From assembly GCA_017624675.1 (NCBI GenBank), contig JAGAMO010000041.1, positions 1 to 52,113 on the forward strand: 52,113 bases of DNA, in the 5' to 3' direction. The notes beneath the pieces were generated by a model, which searched no databases, was not told the DNA's origin, and was given only the letters and a program-made list of their open reading frames with translations. A program made the translations under genes and the position numbers. The first letter of the stretch is position 1; each line of letters opens with the position of its first letter. This DNA comes from Clostridia bacterium (GTDB lineage: Bacteria; Bacillota; Clostridia; Oscillospirales; Acutalibacteraceae). This document shows, piece by piece, positions 1-52,113 of this stretch.

Positions 1-101
1 AAATACAGACTCAAAAGATGCAAAAATGTGCCGATTTGCTGCAATAACCAACCTCAGTCTGTCATAGGGAAAGCTCAAAAGCCGATGGGTTCTGTGAGGG
101 G

Positions 102-205
102 ATTTCGCCATTGGCGAAATTTCCGAGCAGAACAGGCAGAAACGGCTCGGCAGTCATAGGGGCAAACCGTGCGAGTGTGGATGCATGCGAGCGACGTGTT
201 TGCCC
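102..205. other. structured non-coding region upstream of the recombinase
   Basis: Three consecutive inverted repeats are visible: ATTTCGCC/GGCGAAAT (102-109 and 113-120), CCGAGC/GCTCGG (123-128 and 145-150) and GGGCAAAC/GTTTGCCC (160-167 and 198-205), the last followed by a short T-run. No convincing coding ORF overlaps it. It could be the terminator or leader of an upstream gene cut off by the window edge, a recombination site for the serine recombinase that follows, or part of a transfer origin; the sequence alone does not decide. Confidence 0.5.
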
Positions 206-216
206 TTTTGCAATTC

Positions 217-244
217 TTACAATACGACAATTTTGATGTAAAAT
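217..244 (+). promoter_or_regulatory. probable sigma-A promoter for the serine recombinase
   Basis: TTACAA at 217-222 and TAAAAT at 239-244 are separated by 16 bp and sit about 20 bp before the ATG, with a GAGGTGAGGTGG ribosome site between. Both hexamers deviate from consensus, so this is a moderate call. Confidence 0.4.
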
Positions 245-258
245 GTTATTCGAGGTGA

Positions 259-1038
<780 letters not shown>

Positions 1039-1071
1039 CTATTGCAAATTTTATAAATATTGGGGAGTAAA

Positions 1072-4000
1072 ATGAGTATGAAACAGAACTACTGTGCTTT
1101 TTGTTCTGAAAAATTATCCGGCGAAGTATGTGATTGCTGCGGAAAAAGCATAACTGATTATCATACGGCACCTCACTGGTTGCTGCCTGGCACTGTCCTT
1201 GCTGGCAAATATGAAGTTGGTGCTGTTTTAGGTGAAGGCGGGTTTGGAATTACATACATTGGTCGAGACACTAATCTTGATATGAAGGTAGCTATCAAGG
1301 AGTATTTTCCATCGGGCGTTGTTAACAGAAATAACACAAGCTCTATGAAAATTAGTGCCCTTGTGGGAGAAACACAGGCGAATTTTGAAAAAGGGAAACA
1401 AGGCTTTCTAAGTGAGGCTCGCACTCTCGCTAAATTTTCAAACGAACAAAGCATCGTATCTGTTCGTGATTTCTTTGAGGAAAACAATACGGCTTATATC
1501 GTTATGGAATATTTAGAGGGCATTGACCTTAAGGATTTTATTGCCCAAAATGGTAAAATGTCGTTTGGTTTAGCAATTTCTATGCTTTCTCCTATTATGA
1601 GTTCTCTTTCTAAAATACATAATCAGGGCTTAATACATAGAGATATAAGCCCTGCAAATATTATGATTTTAAATAATAGAACTGTTAAATTGTTGGATTT
1701 CGGTGCCGCAAGAAATGTTAGCGGTGCTGACGAAAAAAGTCTTTCTGTTTTGCTGAAACCCGGCTTTGCCCCTGAGGAACAGTATCGCAGTAAAGGTAAT
1801 CAAGGCTCTTGGACGGATGTTTATGCTTTAAGTGCTACTCTTTATAAAATGGTTACCGGTGTAACCCCTGACGATGCAATGAATAGGTTGTTTTCTGACG
1901 AGGTTGTATCACCCTCTGAACTTAATGAACAGATAACACCAGAACAATCGGCTGTTATTTTAAAGGGTATGTCTATTTATCAAAAAGACAGATATCAAAC
2001 GGTCGAAGAACTTCAAAAAGCGTGTAATGATGCTTTAGAAAGCAAAAATAATAACGCCGTTAACACCCATACTGAACCTATCGAAAAAACAATATCGAGA
2101 AAGTCTGTACAAAACACTGTTGTAGAAAAGACTATAAATAAAAAATCGACTCCGATTAAATCAAGTTTTTCTGAAAATGTTAAACAACCTGTTGCAAAGG
2201 AATCTGAAACACCTGTTTCTAATCCTATTCCCCAAGCACCGCAACAAACAAATAACAAAAAATCCCCGAAAATATGGGGATTGATTGGCTCTATCGTTGC
2301 CGGACTTATTGCATTATTTAATATTTCTTTTTTGATTAGCGATATGGCGGATCCCACCTTGCAGACAGGCGACTATGTGCAATATATTATAGAAATTGTG
2401 ATTTTTGCAGCTATAGCAATCGGCTGTGGATATTTTTACTATCCCCGAGTTGACAAGACAAATCTAAAACCAAATAAAATAGCGTTAATTACAAGTATTG
2501 TATTAACTGTAGTTGCTTTGATATTGGCATTTATCGGTTTTGTCGCTTTTGGATCTGATTTGGCAAGCAACGGCGACGGTGAAGCGTTTATGGCTTTTGC
2601 GGTATTGTTTGCCGGTCCTGCTTTATATTTGGGTTACTTCTATTATCCGCGCTTAGAGAAAAAGGTTAGAAGCAAATTCTTTAAAGCTTACGGAAGTGCA
2701 TTTGCGGCTATTGTTATTTGTTTTGTTCTTTATACCGTATTTGTAACGATGGCTACGGTTTCTATCGGTGATGAAAAGATCAAGAAAAATGCTGAGACAG
2801 TAGAAATTAATGCAGACTTGTTAACCGATGGTGATATCGAAAAGTTATCACAACTCAAAAATCTTAAAGAGCTGTCAATTAAAGCTTGTTTCTTGGATGA
2901 TAATGACGTAAAGGTTATAGGAACTATGACCGGCCTTGAGAAATTAAGCTTAGTTGGCAATACCGATATTAAGGATATTACTCCGCTTTCTAATTTATCA
3001 AATTTAACATTCTTAAATTTGGAGCTTACAGGCGTTGAGGATATTTCTTGCCTTTCCAAATTAACTGAACTTACACATCTTTCTTTCTCTGAATCTAAGG
3101 TTAAGGATGTTTCGGTCGTAAAGGATTTATCCAAGCTTGAAGTATTCTATATGAACAACCTTGAGAATTTGGATGAAACTACAATTAAATTTCCGATGGG
3201 CTTAATTGAATTCTATTGCAACAATAACGGACTTACCAATATTGAATTCTTAAGAGAAAATATCGCTCTTAACAGGGTTGAATTGTCCGGCAATAATATT
3301 ACCGATATTTCTCCTCTTAGTACCAAGCCGCTTTCAATGGTAAATGTCAACGGCAATAAAATCACGGACATTTCACCCATAGCAGTCACGAATTTTGAAT
3401 TAAAGGCAACCGATAATCAAATCAGCGATATTTCTTGCCTTAAAGGAACAACAGCCGAGTTCATTTTCCTTTCTAATAACAAAATTTCTGACATCAGTGT
3501 TTTCGAAGCCAATGACGGGCTTGGCACGCTTGAATTAAAAAATAATAATATAATTGATATTTCTGCTTTAAAAGATTGTTTTAATATTTCCACACTTGAT
3601 CTTAGCGGTAATCAAATTGCTGATATTTCGGCACTTGCTACAATTGACCGCTTATACGCTTTGGACCTTGCAAACAATCAAATTGCAGACATATCTCCGT
3701 TGGCACAGAATCAGAAATTTGTAGATTCGGAGCCTACAATTTATCTATCAAATAATAAGATTGTAGATTTAACTCCACTCTCAAATTTCAAAAGCAGCGA
3801 TAGCATTTGGTTGGACAACAATTTAATTGAGGATGTTTCACCGTTAGCTTCCTGCACAATGCTGGAGTATTTGTCCATAAAGAATAATCGTATTAGCGAT
3901 CTTTCGGTACTCGGCGGTATGTCAAATTTGAATCGCGTTTTTGCAATTGGTAATCCAATCGTTAAAATAGACGGATTGAATTTATCAAGTGAAAGAACGG

Positions 4001-4215
4001 GGTTAAGCGGTGAAAAATATTCATCTGATTCTTTGTTGGGTGGTTCGATTTTAAGTATTAGCTACACAGAACAGATAGATTGGGCTGTTGCAAAGTCTTT
4101 GAGAATTGATGATTTGCGTGTTTATGACATACCTGCGCGTCAAAGAGCTGCGATGGATGAGTTAGGATACAGAACGAATTACGATTCCTCAAAGCAGGAG
4201 GAAACCGATGAATAA
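1072..4215 (+). CDS. membrane Ser/Thr protein kinase with LRR ectodomain
   Basis: About 1047 residues. A zinc ribbon (CAFC then CDCCG, residues ~8-25) precedes a Hanks-type kinase domain (~45-310) with a glycine loop (GEGGFGITY), VAIKEY lysine, HRDISPANI catalytic loop, LDFGAAR and APEEQY. A low-complexity linker follows, then five hydrophobic segments (~400-600) and roughly 400 residues of internalin-like leucine-rich repeats of the form (N)xIxDISPL. With an odd number of membrane spans the LRR part should face outside and the kinase the cytoplasm. It therefore looks like a receptor kinase sensing a surface ligand and phosphorylating the FHA-bearing ABC protein encoded next. Start chosen at ATG 1072 after GGGGAG; ATG 1078 is also possible. 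All catalytic residues are present. Ligand and substrates are unknown. Confidence 0.9.
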   Translation: MSMKQNYCAFCSEKLSGEVCDCCGKSITDYHTAPHWLLPGTVLAGKYEVGAVLGEGGFGITYIGRDTNLDMKVAIKEYFPSGVVNRNNTSSMKISALVGETQANFEKGKQGFLSEARTLAKFSNEQSIVSVRDFFEENNTAYIVMEYLEGIDLKDFIAQNGKMSFGLAISMLSPIMSSLSKIHNQGLIHRDISPANIMILNNRTVKLLDFGAARNVSGADEKSLSVLLKPGFAPEEQYRSKGNQGSWTDVYALSATLYKMVTGVTPDDAMNRLFSDEVVSPSELNEQITPEQSAVILKGMSIYQKDRYQTVEELQKACNDALESKNNNAVNTHTEPIEKTISRKSVQNTVVEKTINKKSTPIKSSFSENVKQPVAKESETPVSNPIPQAPQQTNNKKSPKIWGLIGSIVAGLIALFNISFLISDMADPTLQTGDYVQYIIEIVIFAAIAIGCGYFYYPRVDKTNLKPNKIALITSIVLTVVALILAFIGFVAFGSDLASNGDGEAFMAFAVLFAGPALYLGYFYYPRLEKKVRSKFFKAYGSAFAAIVICFVLYTVFVTMATVSIGDEKIKKNAETVEINADLLTDGDIEKLSQLKNLKELSIKACFLDDNDVKVIGTMTGLEKLSLVGNTDIKDITPLSNLSNLTFLNLELTGVEDISCLSKLTELTHLSFSESKVKDVSVVKDLSKLEVFYMNNLENLDETTIKFPMGLIEFYCNNNGLTNIEFLRENIALNRVELSGNNITDISPLSTKPLSMVNVNGNKITDISPIAVTNFELKATDNQISDISCLKGTTAEFIFLSNNKISDISVFEANDGLGTLELKNNNIIDISALKDCFNISTLDLSGNQIADISALATIDRLYALDLANNQIADISPLAQNQKFVDSEPTIYLSNNKIVDLTPLSNFKSSDSIWLDNNLIEDVSPLASCTMLEYLSIKNNRISDLSVLGGMSNLNRVFAIGNPIVKIDGLNLSSERTGLSGEKYSSDSLLGGSILSISYTEQIDWAVAKSLRIDDLRVYDIPARQRAAMDELGYRTNYDSSKQEETDE

Positions 4216-5818
4216 GACTGTATTATATACCGAAAACAAAAATGTTGAAGCTGCTACCATTACGGTTATTGACCATAATAATAGCCCATACTCTGTTCAA
4301 GTTAAAGAACATGTTTATATCGGCAGAAATGTTTCGGGTAGCAACTGCGAATTGCAAATTGATTCTCCTATCACATCAAGAAATCACGGCGAAATTTTTA
4401 TAGCAAACGGTAAATTTTATTATCGTGACCTTGATAGCACAAACGGTACATATATCAATAATACACTTTACGGCGTTGAAACAGGAAAAACTGTTTGCGA
4501 GCTTAACGAGGGCGATGTTATCGCTTTCGATATCCGCGAAGACGGTGAATGTCATCCTGATTCGGTTTTGTGTGTTTTTTCTCTTGCAGGTTTTAATTAT
4601 AGCGAGGCTAATGAAATTGCCCTTTCGGATAATATTGCAGAGCTTAAAATCGGCAGATTGATTGATGATGGATTAAAATTTGATAATGAGATGATATCTG
4701 CCCGTCACGCCTCTTTCTTTAATACTCAAAACGGCTGGGCAATTATTGACCATAAAAGCACCAACGGCGTGTATCTTAATGGCAAGCGCATTTCTTCGCC
4801 AAAGTATTTAGAAATGTATGATGTGGTACGCATCGTAAATACGGTGTTTATTTACTGTGGCGACAGAATTGTGTACGCAGGCGAAGGTATTTCGAGCAAT
4901 ATTCCCGTAAAAGAAGCTGTTAAGACTCCAACGCCTGTTGTTGCTAAGCCGGTAGAACAATCAGTTGTTCGCAGTTCCAAAATCAGTAATTCACCCGACC
5001 TTGTAATAGATATTGTTGAGCGTAGTGTTGTTCAGCGCTTTAAAAAGTTTATGCTTTTACAAAACATCAACATTTCTATTGCCAATGGCGAAATGGTGCT
5101 TATTTTAGGTGGTTCGGGTGCCGGTAAAACAACCTTTATAAATGCCATTATGGGCTACGAAAAAGCCGAGGGAAAAATCGTTTATAACGATACCGATATC
5201 TACGAAGAATACGAGCGTATGAAGTATGAAATTGGTTTTGTTCCTCAGCAGGATCTGCTTAGAATGAGTGATACGGTTTATGATACACTCGCAAACGCTG
5301 CCGAAATGAAACTTCCCAAGAGTATTAGCGAAGAAAAACGAGAAGAGAAAATACTTTCGGTGCTTAACCGTTTCGGCTTATCCCGTGAAAAAGACTCTCT
5401 TGTTTCAAAGCTTTCGGGCGGACAAAAGAAACGTCTTAGCATCGCAGTAGAATTTATTGCTGACCCAAGTCTTTTCTTCTTGGATGAACCCGATTCCGGT
5501 ATTGACGATGTTATGGGCAGAGGTCTTATGGAGACCCTACGTGAAATAGCCGACCTTGGCAAAATTATAATGGTAATAACCCATAGCCCTGAAAGAGCTG
5601 CAGACTTATTTGATAAAGTAATCGTTCTTGCAAAAAGCACCAAGGACAATTGCGGACACCTTGCTTTTTTTGGCGGCGTTCAAGAGGCTTTCGATTTCTT
5701 CGGTGTAAGCTCATTCCGTGAAATCGTCAAGAAAATTAACCGCCCGGATGAGAATGGCGAAGGACTTTCGGATTACTTTATTGAAAAATACGAGTCTCTG
5801 CAAGGAGGTGCATTATAA
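4208..5818 (+). CDS. ABC transporter ATPase with two N-terminal FHA domains
   Basis: 536 residues, overlapping the kinase stop by 8 bp behind AGGAGG, so translationally coupled. Two FHA domains bind phosphothreonine: the first (~30-100) has VYIGR, SRNHGEI and DSTNGTYIN; the second (~140-220) has LKIGR, SARHASF and KSTNGVYLNGK. A linker leads to an ABCG-like ATPase (~265-500) with Walker A GGSGAGKTT, signature LSGGQKKRLS and Walker B FFLDEPDSG. The FHA pair is the obvious reader of phosphothreonines made by the adjacent kinase, so transport is probably gated by phosphorylation (inference). The protein has no membrane domain; the next gene supplies it. The architecture resembles bacterial FHA-ABC proteins related to the eukaryotic ABCG group, whose substrates are mostly unknown. 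Confidence 0.92.
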   Translation: MNKTVLYTENKNVEAATITVIDHNNSPYSVQVKEHVYIGRNVSGSNCELQIDSPITSRNHGEIFIANGKFYYRDLDSTNGTYINNTLYGVETGKTVCELNEGDVIAFDIREDGECHPDSVLCVFSLAGFNYSEANEIALSDNIAELKIGRLIDDGLKFDNEMISARHASFFNTQNGWAIIDHKSTNGVYLNGKRISSPKYLEMYDVVRIVNTVFIYCGDRIVYAGEGISSNIPVKEAVKTPTPVVAKPVEQSVVRSSKISNSPDLVIDIVERSVVQRFKKFMLLQNINISIANGEMVLILGGSGAGKTTFINAIMGYEKAEGKIVYNDTDIYEEYERMKYEIGFVPQQDLLRMSDTVYDTLANAAEMKLPKSISEEKREEKILSVLNRFGLSREKDSLVSKLSGGQKKRLSIAVEFIADPSLFFLDEPDSGIDDVMGRGLMETLREIADLGKIIMVITHSPERAADLFDKVIVLAKSTKDNCGHLAFFGGVQEAFDFFGVSSFREIVKKINRPDENGEGLSDYFIEKYESLQGGAL

Positions 5819-6700
5819 ATGAGCGAATCAAGAGTTGGCAGAATCGGTCAAATTAAAATCTATGTTGGCAAATGTTTTCGTTCTTTTATAAACGAAAAAG
5901 GTTGGAAAAACCTAATCAGCACCTTAATTATTTCGGTGATTCTTGCATGGGTTATCGGTGATAACACTTTTTCGGTCAACGAAAGCACAAAAACAGGCGT
6001 TTTTGCAATGATATGCGGTTGTATTTGGACGGGACTTTTTAATTCTATCCAGTTAATATGCCGTGAACGAGCTATTATTAAGCGTGAGCACAGAACAGGT
6101 TTACATATATCCTCTTATGTTATTGCACGTTTAATATTTGATTTCGCGCTGTGTGCGGCAGAGGCAGTCATTTTAACCGTTGTGTTTGATATCTTCCGCA
6201 ATTTTCCATCGCACGGTGTAATGTTTGGCTGGACCGGTTTTGAGTTCTATATCTCATTCACCTTAATAATCTTTTGTGCCGATGCGCTTGGCGTTTTGGT
6301 GTCTTGTATTGTAAAAACCGAAAATGCAGCAATGACCGTAATGCCTTTCGTCCTAATTGTTCAGCTCGTTATGTCTGGCATGATGTTTTCTCTTCCCGAA
6401 AAGGCAGCACCTATTAAAGAGTTAACTATCAGCAAATGGGGACTTACCGCAATTTGTTCATCGGCAGATCTGAACGAAATACCTACTGTCGACACATTAG
6501 AAAAGCTAAATGAAGCAAGAAAATCCGATGAAAGTATTACAAGCTGGAAACAACTTGGTATCACTCAAAAATATGACATGGAGTATGACGCTTCGGCATC
6601 CCACGTTATGATGAACTGGATGGTACTGATATTATATAGTTCAGCGTATGGATTTTTAGGAATACTGTTCCTCAAATTAGTTGATAAAGATAAGAGGTGA
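5819..6700 (+). CDS. ABC-2 type permease partner of the FHA-ABC ATPase
   Basis: 293 residues, starting immediately after the ATPase stop with AAGGAGGTG upstream. About six hydrophobic spans can be drawn, with the ABC-2 layout: an N-terminal span (LISTLIISVILAWVIG), a central cluster (YVIARLIFDFALCAAEAVIL, FYISFTLIIFCADALGVLV, TVMPFVLIVQLVMSGMMF), an outside loop, and a final span (VLILYSSAYGFLGILFLKLV). This is the size of a half-transporter permease, so a dimer with two ATPase subunits is expected. No substrate can be inferred. Confidence 0.85.
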   Translation: MSESRVGRIGQIKIYVGKCFRSFINEKGWKNLISTLIISVILAWVIGDNTFSVNESTKTGVFAMICGCIWTGLFNSIQLICRERAIIKREHRTGLHISSYVIARLIFDFALCAAEAVILTVVFDIFRNFPSHGVMFGWTGFEFYISFTLIIFCADALGVLVSCIVKTENAAMTVMPFVLIVQLVMSGMMFSLPEKAAPIKELTISKWGLTAICSSADLNEIPTVDTLEKLNEARKSDESITSWKQLGITQKYDMEYDASASHVMMNWMVLILYSSAYGFLGILFLKLVDKDKR

Positions 6701-6706
6701 GTTTAA

Positions 6707-7696
6707 ATGAAGGGAAAAAGTTTTATAACAATTGCAATAATAGTTGTTGTTTGTATTATAGGTTGGAATGTTATTAACGATGACAATAGTTCTTCAAGTG
6801 GCGGAAGCCTATTTTCTTCGGGGCTGGAAAAAAGCCTTGCGGAAACACTGCCTGAAGATCTAACGACCTGTTATTGTATTGATAATAACGGTGAAAAGGT
6901 GTTAAACACGCTTGAGGTCAAGAAGCTTAGTATTGATAGACAAACAACAAACGATAATTTAAAAACCGCTGACTGCACCATCGAAATGGAAGGCAACGAT
7001 TTAAAAATGACAGCCTATGTTACGCTTGATTGCATTAAATATGATGACGGCAGTTGGCAGGTTTCTTCGTGGAGTGAAATTTCGGATCCTAAATTAGTTC
7101 CTAAATATCAACCCGAAGAATCAAATTTCACTTGGAACATACAGAGATACGAGGGATTTACTTCACTAAATAAAATTAACGAGCATGTTGATTTAGAAAA
7201 CGGTGAGATAGTATATTTCTTTAGCGTACTTGATACTTATGATTATATGATGTTTTCTGGCGAAGGCGTTTCTTGCAGTGCCGTATTCCAAAATACAGGT
7301 ATGGATTACAACGATAAAGAAGTTTATTATTGGAAATTCACAAACGAAAACAATGTGCAAGTAGTTTGGGATGTTCTTGGAACATGGCATATTGACGGTG
7401 GAATAGATCAAAATCCGCCATATACAGTTGCGGACATAACAATTAATGCAATAAACTCTGAAAATGCAGGAGTTTCATCATATGCCTATCCAGAGTCTAA
7501 TTACAAGGGTGAATATCTCGGCACTTATCAAATGTTCGATAATAAAGGAGCATCCTGTATTACAAGTGGAACAAATCCTCTTAATGCTAAATGTGAGATC
7601 TACGGTTATAAATCATCAATAATTATTACCGCTCAAGGTGTGGAATGTAGTGTTGGTGATAGAAATTACGCATATAAAAATGTTACTAAAAAATAA
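6707..7696 (+). CDS. membrane-anchored extracytoplasmic protein, function unknown
   Basis: 329 residues, 6 bp after the permease with a GAGGTGAG site. A short basic N-terminus and one hydrophobic helix (FITIAIIVVVCIIGWNVI, residues ~5-22) look like a signal anchor without a lipobox. The rest is hydrophilic, rich in Asp, Asn, Tyr and Thr and probably mostly beta structure, with a Ser/Gly stretch right after the anchor. I do not recognise a family. Its place between the permease and the zinc-ribbon proteins suggests an outside component of the same system, for example a substrate-handling or ligand-presenting part. Confidence 0.75.
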   Translation: MKGKSFITIAIIVVVCIIGWNVINDDNSSSSGGSLFSSGLEKSLAETLPEDLTTCYCIDNNGEKVLNTLEVKKLSIDRQTTNDNLKTADCTIEMEGNDLKMTAYVTLDCIKYDDGSWQVSSWSEISDPKLVPKYQPEESNFTWNIQRYEGFTSLNKINEHVDLENGEIVYFFSVLDTYDYMMFSGEGVSCSAVFQNTGMDYNDKEVYYWKFTNENNVQVVWDVLGTWHIDGGIDQNPPYTVADITINAINSENAGVSSYAYPESNYKGEYLGTYQMFDNKGASCITSGTNPLNAKCEIYGYKSSIIITAQGVECSVGDRNYAYKNVTKK

Positions 7697-7717
7697 ATTT
7701 TAAAGGAGTTAATAAAA

Positions 7718-8230
7718 ATGTGGGTTTTATCTTGGAAAAAATATGCTTTATCTAAATTTGCTACTTTTGTAAGTGTTTTGGGCGCTTTGATGCGCTATGC
7801 AGGTGTTATGTGCTTGTTCTCAGGTCTTATTCCGGCGGCTTTAATTTGTATTGCTATCGGTATTGGTCTTCATTTCGGTGCAGAAGCCATTGCAAAAAAC
7901 AAGGCGGCTAAAGTTATTGGTAAAGCAAATACTGCAAAAACTGCGAATCCTGTGCCTAATGCGACCAAAACAACAGTTACACAACCTACACCCAAGCCTG
8001 TGCAAACAAATCCTGCGCCATCTGCAACCGCACAGCCTACCGCTGCTTCTGACGGAAAAATCAAGTGTGGCAAATGTGGAGCGCTCGTTTCCACCAAAAA
8101 TAAATTTTGCACTGAATGTGGCAACACATTAGTCACTGAGGTTCCTAAGCAGAAAAAGTGCCTTAGATGCGGCGCAAATGTCGATAACGGAAGTAAGTTC
8201 TGCACTGAATGCGGATACGAAATTAAATAA
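7718..8230 (+). CDS. small membrane protein with two C-terminal zinc ribbons
   Basis: 170 residues after AAGGAG. One or two membrane helices occupy residues ~15-60, followed by an Ala/Thr/Pro linker and two zinc ribbons of the paired CxxCG...CxxCG type (KCGKCGALV...CTECG and KCLRCGANV...CTECG). Zinc ribbons of this kind often hold proteins together. The same module ends the next protein and begins the kinase, so the three may dock on each other or on a shared partner (inference). No enzymatic motif is seen. Confidence 0.78.
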   Translation: MWVLSWKKYALSKFATFVSVLGALMRYAGVMCLFSGLIPAALICIAIGIGLHFGAEAIAKNKAAKVIGKANTAKTANPVPNATKTTVTQPTPKPVQTNPAPSATAQPTAASDGKIKCGKCGALVSTKNKFCTECGNTLVTEVPKQKKCLRCGANVDNGSKFCTECGYEIK

Positions 8231-8254
8231 TACATAGTTTAAGGAGAAAGAACA

Positions 8255-9097
8255 ATGAGTCAATGTGATTATTGTCAAGCTCAAACACCCAAAACAGACT
8301 ATTGCCCCAATTGCGGCACCACTCAGTATACTGCCGGCGGTAAAATCTATTATGGCGCAACTGGTAATGATGTTTGCGGTTGCGAGGTTGCTATTACCGA
8401 AAAATATCTCATTATCCGTAAGGTCAGTGGCGCAGAATCCAAAGGTAAGACAGCAGGAAGAGCATTTGGTCTTCTCGGTGTTTTAGTTGCCGATGTTGCA
8501 AGTCAAAAGGTAAGACCGCACGGTTTTTATGCGCTAAATAATTTCAAAAAGGGTATTTTCCCTTATAGAAACAATGGTATTAAAAAGAAGAATGCAATCA
8601 AACTCATCACAAACGACGGAAAAGATTTTATTTTAGTATTCGATAAACCCGGATTTGTAGATGGTACTGCCAAAGTGTTAAAGACTATGGTGGAAAAAAT
8701 CAGAGCGGCTATTCCTATGGTTGAAGACGGCTCTAATATGACTTATGGCGAGCAGTATTGTATCAATCCTTATGTTACACTCGATACCTTTGACAAGGTT
8801 AAAGCGGGATATACAGCGCCGCCTCGTCAGGCCACAATCTCAAATTCTTACACTGCACCGACACCAAACACCGCTCAACAAGCACCAAAAGCTACAACTG
8901 CACCTGTTAAAGAGACAACACAGGCAAACAACCTGAGACGTCCTTGCCCAAATTGCGGTAATTTTGTGCTTTCTACAAGTAAATTCTGCAATGAATGCGG
9001 CGCCAAAATCATCAAAGAAAAGAAATGTTTGAGATGTGGTAACACATTGGGTGAAAATGATAAATTCTGCGGTCAGTGTGGCTATCAGTCAAACTAA
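8255..9097 (+). CDS. zinc-ribbon protein with a central PH-like domain
   Basis: 280 residues, AAGGAG 8 bp upstream. It has an N-terminal zinc ribbon (CDYCQAQ...CPNCG), a central ~130-residue alpha/beta region resembling bacterial PH-like folds (starts near GGKIYYGATGND; no catalytic motif), a Thr/Pro/Gln linker, and two C-terminal ribbons (CPNCGNFV...CNECG, CLRCGNTL...CGQCG). No membrane span apart from a weak hydrophobic patch at FGLLGVLVADV. The overall layout, adaptor ends around a possible lipid- or peptide-binding core, fits a scaffold in the kinase/ABC system. The PH-like call is from pattern only. Confidence 0.7.
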   Translation: MSQCDYCQAQTPKTDYCPNCGTTQYTAGGKIYYGATGNDVCGCEVAITEKYLIIRKVSGAESKGKTAGRAFGLLGVLVADVASQKVRPHGFYALNNFKKGIFPYRNNGIKKKNAIKLITNDGKDFILVFDKPGFVDGTAKVLKTMVEKIRAAIPMVEDGSNMTYGEQYCINPYVTLDTFDKVKAGYTAPPRQATISNSYTAPTPNTAQQAPKATTAPVKETTQANNLRRPCPNCGNFVLSTSKFCNECGAKIIKEKKCLRCGNTLGENDKFCGQCGYQSN

Positions 9098-9112
9098 AAG
9101 GAAGTTATACCT

Positions 9113-9838
9113 ATGGTTGAATATTCAGTATACACAAATATAGGTAGCAGAGAAATTAACGAAGATGCCGTCAAAGCAATTACGCTTGACGGCAATTTCG
9201 GTTTTATCGTTTGTGACGGTCTTGGCGGTCAGGGTATGGGAGATAAGGCATCTAAAATAGTAACCGACTGTTATAACGAATGCTTTATAAATTCACAAAT
9301 TAACGAATCTTTTTTGCCTAAAACATTTGAACGTGCACAAAGTACTTTGTTGGAAGAAAAAAAGAAACTAAATGCAAAAAATCAAATGTGTACCACGGCG
9401 GTTGCATTGGCCATAAACGAAAATACGGCATATATAGCTCATATTGGCGATTCCAGGCTTTATTTTTTTGAAGGCGATAATCTTATATATAAAACACTTG
9501 ACCACTCTCTGCCGCAAATGCTGGCCCTACAGGGCGAAATAAAGGAAGAAGATATCGCACATCATCCCGACAGAAACAAGCTTCTACGGGCTTTTGGGAC
9601 AGAGTGGGATAAACCTATGTATGCTATCGCAGACCCAATAACACTCAATAAAAATCAAGCGTTTTTACTTTGCACGGATGGTATATGGGAATGGATCACA
9701 GATGCTCAGTTGAGCGAACTTCTGAAAATATCTTCAAGTGCAGAAGAATGGCTTGAAAAAATTATTGATGCCGTTGAGATCTCTTCTCGAAACAACGAGC
9801 ATGACAATTATTCCGCTATTGCAGTATTTGTTAAGTGA
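9113..9838 (+). CDS. PP2C-family protein phosphatase
   Basis: 241 residues, the normal size of bacterial PP2C (PPM) enzymes that remove phosphate from Ser/Thr using two metal ions. Visible motifs: SREINEDAV (metal Asp at the start), FIVCDGLGGQGMGD, IAHIGDSRLY, LDHSLPQML, LLCTDGIWEWI and a final NNEHDNYSAI with the last metal Asp. No membrane span, so it acts in the cytoplasm. It is the natural opponent of the kinase at 1072 and would reset the FHA docking signal. It is distinct from the housekeeping PrpC at 14693, to which it is only a distant paralogue. Confidence 0.93.
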   Translation: MVEYSVYTNIGSREINEDAVKAITLDGNFGFIVCDGLGGQGMGDKASKIVTDCYNECFINSQINESFLPKTFERAQSTLLEEKKKLNAKNQMCTTAVALAINENTAYIAHIGDSRLYFFEGDNLIYKTLDHSLPQMLALQGEIKEEDIAHHPDRNKLLRAFGTEWDKPMYAIADPITLNKNQAFLLCTDGIWEWITDAQLSELLKISSSAEEWLEKIIDAVEISSRNNEHDNYSAIAVFVK

Positions 9839-9849
9839 GGCTTAGATAT

Positions 9850-11049
9850 ATGAAAAAATTTTTATCCGTTATTTTAATTGCTGTTATAGTTATAATTGGT
9901 TGCTTTTGTATTTTCGATAATAAAGATCAAGACTCAAAAAAAGAAAATACAATTTTGACTAAAATTGAAGAAAATCCATCCTTATATCCTCTTTACAATA
10001 GGATTTCAAGCCAAGAAAAAGAGGTATATTTAAAGCTTTGCACAGCGGCGCAAAATTTTGAGGAAACAATAACCGGTATATATAAGGGTGCCTCTAAGAG
10101 TGAAATACAAAATTTTATCAACACATTAAATAGTTATCTTTATCGTGAAATAGCATATGAACATCCCGAATTGTTTTGGTATGATCCATACAATTTCGAG
10201 CCGTCAATAACAGTAAATGGAAACAATGAATATTTTCTTAACATAAAACCTTCGTATCTGTTTGACAAAAAACAGGCAGAGCAAATGAATACTGAGTTTC
10301 AAGAGAAAATTGAGGAAATTGTATCTATCGCCAAAACAAAAACAAATACCTATGAACAGGTTCTTTATGTGCATAATTACATTGTAGATAATTGTGTATA
10401 TGATTACGATGCATATAATAATGGCGACTATAAAAGCCCTTCAATAAACGCTTACGGCTGCCTTGTTAACGGTAAAGCTATTTGCAGCGGTTATTCAATG
10501 GCATTTAATGCGATAATGAAACGACTGGGCTATGAAATTGGTGTAGAGTTCAGTACATATGACGGATTTTCGATCTTTGCTGAGGGCCACGTCTGGAACT
10601 ACTGCAAGTTGGACGGAGATTATTATTACTTCGATTTAACATGGGATGATATAGATCCATCCAATGAGTCTATGTATAATCATTTTGAATATTATCACAG
10701 CTATTTTGCAATCACAAAGGACGAACTTGCTAAGGCTCATTTGACGTTAGCACCGCAGGCACCAACCCCAAACTGCAGTGGAACAAAATATAATTATTTT
10801 AATTATAATAATCTAAATTTTAATACATATGATTTTGAAACCGTAAAGCCCGCTATTTTGTCACAAGCGGGACAGAAATATATACAACTTAGATTTGATA
10901 GTTATAGAGAATTGTTGGCGGCAGAACGTGATTTGCTTACCGAAAAAAAGATATTCAAAATTTTCCCCGAAGCAAAGAGTTATCAGTATTATATCAGCGA
11001 ATCTAAATTGCAGTTGTATATATTCTTAAATGACTATTATCTCAACTGA
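9850..11049 (+). CDS. membrane-anchored transglutaminase-like protein
   Basis: About 399 residues from ATG 9850; a GTG at 9835 would add five residues but overlaps the phosphatase stop and lacks its own ribosome site. A hydrophobic N-terminus (FLSVILIAVIVIIGCFCIF) acts as a signal anchor or lipoprotein-like signal. The middle carries the papain-like transglutaminase triad: Cys in AICSGYSMAF, His in EGHVWNY and Asp in YFDLTWDD. In bacteria this fold usually works as an extracytoplasmic cysteine protease or peptide/cell-wall-modifying enzyme rather than a crosslinker. It ends the cassette, so it may be the output enzyme on the cell surface or process the transported substrate. Confidence 0.85.
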   Translation: MKKFLSVILIAVIVIIGCFCIFDNKDQDSKKENTILTKIEENPSLYPLYNRISSQEKEVYLKLCTAAQNFEETITGIYKGASKSEIQNFINTLNSYLYREIAYEHPELFWYDPYNFEPSITVNGNNEYFLNIKPSYLFDKKQAEQMNTEFQEKIEEIVSIAKTKTNTYEQVLYVHNYIVDNCVYDYDAYNNGDYKSPSINAYGCLVNGKAICSGYSMAFNAIMKRLGYEIGVEFSTYDGFSIFAEGHVWNYCKLDGDYYYFDLTWDDIDPSNESMYNHFEYYHSYFAITKDELAKAHLTLAPQAPTPNCSGTKYNYFNYNNLNFNTYDFETVKPAILSQAGQKYIQLRFDSYRELLAAERDLLTEKKIFKIFPEAKSYQYYISESKLQLYIFLNDYYLN

Positions 11050-11084
11050 GCTTCCTGTTTTATTCCGAGCAAAAATAAATATAC

Positions 11085-11116
11085 AAAAACCGCCTCTAAG
11101 ATTTGACAAGAGGCGG
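11085..11116 (-). terminator. intrinsic terminator (minus strand)
   Basis: An 8-bp stem CCGCCTCT/AGAGGCGG with an 11-nt loop is followed on the minus strand by TTTTTGTATATTT. It would end transcripts coming through the tRNA-Lys region or from the putative toxin remnant. Confidence 0.6.
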
Positions 11117-11212
11117 CAGAGCAGATATACTGATTGTAGTCCTTTTTATAGAAAGGTGCGGCTAAGGGGTTGGCCGTGCCTCTCGCTTTTTATGTATAAC
11201 GAATAATCCCAC
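11085..11212 (-). pseudogene. remnant of a type I toxin-antitoxin locus (holin-like toxin)
   Basis: On the minus strand a 16-codon frame at 11162-11212 reads VGLFVIHKKREARPTP and stops, which looks like the basic C-terminal tail of TxpA-type holin-like toxins; the hydrophobic helix that should precede it is missing. Downstream on the same strand CCGCCTCT/AGAGGCGG (11090-11116) with a T-run is a good terminator. On the plus strand GGTGCGGCT/GGCCGTGCC (11155-11163 and 11172-11180) followed by TTTTT (11187-11191) is a second terminator, as expected for an antisense antitoxin RNA overlapping the toxin 3' end. The identification rests on pattern memory and is tentative. Confidence 0.35.
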
Positions 11213-11243
11213 CTAAGCCAATTAAGGCTTAGGTGGGATTATT
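11202..11243. repeat. perfect 18-bp inverted repeat, 6-nt loop
   Basis: AATAATCCCACCTAAGCC at 11202-11219 pairs exactly with 11226-11243. There is no clean T-run beyond the stem on either strand, although the stem ends in ATTATT. It may be a terminator-like structure below tRNA-Lys or a miniature palindromic insertion; it interrupts the place where the toxin N-terminus would be expected. Confidence 0.75.
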
Positions 11244-11297
11244 ACTTCAAATGCAAATACATTCCTCACAATGTGCAGGGTTCGTATTTGCTTCCTT

Positions 11298-11373
11298 TGG
11301 TGATCCATCGGGGATTCGAACCCCGGACACCTTGATTAAAAGTCAAGTGCTCTACCGTCTGAGCTAATGAATC
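11298..11373 (-). tRNA. tRNA-Lys (anticodon TTT), CCA encoded
   Basis: Read on the minus strand, the 7-bp acceptor stem GATTCAT/ATGGATC, a D-arm beginning TAGCTCAG, the anticodon loop CTTTTAA with TTT anticodon, and a T-loop GGTTCGAATCC are all present. The discriminator A (11301) is followed by an encoded CCA (11298-11300). It is a single tRNA gene with its own consensus promoter. A hairpin with GCAAATAC/GTATTTGC arms (11253-11260, 11284-11291) lies just downstream. It sits at the border between accessory and core DNA. Confidence 0.97.
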
Positions 11374-11390
11374 ATTTACACAGCCATATT

Positions 11391-11419
11391 ATTATAGCAA
11401 CCTCGACCCTAAATGTCAA
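11391..11419 (-). promoter_or_regulatory. consensus sigma-A promoter of tRNA-Lys
   Basis: On the minus strand TTGACA (11414-11419), a 17-bp spacer and TATAAT (11391-11396) match consensus exactly, with the tRNA 5' end 18 bp downstream of the -10. Confidence 0.9.
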
Positions 11420-11457
11420 CAAAAATATTCAGAATTTGAAAAATTTTAAAAATTTGA

Positions 11458-11487
11458 AGCCGAGACCCTATTTAGTCTCGGCTTTTT
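11458..11487. terminator. intrinsic terminator below spoVM
   Basis: AGCCGAGAC (11458-11466) pairs with GTCTCGGCT (11475-11483). The plus-strand copy is followed by TTTTT; the minus-strand copy is followed by TCAAATTTTT. The only nearby transcript ending here is the long minus-strand operon that finishes with spoVM, so it most likely terminates that operon and may also insulate tRNA-Lys. Confidence 0.7.
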
Positions 11488-11496
11488 ATTTGGGTT

Positions 11497-11586
11497 TTAT
11501 GTATTTTCTGTTTGCTTTTTTATTCCGAAAATCATTCGCAATATTGAGCCTAAAAACTTTGGACTTTTCATTACAACAACCTTCAC
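11497..11586 (-). CDS. spoVM: stage V sporulation protein M
   Basis: 29 residues from GTG 11586, with TAGGGGG 9 bp upstream; a longer frame continues upstream but has no ribosome site and overlaps the neighbouring gene. The sequence VVMKSPKFLGSILRMIFG has the amphipathic-helix pattern of Bacillus SpoVM (family about 26 residues, with KLPKFLGGIVRAML), the peptide that marks the convex forespore membrane and anchors the SpoIVA coat base. In Bacillus spoVM also lies just downstream of the prkC-rsgA region, so context agrees. It is the last gene of the operon, ahead of a terminator, and indicates an endospore former. Confidence 0.88.
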   Translation of the reverse strand: MKVVVMKSPKFLGSILRMIFGIKKQTENT

Positions 11587-11597
11587 AAAATTTCCCC

Positions 11598-11747
11598 CTA
11601 ACATCGGTTTTTGGTAAGGGCTAAAATTATAACCCAAATACACAGTACCGACACCAAAAATCTGGGAGGACAAAAACAGCTCACAAGAAGTCCTATTGCA
11701 AAGGTTAACGCTATTGTGCACTTATTGTTATTGCATCGTCTTCTCAT
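11598..11747 (-). CDS. 49-residue cysteine-rich membrane protein
   Basis: ATG at 11747 follows TAGAGGAGGG at ideal spacing; the stop at 11598 is 11 bp before the spoVM GTG. The protein has a basic start (MRRRC), a hydrophobic helix (TIALTFAIGLLVSCFCPP) and a second hydrophobic stretch (FLVSVLCIWVIILAL) ending KNRC, with six cysteines. The short CFCPP motif between helices is distinctive and I associate similar tiny proteins with Clostridia, always without a known role. Position between rsgA and spoVM suggests a sporulation or forespore-membrane function (inference). Confidence 0.75.
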   Translation of the reverse strand: MRRRCNNNKCTIALTFAIGLLVSCFCPPRFLVSVLCIWVIILALTKNRC

Positions 11748-11784
11748 AAGCACCCTCCTCTAGTACATTATATGGAGAGCCTTT

Positions 11785-12678
11785 TTATTTGTTCCGTTGT
11801 TTTTCTTTATTTTGCCAGTCCTTAAGGTCCTTTAATTCCTCATGGATTTCGAGATAAGATTCCCATCGGGTTTTCTCTATTCTCCCGTTTTCTACCGCAT
11901 TTATTACCGCGCAGTCCTTTTCCTTTGTGTGAGAACAGGAAGCAAAACGGCAATCATCTTTAAAATCATCAAAATCCCAAAAACAGTTTACAAGGTTTTC
12001 TTTAAGGGAATAATCATCTCCCGACTCGATAGAAGAAAAACCCGGTGTATCGGCAACGAAACCGCCAAAGGAAAGCGGATAAATTTCGCTGTGTCTTGTG
12101 GTGTGTCTGCCTCGGCCTAACTTTTGGCTAACATCACCCGTTGCGATAATATCCTCGCCCAAAACGGCATTTAAAACACTCGACTTGCCAACGCCCGAAT
12201 TGCCTGTGAAAGCGCTGATACTGTCTTTAAGCTCTGCCTTTAAAGCCTCTATCCCCTCACCCTTTAAAGCCGAAAGCACAAAGGTTTTAAATCCTGCATT
12301 TTTATAAATTTTCTCAAACTCGCCGAAATCGCCCATATCGCTTTTATTAAAAACAATTATAGGCTCAATCCCCGCGTGGCGCGCTAAAACAGTTAGTTTA
12401 TCAATAACAAAAGTGTTTGGCGCGGGGTTTTCAAAAGAGGATAGGATAAATAGTTTATCAATATTTGCAACAGGGGGTCTTTTAAGCTGTGTTTTTCGGG
12501 GCAAAATTTCTTCAACCGTACCCGTAAAATCATCCATAGGAGTAAATTCTACCCTATCTCCAACCAAAGGGGAAACTCCGCTTTTGCGGAAGCTTCCCCT
12601 TGCTTTACAGGTATATATCTCGGTATCGGTCTTTACATAGTAGAAACCCGATAAAGCCTTAATAATAATTCCTGTCAT
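11785..12678 (-). CDS. rsgA: ribosome small-subunit-dependent GTPase A
   Basis: 297 residues, the usual size. RsgA is a circularly permuted GTPase that checks late 30S assembly. An N-terminal OB fold (~1-65) leads to the permuted G motifs: NKSD (G4) comes before GNSGVGKSS (G1) and DTPGFSS (G3), and a C-terminal zinc site is formed by CRFASCSH...C. Start ATG overlaps the prkC stop as ATGA, so translation is coupled. The partnership with prkC-prpC is conserved in Firmicutes; in Bacillus RsgA is a PrkC substrate. Confidence 0.97.
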   Translation of the reverse strand: MTGIIIKALSGFYYVKTDTEIYTCKARGSFRKSGVSPLVGDRVEFTPMDDFTGTVEEILPRKTQLKRPPVANIDKLFILSSFENPAPNTFVIDKLTVLARHAGIEPIIVFNKSDMGDFGEFEKIYKNAGFKTFVLSALKGEGIEALKAELKDSISAFTGNSGVGKSSVLNAVLGEDIIATGDVSQKLGRGRHTTRHSEIYPLSFGGFVADTPGFSSIESGDDYSLKENLVNCFWDFDDFKDDCRFASCSHTKEKDCAVINAVENGRIEKTRWESYLEIHEELKDLKDWQNKEKQRNK

Positions 12679-14687
12679 TCAGTAACCCCTGAGCTTTGAG
12701 AACTCGACTGATTATTTTTGTACTGACTTACAAGGTCCTTGTATTCAGTATATTTTTGTTCGGTTTGTTTTCCGTTCTTATTATTAACGGTTATGCCACA
12801 GTAATTAAACCATTTACTTCCGTCAACCGAAACCTTAACAGTAAGCTCAGCCTTTTCAGATTTTGTCACAAAATCCTTAAAGGTATAACTTGTCATGGCC
12901 ATACCCTCTATAGTATCGCCCTTATGGACCATAGTTCCGTTCTCCCAAAGAGAGATGCTATAAGTTCCCCAAGTCTCATTCAAATCTTCAGGAAGGGTAA
13001 CCTCAATATTGGTTTTGTAACCCTGACAAACATAAATTGTAACCTCTGAGCCCTCCAAAGCGTCCTTAACAGAATTATCGGGAGACTGTTTTGCAACGAT
13101 TCCTACAGGATAATATTTGTCATTTACGCCAAGTTGAATAGACTCCACTTTAACGGTGAATTTTTCTTCTTCAAGCTTCTTCTTGGCGGCATCCTCGCTC
13201 ATACCTGTAACATCTGGAACAGCAACCTTTTTCTCGGGCATACCTGTGCTTACATAAATTGTGATTTTAGCGTTTTTCTCAACAACCTGAGTGCGTTGAG
13301 GCTCGGTCTTAACAACAAGACCTTTTTCAACATCCTCGCTCTGCATTTCAACAATAGTTGTTGTAAATCCGTTTGCCTCAAGCTCGGTCTTGGCGGCAGA
13401 TTCGCTCTTACCGTAAACATCGGGAACCTTTTTGGTGTTTTCACCCATACTGATATAAAGGGTTATATTAGCGCCTTTTTTAAGCATTTCGCCTTGCTTT
13501 TCAGATTGCTCGTAAATATAACCGAAATCATATTCGTCGTTGTGGTCCCACTCGTCATCGAACTTAAAGTTTGCCACATATTCGTCGTTATCTAAAATTT
13601 CCTCATACTTTTTGCCAACAAAGTCAGGACAGGCAATCTCTGCAGTGCTGCCGTTTAAGAATTTGGGAATAAAGATTATGCCAAGCACAATGAGTGCGAG
13701 TACAAGTGTTACAGCAACACCGGTTAAAATGGGGATGATGCTTGACTTCTCCTTTTCTTCCTCTTCCTCTATTTCGGCCACAGGCTCATTATCCACAACG
13801 CCACCAACAAATCTTGTGGGTGAATCATCAACAAAATAGTTATAGCCAAAGGTAATAGCGGGGTCCTTGCGGAATGCATCTAAATCGCAGAGCATTTCAG
13901 CCGAGGACTGATAGCGTCTCTCGGGTGTTTTTTGCATAGCGTGCATAGTAATCTGCTCTAAGCCCTCGGGAATAGAACCATTAATTTCGGTAGGGCTTTT
14001 AGGCTCTCTTTGAAGCTGCATAATAGCAACCGAAACAGCAGAATCAGCTTGGAAAGGCATTTGACCTGTAATCATTTCGTAAAGCATAACGCCCACAGAA
14101 TAAATATCAGACTTTTCGTCGGTCTTTTCTCCCTTTGCCTGTTCGGGACTGATATAATGTACCGAGCCTATTGCCTTATCGGTAATAGTTCTTTGGTCGG
14201 AACGGGTGAAACGGGCAATGCCAAAGTCGGTAACCTTAATAGTGCCGTCTGCCAAAACCATAATATTTTGGGGTTTAACATCGCGGTGAACAATGCCCTT
14301 GTCGTGAGCGTGTTGCAAGCCTCTTAAAATCTGAATTGTAAAATGAACAGCATCCTTCCAACGAAGACTACCCTGACGCTCAATAAACTCCTTAAGAGTG
14401 ATACCCTCAATATATTCCATTACGATATACTGAATAAGGTCGCCAAAGCTAACATCATAAACCTTAACAATATTCTGATGAGAAAGCATTGCAATTGCCT
14501 TTGATTCATTTTTAAAGCGGCGGATAAACTCCTGATTAGAGGTAAACTCATCCTTTAAAATTTTAACTGCAACAATGCGGTTTTCCTGATTGTCAAACGC
14601 CTTGTAAACAACCGCCATACCGCCTACACCGATAATTTCCTGAATTTCATAACGTCCATCGAGACGTTTTCCAACATACTTATCCAT
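12675..14687 (-). CDS. prkC: PASTA-domain Ser/Thr kinase
   Basis: 670 residues. The cytoplasmic Hanks kinase domain (~10-275) shows GVGGMAVVYKA, VAVKIL, HRDVKPQNI, DFGIARF and ISPEQAKGE. A Glu-rich stretch and one membrane helix (~318-340, ILTGVAVTLVLALIVLGII) follow, then three PASTA repeats (~355-565, marked by PDFVGK, PDVYGKSE and PDVTGMSE) that bind muropeptides or lipid II outside the cell, and a C-terminal beta-rich domain. In Bacillus PrkC triggers spore germination by muropeptides and is reversed by PrpC, encoded just upstream. This is the housekeeping kinase; the LRR kinase at 1072 is a separate paralogue. Confidence 0.97.
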   Translation of the reverse strand: MDKYVGKRLDGRYEIQEIIGVGGMAVVYKAFDNQENRIVAVKILKDEFTSNQEFIRRFKNESKAIAMLSHQNIVKVYDVSFGDLIQYIVMEYIEGITLKEFIERQGSLRWKDAVHFTIQILRGLQHAHDKGIVHRDVKPQNIMVLADGTIKVTDFGIARFTRSDQRTITDKAIGSVHYISPEQAKGEKTDEKSDIYSVGVMLYEMITGQMPFQADSAVSVAIMQLQREPKSPTEINGSIPEGLEQITMHAMQKTPERRYQSSAEMLCDLDAFRKDPAITFGYNYFVDDSPTRFVGGVVDNEPVAEIEEEEEKEKSSIIPILTGVAVTLVLALIVLGIIFIPKFLNGSTAEIACPDFVGKKYEEILDNDEYVANFKFDDEWDHNDEYDFGYIYEQSEKQGEMLKKGANITLYISMGENTKKVPDVYGKSESAAKTELEANGFTTTIVEMQSEDVEKGLVVKTEPQRTQVVEKNAKITIYVSTGMPEKKVAVPDVTGMSEDAAKKKLEEEKFTVKVESIQLGVNDKYYPVGIVAKQSPDNSVKDALEGSEVTIYVCQGYKTNIEVTLPEDLNETWGTYSISLWENGTMVHKGDTIEGMAMTSYTFKDFVTKSEKAELTVKVSVDGSKWFNYCGITVNNKNGKQTEQKYTEYKDLVSQYKNNQSSSQSSGVTE

Positions 14688-14692
14688 AATAT

Positions 14693-15421
14693 TTATCCTT
14701 TCTTAACAACAACTGCGGTGATATTGTCTCCGCCACCGTTTTTATTGGCTCGTTTTACCAATTCATCGGCAATTTGTTCTGTTTTTGTTTTGTTAAATAT
14801 TTGGGTCATTTCGTCTGTACTTACGAAATTAGAAAGACCGTCCGAGCACAAAAGCAAGAAGTCGCTTTCATTTAAATCATACTCGTTGCTATCCACTAAA
14901 ACATCAGGCTCTATACCCAAAGCTCTTGTGATAACATTTCGTCTCGGATGAACCACAGCCTCCTCGGGAGTGAGCTTTCCGCTCTCTATAAGCGACTGGA
15001 CAACCGAGTGGTCTCGGGTCAACTGGGTCACATCGTCGCCAATAATGTAAGCTCTGCTATCTCCCACATGGGAAACCACAGTAAATTCCTCTGAAACAAA
15101 AGCGGCAACCACAGTTGTTCCCATTCCTTTAAGTTCCTCGTTTTTTGATGCCATATTGAAAACCTCAATATTAGCAGAGAGTATTGCGCTTTGAAGCAAC
15201 GCCATAACCCCTTCGGGGTCTAACCCTCTTCTAAAGGAACGCTCAAAAAATGAAGTTATAACCTGACAGGCAATATGACTTGCAACATTTCCCGCATTTG
15301 CGCCGCCCATACCGTCGCATACGACGGCTAAAACCGAGCCGTCATCAAGATTAAGCAGTGCATATTCATCTTGATTAGAATGTCTTTTAACGCCTATATC
15401 TGTCTTGGCGCTAACTACCAT
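14693..15421 (-). CDS. prpC: PP2C-type phosphatase partner of PrkC
   Basis: About 242 residues from ATG 15421. A longer frame reaches 15526 but its extra 35 residues are a Lys/Arg-rich shadow of rlmN, and AGGAGGGG sits just before 15421. PP2C motifs are complete: VKRHSNQDEY, VCDGMGGANAGN, SHVGDSRAYI, TRDHSVVQSL, LLCSDGLSNFV and GGGDNITAVV. The start overlaps the rlmN stop as TGATG. It dephosphorylates PrkC and its targets. Confidence 0.96.
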   Translation of the reverse strand: MVVSAKTDIGVKRHSNQDEYALLNLDDGSVLAVVCDGMGGANAGNVASHIACQVITSFFERSFRRGLDPEGVMALLQSAILSANIEVFNMASKNEELKGMGTTVVAAFVSEEFTVVSHVGDSRAYIIGDDVTQLTRDHSVVQSLIESGKLTPEEAVVHPRRNVITRALGIEPDVLVDSNEYDLNESDFLLLCSDGLSNFVSTDEMTQIFNKTKTEQIADELVKRANKNGGGDNITAVVVKKG

Positions 15422-16455
15422 CAGCCTTCCCCTCCTTCTTTTCTTCTTAGCTGACCGCAAGAGGCGTTTATATCCGCTCCCAAGGTCCTTCTTACGGTGG
15501 CGTTGAGACCTTTTTCGGTCAGCCACTCTTTAAACTTTATAATTTTAGTTTTAGTAGGTGATTTATTGCTGTTTTCCTTTACGGGATTTACAGGTATTAA
15601 ATTTATATGACACATTATTCCTTTTAATTTCCGTGCCAACTCGTCAGCACATTCTTTAGTGTCATTTACCCCATCTATAAGGGCATATTCAAAGGATATT
15701 CTCCTTGTTGTTTTCTTTTGATATTCACGGCAGGCAGTTAAAAGCGCATCAATATTCCACTTTTTATTAACCCTCATCATATCCGAACGGATACTGTCAA
15801 AGGGTGCGTGTAATGATACCGAAAGGGTTATTGGAAAATTGTAATCGCCAAGTTTCTCAATGCCTGAAACCACACCGCTGGTTGAAAGTGAAATGTGTCT
15901 CAGCCCGATATTCAGTCCCTTTGGGTGGGAAACGAGTTCTAAAAACTTAACCGAGCTTTCAAAATTATCCAAAGGCTCACCCATGCCCATCATAACAACA
16001 TTAGACACTCTTATGTTCTGGTCTTTTTGGGCGGTGGTGATTTGGGCTAACATTTCTGATGCCGTTAAATCTCTAATTAGACCGCCAAGTCCCGTTGCAC
16101 AAAAACTGCAACCCATTCGGCAGCCAACCTGAGTTGAAATGCAAAGGCTGTATCCGTGCTCATATTTCATAAGCACCGACTCAATGGTCTCGCCGTCGTT
16201 TAGTTCGTAAAGATATTTAACTGTGCCGTCAATTTTAGATACAAGCCGTCTTAAAATTTTAAGGGAGGCTATGTAGCAGTTTTCTTTAAGTCTTTCTCTG
16301 AGTTTCAAAGAGATATCGGTCATTTCGTCAAAGGACTCCACACCGCTTTGAAGCCACTTGAAAATCTGAGAGGCTCTGAAACGAGGCTCCCCCATTTCGG
16401 CTATTAAATTTTCAAGCTCTGAAAGGTTTAAAGACTTTATATCGGTTTTAACCAA
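15421..16455 (-). CDS. rlmN: 23S rRNA/tRNA adenine-C2 methyltransferase
   Basis: 344 residues, family length. RlmN is a radical-SAM enzyme that methylates A2503 of 23S rRNA and A37 of some tRNAs. The cluster motif CRMGCSFCATG is present, as is GMGEPLDN; the product-forming Cys lies near the C-terminus (NASCGQLR). Start is TTG at 16455, with the AAGGAG overlapping the end of rsmB about 12 bp upstream; no better start exists and the N-terminal sequence aligns with known family starts (FRASQIFKWL). Confidence 0.95.
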   Translation of the reverse strand: MVKTDIKSLNLSELENLIAEMGEPRFRASQIFKWLQSGVESFDEMTDISLKLRERLKENCYIASLKILRRLVSKIDGTVKYLYELNDGETIESVLMKYEHGYSLCISTQVGCRMGCSFCATGLGGLIRDLTASEMLAQITTAQKDQNIRVSNVVMMGMGEPLDNFESSVKFLELVSHPKGLNIGLRHISLSTSGVVSGIEKLGDYNFPITLSVSLHAPFDSIRSDMMRVNKKWNIDALLTACREYQKKTTRRISFEYALIDGVNDTKECADELARKLKGIMCHINLIPVNPVKENSNKSPTKTKIIKFKEWLTEKGLNATVRRTLGADINASCGQLRRKEGGEG

Positions 16456-16464
16456 AAAGTGATT

Positions 16465-17724
16465 TCACTCCTTTTCAAATAATGCGCAGTAAAATCCGTC
16501 TGCGCCGTCCTTGTGGGGCATAAAGGTTTTTTCACTTATAAGGTAAAGATCATTATACTCCTTTTTAAGGGAAATTACAAGTTTTTCGTTTTCTGCCTTT
16601 CTTAAGGTACAAGTAGAATAAAGCAGTTTTCCACCCTTTTTAAGATATTTCACAGCGTTTTTAACAATGGAAAGCTGAATTTTTTCAAGCTCTTCAAAGT
16701 CATCTGCCTTGGTGTATTTAATTTCGGGTTTTCTTCTTATGACACCCAAACCCGAACAGGGCACATCACAAAGAACGCAGTCAAACTGACCTAGGCTCTC
16801 GTCAAATTTTGTAGCGTCTAAGACCTTTGTATTAATAATATCAAGTCCTAAACGGCGGGCGGATTTTTCTATCAGCTCCACCCTGTGTGGATATAAATCA
16901 CAAGCCACAATTTCGCCTTTATTTTCCATTAAATTTGCCATTGTAAAGGCTTTGCCGCCCGGCGCCGAGCACATGTCAAGAACACGGTCATTTGCTTTGG
17001 GACTTAAAGTCTCAACCGCCCTTTGACTGGCATAATCCTGAACATAAGCCAAGCCCTTTTTATAAAGCGGACTTTTTGAAATATCAATTCCCTTTACAAG
17101 CTCAATGGAGTTTCCCTTTTGGGTAAAGGGTGTATCGCCAAGTTCTTTTTTTATCATCTCGGCATCGGCTTTTTGGGTGTTAATTCTAAGTACAGTTCCC
17201 GCGGGTTTAAGGCTTTCCTCCAAGAGTGCCTTTGTGTCCTCAACGCCGTAATCCGCCAAGAAACTTTCAACAATCCACAAAGGGCAAGAGTATTTAACGC
17301 TTAAATCCTCGGCAGTGTCACCCTCTGGCAACAAAACCTCGGTTCTTAAAACCGACCTTAAAACACCGTTCACAAAGCCCGAATTTCGGCTGAATTTCGA
17401 GGATTTCATAATCTTTACAGCCTCGTTAACCGCCGCGCTTTCGGGAATTTTATCCATATATTTTATCTGAAAAAGCGCCGTTCTTAAAACCGCCAAGGTA
17501 AAAGGCTCGGTCTTAGAAACGGGGGTTTTGAGAAATTTTGACAAAATGAAGTCAAGGGTGATTTTTCTATCCAAAACGCCGTAAATCAACGCAGTGGCAA
17601 GTGCCTTGTCCTGCGGGTTCAGTTCGGCAGTTTTTAAGGCTTCGGCAACAGCCAAATTGGAATATGCGCCCTCTTTTTCAATTTTTACTAAGACCTTTAC
17701 GGCCGTTTTTCGGGCGTTAGCCAT
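16465..17724 (-). CDS. rsmB: 16S rRNA cytosine-967 C5-methyltransferase
   Basis: 419 residues. An N-terminal NusB-like RNA-binding domain (~1-130) is followed by a SAM methyltransferase domain with VLDMCSAPGGKAFT, the catalytic cysteines in DVPCSGLGVIRRKPE and STCTLRKAENE. This is the full RsmB (Sun) layout. The ATG lies inside the end of fmt (8-bp overlap). Confidence 0.96.
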   Translation of the reverse strand: MANARKTAVKVLVKIEKEGAYSNLAVAEALKTAELNPQDKALATALIYGVLDRKITLDFILSKFLKTPVSKTEPFTLAVLRTALFQIKYMDKIPESAAVNEAVKIMKSSKFSRNSGFVNGVLRSVLRTEVLLPEGDTAEDLSVKYSCPLWIVESFLADYGVEDTKALLEESLKPAGTVLRINTQKADAEMIKKELGDTPFTQKGNSIELVKGIDISKSPLYKKGLAYVQDYASQRAVETLSPKANDRVLDMCSAPGGKAFTMANLMENKGEIVACDLYPHRVELIEKSARRLGLDIINTKVLDATKFDESLGQFDCVLCDVPCSGLGVIRRKPEIKYTKADDFEELEKIQLSIVKNAVKYLKKGGKLLYSTCTLRKAENEKLVISLKKEYNDLYLISEKTFMPHKDGADGFYCALFEKE

Positions 17725-18640
17725 TTATAACATAGCCTTTCTCTATTTTGTTGCCACAGAGCATTTGTTTTGCGGTCATTTGTCCCTTACCCTCGGGCTG
17801 AACGGTAAGCAATTTCAATATTTTTCCGTCGCCGCAAGCAATATCCAAGCTGTCAGTATTTCCGACAACTGTTCCCGCAGTTTGAGAGGTAGTGTCCCCT
17901 ACCTCGCTTTTAATAACCTTAATTCTCTTTCCCTCAAGGAAAAAGTAAGCGCAGGGCCAAGAATAATAACCTCTTATGGCGCAAAACAGTTCTTTTGCAG
18001 ATTTCGTGAAATCCAAAAGCGCCATTTCTTTTTTTATAATGGGCGCATAAGAAGCCTCAGCCTCGTTTTGCTTTACGGGGGTTATATTTTCAATGTTTTC
18101 AATGGTTTCAAGCGTTAAGTCGGCGCTGATAACACTTAGTCGGTCAAACAACTCCTCGGCGGTTTCATTCTCGCCAATTTTAACCTCTCTTTGTGTTAAA
18201 ATGTCGCCCGTATCCATACCCTTGTCCATCTGCATAACGGTAACACCCGTTACCTCTTCACCGCAGACAATACACCACTGAATAGGCGAGGCACCGCGGT
18301 ACTTTGGCAAAAGAGAAGCATGTCCGTTCACACAGCCGAATTTAGGCAAATTCAAGATTTCCTCGGGCAAAATTTTGCCGTATGCTACAACCACGATAAT
18401 ATCGGGGTTAATTTCCTTTAAAATCTCGAGTGCCTTGCCGTCTCTCAAGGTTTCAGGCTGAAAAACGGGGATATTGTTGTTTTCTGCCACCACCTTTACG
18501 GGAGGCGGGGTTAAAATTTGTTTTCTTCCAACCTTTTTGTCGGGCTGAGCGAAAACAGCGGCAATTTCATTATCACTCTTTATTAACTTTTCAAGTGTTA
18601 CTGCCGCATAGTCGGGCGTACCCATAAAAACAATTTTCAT
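17717..18640 (-). CDS. fmt: methionyl-tRNA formyltransferase
   Basis: 307 residues. Transfers formyl from 10-formyl-THF to initiator Met-tRNA. MKIVFMGTPDYA opens the Rossmann domain; the catalytic stretch NGHASLLPKYRGASPIQW and MDKGMDTGDIL are present, followed by the C-terminal tRNA-binding domain. Family members usually have NVHASLLPxYRG; here the first part is NGHASLL, a minor change. It is directly followed by rsmB and preceded by def, with one base between def and fmt reading frames. Confidence 0.97.
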   Translation of the reverse strand: MKIVFMGTPDYAAVTLEKLIKSDNEIAAVFAQPDKKVGRKQILTPPPVKVVAENNNIPVFQPETLRDGKALEILKEINPDIIVVVAYGKILPEEILNLPKFGCVNGHASLLPKYRGASPIQWCIVCGEEVTGVTVMQMDKGMDTGDILTQREVKIGENETAEELFDRLSVISADLTLETIENIENITPVKQNEAEASYAPIIKKEMALLDFTKSAKELFCAIRGYYSWPCAYFFLEGKRIKVIKSEVGDTTSQTAGTVVGNTDSLDIACGDGKILKLLTVQPEGKGQMTAKQMLCGNKIEKGYVING

Positions 18641-18641
18641 A

Positions 18642-19076
18642 TTAAATCCTATCTATAAAAAGTTTTCCGTCAAGATGGTCTATTTCGTGGCAAAAAGCCC
18701 TTGCTAAAAGGCCCTCGCCTGTGAGTTCAATATTCTCGCCCTTGCGGTTTTGAGCGCGAACAGTCACCTTAAAGGGTCGCTGTACCTCTTCAAAGCGACC
18801 GGGGAGGGAAAGACAACCCTCACTGCCAACCTGTTTTCCGCTGGTTTTTACAATTACAGGGTTTATAAGTTCAATTAAACCCTCGCCAATGTCGATTACG
18901 CAAATTCTACGCAAAATACCAATCTGAGGGGCGGCAAGACCCACTCCCTCGGCTTTATACATAGTGTCTGCCATATCGTCAAGCAAAGTCCACAATTTTT
19001 CATCAAAGGTCATTTGTGTTCTGCAAACCTTACGCAAAACATCATCGCCTAATTTTACAATATTTCTAAGTGCCAT
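18642..19076 (-). CDS. def: peptide deformylase
   Basis: 144 residues, short type. All three metal-site motifs are present: GVGLAAPQIG, EGCLSLPG and HEIDHLDG. Removes the N-formyl group from new proteins, the counterpart of fmt downstream. Its GCLSLPG uses Leu where type I enzymes have EGCLSVP. Start ATG abuts the priA stop by 2 bp. Confidence 0.97.
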   Translation of the reverse strand: MALRNIVKLGDDVLRKVCRTQMTFDEKLWTLLDDMADTMYKAEGVGLAAPQIGILRRICVIDIGEGLIELINPVIVKTSGKQVGSEGCLSLPGRFEEVQRPFKVTVRAQNRKGENIELTGEGLLARAFCHEIDHLDGKLFIDRI

Positions 19077-19078
19077 TT

Positions 19079-21490
19079 TTACATACTTTCAGGGTTAAAG
19101 TCCACTGAAACGGTGCTGTCCGCCACAAGCTTGACGGCAACCGCCTCTTTTAAAACAGCCCTGAACTCCTTATTATTTTTGCATTTTATAATCATCTGAT
19201 AGCGGTAACGGTTGTTAACCTTTGGAATACTCGCAGGGGAGGGTCCCAAAATTATAACCTTAACGCTGTCATTTTTTTCTATTTGTTTCTTTATTTCCTC
19301 AAAAATCAGATTTATGCTTTTCTCGCCATTTTCACGACTGATACTTCGCACCGATACCACACAAATATCACAGTAAGGCGGGAAAACACGCATTTTTCTG
19401 TTTAGAATTTCGTCGTTATAAAAGCTGTCATAATCCTGATTTTGAGCCTTTTGGATTAAATCACTAAAGGGGTCGGCGGTTTGGATTATGGCTCTGCCCG
19501 CGTTCTCGCCTCTACCCGCTCTGCCAACAACCTGCGTCAGCAGTGAAAAGGTACGCTCAAAGCTTCTGAAATCCTCACTAAACATAGCGTTATCAGCACC
19601 GAGCACTCCCACAAGGGTAACCGACGGGAAATCAAGACCCTTTGCTACCATTTGAGTGCCAAGAAGAATATCATATTTCCCCTCGCCAAAGTCCTTTAGG
19701 TAGTTAGCGTAGGAATCCTTTGCCATTGTGCTGTCAGCATCAAGGCGAAGTATTCTAGCATTCGGAAATAAAGCTCTTAGTTCTTCCTCTGCCTTTTGGG
19801 TGCCAACACCCGAATATTTTATGTGTTCGCCGCCGCATTCGGGGCATTTGTCTGCAACCGTTTCGGAATAACCGCAGTAATGACACATCATTCGGTTGTT
19901 TGCCGAGTGATATGTAAGACTGATACTGCAGTGGGGACAAACCGCAACATTTCCGCAACTGGGACAAGAAATGTAGGTGTTATGTCCTCGACGATTCAGC
20001 AGCAAAATTGCTTGTTTTCCGTCATCTAAAGTCTCACAAACAGCATCATAAAGTCTGCGGCTTACCACCGACTTGTTACCGTCCTTAATTTCTTTGGTCA
20101 TATCAACCGTTTCAACCTCGGGCAAAAGGGCATTTCCGTAACGGTTTTTAAGGGTGAAAATTGAAATTTTACCCGATTTTGCCTTGGTAAAGGTTTCAAC
20201 CGATGGTGTAGCCGAAGCGAGTAATAAGAGCGCAGATGACTGCTTTACCCTGAAAGCCGAAATATCCCTTGCGTGAAAGCGTGGGGACTGCTCGGATTTA
20301 TAGGTGTGCTCCTGCTCCTCGTCCATTATAATAAGCCCTAAATTTCTAACAGGTGCAAAGACAGCGCTTCGGGTGCCGAGAGCAATTAAAGCCTTACCCT
20401 CTTTTACCCTTTTGTATTCGTCCATTCTTTGACCCAAGGAAAGTCCGCTATGGAAAAGGGCAATTTTGTCTCCATACCGAGCCGAGAAAACCGATAATAA
20501 CTGCGGTGTCAAAGAAATTTCGGGCACCATTACAATAACGCCTTTATTCTCCTCTACCGCCTTGTCAACAAGCTTTAAAAAGACCTGTGTTTTGCCCGAG
20601 CCTGTAACACCGTAAAGCAAGGCGGTTTTGGGGTCAGGTAACTCATACAAAGCCTCTAAACCCTCAAAAGCCTTTTTCTGCTCGTCGGTCAAAATAATCT
20701 CGCTTTTTTTAGAGACAGTGTTTTTATTCACACTGCGGTAAACGGGTTTATTAAAGGAAACAACCGCTCCCTTTTTTATAAGTCCCTCAATAACCGAGGC
20801 TGTAACACCCGTGAAATAGCAAATTTCCTTGACTGATGCCGAGCCGACATCGCAAAGCAGTTCTATAACCTCTTTTTGTCTCGGTGTAAGTTTACTTATG
20901 TTGTCAAAATTGTCTGCTAATGCCACGCATTTTTGGGTAGCATCTTTTATTTTTTGTTTTGTTTCAACATTTAAAAGCAGAGCGCCCTTTTCTGCCATAT
21001 TCTTTAAAAATTCGGGTGTTATGCCGAAAATTTTAATAATATCAGTCTGTGATTTTTCAAGGTTATTTGATAAATACAAATAAATATCCTTTTCGTCTTT
21101 ACTAAGTAGTGACACATCGGCAAACTCTTTATTTGCAGAATAGTAGTTTTCAATTCTGTGGGTAAGACCCGCAGGAAGCATGGCACGAACAGCGTCATAA
21201 TAGGTGCAAAAAGTACGCTCCTTTAAAAATTCACAAAGGGAGAGCATCTCTTCGCTCAAAATGGGTATGGTATCAATAAGCGAATAAAGGCTTTTAAGTC
21301 CCTTGGGGTCGCTTTTACCCACCCTTACTATTATTCCCTGCCGTTTTGTGTTGCCTCTGCCAAAGGGCACCATAACCCTACAGCCCGAAACCGCGCTCTT
21401 CAAAAGGTCAGGAGGAATAACATAGGTATAAAGCTTATCAAAGGTCATAGTAGCACCCTCAAGCGCCACAAAAGCCACAGCACAGTCCAT
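19079..21490 (-). CDS. priA: primosomal replication-restart helicase
   Basis: 803 residues. An N-terminal DNA-binding part precedes the helicase core with Walker A GVTGSGKTQ, MDEEQEHTYKSEQSP and LLLASATPS, then the zinc-binding insertion (CPSCGNVAVCPHC, CHYCG, CPECGG) and helicase C-terminal motifs (GTQMVAKGLDFP, QVVGRAGRG). It reloads the replicative helicase at stalled forks. Both zinc sites and helicase motifs are intact. The coaBC gene often found between rpoZ and priA is absent here. Confidence 0.96.
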   Translation of the reverse strand: MDCAVAFVALEGATMTFDKLYTYVIPPDLLKSAVSGCRVMVPFGRGNTKRQGIIVRVGKSDPKGLKSLYSLIDTIPILSEEMLSLCEFLKERTFCTYYDAVRAMLPAGLTHRIENYYSANKEFADVSLLSKDEKDIYLYLSNNLEKSQTDIIKIFGITPEFLKNMAEKGALLLNVETKQKIKDATQKCVALADNFDNISKLTPRQKEVIELLCDVGSASVKEICYFTGVTASVIEGLIKKGAVVSFNKPVYRSVNKNTVSKKSEIILTDEQKKAFEGLEALYELPDPKTALLYGVTGSGKTQVFLKLVDKAVEENKGVIVMVPEISLTPQLLSVFSARYGDKIALFHSGLSLGQRMDEYKRVKEGKALIALGTRSAVFAPVRNLGLIIMDEEQEHTYKSEQSPRFHARDISAFRVKQSSALLLLASATPSVETFTKAKSGKISIFTLKNRYGNALLPEVETVDMTKEIKDGNKSVVSRRLYDAVCETLDDGKQAILLLNRRGHNTYISCPSCGNVAVCPHCSISLTYHSANNRMMCHYCGYSETVADKCPECGGEHIKYSGVGTQKAEEELRALFPNARILRLDADSTMAKDSYANYLKDFGEGKYDILLGTQMVAKGLDFPSVTLVGVLGADNAMFSEDFRSFERTFSLLTQVVGRAGRGENAGRAIIQTADPFSDLIQKAQNQDYDSFYNDEILNRKMRVFPPYCDICVVSVRSISRENGEKSINLIFEEIKKQIEKNDSVKVIILGPSPASIPKVNNRYRYQMIIKCKNNKEFRAVLKEAVAVKLVADSTVSVDFNPESM

Positions 21491-21522
21491 ACCCTTTCCT
21501 CCTTTACTTTTTTTGAAATTTA

Positions 21523-21696
21523 TTAGATTTCGGAAGCTAATTTATCAATAGCAACGCTAACGGGCTTATCGGTGGTAATTTCACCCTTAGCCTCGTTTTC
21601 GCCTGAGATTTCTCTGGCGGTTTTAGCAACATCCAATACCAAGCGGTATCTGTTCTCACTCTTTTGAATTAATTTTCCGATATTAGGATTTAACAT
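21523..21696 (-). CDS. rpoZ: RNA polymerase omega subunit
   Basis: 57 residues, short even for omega. The frame starts at ATG 21696 inside the last codons of gmk (14-bp overlap) with GAGGTG upstream. [20 protein letters not shown] and VAKTAREI match the family core (a YxLVxxxAKRAREI-type motif), and KPVSVAIDKLASEI ends the protein as in other Clostridia. Omega helps assemble beta-prime; position between gmk and priA is standard in Firmicutes. Confidence 0.92.
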   Translation of the reverse strand: MLNPNIGKLIQKSENRYRLVLDVAKTAREISGENEAKGEITTDKPVSVAIDKLASEI

Positions 21697-22297
21697 TTAA
21701 AAGCACCTCATCAATAAGATTTTTTTGTTTTTTAATGGAGAATTTGCTTCCCCTTATTATAGAAATTATATCTTCAACAGCAGTGGATAAATCGTCGTTC
21801 ACAACGATGTAATCATATTCCACTGCTCTTTTTATTTCATCAAGCGCCGCCGCCATTCTTAGGGTTATAATCTCCTCGGTTTCTGTGCCTCTTGAAGAAA
21901 GTCGGCGTTTAAGCTCCTCAAAAGAGGGAGGCATAATGAATATGCTTATGGCCTCGGGAAGCTTTTTACGGATACTTTCCGCACCGTTTACATCAACCTC
22001 AATGAATACATCCTTGTTTTCTGCAACCGCTCTCTCTACAGGCTCTCGCGGAGTACCATAATAATTGTCAACATAAAGGTTATATTCCAAAAGTTCATCG
22101 TTTTTAATCATGCTCTCAAACTTTTCACGAGAGATGAAATTATATTTTTCGCCCTCTTTTTCCCCCTCACGCATATTACGTGTTACAGAGGAAATTGAAA
22201 ACTTAATTTCGGGACATTTTTCAAAAAGCTTTACAAGCAAGGTGTCCTTGCCCGAGCCTGACGGACCCGAAATTATGAAAACCGAGCCTTTATTCAT
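21683..22297 (-). CDS. gmk: guanylate kinase
   Basis: 204 residues. P-loop [12 protein letters not shown], the GMP-binding [11 protein letters not shown] and YGTPREPVE, and the lid RRLSSRGTE are all visible. Phosphorylates GMP to GDP. Overlaps remA upstream by 8 bp and rpoZ downstream, indicating tight coupling. Confidence 0.97.
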
Positions 22298-22547
22298 TTT
22301 CCTTCACCTCGTTTGTGTCTTCCATACGGCTGACTAAGGTTTCAGCCTGAAGATAAGTAAGAATTATATGTTCACTGTCGGTAATAATAACCGCCTTTGT
22401 GCGTCTGCCGTGGGTGGCGTCAATAAGAGTTCCCTTTTCCTTAGCGTCACCGATAATTCTTTTAATGGGCGCAGATTCGGGACTGACAATGGTTATAATT
22501 CGGCTGACATTTACCATATTGCCGAAACCGATGTTTATTAACTTCAT
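22290..22547 (-). CDS. remA: RemA/DUF370 family DNA-binding regulator
   Basis: 85 residues, the family size. [20 protein letters not shown] and [17 protein letters not shown] are the family hallmarks. In Bacillus RemA forms a ring that wraps DNA and activates matrix and osmolyte genes. In Clostridia it is found, as here, between yicC and gmk. Confidence 0.93.
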
Positions 22548-22555
22548 ATTTCCAC

Positions 22556-23434
22556 CTACTCGATATTTTGAATCTGTTCTCTTATTTTCTCGATTTCCGC
22601 CTTGATATCCACAACAGTGTGGGCAATTTCGAGGTTTTGAGATTTAGAGCCTATGGTGTTTGCTTCTCTGTTCATTTCTTGAATAAGGAAATCCAATTTT
22701 TTACCCGTTGCGGCGGTGCCGTCAAGCATGGTTTTAAGTTGGCTTATGTGACTTCTGAGTCGAACTGTTTCCTCGTCAACCGCAACCTTATCGGCAAAAA
22801 TTGCGGTTTCGGTCAATAATCTTTGCTCGTCTACTGCCGCACCGTTTAAAAGGTCACGCATTTTTTCTTCAATACGCTCTCTGTAAGCCTTAACGGTTTC
22901 GGGTGAACGGCTTTCGATAAACTCCACCGCTGAAAGAATAGTCTCGGTGCGGGAGAGAACATCTGCCTTTAGCTTTTCGCCCTCTGTCTCACGCATTTCG
23001 TTATAACTCACAAGCGCTTTTTCAGTAACTGTCTTTAAAGCGTTTATAACAACCTCGTCGTCAAGTGTAGTTTTCTTTACAACCAACAACTCCTGATTAC
23101 CCGCAATGGCTGAGAGTTTTAAATCGTCCTTAATCTTATACTCTTTTGCCAATTTTCTTAAAGCCTCAACATAAGGCTTTACATATTGATGGTTAATCTC
23201 AATCTGGGTTGATTTATCGGTATTATCCTCAACAAAAACGCTAAGCTCAACCTTGCCTCTTGTAATGCTTTTTGCAAGAAGACTTTTAAGGGGTTCCTCT
23301 GCAAACTGATATGCGCGGGAAAGCCTTGATGAAAACTCAAAATATCTATGATTTACCGACTTTATCTCAACAGTGATATTAAGCCCGTCAACCGTCTCTA
23401 CACATCTGCCAAAACCGGTCATACTTCTAACCAT
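22556..23434 (-). CDS. yicC: YicC-family endoribonuclease-like protein
   Basis: About 292 residues from ATG 23434 (GGAGGG 8 bp upstream; the frame extends to 23458 without a site). [10 protein letters not shown] at the start, [15 protein letters not shown] and the C-terminal [14 protein letters not shown] and [17 protein letters not shown] are diagnostic. E. coli YicC is an RNase that turns over small RNA. It is the first gene of the minus-strand operon. Confidence 0.95.
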
Positions 23435-23469
23435 AATCGTCCCTCCAAACAAATCCAATAATTCATATT

Positions 23470-23499
23470 ATTATACCAAAAAACACCACCGTTTGTCAA
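23470..23499 (-). promoter_or_regulatory. consensus promoter of the yicC-to-spoVM operon
   Basis: Minus strand TTGACA (23494-23499), an 18-bp spacer and TATAAT (23470-23475), 35 bp before the yicC ATG. No terminator is seen between here and the hairpin at 11458-11487, so the operon could span all fourteen genes. Confidence 0.88.
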
Positions 23500-23570
23500 C
23501 TTTTAAAAGATGTCGGTAAATGTCCAAAAAACTTTGCTGTATTCTTTTGTCGCCGGAGGTGAAAAAACTT

Positions 23571-23840
23571 ATGAAAGAGAACGACAAACTGCTTTATAAA
23601 ACAATGAAAACCTTGCTTAATGAAAGACTGTCAGACGCAGAGGAGGTCTCCCTTAGAGACGAGGGGTTTACTATTAAAAGCCCAACAAGAAAAACGGCGG
23701 TTATGATAGCCCTTTACAAAAAAGCGGTTTCAGGCGACCTTTCGGCTATAAAGGAGCTTCGTTCCATTGTAAGTGAAAAACCGATAGATAAGCCGACCGA
23801 CAGCAAAGGGGTGATTATTGTTGACGACCTCAAATCTTAA
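23571..23840 (+). CDS. phage terminase small subunit-like protein
   Basis: 89 residues from ATG 23571, chosen because GGAGGTG lies 10 bp upstream; a frame from 23520 would add 17 residues without a site. The C-terminal part (MIALYKKAVSGDLSAIKELRSIV) looks like the helical oligomerisation segment of small terminases; the usual N-terminal HTH is short or missing. Its last 23 bp overlap the large-subunit frame. It would recognise DNA for packaging. The assignment relies heavily on the next gene. Confidence 0.6.
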   Translation: MKENDKLLYKTMKTLLNERLSDAEEVSLRDEGFTIKSPTRKTAVMIALYKKAVSGDLSAIKELRSIVSEKPIDKPTDSKGVIIVDDLKS

Positions 23841-25113
23841 AATTTCCGAGGTTGTGGGTAGTGGCTATGACGAGTTTTGGAACTGCAAAAAGCGTTACCG
23901 CATTTTAAAGGGCGGTAAGGCTTCTAAAAAAAGCGCAACCACTGCTTTGAATTTTATTCTAAGACTTATGGAGCTGCCCGACAGTAATCTCCTTGTTGTC
24001 CGTCAGATTATGAACACCCACCGTGATTCCACCTTTGCCCAACTGCAGTGGGCACAGGAACGCTTGGGTGTATCCGACCTGTGGAAGAATACACTTTCTC
24101 CTCTTGAGATGGTCTATAAACCCACTGGTCAAAAAATAATCTTTCGCGGGTTTGACGATGTTTTAAAGCTGGCTTCAACCACAGTTTCCAAAGGCTACCT
24201 TAACTTTGTGTGGATTGAGGAAGGCTTTGAAATTGCAAGGGAGGAGGATTTCGACAAGCTTGACTTGTCGGTACCGAGAGGCACTGTCCCTCCCCACCTT
24301 TACAAGCAAACAACGGTAACCTTTAACCCTTGGAGCGAAACCCACTGGCTTAAAAAAAGGTTTTTCGACACAAAAAATCCCGACTGCGATACTTTTTCCA
24401 CCAACTACCTTATAAACGAATTTTTAGACGAGACCGATCGAAATATTTTTGCTCGTATGAAAAAGACAAATCTTCGTAAATACAGGGTAGCAGGTCTTGG
24501 AGAATGGGGTATTTCAGAGGGTCTGGTCTTCGAAAACTGGCAGGTTGGAAAAATTGAAATTGAGCCGCAAGACGAATATAAGTGGAAAAACTTTTTCGGT
24601 CTTGATTACGGCTACACAAACGACCCCACCGCCTTTATCGGCTTTAAAGCCAACCCCGAAGACCTCGAGATTTACATCTTTTGCGAGTTTTATGAAAAAA
24701 GGCTTTTAAACTGCCATATTGCAGAGAAAATCAAAGCCTTGGGCTTTTCTAAGGAGCGTATTCGCGCCGACTGTGCCGAGCCAAAATCTAACGAGGATTT
24801 AAGGCGGCTTGGCATTGGCAGAATAACCCCCTCACTAAAGGGGAGAGACAGTATTTTAAACGGAATTGCCGCCATAAACGAATACAAAATCACTGTTGAC
24901 CCAAAATGCGTCAACACCATCAGAGAACTGTCAACCTATGTTTACGGCGACACCCTAAATGAACGAGGGCAGAGGCTTCCGAAAGACAGCGACAACCACT
25001 TGTGTGATGCCTTAAGATACGCCTTTGCCGATGTGAAGCTGTTCAGACCCCAAAAGGAAAGACCCTTACAAACAAACGACGCTTTAAACTTAACAAAAAG
25101 GTGGGATATTTAA
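23818..25113 (+). CDS. phage terminase large subunit (PBSX type)
   Basis: 431 residues from TTG 23818 (GGGGTG upstream; TTG 23821 is equally possible). The ATPase part has a P-loop variant GGKASKKS, a QLQWAQERLG segment, and Walker B VWIEEGFE. The RNase-H-like nuclease part has all three acidic sites: FFGLDYGYTNDP, RIRADCAEPKS and DNHLCDALRYAF. It would pump and cut DNA into the prohead. The intact nuclease triad argues against a dead gene. The P-loop lacks the last glycine of GxGKS, an unusual feature. Confidence 0.92.
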   Translation: MLTTSNLKISEVVGSGYDEFWNCKKRYRILKGGKASKKSATTALNFILRLMELPDSNLLVVRQIMNTHRDSTFAQLQWAQERLGVSDLWKNTLSPLEMVYKPTGQKIIFRGFDDVLKLASTTVSKGYLNFVWIEEGFEIAREEDFDKLDLSVPRGTVPPHLYKQTTVTFNPWSETHWLKKRFFDTKNPDCDTFSTNYLINEFLDETDRNIFARMKKTNLRKYRVAGLGEWGISEGLVFENWQVGKIEIEPQDEYKWKNFFGLDYGYTNDPTAFIGFKANPEDLEIYIFCEFYEKRLLNCHIAEKIKALGFSKERIRADCAEPKSNEDLRRLGIGRITPSLKGRDSILNGIAAINEYKITVDPKCVNTIRELSTYVYGDTLNERGQRLPKDSDNHLCDALRYAFADVKLFRPQKERPLQTNDALNLTKRWDI

Positions 25114-25274
25114 TGTTTATTTTATTAGTTATATTTATTTCTGTTTTAAGTTTCCTAATTGGTTTTGCACTGGCTAAAAAAACCGTTTTGCCAGTAAAAC
25201 ACAAAATATCTCTTGAGTCTTCAAAGGACGAGGAGTATGAAAACTTTTTAAATTATGACGGAAATATCCAGTAA
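25113..25274 (+). CDS. 53-residue single-span membrane protein
   Basis: The ATG overlaps the terminase stop by one base (TAATG) with GGTGGG upstream. One hydrophobic helix at the N-terminus (FILLVIFISVLSFLIGFALA) is followed by a charged tail ending EYENFLNYDGNIQ. It overlaps nothing else of note and the stop at 25274 is 10 bp before the scaffold start. No family recognised; similar tiny membrane proteins occur in phage head modules. Confidence 0.65.
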   Translation: MFILLVIFISVLSFLIGFALAKKTVLPVKHKISLESSKDEEYENFLNYDGNIQ

Positions 25275-25284
25275 AGGAGAAAAA

Positions 25285-25875
25285 ATGGAACAAGAAATCA
25301 AAACAGAAGACCTACCAGAGTCTACACCCGAAATTACAGTTCCCGTAAAGTATAACAAAGAAATAAGAGAGCTTTCTTTAGAGGAGGCAGGAACACTTGC
25401 CCAAAAGGGACTTAAATTTGAAGCGATTGAGTCTGATTTTTTAGCGCTTAAGGAATTAGCCTCAAGCGAAAACAAGAGTGTGCCCGAGTTTATTTCTCAT
25501 CTCGCCGAGTCTAAGCGATTAGCTTTAAAGGAAGAACTTTTGGAAAAATGCGGCGGTAACGAAGAAATGGCTGAAAAGATTTTAAAGCTTGAGGGTAAAG
25601 AAAAAAATGAGTTAAACCTAAACGAGGTTTACGAGGCGTTTGAGGATATAAAATGCCCTGAGGATTTACCCGCAGAGGTTTTGGAAAAGGCAACACTCAA
25701 AGGCACAAACGCTTTGGACGAATATTTAAGATACCTGCTTTCTCAAAAAAAGAAGACACGAGAAACCCTTAAAAAGCAAAGGGAAAACGACAGTTCAACA
25801 ACCGGCTCCCTTATAAATTTAAAGGGAGGCAACAACCCCGAGACCGAAGAGTTTTTGAGAGGTCTTTGGAAATAA
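25285..25875 (+). CDS. scaffold-like protein of the head module
   Basis: About 196 residues from ATG 25285 (AAAGGAG upstream; the frame from 25255 lacks a site). Highly charged, Glu/Lys-rich and predicted helical, with a C-terminal GGNNPETEEFLRGLWK tail. Size, charge and position just before the capsid gene match capsid scaffolding proteins, which shape the prohead and leave. No sequence motif proves it. Confidence 0.65.
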   Translation: MEQEIKTEDLPESTPEITVPVKYNKEIRELSLEEAGTLAQKGLKFEAIESDFLALKELASSENKSVPEFISHLAESKRLALKEELLEKCGGNEEMAEKILKLEGKEKNELNLNEVYEAFEDIKCPEDLPAEVLEKATLKGTNALDEYLRYLLSQKKKTRETLKKQRENDSSTTGSLINLKGGNNPETEEFLRGLWK

Positions 25876-25893
25876 ATTTAAGGAGAAATTAAA

Positions 25894-27069
25894 ATGTCTA
25901 TTAATTCTATTGAAAACACCACAAGATACACAGCAGAGCTTGATAAAATGTTTGCTCAAAAGAGTGCAACAGGCTTCTTTGCTGACAACACCTTAGCCAC
26001 CAAATTTGTTGGCGCAAAAACAGTTATTATCCCCGATGTAAACTTTCAGGGTTTAGCAAATTATGACCGTGATTCGGGCTTTTCAAGAGGCGCCATCACC
26101 GTTTCTAACGCTTCTTACACAATGGAGATGGACCGTGCCCGTTCTTTGCAGATTGACCGCGAGGATATGGACGAAACAGGCATTGCAAACCTTGCAGGTC
26201 AGATTTTGGGCGAGTATGTTCGCACAAAGGTTGTTCCCGAATGTGACGCTTATGTAATCTCTAAACTTGCAAAGATTGCAGAGACAAGAGCCAACACAGT
26301 TAACGCAAACTGCGAAAACCCCTATGAAACCCTTATTGACCTTATTAACAAGGTACAGTCTGCAGTAGGTTTCGACGAAGAGCTCGTTGCCTTTATCGAC
26401 AACAATGTTTTCGCACTCTTGCAAAACTCAACCGAAATTGCAAAAACCATCACAGTTTCCGATTTCAAGCAAGGCGATGTTAATTTAAAGGTTAAGTCCA
26501 TCAACGGTGTAACCCTTATCCCCGTTGTGAGCGAGAGAATGAAAACCGCTTACACCTTCAGAAACAACGCTGCGGGCGGTTTTGTTCCCGCAGATGACGC
26601 CAAGAGCATTTATATGATGGTTTGCCCCAAGAAGGGTGCCCACCTTGTTAAGAAAACCGAGAATATGAGAATATTCACACCCGAGCAGAATGTTGACGCC
26701 GACGCTTACAAGTTCGACTACCGCATTTACTACGATGTATTCGTACCAAAGAGCGGTCTTGACTCCATCTGGGCTTGTGTTTCTCCCGAGCTTAGCATTA
26801 CTGCTCAACCCACCGATATAGAGGTTGCAGAGGGCGAAATTTCGGGCAGTCTTTCTGTAACTGCTACCAGCGAAGGCGAACTTTCTTACCAGTGGTACAA
26901 GTGCGCTAACGAGGGCGGAGACGAGGCTGTAAAGGTTGCAGGTGCTAATGCTTCTACCCTCGCCATTCCCGAAGCATTAGAGGGTGGCAAACACTACTTC
27001 TTCTGCTTAATCACCGTAAACGGCATCACAGGAATTAAGTCTGATATTGCCTGCGTTACAGTGGAATAA
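25894..27069 (+). CDS. major capsid protein with C-terminal Ig-like domain
   Basis: 391 residues, strong AAGGAG. The first ~305 residues resemble capsid proteins of gut Firmicute phages: SATGFFADNTLATKFVGAK, NYDRDSGFSRGAITV and MDRARSLQIDREDMDETG are telling segments. After SPELSITAQP an Ig-like domain of about 85 residues begins (SYQWYKCANEGG, YFFCLITVNG), of the kind displayed on capsid surfaces to bind carbohydrate or mucin. Codon use matches the neighbours. No start of cleavage propeptide is obvious. The gene is complete. Confidence 0.85.
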   Translation: MSINSIENTTRYTAELDKMFAQKSATGFFADNTLATKFVGAKTVIIPDVNFQGLANYDRDSGFSRGAITVSNASYTMEMDRARSLQIDREDMDETGIANLAGQILGEYVRTKVVPECDAYVISKLAKIAETRANTVNANCENPYETLIDLINKVQSAVGFDEELVAFIDNNVFALLQNSTEIAKTITVSDFKQGDVNLKVKSINGVTLIPVVSERMKTAYTFRNNAAGGFVPADDAKSIYMMVCPKKGAHLVKKTENMRIFTPEQNVDADAYKFDYRIYYDVFVPKSGLDSIWACVSPELSITAQPTDIEVAEGEISGSLSVTATSEGELSYQWYKCANEGGDEAVKVAGANASTLAIPEALEGGKHYFFCLITVNGITGIKSDIACVTVE

Positions 27070-27080
27070 TTTTTAAAAAT

Positions 27081-27111
27081 GTAAGGCCCAAGCCCTTGGT
27101 TTGGGCTTTAC
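27081..27111 (+). promoter_or_regulatory. hairpin between capsid and portal genes
   Basis: GTAAGGCCCAA (27081-27091) pairs with TTGGGCTTTAC (27101-27111), 11 bp including one G-U. No T-run follows, so it is more likely an attenuating or RNA-processing hairpin that lowers portal relative to capsid expression than a full terminator. Confidence 0.5.
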
Positions 27112-27129
27112 AGCTAAAGGGAGATTATT

Positions 27130-28653
27130 ATGAACTTAAAAGCTATAGAAATTTTTGCGGAGTATCAAAAAGGCTGTGAATTTAAAGCCGCTTTAGGCAA
27201 CAAGGGTCTCAATGAGCAGACAAAAATTAACGAGCGTTTCTTTTTGGGCGACCAGTGGTACGGTGCCAGACTCTCGGGAGACAAGCCCTTAGTCCGCCAC
27301 AATGTGATTAAGAGAATCGGTGACTATAAAATGTCGCAGGTGCTAAGCGAAAAAACAATTATGGACTTTTCCGCCGAGGGAAGCTATGTAAACAATGCCG
27401 CCGACACAAACGGCGTGATGAATGCTTTTTCAAATTACTTCTCGGTTTCTGCCGAAAGGGTTAATTTAGAGTCTTTGAGCGCTCTCGCCCTTAAAAACGC
27501 CTATATTTCGGGCAGTTCACTTTTATACACCTATTGGAATCCTACACTTGAAACGGGCAATTTTGCCGACGCAAAAAGAACAGTGCCTATAAAAGGTGAT
27601 ATCAGTTGTGAACTTTTAAAAATAGAGGACACTGTTTTCGGCGACCCTTATTGCGAGAATCTTCAAAATCAGCCTTACATTATCGTCAGCGCAAAAAAAC
27701 GAGTTGAAAGCGTTTTAAAGGAGGCAAGACTCTTTGGTGCAGACCTTAACACTTTAACCCTTATTGAAGAATCCGCCACCGACGGCAAGGTTTTGGTTTT
27801 AACAAAGTTTTACAAGACCTATTCACACCAAAAAGGCACTACAGTAATGGCAGTAAAGGTAACACCCAATGCCGTTGTGCGACCCGAATTTTCCACAAAT
27901 TTGCGCCTTTACCCCTTGGCACAGCTCAACTGGGAAACAAGGCTTGGTCTTGCATACGGCGAGAGTGAAATCACCCACTTAATCCCTAATCAAATTGCCA
28001 TAAACCGCCTAATCACTGCCAATGTCTGGTCGGCAATGTCAACAGGGCTTCCCATTATGCTTGTAAACGGCGACACGGTAAATGAAAAAATCACAAACGA
28101 CCCCGCACAGATTATCAAGATTTACGGCAGTAACGAGGATGTTGCGGGAGCGGTTAAATATGTAACCCCACCCGCCCTTATAAAAGAGTTTGACGACAGC
28201 ATAAACAACCTTATAAACAATACTCTTACTCAAAGCGGCGCTAACGAGGTGGCGCTTGGTGATATGAAAGCCGAAAATGCATCGGCGCTGAGAACAATGC
28301 AAAATGCGGCGCTCACCCCCTTAAAACTTATTAAATCCAGATACTACACTTTCCTTGAGGATTTGGCGAGAATTTGGGCAGATTTCTGGGTTACCCACTA
28401 TGGAAAGCGCCAAATTAAACTTTTAGAAAACGGCAGTTTTAAATACATAGATTTTGATGCCGATAAATATAAATCACTTATCATTAACGCAAAAATCAGT
28501 CTTATTAAAACCGCCGATTACTCTGAGAAAGAACAACTTGAAACCCTTTTCACCCTTTTTGACAAGGGCATTATCACAAAGGACGAGCTTTTAGAGAGAA
28601 TACCCAAAGGCTTGGTGCCCGATATTGAAAATATTTCGAAAGAGGAGAAGTAA
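27130..28653 (+). CDS. phage portal protein
   Basis: 507 residues, GGGAG upstream. The N-terminal region (INERFFLGDQWYGARLSGDK, VRHNVIKRIGDYKMSQVL) and the central QSGANEVALGDMKAENASALRTMQNAAL plus the DLARIWADFW helix follow the portal pattern (length 450-550). It forms the dodecameric DNA channel at the capsid vertex. It lies after the capsid gene; in most tailed phages portal comes before scaffold and capsid. Confidence 0.85.
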   Translation: MNLKAIEIFAEYQKGCEFKAALGNKGLNEQTKINERFFLGDQWYGARLSGDKPLVRHNVIKRIGDYKMSQVLSEKTIMDFSAEGSYVNNAADTNGVMNAFSNYFSVSAERVNLESLSALALKNAYISGSSLLYTYWNPTLETGNFADAKRTVPIKGDISCELLKIEDTVFGDPYCENLQNQPYIIVSAKKRVESVLKEARLFGADLNTLTLIEESATDGKVLVLTKFYKTYSHQKGTTVMAVKVTPNAVVRPEFSTNLRLYPLAQLNWETRLGLAYGESEITHLIPNQIAINRLITANVWSAMSTGLPIMLVNGDTVNEKITNDPAQIIKIYGSNEDVAGAVKYVTPPALIKEFDDSINNLINNTLTQSGANEVALGDMKAENASALRTMQNAALTPLKLIKSRYYTFLEDLARIWADFWVTHYGKRQIKLLENGSFKYIDFDADKYKSLIINAKISLIKTADYSEKEQLETLFTLFDKGIITKDELLERIPKGLVPDIENISKEEK

Positions 28654-28655
28654 AA

Positions 28656-29003
28656 ATGACAGGAACCGAAATTTTTAACCGCGTTTGTTTTCTTTTAGGA
28701 TATTACGATTTTTTAAAGGACAATGACCAAACAAAGAAACTCGCCCTCATACAAATAATAAACCAGATTGCCGATGACCTGAATTTAAGCAAAATTGCCT
28801 CTCTTTCGGACAGTTTGACCCTAACTTCAAAACAGGCAGAGGCTTTGATTTACGGTGTTTGTATGCTTTTTGCCCTATCGTTAAAAGACTCCAACACCGC
28901 AAAGGTTTATTCGTCACTTTACAGCGTTAAGAGAAGCACTGCCTTAAATATTCAGGCAAAAAGAGAAGATGTTTTGCCCTATCCTTTAGACGGAGGGGTT
29001 TAA
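28656..29003 (+). CDS. head-tail connector-like protein
   Basis: 115 residues, mostly helical, 2 bp after portal. It is the size of head-completion adaptors (for example the gp4-type proteins of P22-like phages) and sits in the expected slot after portal. I see no diagnostic motif, so this is a positional call. Confidence 0.5.
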   Translation: MTGTEIFNRVCFLLGYYDFLKDNDQTKKLALIQIINQIADDLNLSKIASLSDSLTLTSKQAEALIYGVCMLFALSLKDSNTAKVYSSLYSVKRSTALNIQAKREDVLPYPLDGGV

Positions 29004-29004
29004 T

Positions 29005-31014
29005 ATGAAGGATTTAAAAATTAAAGAAGCCCCTCAAAAAACACTTCATATCCCCTCTTTAACAGGTGGTCTTGACCTTACAAGTTTGCGTGACAAATTC
29101 CCCATAAACACCCCGAGTGTTTGTGAAAATATGTGGCAACGAGACGGCATTTTAGAGTCAAGACCCGCACTTTTCACCGATAACGACTGCATTTTAGGTG
29201 ACGACGAATATTATTATAGGGACCCGTCTTTAACCGAACTTACCAATATAGAATACGAATACGACGGCATAGTTTACCGCTTGGTTTACAAAAGTGTTGA
29301 GGTGGATATTGCAACCCATTTTTGCTACACAAATCTAATAGGTCCCGACGGTAAAATGTTCAAAACCGCCCAAATATTATTTTTAAGGACAAGCTCTGAC
29401 ACCTTTTACATTCCGCAGAAGTTTAACTTCTTTAAGGGAAAGCCGAACTCCCCGTCAGGCTCGGGAATTTACCTTTTAGTTAAACTTGTAAACTGTGAAA
29501 ATTCCTCTCAAACAAACAGCCGAATTTATGAGCTTAATTCTTCGCTGGACAGTTGGACCGAGGTCTTTTCGACCTATGTTCCAACCGTTTTAATAAACGG
29601 CAGAGGCAATAGATATGAAGAAGCCAGACAAACAGACCAAGTGTTTACGGGTAACCCAAAAAGGCTTGAGGGACTAAACGCTTTAAATGGAAACTTTTAT
29701 TCCTATTTTTCTTCTGACGGTCGTTCCTCGTCCTTCAGACTCCCCTATTCTTCACTTTCTCAAAATGCAGTAACAGCAAGGTTTTATTATTCTGCCGAAA
29801 GCTATGCTCAGTGGCATATTTCTGCCGACTCGAATGAAGCAATCTCGACCGTTTTTAATGTTTCGGTTACAATGACTGTAAACCGTGAAAACGGGATTGT
29901 GAGTTTCACTTCATCCGGCGGCGAATATCCTCTGCCGCTCATTTCAAACCGAAACGAAAATAATTTAAGAATTTTTGCAAGTAAAAACAGCGGCTACACT
30001 CTCGGTGATATTGCCGACGCCGAAACAGTTCTTAACCTTAACGGAAAAATTTTCTTTGGAAGCAAAAACCGCATTTTTTCTTGCTACTTTGAAAATCCTC
30101 TTTACTTCCCCTGCGAGTCTGTTTGCACCCTTTGGGGTGAAGACACACGCGTCACAGCTTTAGCATCAATATCGCAAAAACTGTTGGCTTTTACAAAAAA
30201 CCGAATTTATATAGGCAAGGTAAAAGACGGCAAAAATCTTAACACTTATTCTCTTTTAGCGGATAACGACAGTTTTTTCAAAGCACCCCACAGTGTAGAG
30301 CTTGAATGTGTAAACTATAATGTTGGCGCTTCACAGAAAAATTCGGTTATTACTGACGGTAAAGAGGCGTTTTTCCTTTCAAGCGGCGGCGAATTTTACT
30401 CTCTAACCCAAAATGAAACTAAAAACATATCATTTAAAATTAAAGATTTTTTGCCACAAATTTTAGGGGAATACTCTGCCGTTTCGGGCTTAAAATACAA
30501 AGCCTGTTTGCTGTTTTTCTGGGAAAGCAAGGTACTTTGTTTTGACCGAGAAAATAACACTTGGTATTATTGGGAATTTGAAGAAACCATTAGATTTTTA
30601 GGTGCTTTTAACACTGCAAAAGAACCCCGAATATTACTCTCTTCAAGCGGTAATACTCTGCATTTTACTGCCACATTCAAAGGCAATACCGACACCTTTT
30701 TCAAAGGGGATTTCAGAAGTCCTTTGTTGGAAGAAAGCGCTATCCCCTGTATTATAAGGACAAACAATATCGCACCCGAATGTATATCCAGCCCCAAAAA
30801 TATAACTTCTTTAAGTATTAGTCTTGAATGTGAACGGGCAGAAGTTTCGGTTAACGACACCGCTAAAACAAGGGTTAGCCGAACACACCCCCAAACTCCT
30901 GTGAAGTTGGTTTCTCCCATAACAAACGCCAATACTTTTTACATTAATATAAAGGGTTCCGCTCCCTTGAAGGTGGGCAGTATTTGTATCAATTACACAC
31001 CGCTCAGAGTTTAG
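29005..31014 (+). CDS. large beta-rich virion protein, possibly a DNA-stabilising plug
   Basis: 669 residues. No transmembrane span or signal peptide. The N-terminal region (PSLTGGLDLTSLRDKFPINT, WQRDGILESRPAL) and repeated aromatic/Gly-rich beta segments recall the beta-propeller plug proteins that close the portal in podovirus-like heads (P22 gp10 type), which commonly open with a similar motif. It follows portal and connector, again as in P22. Tail fibre or hub roles remain possible. Intact frame. Confidence 0.45.
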   Translation: MKDLKIKEAPQKTLHIPSLTGGLDLTSLRDKFPINTPSVCENMWQRDGILESRPALFTDNDCILGDDEYYYRDPSLTELTNIEYEYDGIVYRLVYKSVEVDIATHFCYTNLIGPDGKMFKTAQILFLRTSSDTFYIPQKFNFFKGKPNSPSGSGIYLLVKLVNCENSSQTNSRIYELNSSLDSWTEVFSTYVPTVLINGRGNRYEEARQTDQVFTGNPKRLEGLNALNGNFYSYFSSDGRSSSFRLPYSSLSQNAVTARFYYSAESYAQWHISADSNEAISTVFNVSVTMTVNRENGIVSFTSSGGEYPLPLISNRNENNLRIFASKNSGYTLGDIADAETVLNLNGKIFFGSKNRIFSCYFENPLYFPCESVCTLWGEDTRVTALASISQKLLAFTKNRIYIGKVKDGKNLNTYSLLADNDSFFKAPHSVELECVNYNVGASQKNSVITDGKEAFFLSSGGEFYSLTQNETKNISFKIKDFLPQILGEYSAVSGLKYKACLLFFWESKVLCFDRENNTWYYWEFEETIRFLGAFNTAKEPRILLSSSGNTLHFTATFKGNTDTFFKGDFRSPLLEESAIPCIIRTNNIAPECISSPKNITSLSISLECERAEVSVNDTAKTRVSRTHPQTPVKLVSPITNANTFYINIKGSAPLKVGSICINYTPLRV

Positions 31015-31024
31015 GAGGAATATT

Positions 31025-31264
31025 ATGGATAACACTGTTTTGGTGGCTTTGATTTCCTTTAGCGGCACACTTATTGGCACCCTTGGCGGAATTATAGCAT
31101 CGGGAAAGCTTACCGCTTTCAGGCTTAAACAACTTGAAACAAAGCTTGATGCTCAAAGTAAAAGCGTTGCCAAAATACCCGTTATTGAGGAGAAAATTCA
31201 AGGTATTAACCGACGTATTCTTTTGCTTGAAAAAGATACCGCCCCATATCTCGACCTTAATTGA
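31025..31264 (+). CDS. holin/XhlA-like membrane protein
   Basis: 79 residues behind AGGAGG. One N-terminal hydrophobic helix (LVALISFSGTLIGTLGGIIA) is followed by a coiled coil (FRLKQLETKLDAQSK...IEEKIQGINRRILLLE). This is the common layout of small phage lysis-cassette proteins related to XhlA. No lysin gene accompanies it. It is the last gene of the cassette, just ahead of the rex promoter. Confidence 0.6.
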   Translation: MDNTVLVALISFSGTLIGTLGGIIASGKLTAFRLKQLETKLDAQSKSVAKIPVIEEKIQGINRRILLLEKDTAPYLDLN

Positions 31265-31271
31265 CAAATAC

Positions 31272-31300
31272 TTGACAATGTTTATAAAAAGTAATATTAT
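31272..31300 (+). promoter_or_regulatory. promoter of rex
   Basis: TTGACA (31272-31277), 17-bp spacer and TATTAT (31295-31300), about 30 bp before the rex start. A second TTGACAA copy lies at 31261-31267. No palindromic Rex site is evident, so no sign of autoregulation here. Confidence 0.75.
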
Positions 31301-31330
31301 AGTATATATTAGAGAATTGAGGTGAACTTT

Positions 31331-31960
31331 ATGGCTGGTGTAATTTCTGAGTCTGTTATTAAGCGACTTCCTAGATATTACCGTTTCTTGGGGGACCTGA
31401 AAGCTCAAGGTGTGGATAGAATTTCATCAAAAGAACTATCAACCAGAATGGGACTTACTGCAAGTCAGATAAGACAGGATTTAAACTGTTTTGGCGGTTT
31501 CGGTCAGCAGGGTTACGGCTATAATGTTCAGCTTCTTCACGGCGAAATTTCTGCAATTTTAGGTCTTGATGTTCCCAAAACCGCTATTTTAATCGGTATG
31601 GGTAATTTGGGTAAAGCCGTTACAATGCATATGAATTTTGATAATAAAGGTTTCAGAATTATCGGTCTTTTTGATGCCAAACCCTCACTTGTGGGTCAGG
31701 TTGTTAGAAATCTGCCCGTTAGGAACGCTGAGGATTTAGACGAATTCTGCCGTGAAAACCGACCTGAGGTTGCTATTCTTTGTATACCTAAAGAATCAGC
31801 AAAAGAGATTTCAAAACAACTTATCAACCTTGGCGTTAAAGCATTTTGGAACTTTAGCCACTATGATTTAATGCTTGAAAACCAAGATGTTATTGTGGAA
31901 AATGTTCACTTGAGTGAGAGCTTAATGAGACTCTCCTACCGAATGAAAAACGAAGATTAA
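31331..31960 (+). CDS. rex: redox-sensing repressor Rex
   Basis: About 209 residues from ATG 31331 (GAGGTG 7 bp upstream; a GTG at 31322 overlaps that site). A winged-helix domain (~1-80; ISSKELSTRMGLTASQIRQD, NCFGGFGQQGYGYNV) precedes a Rossmann domain with GMGNLGKA, which reads the NADH/NAD ratio, and a C-terminal swapped helix. Rex represses when NAD dominates and releases DNA when NADH rises. A matching operator lies at 37451 before the fumarate pathway operon. Confidence 0.97.
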   Translation: MAGVISESVIKRLPRYYRFLGDLKAQGVDRISSKELSTRMGLTASQIRQDLNCFGGFGQQGYGYNVQLLHGEISAILGLDVPKTAILIGMGNLGKAVTMHMNFDNKGFRIIGLFDAKPSLVGQVVRNLPVRNAEDLDEFCRENRPEVAILCIPKESAKEISKQLINLGVKAFWNFSHYDLMLENQDVIVENVHLSESLMRLSYRMKNED

Positions 31961-31965
31961 ATTTA

Positions 31966-32004
31966 AAAGACCTATGCCGAGAATTCTCAGCATAGGTCTT
32001 TTTT
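31966..32004. terminator. bidirectional terminator between rex and ylmC
   Basis: AAAGACCTATGC (31966-31977) pairs perfectly with GCATAGGTCTTT (31990-32001); the loop itself contains the palindrome GAGAATTCTC. T-run on plus and A-run on minus serve both convergent genes. Confidence 0.92.
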
Positions 32005-32287
32005 AAAGCCCAAAAAATCGGTTTCGTTTTCCCAAATTAACAAAGGGTGCGGGGTCGGTCTTCACAAGTATAGTTTCCTGCCCTATAACCTCTATTTCAC
32101 TCCACGGAATAACAATATCGTCCTCTCTGCCAAATAGCCCTAAAAAACGGGCGCGGCCTTGAATTATAACCGCCTCGGCTTTCCCCTCAGGACAGGTAAA
32201 TTCAACATCGGCGGGATAACCCAAAACGCAACCGTTTTTAACGCAGACTATCTGCTTGTTTCTTATATCGCTTATTCGAGACAGCAT
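32003..32287 (-). CDS. ylmC: YlmC/YmxH-family PRC-barrel protein
   Basis: 94 residues from ATG 32287; GGGGG lies 9 bp upstream, so the TTG at 32305 of the longer frame is not used. MLSRISDIRNKQIV, GYPADVEF and VIPWSEIEVIGQETILV are the PRC-barrel family features. Proteins of this family occur in spore formers and are induced in sporulation. Its stop region overlaps the rex terminator. Confidence 0.85.
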   Translation of the reverse strand: MLSRISDIRNKQIVCVKNGCVLGYPADVEFTCPEGKAEAVIIQGRARFLGLFGREDDIVIPWSEIEVIGQETILVKTDPAPFVNLGKRNRFFGL

Positions 32288-32307
32288 ATATATTTCCCCC
32301 TTCAAAG

Positions 32308-32340
32308 AAAGCCTGAATTCACTTTTAGAATTCAGGCTTT
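32308..32340 (-). terminator. terminator downstream of the DUF624 gene
   Basis: AAAGCCTGAATTC (32308-32320) and GAATTCAGGCTTT (32328-32340) form a perfect 13-bp stem with a 7-nt loop; on the minus strand it ends the gene at 32370. Confidence 0.8.
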
Positions 32341-32369
32341 TAATAATATATATGCTTAAAAATTAAATA

Positions 32370-33191
32370 TTAGTCGTTAAAATCCTGCTGTTCTTCGGTA
32401 AGCGGTTCTTCGTCCAGCAGACCTAGCTTACGGCGTTTATCCAAATCCGCATCGGGGTGAGCCTCGTAATAAGGGTCAATTATATGTTTTCTGATAGCGG
32501 GGAAAACGCAGTACTGAACAAGTAAAAACTTAAAACCTGGGTAGCATAAAACTAAAATAATCAAGATAGTCAGTAAAATTGAAAGGAAAAAATTATTAGG
32601 AACGCTTAAAAATAAAAGCAATAATCCCACAAACGCGGCAACTGTTATTGCAAGACTAAAGAAGCAAATCAAATTGCCCTTAAGATTTATAAAAACAAAT
32701 TTGAAACTGTTTTTGTAAACTTCCTTTAATTTGAAATTAAAGGTTATAATAAGGGTCCAAATATAAAAATTCATTATTGTGAAAATAAAGGCAAAGGACA
32801 ATATTATTGCTAATGCCAAAATTGACATTTTTGCTTCTTGAATATAGAAAAAGTAAAGATCAAAAAACAGAATCACATACACCAAGGTGTTAATAATACC
32901 TGCTGCTAAAGATTGCTTCCAGTTCTTCTTTATGGTTTCAAAAAAATCGCTAAGACCGAAAGAGTGTTTGTCCCTTGCGGTGTTTCTTGCAACATTGGTC
33001 ATTCCTGCGTTGGCAAGACCCGAAGTGACTAAGGGGAGAGAAATCACCGAGTATATCATACTGATGGGTAAAAATTTCCAGAAATTTCTAAAATATGTTT
33101 CAAAGAAAACCACAAAAGTTCTCTTTTTAGGCGCATCTTTATAAATACCGGGACCCTCTTTGCTGTAATTAAAAAAACCGAAAAATGCCAT
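32370..33191 (-). CDS. DUF624/YesL-like integral membrane protein
   Basis: 273 residues, AAGGAG upstream. It starts with a short motif (MAFFGFFNYSKEGPGI) typical of YesL-type proteins and has about five membrane helices (FLPISMIYSVISLPLV, AAGIINTLVYVILFFDLYFF, ILALAIILSFAFIFTIMNFY, CFFSLAITVAAFVGLLLLFL, FLSILLTILIILVLCYPGF), then a charged tail (ADLDKRRKLGLLDEEPL). Function of the family is unknown; it is often linked to sugar-transport loci, but nothing of that type is adjacent here. Confidence 0.8.
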   Translation of the reverse strand: MAFFGFFNYSKEGPGIYKDAPKKRTFVVFFETYFRNFWKFLPISMIYSVISLPLVTSGLANAGMTNVARNTARDKHSFGLSDFFETIKKNWKQSLAAGIINTLVYVILFFDLYFFYIQEAKMSILALAIILSFAFIFTIMNFYIWTLIITFNFKLKEVYKNSFKFVFINLKGNLICFFSLAITVAAFVGLLLLFLSVPNNFFLSILLTILIILVLCYPGFKFLLVQYCVFPAIRKHIIDPYYEAHPDADLDKRRKLGLLDEEPLTEEQQDFND

Positions 33192-33202
33192 TTTAAACTC
33201 CT

Positions 33203-33904
33203 TTATTTTTCCTTTTTATAGGTAAGTTTTTCTGCTATTGAGAAATCTTTAAATCCAAAAGCATAACCCAAAGCTGAAAAAACAGGTAATATAAGCCAAC
33301 AAGCCACCATTCCTATAAGTGTTAAAACACCTACCTGTGAAAGATATATATTTCCGTCTGCTATTAAAGAAAATGCGGGATAGAAAATCGGTGCCGCAAA
33401 CATTAAAAGCGAAACCGTGAAGTCTTTTACCCCTGAAAGCGCCAAAAGACCTACAATCCAAGGAATAATTGAAACAAGTCCCACCTTAAGACCTTTTAAA
33501 GGGTCGCCCGTTATATTTCCTATTTGAGCCAGGTTTCTGTCCTTATAGCCTCTTTCCCAAAAGCGGGGATATATAAATATACCCAAAATGCCGATACACA
33601 AAATCTGTGCCAGAACAAGACTGCCCTTTTCCTTAGACTCAGGCAGCAACTTAATATCGGTTTTTTCTAAGGTATAACCCTGTTGCGCGTATGTCTCGTA
33701 TTTAGTATCCTTACCCTCAGAGGTATAGTAAGTATATAAGTTTTCCTGTTTGCCATCCTTAGTGCCTGTAACATAGTATCCCGCAGGTTCGGCAAAGAAG
33801 CCTACCGAAACAACCAAAACCGATGCAACAATAAAAAAGCACAGAAAACTCACAAGAATTGTTCTTCCAAAAAGTTTGGCTGATTCTTTAAATAAACCCT
33901 TCAT
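33203..33904 (-). CDS. integral membrane protein, likely DUF624-related partner
   Basis: About 233 residues from ATG 33904; TTGGAG sits 6 bp upstream and rules out the TTG at 33916. Five or so membrane helices: one near the N-terminus (TILVSFLCFFIVASVLVVSVGFF), an external charged loop (~40-85), then ILCIGILGIFIYP, LVSIIPWIVGLLALS and LTLIGMVACWLILPVF. It ends 11 bp before the DUF624 gene, so they form a two-gene operon. No family I can name with certainty. Confidence 0.7.
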   Translation of the reverse strand: MKGLFKESAKLFGRTILVSFLCFFIVASVLVVSVGFFAEPAGYYVTGTKDGKQENLYTYYTSEGKDTKYETYAQQGYTLEKTDIKLLPESKEKGSLVLAQILCIGILGIFIYPRFWERGYKDRNLAQIGNITGDPLKGLKVGLVSIIPWIVGLLALSGVKDFTVSLLMFAAPIFYPAFSLIADGNIYLSQVGVLTLIGMVACWLILPVFSALGYAFGFKDFSIAEKLTYKKEK

Positions 33905-33951
33905 AATATACTCCAATTAAAATATTTAATTACATTATATGCCAACCAAAC

Positions 33952-33991
33952 AAAAAAAGCAAGAGAACAAAGCCGCTCTCTCGCTTTTTTT
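33952..33991 (-). terminator. terminator downstream of the 91-residue gene
   Basis: AAAAAAAGCAAGAGA (33952-33966) and TCTCTCGCTTTTTTT (33977-33991) form a long stem with one mismatch. On the minus strand it follows the stop at 34001 by 9 bp and ends in a T-run. Confidence 0.8.
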
Positions 33992-34000
33992 AAAATTTGT

Positions 34001-34276
34001 TCACAATATTATCAAAAGAAGCGCTCCCACACCAATCAACAATCCAACTGCACAGGCCAAAATAATTCTTCTTTTTCGTTTCCTCATTCGCCTGACAGTG
34101 GGTCTTGAAGAATAAGGGGTATCCTTGAAGCCTAAAAACAAACTGTCGGCCGCTTTTTTTAACTGACCGGCAGATAAATTACCGTATTCGGGCGTTACAT
34201 AAATTACGATTTTTTCAAAAAATTTGTTGCCTGTATTATTTACCTCTATCACTCTTTTGCTAACACCTTTAACCAT
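34001..34276 (-). CDS. small C-tail-anchored hypothetical protein
   Basis: 91 residues; AAAGGAG just before the ATG. A soluble N-terminal half (VIYVTPEYGNLSAGQLKKAA) leads to an Arg/Lys cluster (RRMRKRKRR) and one C-terminal helix (IILACAVGLLIGVGALLLII). Positive-inside logic puts the N-terminal part in the cytoplasm. It is monocistronic. Function unknown. Confidence 0.75.
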   Translation of the reverse strand: MVKGVSKRVIEVNNTGNKFFEKIVIYVTPEYGNLSAGQLKKAADSLFLGFKDTPYSSRPTVRRMRKRKRRIILACAVGLLIGVGALLLIIL

Positions 34277-34350
34277 GGTTTTCTCCTTTTCTCAGGTAGT
34301 AATTCTATTTTTACCATTAAAAGGAATTTTTATTCAGGTTAACATAAAAA

Positions 34351-34454
34351 TGTGGATAACTCGGTGTAAAAGTCTATCAAGTGGCTTGAAACCGTCAAAA
34401 TTTATCAACTTTCGCGTTATTTTTCTGTGTTATGTAAACTGGTGGTGTGGAAAA
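34351..34454. other. intergenic stretch with two DnaA-box-like sites
   Basis: Between 34277 and 34467 no gene is visible. TGTGGATAA at 34351-34359 is the exact complement of the consensus TTATCCACA, and TGTGGAAAA at 34446-34454 (TTTTCCACA) is a close relative in the same direction. Two sites do not make an origin; they may titrate DnaA or control the flanking genes. Confidence 0.35.
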
Positions 34455-34467
34455 TCATTCTCTCTTT

Positions 34468-35157
34468 TTACTCGCCTCTTCTCCCCGTTAAGAAATTCAC
34501 GGTGTTTTCAACCGAATTTAAAACCTCTTCACTTGCCTTTTTCTCATCTCTTGAACGGTAGTCATAAAGGGTGCAGTATTCCGAAATATCGTCATAAAGT
34601 GTCTTGGAATAATCGGTCGTTATACGGGTCAGATTTTGCAAAAACTCACTGCCGTATTTTTTCATTTTTTTCTTATCAAACTCGGCCACTAAACGCTCAA
34701 AATGTGGCAGACAAAACTGGGGCTGAGAGTTAAACATTTCTCTAAAATCGCGCTCATTTTCATAGGTGCGGTATATTGTTTCAATCATTCGGCTAAGACC
34801 GAACCCAATTTTATCACAAATAAAGCAAGACTCAGAAATTTTTGCGGCACGGCCTGATTTTTTACTTGCAGGAACAAAAATATTTTTAGAAAAAATACCT
34901 TTGTTTATTTCGTCAATATGTGTTTGAAGCATTAAGCTTAGTTGCAGTCTGCCACGGGTTGAAAGCATTTTATCATAATGATGCTGACAGAAGCCCACCT
35001 TGTTTGTGGCAATTCTGATGTCAGGCTCCATCATAGCGTCGCCCAAAATATATTCAACAATTCTCTTTTCTGCCCTTTCGTACATTCTGCAAATGGGGCA
35101 ACCGTCATTCTCTTCAAAAATTTCACTAATCGGTATAGTACAAATATCTTCACGCAT
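34468..35157 (-). CDS. DUF6062-like cysteine/histidine-rich protein
   Basis: 229 residues. Four metal-site-like motifs in two matching halves: CPICRMYERAEKR with FCQHHYDKM, and CFICDKIGF with FCLPHFERLV. The pattern suggests an internal duplication with two zinc (or other metal) sites. No membrane span. The family is common in Clostridia, function unknown. It is transcribed divergently from the DNA glycosylase gene at 35231 from an overlapping promoter pair. Confidence 0.8.
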   Translation of the reverse strand: MREDICTIPISEIFEENDGCPICRMYERAEKRIVEYILGDAMMEPDIRIATNKVGFCQHHYDKMLSTRGRLQLSLMLQTHIDEINKGIFSKNIFVPASKKSGRAAKISESCFICDKIGFGLSRMIETIYRTYENERDFREMFNSQPQFCLPHFERLVAEFDKKKMKKYGSEFLQNLTRITTDYSKTLYDDISEYCTLYDYRSRDEKKASEEVLNSVENTVNFLTGRRGE

Positions 35158-35181
35158 ACATATTTCTCCTATATTTTACTG

Positions 35182-35214
35182 TTTACATTATATCACAAAA
35201 ATTGTATAATTCAA
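35182..35214. promoter_or_regulatory. divergent overlapping promoters (ogg and DUF6062 gene)
   Basis: Plus strand: TTTACA (35182-35187), 17 bp, TATAAT (35205-35210), 20 bp before ogg. Minus strand: TTGAAT (35209-35214), 16 bp, TATAAT (35187-35192) toward the DUF6062 gene. The -35 and -10 elements overlap, so use of one may compete with the other. Confidence 0.75.
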
Positions 35215-35230
35215 CTTAAGAGGTGAAAAA

Positions 35231-36067
35231 ATGTTTACAGCCGAATTTAAAAACAATAATACATATTTAACTCTTAGTGACCCGTTTTCGCTTTCTCAAA
35301 CGCTTGACTGCGGTCAGGCTTTTCGTTTTGAGGAACTTGCAAACGGCAGATGGGGCGGTATTGCTTGTGATAGATATTTAGAACTTGAAATAACCGCCGA
35401 CGGACAGGTCGTTTTATATAATGTAAATGAAACCGAGTTTGAAAATGTATGGCGGGATTTCTTTGATTTAGACCGCGATTATTCTAAAATTATTGAAGAA
35501 ATCAGCACAAACGAGGTGCTTAAAAACGCTTCAGAATACGGCAAAGGTATCCGTGTTTTAAACCAACCCCCTTGGGAAACCTTGTGTTCCTTTATAATTT
35601 CTCAAAACAACAATATAAAAAGAATAAAGGGCATTATTTCGCGGCTTTGCGAAACCTACGGCGAGAAAACTCAGGGTGGATATACCTTCCCCTCAGCCGA
35701 AAAACTAGCCCCTCTCACACCTGAGGATTTAGCGCCTTTAAGGGCAGGTTTCAGGGCAAAGTATATAATAGACGCCGCAAGAAAGGTTGCAAACGGCGAA
35801 GTAAACCTTGAGGTTTTAAAGGATTTACCTTACCTTGACGCAAGGGCAGAACTCTTAAAAATCAAAGGTGTAGGACCAAAGGTTGCCGACTGTGCTTTGC
35901 TTTTCTCCCACCGCCATATAGACGCATTTCCAAAGGACGTTTGGATTAAAAGAGCTTTGACCGTTCTTTTCGGAGGGGAACTGCCAAAAGAGGCAGTTCC
36001 TTATGCAGGTATAGTGCAACAGTATATTTTCTTTTTTGCCAGAGAAACAAAACTGAATATTGAATAA
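35231..36067 (+). CDS. ogg: 8-oxoguanine DNA glycosylase/lyase
   Basis: 278 residues. The N-terminal OGG-type domain (FSLSQTLDCGQAFRFEE) is followed by the helix-hairpin-helix glycosylase core with catalytic Lys in IKGVGPKVADC and Asp in DAFPKDVWIKRA, as in OGG1. Removes 8-oxoguanine from DNA. GAGGTG ribosome site 6 bp before the ATG. Lies between two strong regulatory elements, alone in its operon. Confidence 0.93.
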   Translation: MFTAEFKNNNTYLTLSDPFSLSQTLDCGQAFRFEELANGRWGGIACDRYLELEITADGQVVLYNVNETEFENVWRDFFDLDRDYSKIIEEISTNEVLKNASEYGKGIRVLNQPPWETLCSFIISQNNNIKRIKGIISRLCETYGEKTQGGYTFPSAEKLAPLTPEDLAPLRAGFRAKYIIDAARKVANGEVNLEVLKDLPYLDARAELLKIKGVGPKVADCALLFSHRHIDAFPKDVWIKRALTVLFGGELPKEAVPYAGIVQQYIFFFARETKLNIE

Positions 36068-36071
36068 ATAT

Positions 36072-36103
36072 AAAAAACAACCCTTGAAAAAGGGTTGTTT
36101 TTT
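36072..36103. terminator. bidirectional terminator between ogg and the HD protein
   Basis: AAAAAACAACCCTT (36072-36085) and AAGGGTTGTTTTTT (36090-36103) form a perfect 14-bp stem with a GAAA loop, serving the two convergent genes. Confidence 0.95.
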
Positions 36104-36108
36104 ACTTT

Positions 36109-37305
36109 TTAGTCAAAGTAACCTGTATAAATTATTTTCTTGTCGCTTTCGGGGAAAAGAAAAGCATACAAATCAATGAAATAATCATCGGTCATACTCG
36201 CAATATAATCCACCACAATCTGGTCGGGGTCGGTGTCCAAATAAGGTGTTTCACGCTGATAAAATATCTTATTTATATAGTTACTGTGATGAGTGAATAT
36301 GGGTGACCTTTTATTTTCTTTTATTAAATCCACATAAAGTTTTTCATAAACCTCTTTCATCATCGGTTTAATTACAGTATCAATTTCCGACTGCACTTTA
36401 TCGTTTTTATAAATCAGATTATAATTATCCGCCTTGGCTTTTTTAAGAGCTTCAAAATGCTCTTCGTCCATTTTGATATAAGGCTTTAAGAAACTATGTT
36501 CAATTATGTTTACAATAAGGTTGTTTATAATCTCAGAATTATAACTGCCTATTGCGCCGTTTTCAAATTTGTCGTTGCCTATAAGGTGAGCCCTTTCAGC
36601 ATCCTGTCTGTCCTTACCTAAATATGCAATAATATCAGAAATTCGCATAACACAACCCTCGAGGGTTGCGGGGGTTAGCTTTTTTACATTTCTCTTATCC
36701 TTATAGCAATTTTCGATTTGAGCATCAAACTCGTTAAAATCCCCAAGCGGTTTTGGGTGGTACTCGCAAAGCTCCATCTCGCCATCGTGTGCGGCAATGC
36801 CGTTTAAGGTTTGCAAAGAAATATTGTAAGGGAAAATTTTATCAAGCACCCTCACCGAGTGAATATTGTGGCTGAAATGTCTGCCTGTGCGAGAAAAAAG
36901 AATTTCATCTAAAAATCTTTCCCCGGCGTGGCCAAAAGGGGTGTGCCCTATATCGTGTCCTAAAGCGATAGCCTCAATTAAATCTAGATTAAGTCCCAGC
37001 GTTCTGCCAATTGTTCGGGCAATTCTTGAAACGAGTTGCACATGAAGTCCTCTGCGGGTAATATCGTCATTCTTATAAAACGAAAAAACCTGAGTTTTGT
37101 CGGCATAACGGTTGTAATAGGGGCTGTGGATTATTTTGTCAATATCGCGGATAAATGGAGGTCTGATTAAACTTGCCTTGTCTCTTTCGCCATTTCTACG
37201 GATAACCTCTTCGTCTTTAAAAGCATAGGGGTTTATTTGCCCCTGCATTCTAAATTCCTCTATTTTTCCCTCGGTTTCTTTTGATAAGGTTTCATACTTT
37301 AACAT
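36109..37305 (-). CDS. dGTPase-like HD-domain phosphohydrolase
   Basis: About 398 residues from ATG 37305 (GAGGTGA 5 bp upstream); the frame continues to 37380 but those residues have no site. The HD motif is complete: RRGLHVQLVSRIART, LGHDIGHTPFGHAGE and the later RISDIIAYLGKD. Such enzymes split dNTPs into nucleoside and triphosphate, classically dGTP, to keep nucleotide pools in check. TATAAT lies on the minus strand in the AT-rich stretch at 37330-37335, but its -35 is weak. Confidence 0.9.
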   Translation of the reverse strand: MLKYETLSKETEGKIEEFRMQGQINPYAFKDEEVIRRNGERDKASLIRPPFIRDIDKIIHSPYYNRYADKTQVFSFYKNDDITRRGLHVQLVSRIARTIGRTLGLNLDLIEAIALGHDIGHTPFGHAGERFLDEILFSRTGRHFSHNIHSVRVLDKIFPYNISLQTLNGIAAHDGEMELCEYHPKPLGDFNEFDAQIENCYKDKRNVKKLTPATLEGCVMRISDIIAYLGKDRQDAERAHLIGNDKFENGAIGSYNSEIINNLIVNIIEHSFLKPYIKMDEEHFEALKKAKADNYNLIYKNDKVQSEIDTVIKPMMKEVYEKLYVDLIKENKRSPIFTHHSNYINKIFYQRETPYLDTDPDQIVVDYIASMTDDYFIDLYAFLFPESDKKIIYTGYFD

Positions 37306-37431
37306 CTTCTCACCTCGGTCTAAGTATATCATATTATACTTTATTTTACAATTATTATATAATGCTGTTAAAATAAACAAAATTATCAGAAAAATAAGTG
37401 TTATTTTTTATGGAAAATCGTGTTTTTTGTA

Positions 37432-37460
37432 TTGATTTTATTGCAGGAGTTTGTTAAAAT
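37432..37460 (+). promoter_or_regulatory. promoter of the malate-to-succinate operon
   Basis: TTGATT (37432-37437), 17-bp spacer, TAAAAT (37455-37460). The leader to the first ATG is about 95 bp and contains no obvious terminator. The -10 is covered by the Rex-like operator. Confidence 0.65.
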
Positions 37461-37468
37461 ATAGACAA
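37451..37468 (+). promoter_or_regulatory. putative Rex operator over the -10
   Basis: TTGTTAAAATATAGACAA matches the Rex consensus TTGTTAA-N4-TTAACAA in 12 of 14 fixed positions (TAGACAA for TTAACAA in the right arm). It covers the -10 of the promoter above, so bound Rex would block RNA polymerase. A rex gene is present at 31331. The Rex family and consensus are established; binding here is inferred. Confidence 0.65.
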
Positions 37469-37564
37469 TGGTAACAATGTGCGCTTTTCTCGCTTTTTTC
37501 GAGGTGAAAAGCAAAAATATTGGTACTATATCCGAATAAATCAAAACAAAAAAGGAGGATGATT

Positions 37565-38506
37565 ATGAATAAAATCACTGTAATAGGTTCAGGAAGCGTA
37601 GGTTCTACAATTGCGTATACTTTAACAGTATCTGGAACCGCATCTGAAATTGTGATGATTGACATTAATCAGGAAAAGTCACAGGGAGAAGCATTGGACA
37701 TTAAACAAGGTGTTCCTTTCTGTAATCCCGCATCCGTTTACGCAGGCTCTTATGCCGATGCCGTAAATTCGGACATTGTAATTATTACTTCGGGCATTGC
37801 AAGAAAACCCGGTCAGTCACGTCTTGACTTGGCGCAAACCAATGTTGATGTATTAAAAAAGGTTTCTGAGGAAATCGTTAAATACGCTCCCGAAGCTATA
37901 TACATTATAGTAAGTAATCCTGTTGATGTTCTTACATATGTATTCCACAAGATTTCAGGAATTCCCGAAGAGCGCATTATTGGTTCCGGTACTATTTTGG
38001 ATACCTCACGTCTTCGCACACGTGTTGCAGAGTATTACAATGTTAATCAAAAGAATATTCACGCTTACGTTTTGGGCGAACACGGTGATTCTTCATTTAT
38101 CCCCTGGTCAATTGCAAATATTTCAAATGTTCCCATCGAGGATTACGCAAACGCTATTGTTGATTCTGAAGTTCACCCCACATTTGATCGCGCCGAGGCC
38201 GAAGATTATGTTCGCCGTTCAGGCGCTCGTGTTATCCGCCGTAAAGGCGCTACCTTCTATGCTGTTTCTATGTCGGTAGTTCACATTTGCAAATGTATCC
38301 TTAGCGGTATCGATACCACTATGACCGTTTCCACCATGCTTCACGGCGAATACGGAATTGATGATGTTTGCTTAAGTTTATTAAATGTTGTTGGTCGCAA
38401 GGGCGCTCACAGCAAGGTACTTTTACCACTTAACGAAAAAGAACTTGAAGAATTGCACCACAGTGCAAAATGCATTAAAGAAGTTATTAACAACATTAAA
38501 ATCTAA
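37565..38506 (+). CDS. mdh: malate dehydrogenase of the LDH-like type
   Basis: 313 residues from ATG 37565 (AAGGAGG upstream; the frame from 37520 is not supported). The fold is that of L-lactate/malate dehydrogenases: GSGSVGST NAD site, TSGIARKPGQSRLDL loop, LDTSRLR, GEHGDSSFIPWS with the catalytic His173 and KGATFYAVSMS. Most of it looks like lactate dehydrogenase, but position 80, which is Gln in LDH (Gln102) and Arg in malate dehydrogenase, is Arg. That one change is known to convert LDH to oxaloacetate specificity. Context agrees: fumarase follows. Predicted reaction: oxaloacetate + NADH to malate. Confidence 0.85.
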   Translation: MNKITVIGSGSVGSTIAYTLTVSGTASEIVMIDINQEKSQGEALDIKQGVPFCNPASVYAGSYADAVNSDIVIITSGIARKPGQSRLDLAQTNVDVLKKVSEEIVKYAPEAIYIIVSNPVDVLTYVFHKISGIPEERIIGSGTILDTSRLRTRVAEYYNVNQKNIHAYVLGEHGDSSFIPWSIANISNVPIEDYANAIVDSEVHPTFDRAEAEDYVRRSGARVIRRKGATFYAVSMSVVHICKCILSGIDTTMTVSTMLHGEYGIDDVCLSLLNVVGRKGAHSKVLLPLNEKELEELHHSAKCIKEVINNIKI

Positions 38507-38524
38507 TAGCGAGGTTATTTTTAC

Positions 38525-39901
38525 ATGGAATATCGTATTGAACATGATTCTATGGGCGAAATGAAGGTCCCTGCTGACCGCCTTTGGGCAGCACAGACCC
38601 AAAGAAGCCACGAAAACTTTGAAATCGGCGTTGGCATTGAAACTATGCCTGCTGAGATTATCCACGCTTTCGGTATTTTGAAGAAAGCAGCTGCTATTGC
38701 AAACAACGCTTTGCGTCCCGAAAAGATGACCGACGAAAAGCTCGGTGCCATCAAACAGGCTTGTGACGAGGTTATCGCAGGTGAGCTTAACGGTCACTTC
38801 CCTCTCGTTGTTTGGCAGACAGGTTCGGGCACACAGTCTAACATGAACTCTAACGAGGTTATTGCAAACCGCGGCAACCAGATTTTAGGCAAAACTCTTT
38901 TACATCCCAACGACGATGTAAATATGAGTCAGTCCTCTAACGACACATTCCCCACAGCTATGCACATTGCGGCAGTTTTAAGCTTGGAGGATAAGCTTAT
39001 CCCCGCAGTTGAAGAGTTAATTGCTACTTTCAAGAGACTTGAAAAGGAAAACGAGGGTATTGTTAAGAGCGGTAGAACCCATCTTCAGGACGCTACCCCC
39101 ATCACCTTCAGTCAAGAAATCAGCGGTTGGCGTTCAAGCCTTGAAAAGGATGTTGAACTTATCAAACGCGCTATTGAGCCTCTTCATGAGTTGGCTTTAG
39201 GCGGCACTGCTGTTGGTACAGGTCTTAACACACCTAAAGGCTTTGACACAGGTGTTGCTAAAGAGGTTGCTAACATCACAGGCAAGAATTTCGTTACAGC
39301 CGCAAACAAGTTCCACGCTTTAACCTCTAAGGATGAACTTGTATTTGCTCACGGCGCTGTTAAGGCTCTTGCTGCTGATATGATGAAGATTGCAAACGAC
39401 GTTCGTTGGTTGGCATCAGGTCCCCGTGATGGTTTAGGCGAAATCTTTATTCCCGAAAACGAGCCCGGCTCATCCATTATGCCTGGTAAGGTTAACCCCA
39501 CTCAGTGTGAGGCTGTAACAATGGTTGCAGTTCAAGTTATGGGTAACGATGTTGCTATCGGCTTGGCCGCTTCTCAGGGTAACTTTGAGCTTAATGTGTT
39601 TATGCCCGTTTGCATCTATAACTTCTTGCAGTCTGCCCGTCTTTTGGCAGAAGCAATTGTTTCTTTCAATAAGAACTGCGCTGTTGGTATTAAAGCAAAC
39701 AAAGAGAAGATGCACCACAATTTGCACAACTCTTTAATGCTTGTTACCGCTCTCAATCCTTATATCGGATACGAGAATGCTGCTAAGACTGCTAAGAAAG
39801 CATTTAAAGACAATATTTCACTTAAAGAAGCATGTGTAGAACTCGGATTTTTAACTGCTGAAAAATTCGATGAGGTTTTCCATCCAGAAGAGATGGTATA
39901 A
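38525..39901 (+). CDS. fumC: class II fumarase
   Basis: 458 residues, iron-independent class II enzyme (fumarate + water <-> malate). MEYRIEHDSMGEMKVPADRL opens it, with SSNDTFPTAMHIA, SGRTHLQDATPI and the flexible signature loop GSSIMPGKVNPTQCEA. Starts 19 bp after mdh. In this operon it would work in the malate to fumarate direction to feed the reductase. Confidence 0.96.
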   Translation: MEYRIEHDSMGEMKVPADRLWAAQTQRSHENFEIGVGIETMPAEIIHAFGILKKAAAIANNALRPEKMTDEKLGAIKQACDEVIAGELNGHFPLVVWQTGSGTQSNMNSNEVIANRGNQILGKTLLHPNDDVNMSQSSNDTFPTAMHIAAVLSLEDKLIPAVEELIATFKRLEKENEGIVKSGRTHLQDATPITFSQEISGWRSSLEKDVELIKRAIEPLHELALGGTAVGTGLNTPKGFDTGVAKEVANITGKNFVTAANKFHALTSKDELVFAHGAVKALAADMMKIANDVRWLASGPRDGLGEIFIPENEPGSSIMPGKVNPTQCEAVTMVAVQVMGNDVAIGLAASQGNFELNVFMPVCIYNFLQSARLLAEAIVSFNKNCAVGIKANKEKMHHNLHNSLMLVTALNPYIGYENAAKTAKKAFKDNISLKEACVELGFLTAEKFDEVFHPEEMV

Positions 39902-39917
39902 TTCGGAGGTATTTTTA

Positions 39918-40706
39918 ATGAAGGTTACTTATTTCCCCGGATGCACCTTAAAAAATAAGGCTAAGGACCTTGACTTATATGCTTATAAGTCTGCAGAAGC
40001 CTTGGGTGTTACTCTGGAAGAAATTGAAGACTGGCAATGCTGCGGCGGTGTATTCACAACCGCTAACGACGAGGTTGCCACAAAACTTTCATCCGTTCGC
40101 GCTCTAAAATATGCTGTAGACAAAAATCAGCCCTTGGTAACCGTTTGTTCTGCTTGTCACAATGTTATTAAGCAAACAAATCACGCAGTTCAGACAAACT
40201 CCCAATTTGCTGATAAGGTTAACAGATATATGGCGGACGGTTCTTACAACGGCGAGGCAGAGGTTTACCACTACCTCGAAATGTTGAGAGACTTGGTTGG
40301 TTTTGACAAGCTAAAAGAAAGCGTTGTAAACAGTCTTAAAGGCAAGAAGATTGCCGCTTACTACGGTTGCTTACTCCTTCGTCCCAACAGCGTAATGCGT
40401 ATGGACGACCCTGAGAATCCAACCATTATGGAAGATTTTATCAAGGCTTTAGGTGCTGACGCTGTGGTTTATGCTAAACGCAACGAATGTTGCGGTGGCT
40501 ACATTTCAGCAGAATCACCCGAAACTGCTAAAAAGAACAGTCAAGCAATCATTAACAACGCAAAGGCTCAAGGCGCCGAAATGATTATTACCGCTTGTCC
40601 TCTTTGCAAGTACAACCTTGTAAATAACGGCGCTGACATCCCTGTTGTTTACTTCACTGAACTTTTAGCCGAAGCACTTGGCGTAAAGGAGGATACAAAT
40701 GAATAA
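39918..40706 (+). CDS. hdrB: heterodisulfide reductase subunit B-like protein
   Basis: 262 residues from ATG 39918 (GGAGG 7 bp upstream). Two complete CCG cysteine-rich domains: FPGCTLKNK...WQCCGG...CSACHN (N-terminal half) and YYGCLLLRP...NECCGGY...CPLCKYN (C-terminal half), each the ligand set of a non-cubane 4Fe-4S cluster used to reduce disulfides in methanogen HdrB. In bacteria that lack coenzymes M and B the natural acceptor is unclear; in sulfate reducers Flx-Hdr is thought to use DsrC. No DsrC gene is present in the window. Confidence 0.9.
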   Translation: MKVTYFPGCTLKNKAKDLDLYAYKSAEALGVTLEEIEDWQCCGGVFTTANDEVATKLSSVRALKYAVDKNQPLVTVCSACHNVIKQTNHAVQTNSQFADKVNRYMADGSYNGEAEVYHYLEMLRDLVGFDKLKESVVNSLKGKKIAAYYGCLLLRPNSVMRMDDPENPTIMEDFIKALGADAVVYAKRNECCGGYISAESPETAKKNSQAIINNAKAQGAEMIITACPLCKYNLVNNGADIPVVYFTELLAEALGVKEDTNE

Positions 40707-41085
40707 TAAGTATCTTCAAGAAGAAATCGTTCGCATCAGCGGCGTTAATGTAAGCAAATGTATGCGTTGCGGTAAATGCTCGGCAACCTGCCCTGCTTAC
40801 GACGAGATGGAGTATCATCCCCATCAATTTGTAAATATGGTTGAGAACGGCGAAATTGAGCCTCTTCTCAATTCTGAGTCTTTATATAAATGTTTGTCCT
40901 GCTTTGCTTGTATTGACAGATGCCCCAGAGGCGTTCAACCCGCAAAGGTTGTTGAGGCTGTTCGTTTAACCGCAATTCGCAAACAGGGTAACAACCATTT
41001 AAAAGCAGACGATATTCCCGCAATCATTGATGATGAAACACCACAGCAGTTGCTTGTTAGTGCTTTCAGAAAATATACTAAGTAA
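40699..41085 (+). CDS. hdrC: heterodisulfide reductase subunit C-like protein
   Basis: 128 residues with two 4Fe-4S motifs, CMRCGKCSATCPA and CLSCFACIDRCPRG. It links HdrA to HdrB electronically. Its ATG overlaps the hdrB stop by 8 bp after AAAGGAGG. Confidence 0.93.
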   Translation: MNNKYLQEEIVRISGVNVSKCMRCGKCSATCPAYDEMEYHPHQFVNMVENGEIEPLLNSESLYKCLSCFACIDRCPRGVQPAKVVEAVRLTAIRKQGNNHLKADDIPAIIDDETPQQLLVSAFRKYTK

Positions 41086-41099
41086 GGAGGAAAAGACTA

Positions 41100-43094
41100 A
41101 TGCAAAGAGTTGGAGTTTTTGTATGTTGGTGCGGCAGTAACATTGCAGGTACAGTTGATGTTAAGGCAGTGGCTGAAGCCTTGAAAAGCGAACCCGGTGT
41201 TGTCTTTTCCACCGACTATCAATATATGTGTTCTCAAGCAGGACAGGATATGATTAAAAATGCCGTTAAAGAGCATAACCTCACAGGCATTGTTGTTTGC
41301 TCCTGTTCTCCCAGAATGCATGAGGCTACCTTCCGCAAGACTGCGGCGGCAGCAGGGCTCAACCCCTATATGGTTGAAATTGCAAATATCCGTGAGCAAT
41401 GCTCTTGGGTACATAAGGATATGTTAAGCGGTACCGAAAAGGCTATTATCTTAGGTAAAGCTGCAGTTGCAAAGGTTAACCTTAACGCTCCCCTAACGCC
41501 TGGCGAGTCCCCCGTTACCAAACGCGCTTTGGTTATCGGCGGCGGTATTGCAGGTATTCAAACCGCTCTCGATATTGCTGATGCAGGTTTCCCCGTTGAT
41601 ATTGTTGAAAAGAAACCCACTATCGGCGGTAAAATGGCTCAGCTTGATAAAACCTTCCCCACACTCGACTGTGCGGCTTGTATCTTAACACCTAAAATGG
41701 TGGATGTTGCCCAGAACGACAAAATCCGCATCTTCTCCTACAGTGAGGTAACCGATGTTCAGGGCTTTGTTGGTAACTTCGATGTTACCATCAAGAAGAA
41801 CGCAAGATATGTTAAGGAAGATATTTGTACGGGTTGCGGCGCTTGTGTTGATAAATGTCCTATGAAGAGAATTCCCAACGAGTTCAACTTAGGTATGGAC
41901 AATCGCCCTGCTATCTACATTCCTTTCGCTCAGGCAGTTCCGAAGGTTGCAACCATTGACCCCAATGCTTGTAATATGCTTAAGAACGGCAAGTGCGGAC
42001 TTTGTGCGAAAGTTTGCACCGCAGGTGCTATTGATTATACTCAAAAGGATGAATACATTGAGGAGAAATACGGCGCAATCGTTGTTGCAACCGGTTTCAA
42101 CCCCATTAGTATGGATAAGTTTGACGAGTTTGCTTACAGCCAGTCTAAAGATGTTATCACTTCTTTAGAGTTTGAGCGTCTTACAAATGCAGCAGGTCCT
42201 TCTGCAGGTAAGCTTCTGCGTCCTTCTGACGGTGAGCATCCCCACACTATAGTATTTGTTCAGTGTGTTGGCTCCCGTTGTGAGTCTTGCGCTGAAAAGG
42301 GCAAGGAATATTGCTCTAAGATTTGCTGTATGTATACTGCAAAACACGCTATGCTTACTCGTGATAAATATCCCGACACCGAGGTTTATGTATTCTATAT
42401 TGATGTAAGAACCCCAGGTAAAAACTTTGACGAGTTCTATCGTCGTGCTGTTGAAGAGTACGGCGTTAAATATGTTAAGGGTATGGTTGGTAAGATTACC
42501 CCCGAAGGTAAGAAACTTAAGGTTCAGGCTTCTGACCTTCTTGCTAACAAGCAGTTACATATTGATGCTGACTTGGTTGTTTTAGCAGCCGCTATCGAGC
42601 CTGACAAATCCGCTCGTCCTTTGGCTACTATGCTTACTGCAAGTATGGATACCAACGACTTCTTCACCGAAGCTCACCCCAAGCTTCGTCCTGTTGAAAG
42701 TCCAACAGCCGGTGTATTCCTCTCGGGCGCTTGTCAAGGTCCTAAGGATATTCCCGAAACCGTATCTCAGGCAGGAGCCGCCGCTTCTAAGGTTATTGGT
42801 CTTCTTGCTAAAGATAAGCTCACAGGTAACCCCTGTGTTGCAGGTTCAAATGAACTTATATGTAACGGATGTTCTTCTTGCGCTAATGTTTGTCCCTATG
42901 GCGCTATCAGTTACGAAGACAAAGAGTTCCGTATGCCAGACAGAACAACAAAGGTTAGAAGAATCGCTGTTGTTAATCCCGCAGTTTGTCAGGGTTGCGG
43001 CGCTTGTACCGTTACCTGTCCTTCGGGCGCTATGGACTTAAAGGGATTTGCAAACTTACAAATTATGGCGGAGGTTGACGCAATATGCAAGTAA
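41100..43094 (+). CDS. hdrA: heterodisulfide reductase subunit A-like flavoprotein
   Basis: 664 residues, typical length. N-terminal thioredoxin-reductase-like start (VGVFVCWCGSNI), FAD motif VIGGGIAGIQTALDIA, the HdrA hallmark CAACILTPKM, and four 4Fe-4S motifs: CTGCGACVDKCP, CGLCAKVC, CNGCSSCANVCP and CQGCGACTVTCP. HdrA is the flavin-based bifurcation centre that sends one electron to ferredoxin and one to HdrB. Cysteine number suggests a full complement of clusters. Confidence 0.95.
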   Translation: MQRVGVFVCWCGSNIAGTVDVKAVAEALKSEPGVVFSTDYQYMCSQAGQDMIKNAVKEHNLTGIVVCSCSPRMHEATFRKTAAAAGLNPYMVEIANIREQCSWVHKDMLSGTEKAIILGKAAVAKVNLNAPLTPGESPVTKRALVIGGGIAGIQTALDIADAGFPVDIVEKKPTIGGKMAQLDKTFPTLDCAACILTPKMVDVAQNDKIRIFSYSEVTDVQGFVGNFDVTIKKNARYVKEDICTGCGACVDKCPMKRIPNEFNLGMDNRPAIYIPFAQAVPKVATIDPNACNMLKNGKCGLCAKVCTAGAIDYTQKDEYIEEKYGAIVVATGFNPISMDKFDEFAYSQSKDVITSLEFERLTNAAGPSAGKLLRPSDGEHPHTIVFVQCVGSRCESCAEKGKEYCSKICCMYTAKHAMLTRDKYPDTEVYVFYIDVRTPGKNFDEFYRRAVEEYGVKYVKGMVGKITPEGKKLKVQASDLLANKQLHIDADLVVLAAAIEPDKSARPLATMLTASMDTNDFFTEAHPKLRPVESPTAGVFLSGACQGPKDIPETVSQAGAAASKVIGLLAKDKLTGNPCVAGSNELICNGCSSCANVCPYGAISYEDKEFRMPDRTTKVRRIAVVNPAVCQGCGACTVTCPSGAMDLKGFANLQIMAEVDAICK

Positions 43095-43519
43095 ATGAAT
43101 ATAAGCCTTTAATAGTTGCATTTTGCTGCAACTGGTGCTCTTATGCAGGTGCTGACCTTGCGGGTAACAACCGCTTGGCTTACCCTGCCGATGTTAAGAT
43201 TATCCGTGTTCCCTGCTCCTGCCGTGTTAATCCTATGTTTATTCTTCGTGCTTTCCAGCGTGGAGCAGACGGTGTTATAATCTGCGGTTGCCACCCCGGT
43301 GACTGTCACTATACTTCGGGTAACTATTATACCCGCCGCCGTATGGCAGCCCTTTTCTCAATGCTTGATTTCTTAGGCATTGAAAGAGAGCGTACCCGTG
43401 TTGAGTGGGTATCTGCTGCCGAAGGCGCAAAATTCGCCGCAACAATGAACGACTTTGTAGAAAAAGTAACCGCTCTCGGCGAAAATAAGAGATTGGAGGA
43501 TTTGAGATGCAAAAAATAA
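43085..43519 (+). CDS. flxD: MvhD/FlxD-like 2Fe-2S protein
   Basis: 144 residues. FCCNWCSYAGADLAG, VPCSCRVN and CGCHPGDCHY are the MvhD/FlxD cysteine motifs. In methanogens MvhD joins hydrogenase to HdrA; in Flx systems FlxD joins the NADH module to HdrA. Starts inside the end of hdrA (10-bp overlap). Confidence 0.92.
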   Translation: MQVNEYKPLIVAFCCNWCSYAGADLAGNNRLAYPADVKIIRVPCSCRVNPMFILRAFQRGADGVIICGCHPGDCHYTSGNYYTRRRMAALFSMLDFLGIERERTRVEWVSAAEGAKFAATMNDFVEKVTALGENKRLEDLRCKK

Positions 43520-44505
43520 CCCGTGAACAATTAATCGAAAAAGCATCCGCTCTCCTTTCAAATTCTACCGTTAGCTGTGTTTTAGGTTGGGGTATGGGCG
43601 AATTTGATTACGATGTAACCCCCACCACCTTTAACAGTGTAGAAGAATTAGAAAAAGGTTTCGTTTTCAGCGATTTCTGCGGTGCGAACTTTTCTAAATA
43701 CTTAGTTAAGAAAGCAGCAGCCTGCGAAGGCAAAATTCTTGTTTTCTTAAAGCCTTGCGATACATACAGCTTTAATCAGCTTTTAACCGAGCATCGTTTT
43801 GACCGTGAGAAAGTTTATGTTGTTGGTATTCCTTGCGAAGGCATGGCAGACATCAACAAGGTAAAGGCTATCTGCGGCGAGGGTATCTTGTCTATCGGTT
43901 CAAAGGGCGACAAAATGACCGTTACCACCCTTTATGATGACGAACCCGTTTCTATCGATGCTAAAGAGGTTTTGGCCGAGAGATGTTTGAACTGCAAGAG
44001 CAAAAAGCATGTTGCCTTTGATGAGTTGTTAGGCGACGAGGGCGATGTAATCGAGTCAAACCGTTTCGACGAGGTTGCCCGTCTTGAAGCTATGACTCCC
44101 GATGAAAGATTTGCTTTCTGGCAGAACGAGCTTTCCCGTTGCATTCGTTGTAATGCTTGTCGTGATGCTTGTCCCGCTTGCACTTGCGAGAAATGTGTTT
44201 TTGATAACCCCAATTCAGGCGTTGAGAACAAGTCTCCCGCAAACAGCTTTGAAGAGAAGCTCTTCCATATTATCAGAGCATACCACGTTGCAGGTCGTTG
44301 TACCGACTGTGGCGAGTGTTCGAGAGTTTGTCCTCAAAACATTCCTTTACACCTTTTAAACCGCAAATTCATTAAGGATATTAATGAATTCTACGGTGAA
44401 TATCAGGCAGGTGCTGAGGAAGGTCAACGCGCTCCCCTCGTTGATTACACAACCGAGGACTTAGAGCCGGGCGAGGTTTTTGACAGGAGGGATTCTGATG
44501 CGTAA
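43507..44505 (+). CDS. flxC: FlxC-like iron-sulfur protein
   Basis: 332 residues. An N-terminal half (~1-190) with an FrhB-like look (FLKPCDTYSFNQ, CLNCKSKKHVAF) precedes a double 4Fe-4S domain: CIRCNACRDACPACTCEKC and CTDCGECSRVCPQN. It overlaps flxD by 13 bp and flxB by 8 bp. It would carry electrons between the NADH-binding subunit and FlxD. The subunit letter is by analogy with FlxABCD-HdrABC of sulfate reducers; exact orthology is not certain. Confidence 0.8.
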   Translation: MQKITREQLIEKASALLSNSTVSCVLGWGMGEFDYDVTPTTFNSVEELEKGFVFSDFCGANFSKYLVKKAAACEGKILVFLKPCDTYSFNQLLTEHRFDREKVYVVGIPCEGMADINKVKAICGEGILSIGSKGDKMTVTTLYDDEPVSIDAKEVLAERCLNCKSKKHVAFDELLGDEGDVIESNRFDEVARLEAMTPDERFAFWQNELSRCIRCNACRDACPACTCEKCVFDNPNSGVENKSPANSFEEKLFHIIRAYHVAGRCTDCGECSRVCPQNIPLHLLNRKFIKDINEFYGEYQAGAEEGQRAPLVDYTTEDLEPGEVFDRRDSDA

Positions 44506-45526
44506 ATGTTCTCTTGATAAATTAAACCTTATCTTTGCAGAAATTGCAAAGGATGCGGCACTTTATCTTCCTGCCGACCAGACAGACGGTAGCGCCGCTT
44601 ATAAAAAGTGGGAAGAGGGCACTGCTTTGAGCGACGCTCTTAACACTGTCAGAAGTCCTAAGGATTTCTTCTTCCCCCAGACCGAAGACCTTATGAAATT
44701 TAAAACTCAGGGCAAGAATATTGACATTATCGATATCAGAACTGCTCTTGAAGATTTTGTAATCTTTGGCGTTAGAGCTTGTGATGTTAAAAGCTTTGAT
44801 ATTCTCGACAGAGTATTCTTAACAGAGCCTGTTGACAGCTTCTACGCTTCAAGAAGAAGTCACGGAATCATTGTTTCTATGGCTTGTACAAGACCTTCGG
44901 AAACCTGTTTCTGCAAGACCTTCTCAATTGACCCTGCAAACCCCGCAGGCGATGTTTCTGCTTGGAAAAGTGAGACAGAGATTTTCTTTGAAGCTAACAC
45001 CCAAAAGGGTGAAGACTTCTTAAATAAGATTTCTTCTTTAACCGAAGAATGTGATGACACTTTGGTTGCCACTCAAAAGGAAGCCATCAATAAAATTATG
45101 GATAAGCTTCCCCTTAAAAATCTTGATACCTCTGCTTTCGGCGGTGGCAAGACAAACGAGTTGTTTGATTCTCCCGCATGGGCTGAGCTTTCTCAGTCTT
45201 GTCTTGGTTGCGGAACCTGTACCTTCGTTTGCCCCACCTGTCAGTGCTATGATATTAAAGATTTTAACACAGGCAACGAGGTTATTCGTTTCAGATGTTG
45301 GGATTCTTGTATGTATTCCGACTTTACAAAAATGGCGCACGGCAACAACCGTCTCACCCAAAAAGAGCGTTTCCGTCAGAGATTTATGCACAAGCTTGTG
45401 TATTATCCTGAAAACAACGACGGATTATTCAGCTGTGTTGGTTGCGGACGCTGTCTTGCAAAATGCCCGATATCTATGAATATCGTAAAGGTAATGAAAA
45501 AGATTGGAGGAAACAAAAGTGAATAA
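44498..45526 (+). CDS. flxB: FlxB-like (AsrA/HydB-type) iron-sulfur protein
   Basis: About 342 residues from ATG 44498 (AGGAGG 8 bp upstream). A ~200-residue N-terminal domain with GVRACDVKSFDILDRVF and STACTRP-type cysteines leads to two 4Fe-4S motifs, CLGCGTCTFVCPTCQC and CVGCGRCLAKCP. This matches the electron-carrying subunit of AsrA, HydB and Flx complexes. Overlaps both neighbours. Confidence 0.82.
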   Translation: MRKCSLDKLNLIFAEIAKDAALYLPADQTDGSAAYKKWEEGTALSDALNTVRSPKDFFFPQTEDLMKFKTQGKNIDIIDIRTALEDFVIFGVRACDVKSFDILDRVFLTEPVDSFYASRRSHGIIVSMACTRPSETCFCKTFSIDPANPAGDVSAWKSETEIFFEANTQKGEDFLNKISSLTEECDDTLVATQKEAINKIMDKLPLKNLDTSAFGGGKTNELFDSPAWAELSQSCLGCGTCTFVCPTCQCYDIKDFNTGNEVIRFRCWDSCMYSDFTKMAHGNNRLTQKERFRQRFMHKLVYYPENNDGLFSCVGCGRCLAKCPISMNIVKVMKKIGGNKSE

Positions 45527-46352
45527 TGTAAACGACACCTTGATTCCTAAAGTCGGCGTCATTACCGATGTTCGCATTGATACACCCGATATTAAAACAT
45601 TCCGCGTTGTAACACCCGACGGTAAAAAGGCGTTCGACCATATGCCTGGTCAATGCGCAATGCTTTCTATCCCCGGTGTTGGCGAGGCTATGTTCTCGAT
45701 TACCTCTTCCCCCACAAATGAAGAGTATATGGAATTTTCCATAAAGAAGTGCGGTTGCGTGACCGACTGGCTTCACAATGCTGAAGTGGGTCAACAAATC
45801 ACCATCAGAGGACCTTACGGCAAACCCTTCCCCGTTGACGATGTTTTCGCAGGAAAAGACCTCCTTTTCATTGCGGGCGGTGTTGGTTTAGCTCCTCTTC
45901 GCTCGGTAATTAACTACTGCCGTCACTACCGTGACCGTTACGGTAAAATCGATATTGTTTACGGCTCACGCAGTAAGGACGACTTGCTTGACTATCAAGA
46001 GATTATCAATGAGTGGTCAACCGACAGTGGCGTTAACGTTCACTTAACCATTGATAACCCACAAGAGGGTTGGGACGGTCACGTTGGTTTTGTTCCTACC
46101 TATGTTAAAGAGCTTGGATTTGACACCAATAAGGTTGCAGTTTTGTGCGGACCCCCGATTATGATTAAATTCACTCTTGACGGTCTTTGTGAAATTGGTT
46201 TTGATAAGACAAATGTTTATACAACACTTGAGCTTAGAATGAAGTGCGGTGTGGGCAAATGCGGCAGATGTAATGTTGGCGCTAAATATGTCTGCAAAGA
46301 CGGCCCCGTCTTCCGTTGTGATGAACTGGAAGAACTTCCTGACGAGTATTAA
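45519..46352 (+). CDS. flxA: FlxA-like NAD(P)H:flavin oxidoreductase subunit
   Basis: About 277 residues from GTG 45519, with GGAGG 8 bp upstream; a TTG at 45504 lies inside that site and is unlikely. FAD/NAD reductase fold: FSITSSPTNEEYMEF (FAD), LLFIAGGVGLAPLRS (NAD), CGPPIMIKFT, and a C-terminal 2Fe-2S motif MKCGVGKCGRCNVG as in PyrK and AsrB. This is the NADH entry point of the complex. Confidence 0.9.
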   Translation: MNNVNDTLIPKVGVITDVRIDTPDIKTFRVVTPDGKKAFDHMPGQCAMLSIPGVGEAMFSITSSPTNEEYMEFSIKKCGCVTDWLHNAEVGQQITIRGPYGKPFPVDDVFAGKDLLFIAGGVGLAPLRSVINYCRHYRDRYGKIDIVYGSRSKDDLLDYQEIINEWSTDSGVNVHLTIDNPQEGWDGHVGFVPTYVKELGFDTNKVAVLCGPPIMIKFTLDGLCEIGFDKTNVYTTLELRMKCGVGKCGRCNVGAKYVCKDGPVFRCDELEELPDEY

Positions 46353-46364
46353 AGGAGAAAAAGT

Positions 46365-47039
46365 ATGGAAAATATGGTAAATATTTACCTTTATGGTAAA
46401 AAGTATGAGGTTCCTGAGAGCCTTACTATTATGAATGCTATGGAATATGCAGGCTACCAACTCGTTCGCGGTGTTGGATGCCGTTGCGGATTCTGCGGCG
46501 CTTGTGCTACTATATACCGCATAAAAGGTCAGCAAGAACTCAAAACCTGTCTTGCTTGTCAGACTAAGGTTGAGGACAATATGTATATTGCAACTCTTCC
46601 TTTCTTCCCGCTTGTAAAACAACCCTATGAAATTGAGAACGTTAAACCCACCGAGCAGATTATGATGCAGCTTTACCCCGAAATTTACGCTTGTATCGGT
46701 TGTAACGCTTGTACCAAGGCTTGTACTCAAGAGCTTAATGTTATGCAATACATAGCTTACGCTCAGAGAGGCGACTTTGAAAAGTGTGCAGAAGAATCTT
46801 TTGACTGCGTAATGTGCGGCGTTTGTTCTTCCCGTTGCCCTGCAGGAATTACACATCCTCAGGTAGGTCTTTTGGCAAGACGTCTTAACGGTAAGTATCT
46901 TGCTCCCGAAACACAACACCTTTTAGAGCGTGTTGCTGAAATCGAAAACGGCGGTTGCGAAGCAGACCTTCAGGATATTATGAAGAAGACTGCTGAGGAA
47001 CTCAAAGAAATGTATAACAATCGTGATTTTGAGAAATAA
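46365..47039 (+). CDS. frdB: fumarate reductase iron-sulfur subunit
   Basis: 224 residues. A plant-type 2Fe-2S domain (CRCGFCGAC...CLAC) is followed by two cysteine motifs, CIGCNACTKAC and CVMCGVCSSRCPAG. Compared with ordinary FrdB/SdhB it has fewer residues between the domains, and it lacks the HdrB-like extension of methanogen TfrB. It should pass electrons to FrdA. Confidence 0.88.
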   Translation: MENMVNIYLYGKKYEVPESLTIMNAMEYAGYQLVRGVGCRCGFCGACATIYRIKGQQELKTCLACQTKVEDNMYIATLPFFPLVKQPYEIENVKPTEQIMMQLYPEIYACIGCNACTKACTQELNVMQYIAYAQRGDFEKCAEESFDCVMCGVCSSRCPAGITHPQVGLLARRLNGKYLAPETQHLLERVAEIENGGCEADLQDIMKKTAEELKEMYNNRDFEK

Positions 47040-47053
47040 GGAGGTGCGATAAT

Positions 47054-48673
47054 ATGTATACACAGGAAATGTTAGAATCCATAAAAAAGGTTGAGGCAAC
47101 CCGTGAGGAGCGTCTCAAACAAATTCTCGCAGGCAATCATCCCAGACGTATGACTGCTGAAGAAAAGGACCAAGTTTTACTTGAAAACCATCCCGACCAC
47201 ATAAAGTCGCAGTTTGCCGAGCTCAAAATCGGTCCCAACAAGGGCGAAAAAGTGCCGATTGAACTTGCTGAGACTTTACAGGCTAACCCCAGAATTAACC
47301 CCGCAGACATTGACCTTACAAAGATTGATTATGATGTTGATGTTTTGGTTATAGGTGGCGGCGGCGCAGGTTCTGCGGCTGCTATTATGGCACACGAAAA
47401 CGGCGCTAATGTTATGATTGTAACCAAGCTTCGTCACGGTGATGCCAACACAATGATGGCTGAAGGCGGTATTCAGGCTGCTGATAAGCCTAACGACAGC
47501 CCTGCTCAACACTATCTTGATGTTATGGGCGGCGGTCACTTTAAAAATGTGCCTGAGCTTGTTTACAAATTGGTTAACGATGCTCCTGTTTGTATTAAAT
47601 GGCTTAACGAACTCGGTGTTATGTTCGATAAGGAAGCAGACGGCACAATGGTAACCACCCACGGCGGCGGTACCTCCAGAAAGCGTATGCACGCTTGTAA
47701 GGACTATTCGGGTGCTGAAATTATGCGTGTTTTACGCGATGAAGTTCAAAACCGTCAAATTCCCGTTGTTGATTTCACATCAGCTATCGAAATTATTAAG
47801 GACGAAAACGGCAAGGCTGCCGGCGCTGTTCTTATGAATATGGAAACCAAGGATATTTTGATTGCTCGCGCAAAAACTGTAATCATCGCTACCGGCGGTG
47901 CAGGTCGTATGCACTATCAAGGCTTCCCAACCTCTAACCACTATGGCGCTACTGCTGACGGTCTTGTTTTGGCTTACCGTGCAGGTGCTCCCTTGCTTTA
48001 TGCTTACACTTTACAGTACCACCCCACAGGCGCTGCTTATCCTTCACAGATTTTCGGCGCATTAGTTACTGAGAAGGTTCGTTCTATCGGTGCTCAGCTT
48101 ATCAACTCCGAGGGTGAAGCATTTATGTATCCTCTTGAGACCCGTGACGTTTGCGCTTCTTCTGTTATCAGAGAATGCCGCAGAGGTAACGGTATTGACA
48201 CCTTTGGTGGCGGTCAGGGTGTCTGGCTTGACTCTCCTATGATTGAGATGCTCCACGGCGAAGGCACTATTGAGAAGAGAATTCCTGCTATGATGCGTAT
48301 GTACCTTAAATATGGTATTGATATGCGTAAGCAACCCATTCTTATTTATCCTACCCTCCACTATCAAAACGGCGGTATCAAGATTGCTGACAACGGTATG
48401 TCAGATGTTGAGAACCTCTTTGTTGCAGGTGAGGCTGTAGGAGGAATTCACGGCGAAAACCGTCTTATGGGTAACTCTCTCCTTGATATCATTGTATTTG
48501 GTCGTAACGCAGGTGTTAATGCTGCTGCAGTTGCTAAAAATACTGTTGTTAGCGACAAACTCAACCTCGACCATGTTGAAAGCTTTAAAAAGGAAATGGC
48601 TGAAGCAGGTATTAAAACCGATAAAGTTTCTCCCAAACTTCTTCCTAACTATACAAAGCAGAAGGATTTTTAA
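47054..48673 (+). CDS. frdA: fumarate reductase flavoprotein subunit
   Basis: 539 residues. FAD site VIGGGGAGSAAAIMAHENG, the flavin-linking/proton region HGDANTMMAEGGIQA, HPTGAAYPSQ, the substrate Arg/His region LHYQNGGI and GEAVGGIHGENRLMGNSLLD are in place. There are 90 residues before the FAD domain, and the C-terminal helical domain found in SdhA/FrdA is missing: the protein ends ~85 residues after NRLMGNSL. No membrane anchor subunit (FrdCD) is encoded, so the enzyme is soluble. Reduction of fumarate to succinate is the predicted direction. Confidence 0.9.
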   Translation: MYTQEMLESIKKVEATREERLKQILAGNHPRRMTAEEKDQVLLENHPDHIKSQFAELKIGPNKGEKVPIELAETLQANPRINPADIDLTKIDYDVDVLVIGGGGAGSAAAIMAHENGANVMIVTKLRHGDANTMMAEGGIQAADKPNDSPAQHYLDVMGGGHFKNVPELVYKLVNDAPVCIKWLNELGVMFDKEADGTMVTTHGGGTSRKRMHACKDYSGAEIMRVLRDEVQNRQIPVVDFTSAIEIIKDENGKAAGAVLMNMETKDILIARAKTVIIATGGAGRMHYQGFPTSNHYGATADGLVLAYRAGAPLLYAYTLQYHPTGAAYPSQIFGALVTEKVRSIGAQLINSEGEAFMYPLETRDVCASSVIRECRRGNGIDTFGGGQGVWLDSPMIEMLHGEGTIEKRIPAMMRMYLKYGIDMRKQPILIYPTLHYQNGGIKIADNGMSDVENLFVAGEAVGGIHGENRLMGNSLLDIIVFGRNAGVNAAAVAKNTVVSDKLNLDHVESFKKEMAEAGIKTDKVSPKLLPNYTKQKDF

Positions 48674-48687
48674 GGGGGAAATAAAAA

Positions 48688-49950
48688 ATGAGTTTATTTA
48701 ACGGAGTTATTTCCATCGGCAATGTTTCCACATTGTTGTTTGTCTGCTTCGCAGTTCTTTTACTCGGCTACGCTCTTGGCAGAATAACAATTAAGGGCGT
48801 TTCTTTAGGCGACGCAGGTGTGTTTATTGTGGCACTCTTGCTTGGCGCATTGTTCTTTAGTGTTAACGACGCCGGAAACCTTTTGTTTGCGGCATCCTCC
48901 ACTGGCTATGATTTTTCAAGCGGTCTTTCAATAATTGAAAGCTTAGGTCTTGTTCTTTTCGTAACCTCTGTTGGATATATTGCAGGTCCTAAGTTCTTCG
49001 GCAACTTTAAGAGAAACTTCAAGTCTTATGTGCTTTTAGGTCTCATTATTATCCTTGCAGGCGGTATTGCTGCTGCGGGTTGTATCTATGCTGGTGAATT
49101 CTTAGGCTATGGCGCAACCATTAAAGAGCAGGACGGATTTGTAGCTATGATAGTTGGTCTTCTTTCAGGCTCACTAACATCTACCCCCGCTTTCTCTGCC
49201 GCAAAGGCAACCGTTGCTCCTGAGTTTACAGGTCTTGTATCGGTAGGCCACGGTATTGCTTATATCTTCGGTGTTGTTGGCGTTGTGCTTTTCGTTCAGA
49301 TTATCCCCAAGATGACAAAGGCTAATATGGACGAAGAACGCGCAAAGCTTGTTATCGCATCTGAAGGAGAAGAGAAAAAGGGCATTTTAAAGCTTTTCGA
49401 AATTGACCATATGGGTATTGCAGGCTTCTCTCTTGCCGCAATTCTCGGTACATTCATCGGTCAGATTAAAATTCCCCTTTCCTCACAAGGACTTAGCGGT
49501 ACCTGCTTCTCTCTTACAACCACAGGCGGTTGCTTACTTGCAAGTTTGGTTTTAGGTCACTTCGGTAGAATCGGTAAGGTTAGCATTATGCCCGCTCAAG
49601 GCACACTCAAGCTTTTCAGAGAGTTGGGACTCGTTCTCTTCCTCGTGGGCGCTGGTATCCCCGGTGGCGCAGAGTTCGTTGCAAACTTCGACCCCATGTA
49701 TTTCGTTTACGGTATCGTAATGACTATTGTACCCCTAATCCTTGGTTACTTGTTTGCAAAATATGTTCTTAAGCTCAGCTTACTTAACAACCTCGGTTCT
49801 ATCACCGGCGGTATGACAAGTACTCCCGCTTTGGGAACACTTATTGGTGTTGCAGGTACTGAGGATGTAGCAGCCGCTTACGCTGCAACCTATCCTATTG
49901 CACTTATTGCGGTTGTTTTGGTTTCCCAGTTCCTTGTAATCTTATTCTAA
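48688..49950 (+). CDS. AspT/SucE-family transporter, probable succinate exporter
   Basis: 420 residues, about ten membrane helices in two halves. The repeated GSLTSTPAFSAAKATV and GGMTSTPALGTLIGVA sequences mark the two halves of the aspartate-alanine exchanger family (AAE). Members normally carry two TrkA-C regulatory domains between the halves and are near 550 residues; here a short charged linker (KMTKANMDEERAKLV) replaces them. SucE1 of Corynebacterium, a succinate exporter, belongs to this family. Being the last gene after frdA, it is likely the succinate exit (inference). Confidence 0.75.
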   Translation: MSLFNGVISIGNVSTLLFVCFAVLLLGYALGRITIKGVSLGDAGVFIVALLLGALFFSVNDAGNLLFAASSTGYDFSSGLSIIESLGLVLFVTSVGYIAGPKFFGNFKRNFKSYVLLGLIIILAGGIAAAGCIYAGEFLGYGATIKEQDGFVAMIVGLLSGSLTSTPAFSAAKATVAPEFTGLVSVGHGIAYIFGVVGVVLFVQIIPKMTKANMDEERAKLVIASEGEEKKGILKLFEIDHMGIAGFSLAAILGTFIGQIKIPLSSQGLSGTCFSLTTTGGCLLASLVLGHFGRIGKVSIMPAQGTLKLFRELGLVLFLVGAGIPGGAEFVANFDPMYFVYGIVMTIVPLILGYLFAKYVLKLSLLNNLGSITGGMTSTPALGTLIGVAGTEDVAAAYAATYPIALIAVVLVSQFLVILF

Positions 49951-49967
49951 TTTAAGAATATAAAGTT

Positions 49968-49998
49968 AAACCCGTGCTTCGAAATGAAGCACGGGTTT
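49968..49998. terminator. bidirectional terminator of the succinate operon
   Basis: AAACCCGTGCTTC (49968-49980) and GAAGCACGGGTTT (49986-49998) make a perfect 13-bp stem with a 5-nt loop and T-run, 18 bp after the transporter and just before the convergent esterase gene. Confidence 0.95.
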
Positions 49999-50003
49999 TT
50001 GTT

Positions 50004-50969
50004 TTAAATTATTTGTTTGAGTTCTTTTGTCAGCTTTTCAGCTATGATTTTATGTCCGTCACGAAGGGGGTGCAAGGGCTCAAGCGGTACCCAAAGTGTT
50101 CCGTCTATAAAGTGAATATTGTCGCCCTCTTCTTTATTATACTGCTCTATCATTTCGCAAAGTTCTTTTGGATAACAGCCTGAAAAAGCTGCCAAGCAAA
50201 TAATAACCGAATCAGGATGAGCTTTTCTTACAACATTAAGCAGTCCTCTATATTCCTCAATATAGCATTCCATTGTGGCTCTGCGGTCATTTGCGCCGTG
50301 GTTTATAAGTATATAATCGGGGTGATCATATTGAACGGGAGCACCCTCAAAACAATATGGATAACTTTCAGCCGCCTTTGGAACTTCGCCGCAACCCGAT
50401 TTTGTAACACCCACAGCACCGTAGCCCATGTGCAAATCACGAAGCCCTAAATTTTGTGCGGTAAGATAAGCATAAGTAGCAGTTACATCATCTTGGAAAG
50501 GTCTGCCGTCTTGTCCAGTATTGGAGGGTTCAATTTCAGCATCAATCAAGACACCCTCGGTTATACTGTCGCCAACAAATTCAATGGTTTTGCGGTTATC
50601 GGGCGGTAAAACTCCACTTTGCTCGGCTTCATAACCTTTAAAAGAAATTTTGCCGACAAGGGGATGGAAAAATCTCGGTTGAATTTCTTTGCCGCCTTTA
50701 AAAATAACCTTTAAAATGTGGTCGCCCTCTTTAGTGTCAACACGCAAATATTTATAAAGGGGAACTTCATATTTTGACTCGTCGTCTATCTGCAACCAAA
50801 GATGCGGCATAGGCTCTTCGTTGGCTGTGGTATCAAAATATAATCGTATATAGTCGCCCTTAAAGGCAATTTCAAGGGTTGAGCCTGTGGCGGTTGCTGT
50901 CATGGCATCGCCGTACGGAGCATATCTTCCTGTATAACGAATAGATTCGTGGGAACAATCAAAATACAT
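50004..50969 (-). CDS. SGNH-family esterase with N-terminal jelly roll
   Basis: 321 residues. An N-terminal beta-sandwich (~1-115) is followed by an SGNH hydrolase domain with the catalytic Ser in FVGDSITEG, block III NHGANDRR and the Asp/His in PLRDGHKI. This resembles carbohydrate esterase family CE2-type acetyl-xylan/mannan esterases. No signal peptide is visible, so it is probably cytoplasmic and acts on imported oligosaccharides (inference). Confidence 0.85.
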   Translation of the reverse strand: MYFDCSHESIRYTGRYAPYGDAMTATATGSTLEIAFKGDYIRLYFDTTANEEPMPHLWLQIDDESKYEVPLYKYLRVDTKEGDHILKVIFKGGKEIQPRFFHPLVGKISFKGYEAEQSGVLPPDNRKTIEFVGDSITEGVLIDAEIEPSNTGQDGRPFQDDVTATYAYLTAQNLGLRDLHMGYGAVGVTKSGCGEVPKAAESYPYCFEGAPVQYDHPDYILINHGANDRRATMECYIEEYRGLLNVVRKAHPDSVIICLAAFSGCYPKELCEMIEQYNKEEGDNIHFIDGTLWVPLEPLHPLRDGHKIIAEKLTKELKQII

Positions 50970-51001
50970 AAAATCACCTGAAATAATTTATTTACATATC
51001 A

Positions 51002-51030
51002 AGTATAGCATAATAAAATTTGGAATTCAA
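51002..51030 (-). promoter_or_regulatory. promoter of the SGNH esterase gene
   Basis: On the minus strand TTGAAT (51025-51030), 17 bp, TATACT (51002-51007), about 33 bp before the esterase ATG. Confidence 0.65.
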
Positions 51031-51055
51031 GGTCTGAATCCTACTCAATAAAATC

Positions 51056-51390
51056 AAGGCGTAGCCTTGTGTATCATCGAAACGAAGTTTTGCATATCAT
51101 CAGCGGCAAAGCCACTGTATCTCATCAAGCCGATAGAAGTATACATACCTGCGGTGTGATGATATACCAAGCCTATCGGTCAGATTTCTGTTTTTCATTA
51201 GGTCTGATTTTCGAAACTCATTCCGTGAGATTTTCCAATTATTCATTATTCATCAGCGAAGCGATTTCATCATTCAATATTCATTACGGAAATCCGTCTT
51301 AATGAATGATGAATATTGAATAATGAAAAATGAATAATACAAAATCAAAAATCCGCCGATTTTCATCAGCGGATTTCCGATTTTGAAAGT
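51056..51390. repeat. dense inverted-repeat region, possible miniature element
   Basis: Three small hairpins, AAGGC-GTA-GCCTT (51056-51068), AAAC-GAA-GTTT (51080-51090) and GGC-AAA-GCC (51105-51113), are separated by near-identical TATCATC units (51071-51077, 51095-51100). A reversed unit GATGATAT occurs at 51158-51165, flanked by CCGATAG/CTATCGG (51130-51136, 51173-51179). An AT-rich part (51237-51345) repeats ATTATTCAT/ATGAATAAT motifs in both orientations around ACGGAAATCCGT, and AAATCCGC/GCGGATTT (51349-51375) closes it. No protein-coding gene is convincing in the 505 bp between 50970 and 51475. Confidence 0.7.
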
Positions 51391-51475
51391 AGAGACCTAT
51401 TTTGATACGAAATGCACACCCCTCGGATAAATCGTTAAAAGGTGTGCCTTTCGTTAAAAGGTGCAACGCTCATTT

Positions 51476-51910
51476 TTACGGAGCAACGACTCTGCCGTTC
51501 CGAACCACAGCATGAGTAAAGAAGTCCAAAGAGATCGTAATGTCCCAACCGAAGATGTCCTTAAAGAAAGAGGACTGGTCAGCCATTCCGATAACTCTGT
51601 TAATATCCCGCAGGCCACCACAGCAGTTAAAGGAATAGTCCACGCTGATATGGTCAAAGTGACGCTCAATTTTGGTGTCCAGTTCGTACAGTTCAGAAAC
51701 CTCTATAGCAGCTCGGATAAAATCTTCACTGGCCTTGATGCGTTCAGGCATAAGGACATAAGTGGTGTTTTCCTGTATTTTCTGCATTATCTCATCAAAA
51801 GAAGGAGTCGGTTCTTCTGGCTCGTCCGCCATCTCCAGTTCTACCTGTTTCATTTCCTCCATCGGATCGATGCGAGGATATTTCTTTTCATAAATGATTT
51901 CTACACTCAT
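51476..51910 (-). CDS. hypothetical protein of an accessory element
   Basis: 144 residues from ATG 51910 (GAGGGGTGAG upstream; the longer frame to 51943 overlaps the upstream stop). An acidic N-terminal half (YEKKYPRIDPMEEMKQVELE) precedes a region with SFNCCGGLRDINRV and IFGWDITISLDFFTHAVV. I do not recognise the family. It follows a partial DUF1273/YpsA-like gene by 4 bp, as in mobile-element gene arrays of Lachnospiraceae and Oscillospirales. Base use differs from the core operons. Confidence 0.65.
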   Translation of the reverse strand: MSVEIIYEKKYPRIDPMEEMKQVELEMADEPEEPTPSFDEIMQKIQENTTYVLMPERIKASEDFIRAAIEVSELYELDTKIERHFDHISVDYSFNCCGGLRDINRVIGMADQSSFFKDIFGWDITISLDFFTHAVVRNGRVVAP

Positions 51911-51914
51911 ACGC

Positions 51915-52113
51915 TCACCCCTCGATGCGGACAACAGGCACACCGACCTTCACCGCATAATCTATCGTGTTTTTGGTTCCGCTCTTTTCTCCATTGAATA
52001 CAGCAATGACCCTGGCAGCGTGGTTAACCATCCATTCGTTTCTGATCTGAAAGCAGGCTCGGCTGTAGCCCTCACAGACATATTTCACGAAGTCTGCGGA
52101 TGCCAGTATCTCT
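51915..52113 (-). CDS. DUF1273/YpsA-like protein, C-terminal part (cut by window edge)
   Basis: A partial frame of 66 codons ending at 51915. It contains CFQIRNEWMVNHAARVIAVF followed by GTKNTIDYAVKVGVPVVRI, the last strands of the SLOG (YpsA) nucleotide-binding fold, with the usual GGTKNTxxYA. The start lies beyond the window. In mobile elements such genes are common; role unknown. Confidence 0.7.
   Translation of the reverse strand, partial: EILASADFVKYVCEGYSRACFQIRNEWMVNHAARVIAVFNGEKSGTKNTIDYAVKVGVPVVRIEG

What the first reader, a model, noticed from the sequence alone, without database searches (positions are those of the whole stretch)
37432..49998. Operon for NADH-driven, electron-bifurcating soluble fumarate reduction coupled to succinate export
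One tightly coupled operon joins mdh, fumC, hdrBCA, flxDCBA-like genes, frdBA and an AspT/SucE-type transporter. Known parts: HdrA flavin bifurcation, the FlxABCD-HdrABC module of sulfate reducers, soluble thiol:fumarate reductase of methanogens. The combination, with no membrane anchor, no quinone and no CoM/CoB, suggests NADH is split toward fumarate and ferredoxin, giving a bacterium a cytoplasmic, energy-conserving route to succinate. I do not know a characterised bacterial system of this exact composition.
Basis: partly seen in the sequence, partly recalled or inferred. Interest (0 to 1): 0.85.

Follow-up and report, generated by a model that had tools for sequence, protein, structure and literature searches.

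The report
Electron-bifurcating soluble fumarate reductase operon
A bacterium related to gut Clostridia carries one operon that probably turns malate into succinate with NADH while also charging ferredoxin; such an operon was already proposed in a succinate-making thermophile, but here it proves widespread, and its fumarate reductase also occurs with other electron inputs or with none.

Summary
In detail: twelve same-strand genes (37565-49950, gaps -23 to +18 bp, terminator 49968-49998) encode malate dehydrogenase, fumarase, HdrBCA, FlxDCBA, FrdBA and an AspT-like transporter.

Support: of 62 order-level genomes with both genes, 59 have HdrA 3.9-4.2 kb upstream of FrdA, and three are broken at contig ends. 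The covalent-FAD histidine is Asn in 128 of 128 FrdA, predicting reduction only. The genome has RnfC but no UbiA-type gene or DsrC match. Rex-like sites precede 12 of 58 operons against 3 of 246 controls, though not that of the nearest relative. Electron flow, bifurcation and export are untested.

It is not new: Koendjbiharie and colleagues described such a "succinate operon" in Pseudoclostridium thermosuccinogenes and proposed the same coupling. Four of these are in the window's own family; three form a clade nested among operon carriers, so there Hdr-Flx was probably lost. This modularity is the most novel part.

The parts
37432..37468 (+). promoter-like site (TTGATT-17-TAAAAT, 37432-37460) overlapping a Rex-like operator TTGTTAAAATATAGACAA (37451-37468)
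   Evidence: only match with 2 or fewer mismatches to TTGTTAANNNNTTAACAA in the window; alone not above chance (12 matches at up to 3 mismatches, 9.9 expected)
37565..38506 (+). mdh: LDH-type malate dehydrogenase (Arg at the LDH Gln102 position)
38525..39901 (+). fumC: class II fumarase
   Evidence: TIGR00979 717.9 bits, cut-off 664.75
39915..40706 (+). hdrB: two CCG domains; 10 Cys conserved in 97% or more of 62 operon copies
40699..41085 (+). hdrC: two [4Fe-4S] motifs, 8 conserved Cys
41100..43094 (+). hdrA: flavin subunit, aligns end to end with HdrA of solved complex 5odc
   Evidence: residues 3-661, E 1.4e-205
43085..43519 (+). flxD: MvhD/FlpD-like [2Fe-2S] subunit
   Evidence: PF02662 186.9 bits
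43507..44505 (+). flxC: 4Fe-4S dicluster protein
44498..45526 (+). flxB: 4Fe-4S protein like sulfhydrogenase beta / AsrA
45504..46352 (+). flxA: FAD and NAD(P)H-binding subunit like sulfhydrogenase gamma / AsrB
   Evidence: orthologues of 69% identity or more only in the operon genomes among 10 tested
46365..47039 (+). frdB: [2Fe-2S] domain plus two four-Cys [4Fe-4S] motifs, no CCG domain
   Evidence: 12 Cys in 99-100% of 127 sequences
47054..48673 (+). frdA: soluble flavoprotein; about 90-residue N-terminal extension, no Pfam C-terminal domain hit, Asn132 in place of the FAD-linking His
48688..49950 (+). compact AspT/YidE-family transporter (two Asp-Al_Ex stretches, 420 aa)
49968..49998 (+). 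intrinsic terminator-like stem-loop
31322..31960 (+). rex: NADH/NAD+-sensing repressor, a likely regulator; not part of the operon
   Evidence: NF003990 292.3 bits, cut-off 233

Best explanation
The operon encodes a cytoplasmic NADH:fumarate/ferredoxin oxidoreductase and the steps that feed it. Malate dehydrogenase and fumarase make fumarate. FlxA takes a hydride from NADH; FlxB, FlxC and FlxD pass electrons to the HdrA flavin; HdrA sends one electron of each pair down to ferredoxin and the other through HdrC and HdrB into the distal ferredoxin-like domain of FrdB, and so to FrdA, where fumarate becomes succinate. Thus 2 NADH + oxidised ferredoxin + fumarate would give 2 NAD+ + reduced ferredoxin + succinate, and Rnf could cash in the ferredoxin. 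Rex probably derepresses the operon in some lineages when NADH is high. Shown: gene content, order, conservation, motifs, co-occurrence. Inferred: every electron step, the HdrB-FrdB contact, bifurcation, direction and export.
For: Adjacency: 55 of 55 informative loci; FrdA in 66 and HdrA in 65 of 394 order-level genomes, both in 62, HdrA 3.9-4.2 kb upstream in 59 and contig ends in 3. In that sample HdrA without FrdA occurs in 3 genomes: two contig ends and one divergent HdrA. FrdA active-site residues His323, Glu340, Arg364, His436, Arg470 in 128 of 128 and Thr339 in 127. Asn replaces the FAD-linking His in 128 of 128; homologues with noncovalent FAD reduce fumarate only (PMC9557727, passages). 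FrdB has four-Cys third-cluster motif. HdrA matches 5odc end to end with its cluster-motif Cys kept, by eye. RnfC over cut-off in 10 of 10 genomes; UbiA over cut-off in 1 of 10 and no match in G000, with 14 of 14 controls positive; DsrC in 0 of 14. Rex-like sites in 12 of 58 operon upstreams, 0.58 in shuffles, 3 of 246 other upstreams. After Hdr loss, conserved FrdB sites changed mainly in the 4Fe-4S domain, 16 of 45 against 5 of 70. Standard free energy -33 to -48 kJ/mol from recalled potentials.
Against: FrdBA occurs without any HdrA in 8 of 26 genomes tested, so Hdr-Flx is not needed in every organism. The nearest relative (L013/L035) has no Rex-like site within 300 bp (best 5 mismatches). 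The FrdB region 100-160 was chosen, and three of the four solo sequences are one clade. ATP-type PEPCK was found in 0 of 10 genomes, so the oxaloacetate source is unknown; GTP-PEPCK and pyruvate carboxylase were not searched. Only RnfC of Rnf was searched. No structure could be predicted and nothing was tested at the bench.
Confidence: 0.68

Rival explanations
1. Plain NADH:fumarate reductase: Flx-Hdr only relays NADH electrons to FrdBA and ferredoxin is not reduced.
For: Bifurcation cannot be read from sequence; in other lineages FrdBA works with shorter Hdr sets such as hdrCB alone (4 of 39 phylum loci), which cannot bifurcate by HdrA.
Against: HdrA is kept with all its cluster motifs in each of the 55 informative operon loci; a simple relay would not need it.
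Confidence: 0.13
2. Thiol:fumarate reductase: HdrB works on a thiol/disulfide carrier and FrdBA is driven by that thiol, as in methanogen TfrAB.
For: Best NCBIfam model for FrdA is TfrA (343.5 bits); FrdB plus HdrB together cover TfrB; hdrCB-frdBA without hdrA exists in 4 of 39 phylum loci.
Against: TfrA cut-off 718 not reached; FrdB has no CCG domain; DsrC in 0 of 14 genomes; CoM/CoB genes were not searched.
Confidence: 0.1
3. FrdBA has its own soluble donor (ferredoxin, flavodoxin or NADH) and Hdr-Flx is a separate enzyme that merely shares the operon.
For: FrdBA without any HdrA in 8 of 26 genomes, among them four of the window's own family that also lack UbiA over cut-off and a close FlxA orthologue.
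Against: In the order, HdrA is nearly confined to FrdA genomes (62 of 65); the solo FrdB sequences changed mainly in the 4Fe-4S domain, as expected if the partner there was lost; three of them nest inside the operon lineage on longer branches.
Confidence: 0.06
4. The operon runs backwards and oxidises succinate by electron confurcation.
For: HdrA complexes can be reversible in principle (recalled).
Against: Asn at the FAD-linking position in 128 of 128 FrdA; such homologues do not oxidise succinate (PMC9557727); reverse reaction uphill by 33-48 kJ/mol.
Confidence: 0.03

Closest known systems
Succinate operon of Pseudoclostridium thermosuccinogenes (PMC7282089, passages and abstract seen; 2019 preprint by Koendjbiharie and van Kranenburg known only as a citation)
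   Same: Fumarase, Flx-Hdr complex, fumarate reductase and a hypothetical, possibly succinate-exporting, protein in one operon; NADH-to-ferredoxin coupling proposed. The paper reports about 4-fold higher expression at low CO2, not significant for all subunits.
   Different: Here mdh heads the operon. I did not fetch that genome, so sequence identity between the two was not measured. No enzyme assay was seen for either.
FlxABCD-HdrABC of Desulfovibrio vulgaris (Ramos 2015, known here only as a citation and from passages in PMC5296606)
   Same: Same seven subunits; NADH dehydrogenase/heterodisulfide reductase.
   Different: There the acceptor is postulated to be DsrC; here FrdBA is encoded beside it and DsrC was not found in 14 genomes.
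tfrAB interspersed with korABCD and flxABCD-hdrABC in tubeworm symbionts and Thioflavicoccus mobilis (PMC6315080, passages)
   Same: Soluble Tfr-like fumarate reductase genes mixed with flx-hdr genes.
   Different: Serves the reductive TCA cycle in Gammaproteobacteria; mixed with korABCD; no fermentation operon.
Thiol:fumarate reductase TfrAB of methanogens
   Same: TfrA is the best NCBIfam hit of FrdA; FrdB and HdrB match separate parts of TfrB.
   Different: CCG part is a separate HdrB; below the TfrA and TfrB cut-offs.
Quinol:fumarate reductase FrdABCD / MfrABE
   Same: Homologous catalytic domain; HdrB resembles the Mfr SdhE subunit (160.7 bits).
   Different: No membrane-anchor gene in the operon, Asn instead of the FAD-linking His, four-Cys third cluster, SdhE cut-off 500 not reached.

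Membership tests
Flx-Hdr-Frd succinate operon (P. thermosuccinogenes type) | fumarase, seven flx-hdr genes, frdBA and a transporter in one operon | tested here: met
Flx-Hdr-Frd succinate operon (P. thermosuccinogenes type) | orthology to the P. thermosuccinogenes proteins | not tested
   that genome was not among the loci fetched; the one genome-contig scan kept only the nearest 80
FlxABCD-HdrABC | HdrA, HdrB, HdrC, FlxA-D all present with cluster motifs | tested here: met
FlxABCD-HdrABC | NADH-dependent ferredoxin reduction by bifurcation | not testable with these tools
   needs enzyme assay
Thiol:fumarate reductase TfrAB | TfrA equivalog score | tested here: not met
   343.5 bits, cut-off 718
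Thiol:fumarate reductase TfrAB | CCG domain fused to FrdB | tested here: not met
   FrdB has no CCG hit; CCG lies in HdrB
Quinol:fumarate reductase / succinate dehydrogenase | His that binds FAD covalently | tested here: not met
   Asn132 in 128 of 128 (alignment)
Quinol:fumarate reductase / succinate dehydrogenase | membrane anchor subunits in the operon | tested here: not met
   no such ORF among the twelve genes
Quinol:fumarate reductase / succinate dehydrogenase | quinone biosynthesis in the genome | tested here: not met
   no UbiA match in G000 (96.7% complete); controls 14 of 14
Methylmenaquinol:fumarate reductase MfrABE | SdhE equivalog score of the CCG subunit | tested here: not met
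   160.7 bits, cut-off 500
Malate dehydrogenase (LDH-like) | Arg at the LDH Gln102 position | tested here: met
   rule recalled

The most novel reading that the evidence does not exclude
FrdBA is an exchangeable, soluble terminal reductase that plugs directly into Hdr proteins: HdrB hands electrons to the 4Fe-4S domain of FrdB with no disulfide in between, so fumarate itself replaces the heterodisulfide as the high-potential acceptor of HdrA bifurcation. Across the phylum the same FrdBA has been rewired to a full NADH module, to HdrA plus FlxD without FlxABC, to HdrCB alone, or to an unknown soluble donor after losing Hdr.
Probability: 0.45. Interest if true: 0.65.

Novelty: new member of a known kind. 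Interest (0 to 1): 0.45.

Why it matters
Succinate is a main product of gut fermentation, and textbook fumarate reduction needs quinones and a membrane. A soluble, quinone-free, ferredoxin-charging route would explain how small gut Clostridia without quinone genes make succinate and still conserve energy through Rnf. The comparative result adds a natural experiment: close relatives that kept FrdBA but have no HdrA, which makes the coupling directly testable.

Tried and rejected
Rejected: quinone-linked fumarate reductase (no UbiA match in the genome; four-Cys third cluster; Asn132). Rejected: lactate dehydrogenase for the first gene, despite two NCBIfam LDH models above cut-off, because of the Arg. 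Rejected: DsrC as the acceptor (0 of 14 genomes). Rejected as evidence on its own: the Rex-like site in the window (12 matches at up to 3 mismatches, 9.9 expected); only the comparison across operons carries weight. The promoter scan did not beat shuffles.

Led nowhere: ATP-PEPCK (0 of 10); Rfam found only the tRNA; a literature search for tfrAB in Firmicutes gave no paper; passages on Flx and fumarate reductase in PMC5861303 were reference-list entries only; PMC12887300 did not link the two enzymes in the passages seen.

Rows dropped: the tree used 129 of 135 loci as its pool (short or interrupted FrdA left out) and only every fourth of the 80-locus set, 71 rows in all, quick method with SH-aLRT only. 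The Rex set of 58 holds two duplicate pairs (L013/L035, L017/L104) and one row with a misplaced start (L049), none of them hits.
Full report
What is there. Twelve genes on one strand, 37565-49950, with gaps of -23 to +18 bp and a terminator-like stem-loop at 49968-49998. Family searches give malate dehydrogenase, class II fumarase, HdrB, HdrC, HdrA, an MvhD-like FlxD, two 4Fe-4S proteins (FlxC, FlxB), an FAD/NAD(P)H-binding FlxA, FrdB, FrdA and an AspT/YidE-family transporter. The first gene scores as L-lactate dehydrogenase above cut-off in two NCBIfam models and as malate dehydrogenase in a third; its Arg at the LDH Gln102 position, kept in 46 of 46 operon copies examined, argues for malate dehydrogenase (rule recalled).

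Anatomy of the reductase. FrdA (539 aa) has about 90 residues before the FAD domain that match no solved relative, and solved relatives align only to about residue 485-517; no C-terminal succinate dehydrogenase domain was hit in Pfam. The catalytic His323, Glu340, Arg364, His436 and Arg470 occur in 128 of 128 FrdA sequences compared here and Thr339 in 127. The His that binds FAD covalently in SdhA/FrdA is Asn132 in 128 of 128. PMC9557727 (passages) states that homologues with noncovalent FAD only reduce fumarate. FrdB has twelve cysteines conserved in 99-100% of 127 sequences, arranged as a [2Fe-2S] site and two four-Cys [4Fe-4S] sites, unlike the [3Fe-4S] centre of quinone-linked enzymes (recalled). 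HdrA aligns end to end with the HdrA of 5odc; by eye the cysteines of its cluster motifs are kept. HdrB has both CCG motifs.

Co-occurrence near the window. One capped scan of named genomes kept the best 80 of 563 relatives, nearly all titled as Clostridia or Bacillota metagenome-assembled genomes, many from herbivore guts; two titles name spirochaetes. Of these, 55 have at least 7 kb upstream and 55 of 55 hold all seven hdr/flx genes and frdB; fumC is seen in 46, mdh in 40 and aspT in 38 of the 55 (some lack downstream DNA). Of the other 25, 16 show at least flxA, and 9 have under 900 bp upstream and say nothing. These are the nearest relatives, so this sample is biased towards agreement. In 394 genomes of the window's order, FrdA is found in 66 and HdrA in 65, both in 62 (Fisher p 1.8e-63, not corrected for relatedness). 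HdrA lies 3913-4246 bp upstream of FrdA on the same strand in 59 of 62; in the other three both genes lie at or near contig ends (from contig lengths). HdrA without FrdA: G166 and G404 are cut at contig ends, G120 has a divergent HdrA in another setting. FrdA without HdrA: G226 and G277 are fragments at contig ends, G203 and G310 are real.

Co-occurrence further away. In 398 genomes of the phylum, 39 (with the window's) hold this FrdA family at 690 bits or more; the next score is 292. I fetched 39 loci from the 38 others. By neighbourhood: 1 full hdr-flx set, 15 with hdrA and flxD but no flxA detected, 4 with hdrC and hdrB only, 16 with no hdr or flx detected, 3 cut too short. Of the 15, eleven have the Hdr genes upstream (in L130 with a 1070-aa HdrA-like protein) and four have hdrBCA-flxD downstream of frdBA. 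One of the 16 (L164) has only 3.2 kb upstream, and L162 showed no frdB. Neighbours read by eye in L130, L134, L135, L145 and L148 are fumarate-linked: malic enzyme, class I fumarase, an aspartase-like or fumarase-like gene. Of 26 genomes without adjacent HdrA, 8 have no HdrA at all (E up to 1e-60): G003, G010, G203, G310, G792, G487, G711, G484, each 97-99% complete. Thus Hdr-Flx and FrdBA are tightly coupled in the order and separable in the phylum.

Loss of Hdr-Flx. In a quick FrdA tree of 71 rows the input classes cluster (16 changes, shuffled mean 39.8), and the solo sequences of G003, G010 and G203 form a clade (support 92) inside branches starred at 95-96% that also hold operon carriers. 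That reads as loss of Hdr-Flx. G310 sits nearby but on a long branch. In the four solo FrdB sequences of the family, positions conserved in operon FrdB changed in 16 of 45 cases within residues 100-160 (the two-[4Fe-4S] domain) and 5 of 70 elsewhere (Fisher p 3e-4). Other classes: 12/45 and 15/70, 16/45 and 13/70, 12/45 and 17/70, 12/45 and 13/70, 11/45 and 20/70; one of these leans the same way, less strongly. None of 1000 random sets of four operon members reached the value, but those are less diverged. The region was set, and the sequences are not independent. I take it as a hint that Hdr docks there.

Genome context. G000 is 1.58 Mb in 41 contigs, 96.7% complete. RnfC is over cut-off in 10 of 10 genomes tested (other Rnf subunits not searched), [FeFe] hydrogenase domains in 10 of 10. 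UbiA is over cut-off in 1 of 10 (G034), with no match in G000, and in 14 of 14 controls, so prenylquinones are unlikely. DsrC: 0 of 14. ATP-PEPCK: 0 of 10; other oxaloacetate sources were not searched. FlxA orthologues of 69% or more occur in the six operon genomes; the solo genomes have best hits of 29-37%.

Regulation. A rex gene lies at 31322-31960. A Rex-like site (2 mismatches to TTGTTAANNNNTTAACAA, the motif used in PMC9600882, passages) overlaps a promoter-like site 97-114 bp before mdh. Sites with at most 2 mismatches occur in the 300 bp before the operon in 12 of 58 rows, 0.58 expected from shuffles, and 3 of 246 upstream regions of other genes in the same loci (p 2.4e-7). Against this, 46 of 58 lack such a site, the nearest relative included.

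Mechanism. With recalled potentials (NADH -320 mV, fumarate +30 mV, ferredoxin -420 or -500 mV) the bifurcating reaction releases 48 or 33 kJ/mol. My best reading is NADH to FlxA, FlxB/C, FlxD, HdrA; from HdrA to ferredoxin and, through HdrC and HdrB, to FrdB, FrdA and fumarate. Only the genes are shown; each electron step is inferred.

Novelty. PMC7282089 (abstract and passages) describes a succinate operon of Pseudoclostridium thermosuccinogenes with fumarase, Flx-Hdr, fumarate reductase and a possible succinate transporter, assumes coupling of fumarate reduction to ferredoxin reduction as proposed in a 2019 preprint (not seen), and reports about 4-fold higher expression at low CO2, with the caveat that not all subunits are significant. 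PMC6315080 (passages) describes tfrAB interspersed with flx-hdr. So the window is a new member of a known kind. In ten searches of the held open-access library I saw no account of the modular wiring or of the loss of Hdr-Flx, but no search was aimed at those two points alone, and most subscription journals are not held.

Noticed in passing
window 23818-31014: Phage head cluster between yicC-like and rex genes: terminase large subunit, major head protein, portal protein and two unassigned ORFs (206 and 669 aa) on one strand; no tail gene was assigned among the five proteins scanned.
   Followed up: partly
window 1060-11049: Signalling cluster: Ser/Thr kinase fused to leucine-rich repeats, FHA-ABC ATPase, zinc-ribbon protein, PP2C phosphatase, transglutaminase-like protein, after a serine resolvase at 265-873.
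   Followed up: partly
L121 (G127) and L122 (G158), frdA: frdA is split into two ORFs in different frames near residue 312-318 in two genomes of different families; assembly error or real interruption not decided.
   Followed up: partly
L118 (G120) 6273-14405, minus strand: A divergent HdrA (48% identity) with a FlpD-domain protein, 4Fe-4S proteins and an FAD-linked oxidase-like gene, read by eye: an Hdr set without FrdBA.
   Followed up: no
L132, L134, L144, L156: hdrC-hdrB-frdB-frdA without hdrA or flx nearby; these genomes hold HdrA elsewhere.
   Followed up: partly
window 31261-31278: A Rex-like sequence with 3 mismatches lies 44 bp before the rex gene, a possible autoregulatory site; not above chance by itself.
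   Followed up: no
L055 and L111: Two operon loci come from genomes titled as spirochaetes; horizontal transfer or mis-binning was not examined.
   Followed up: no
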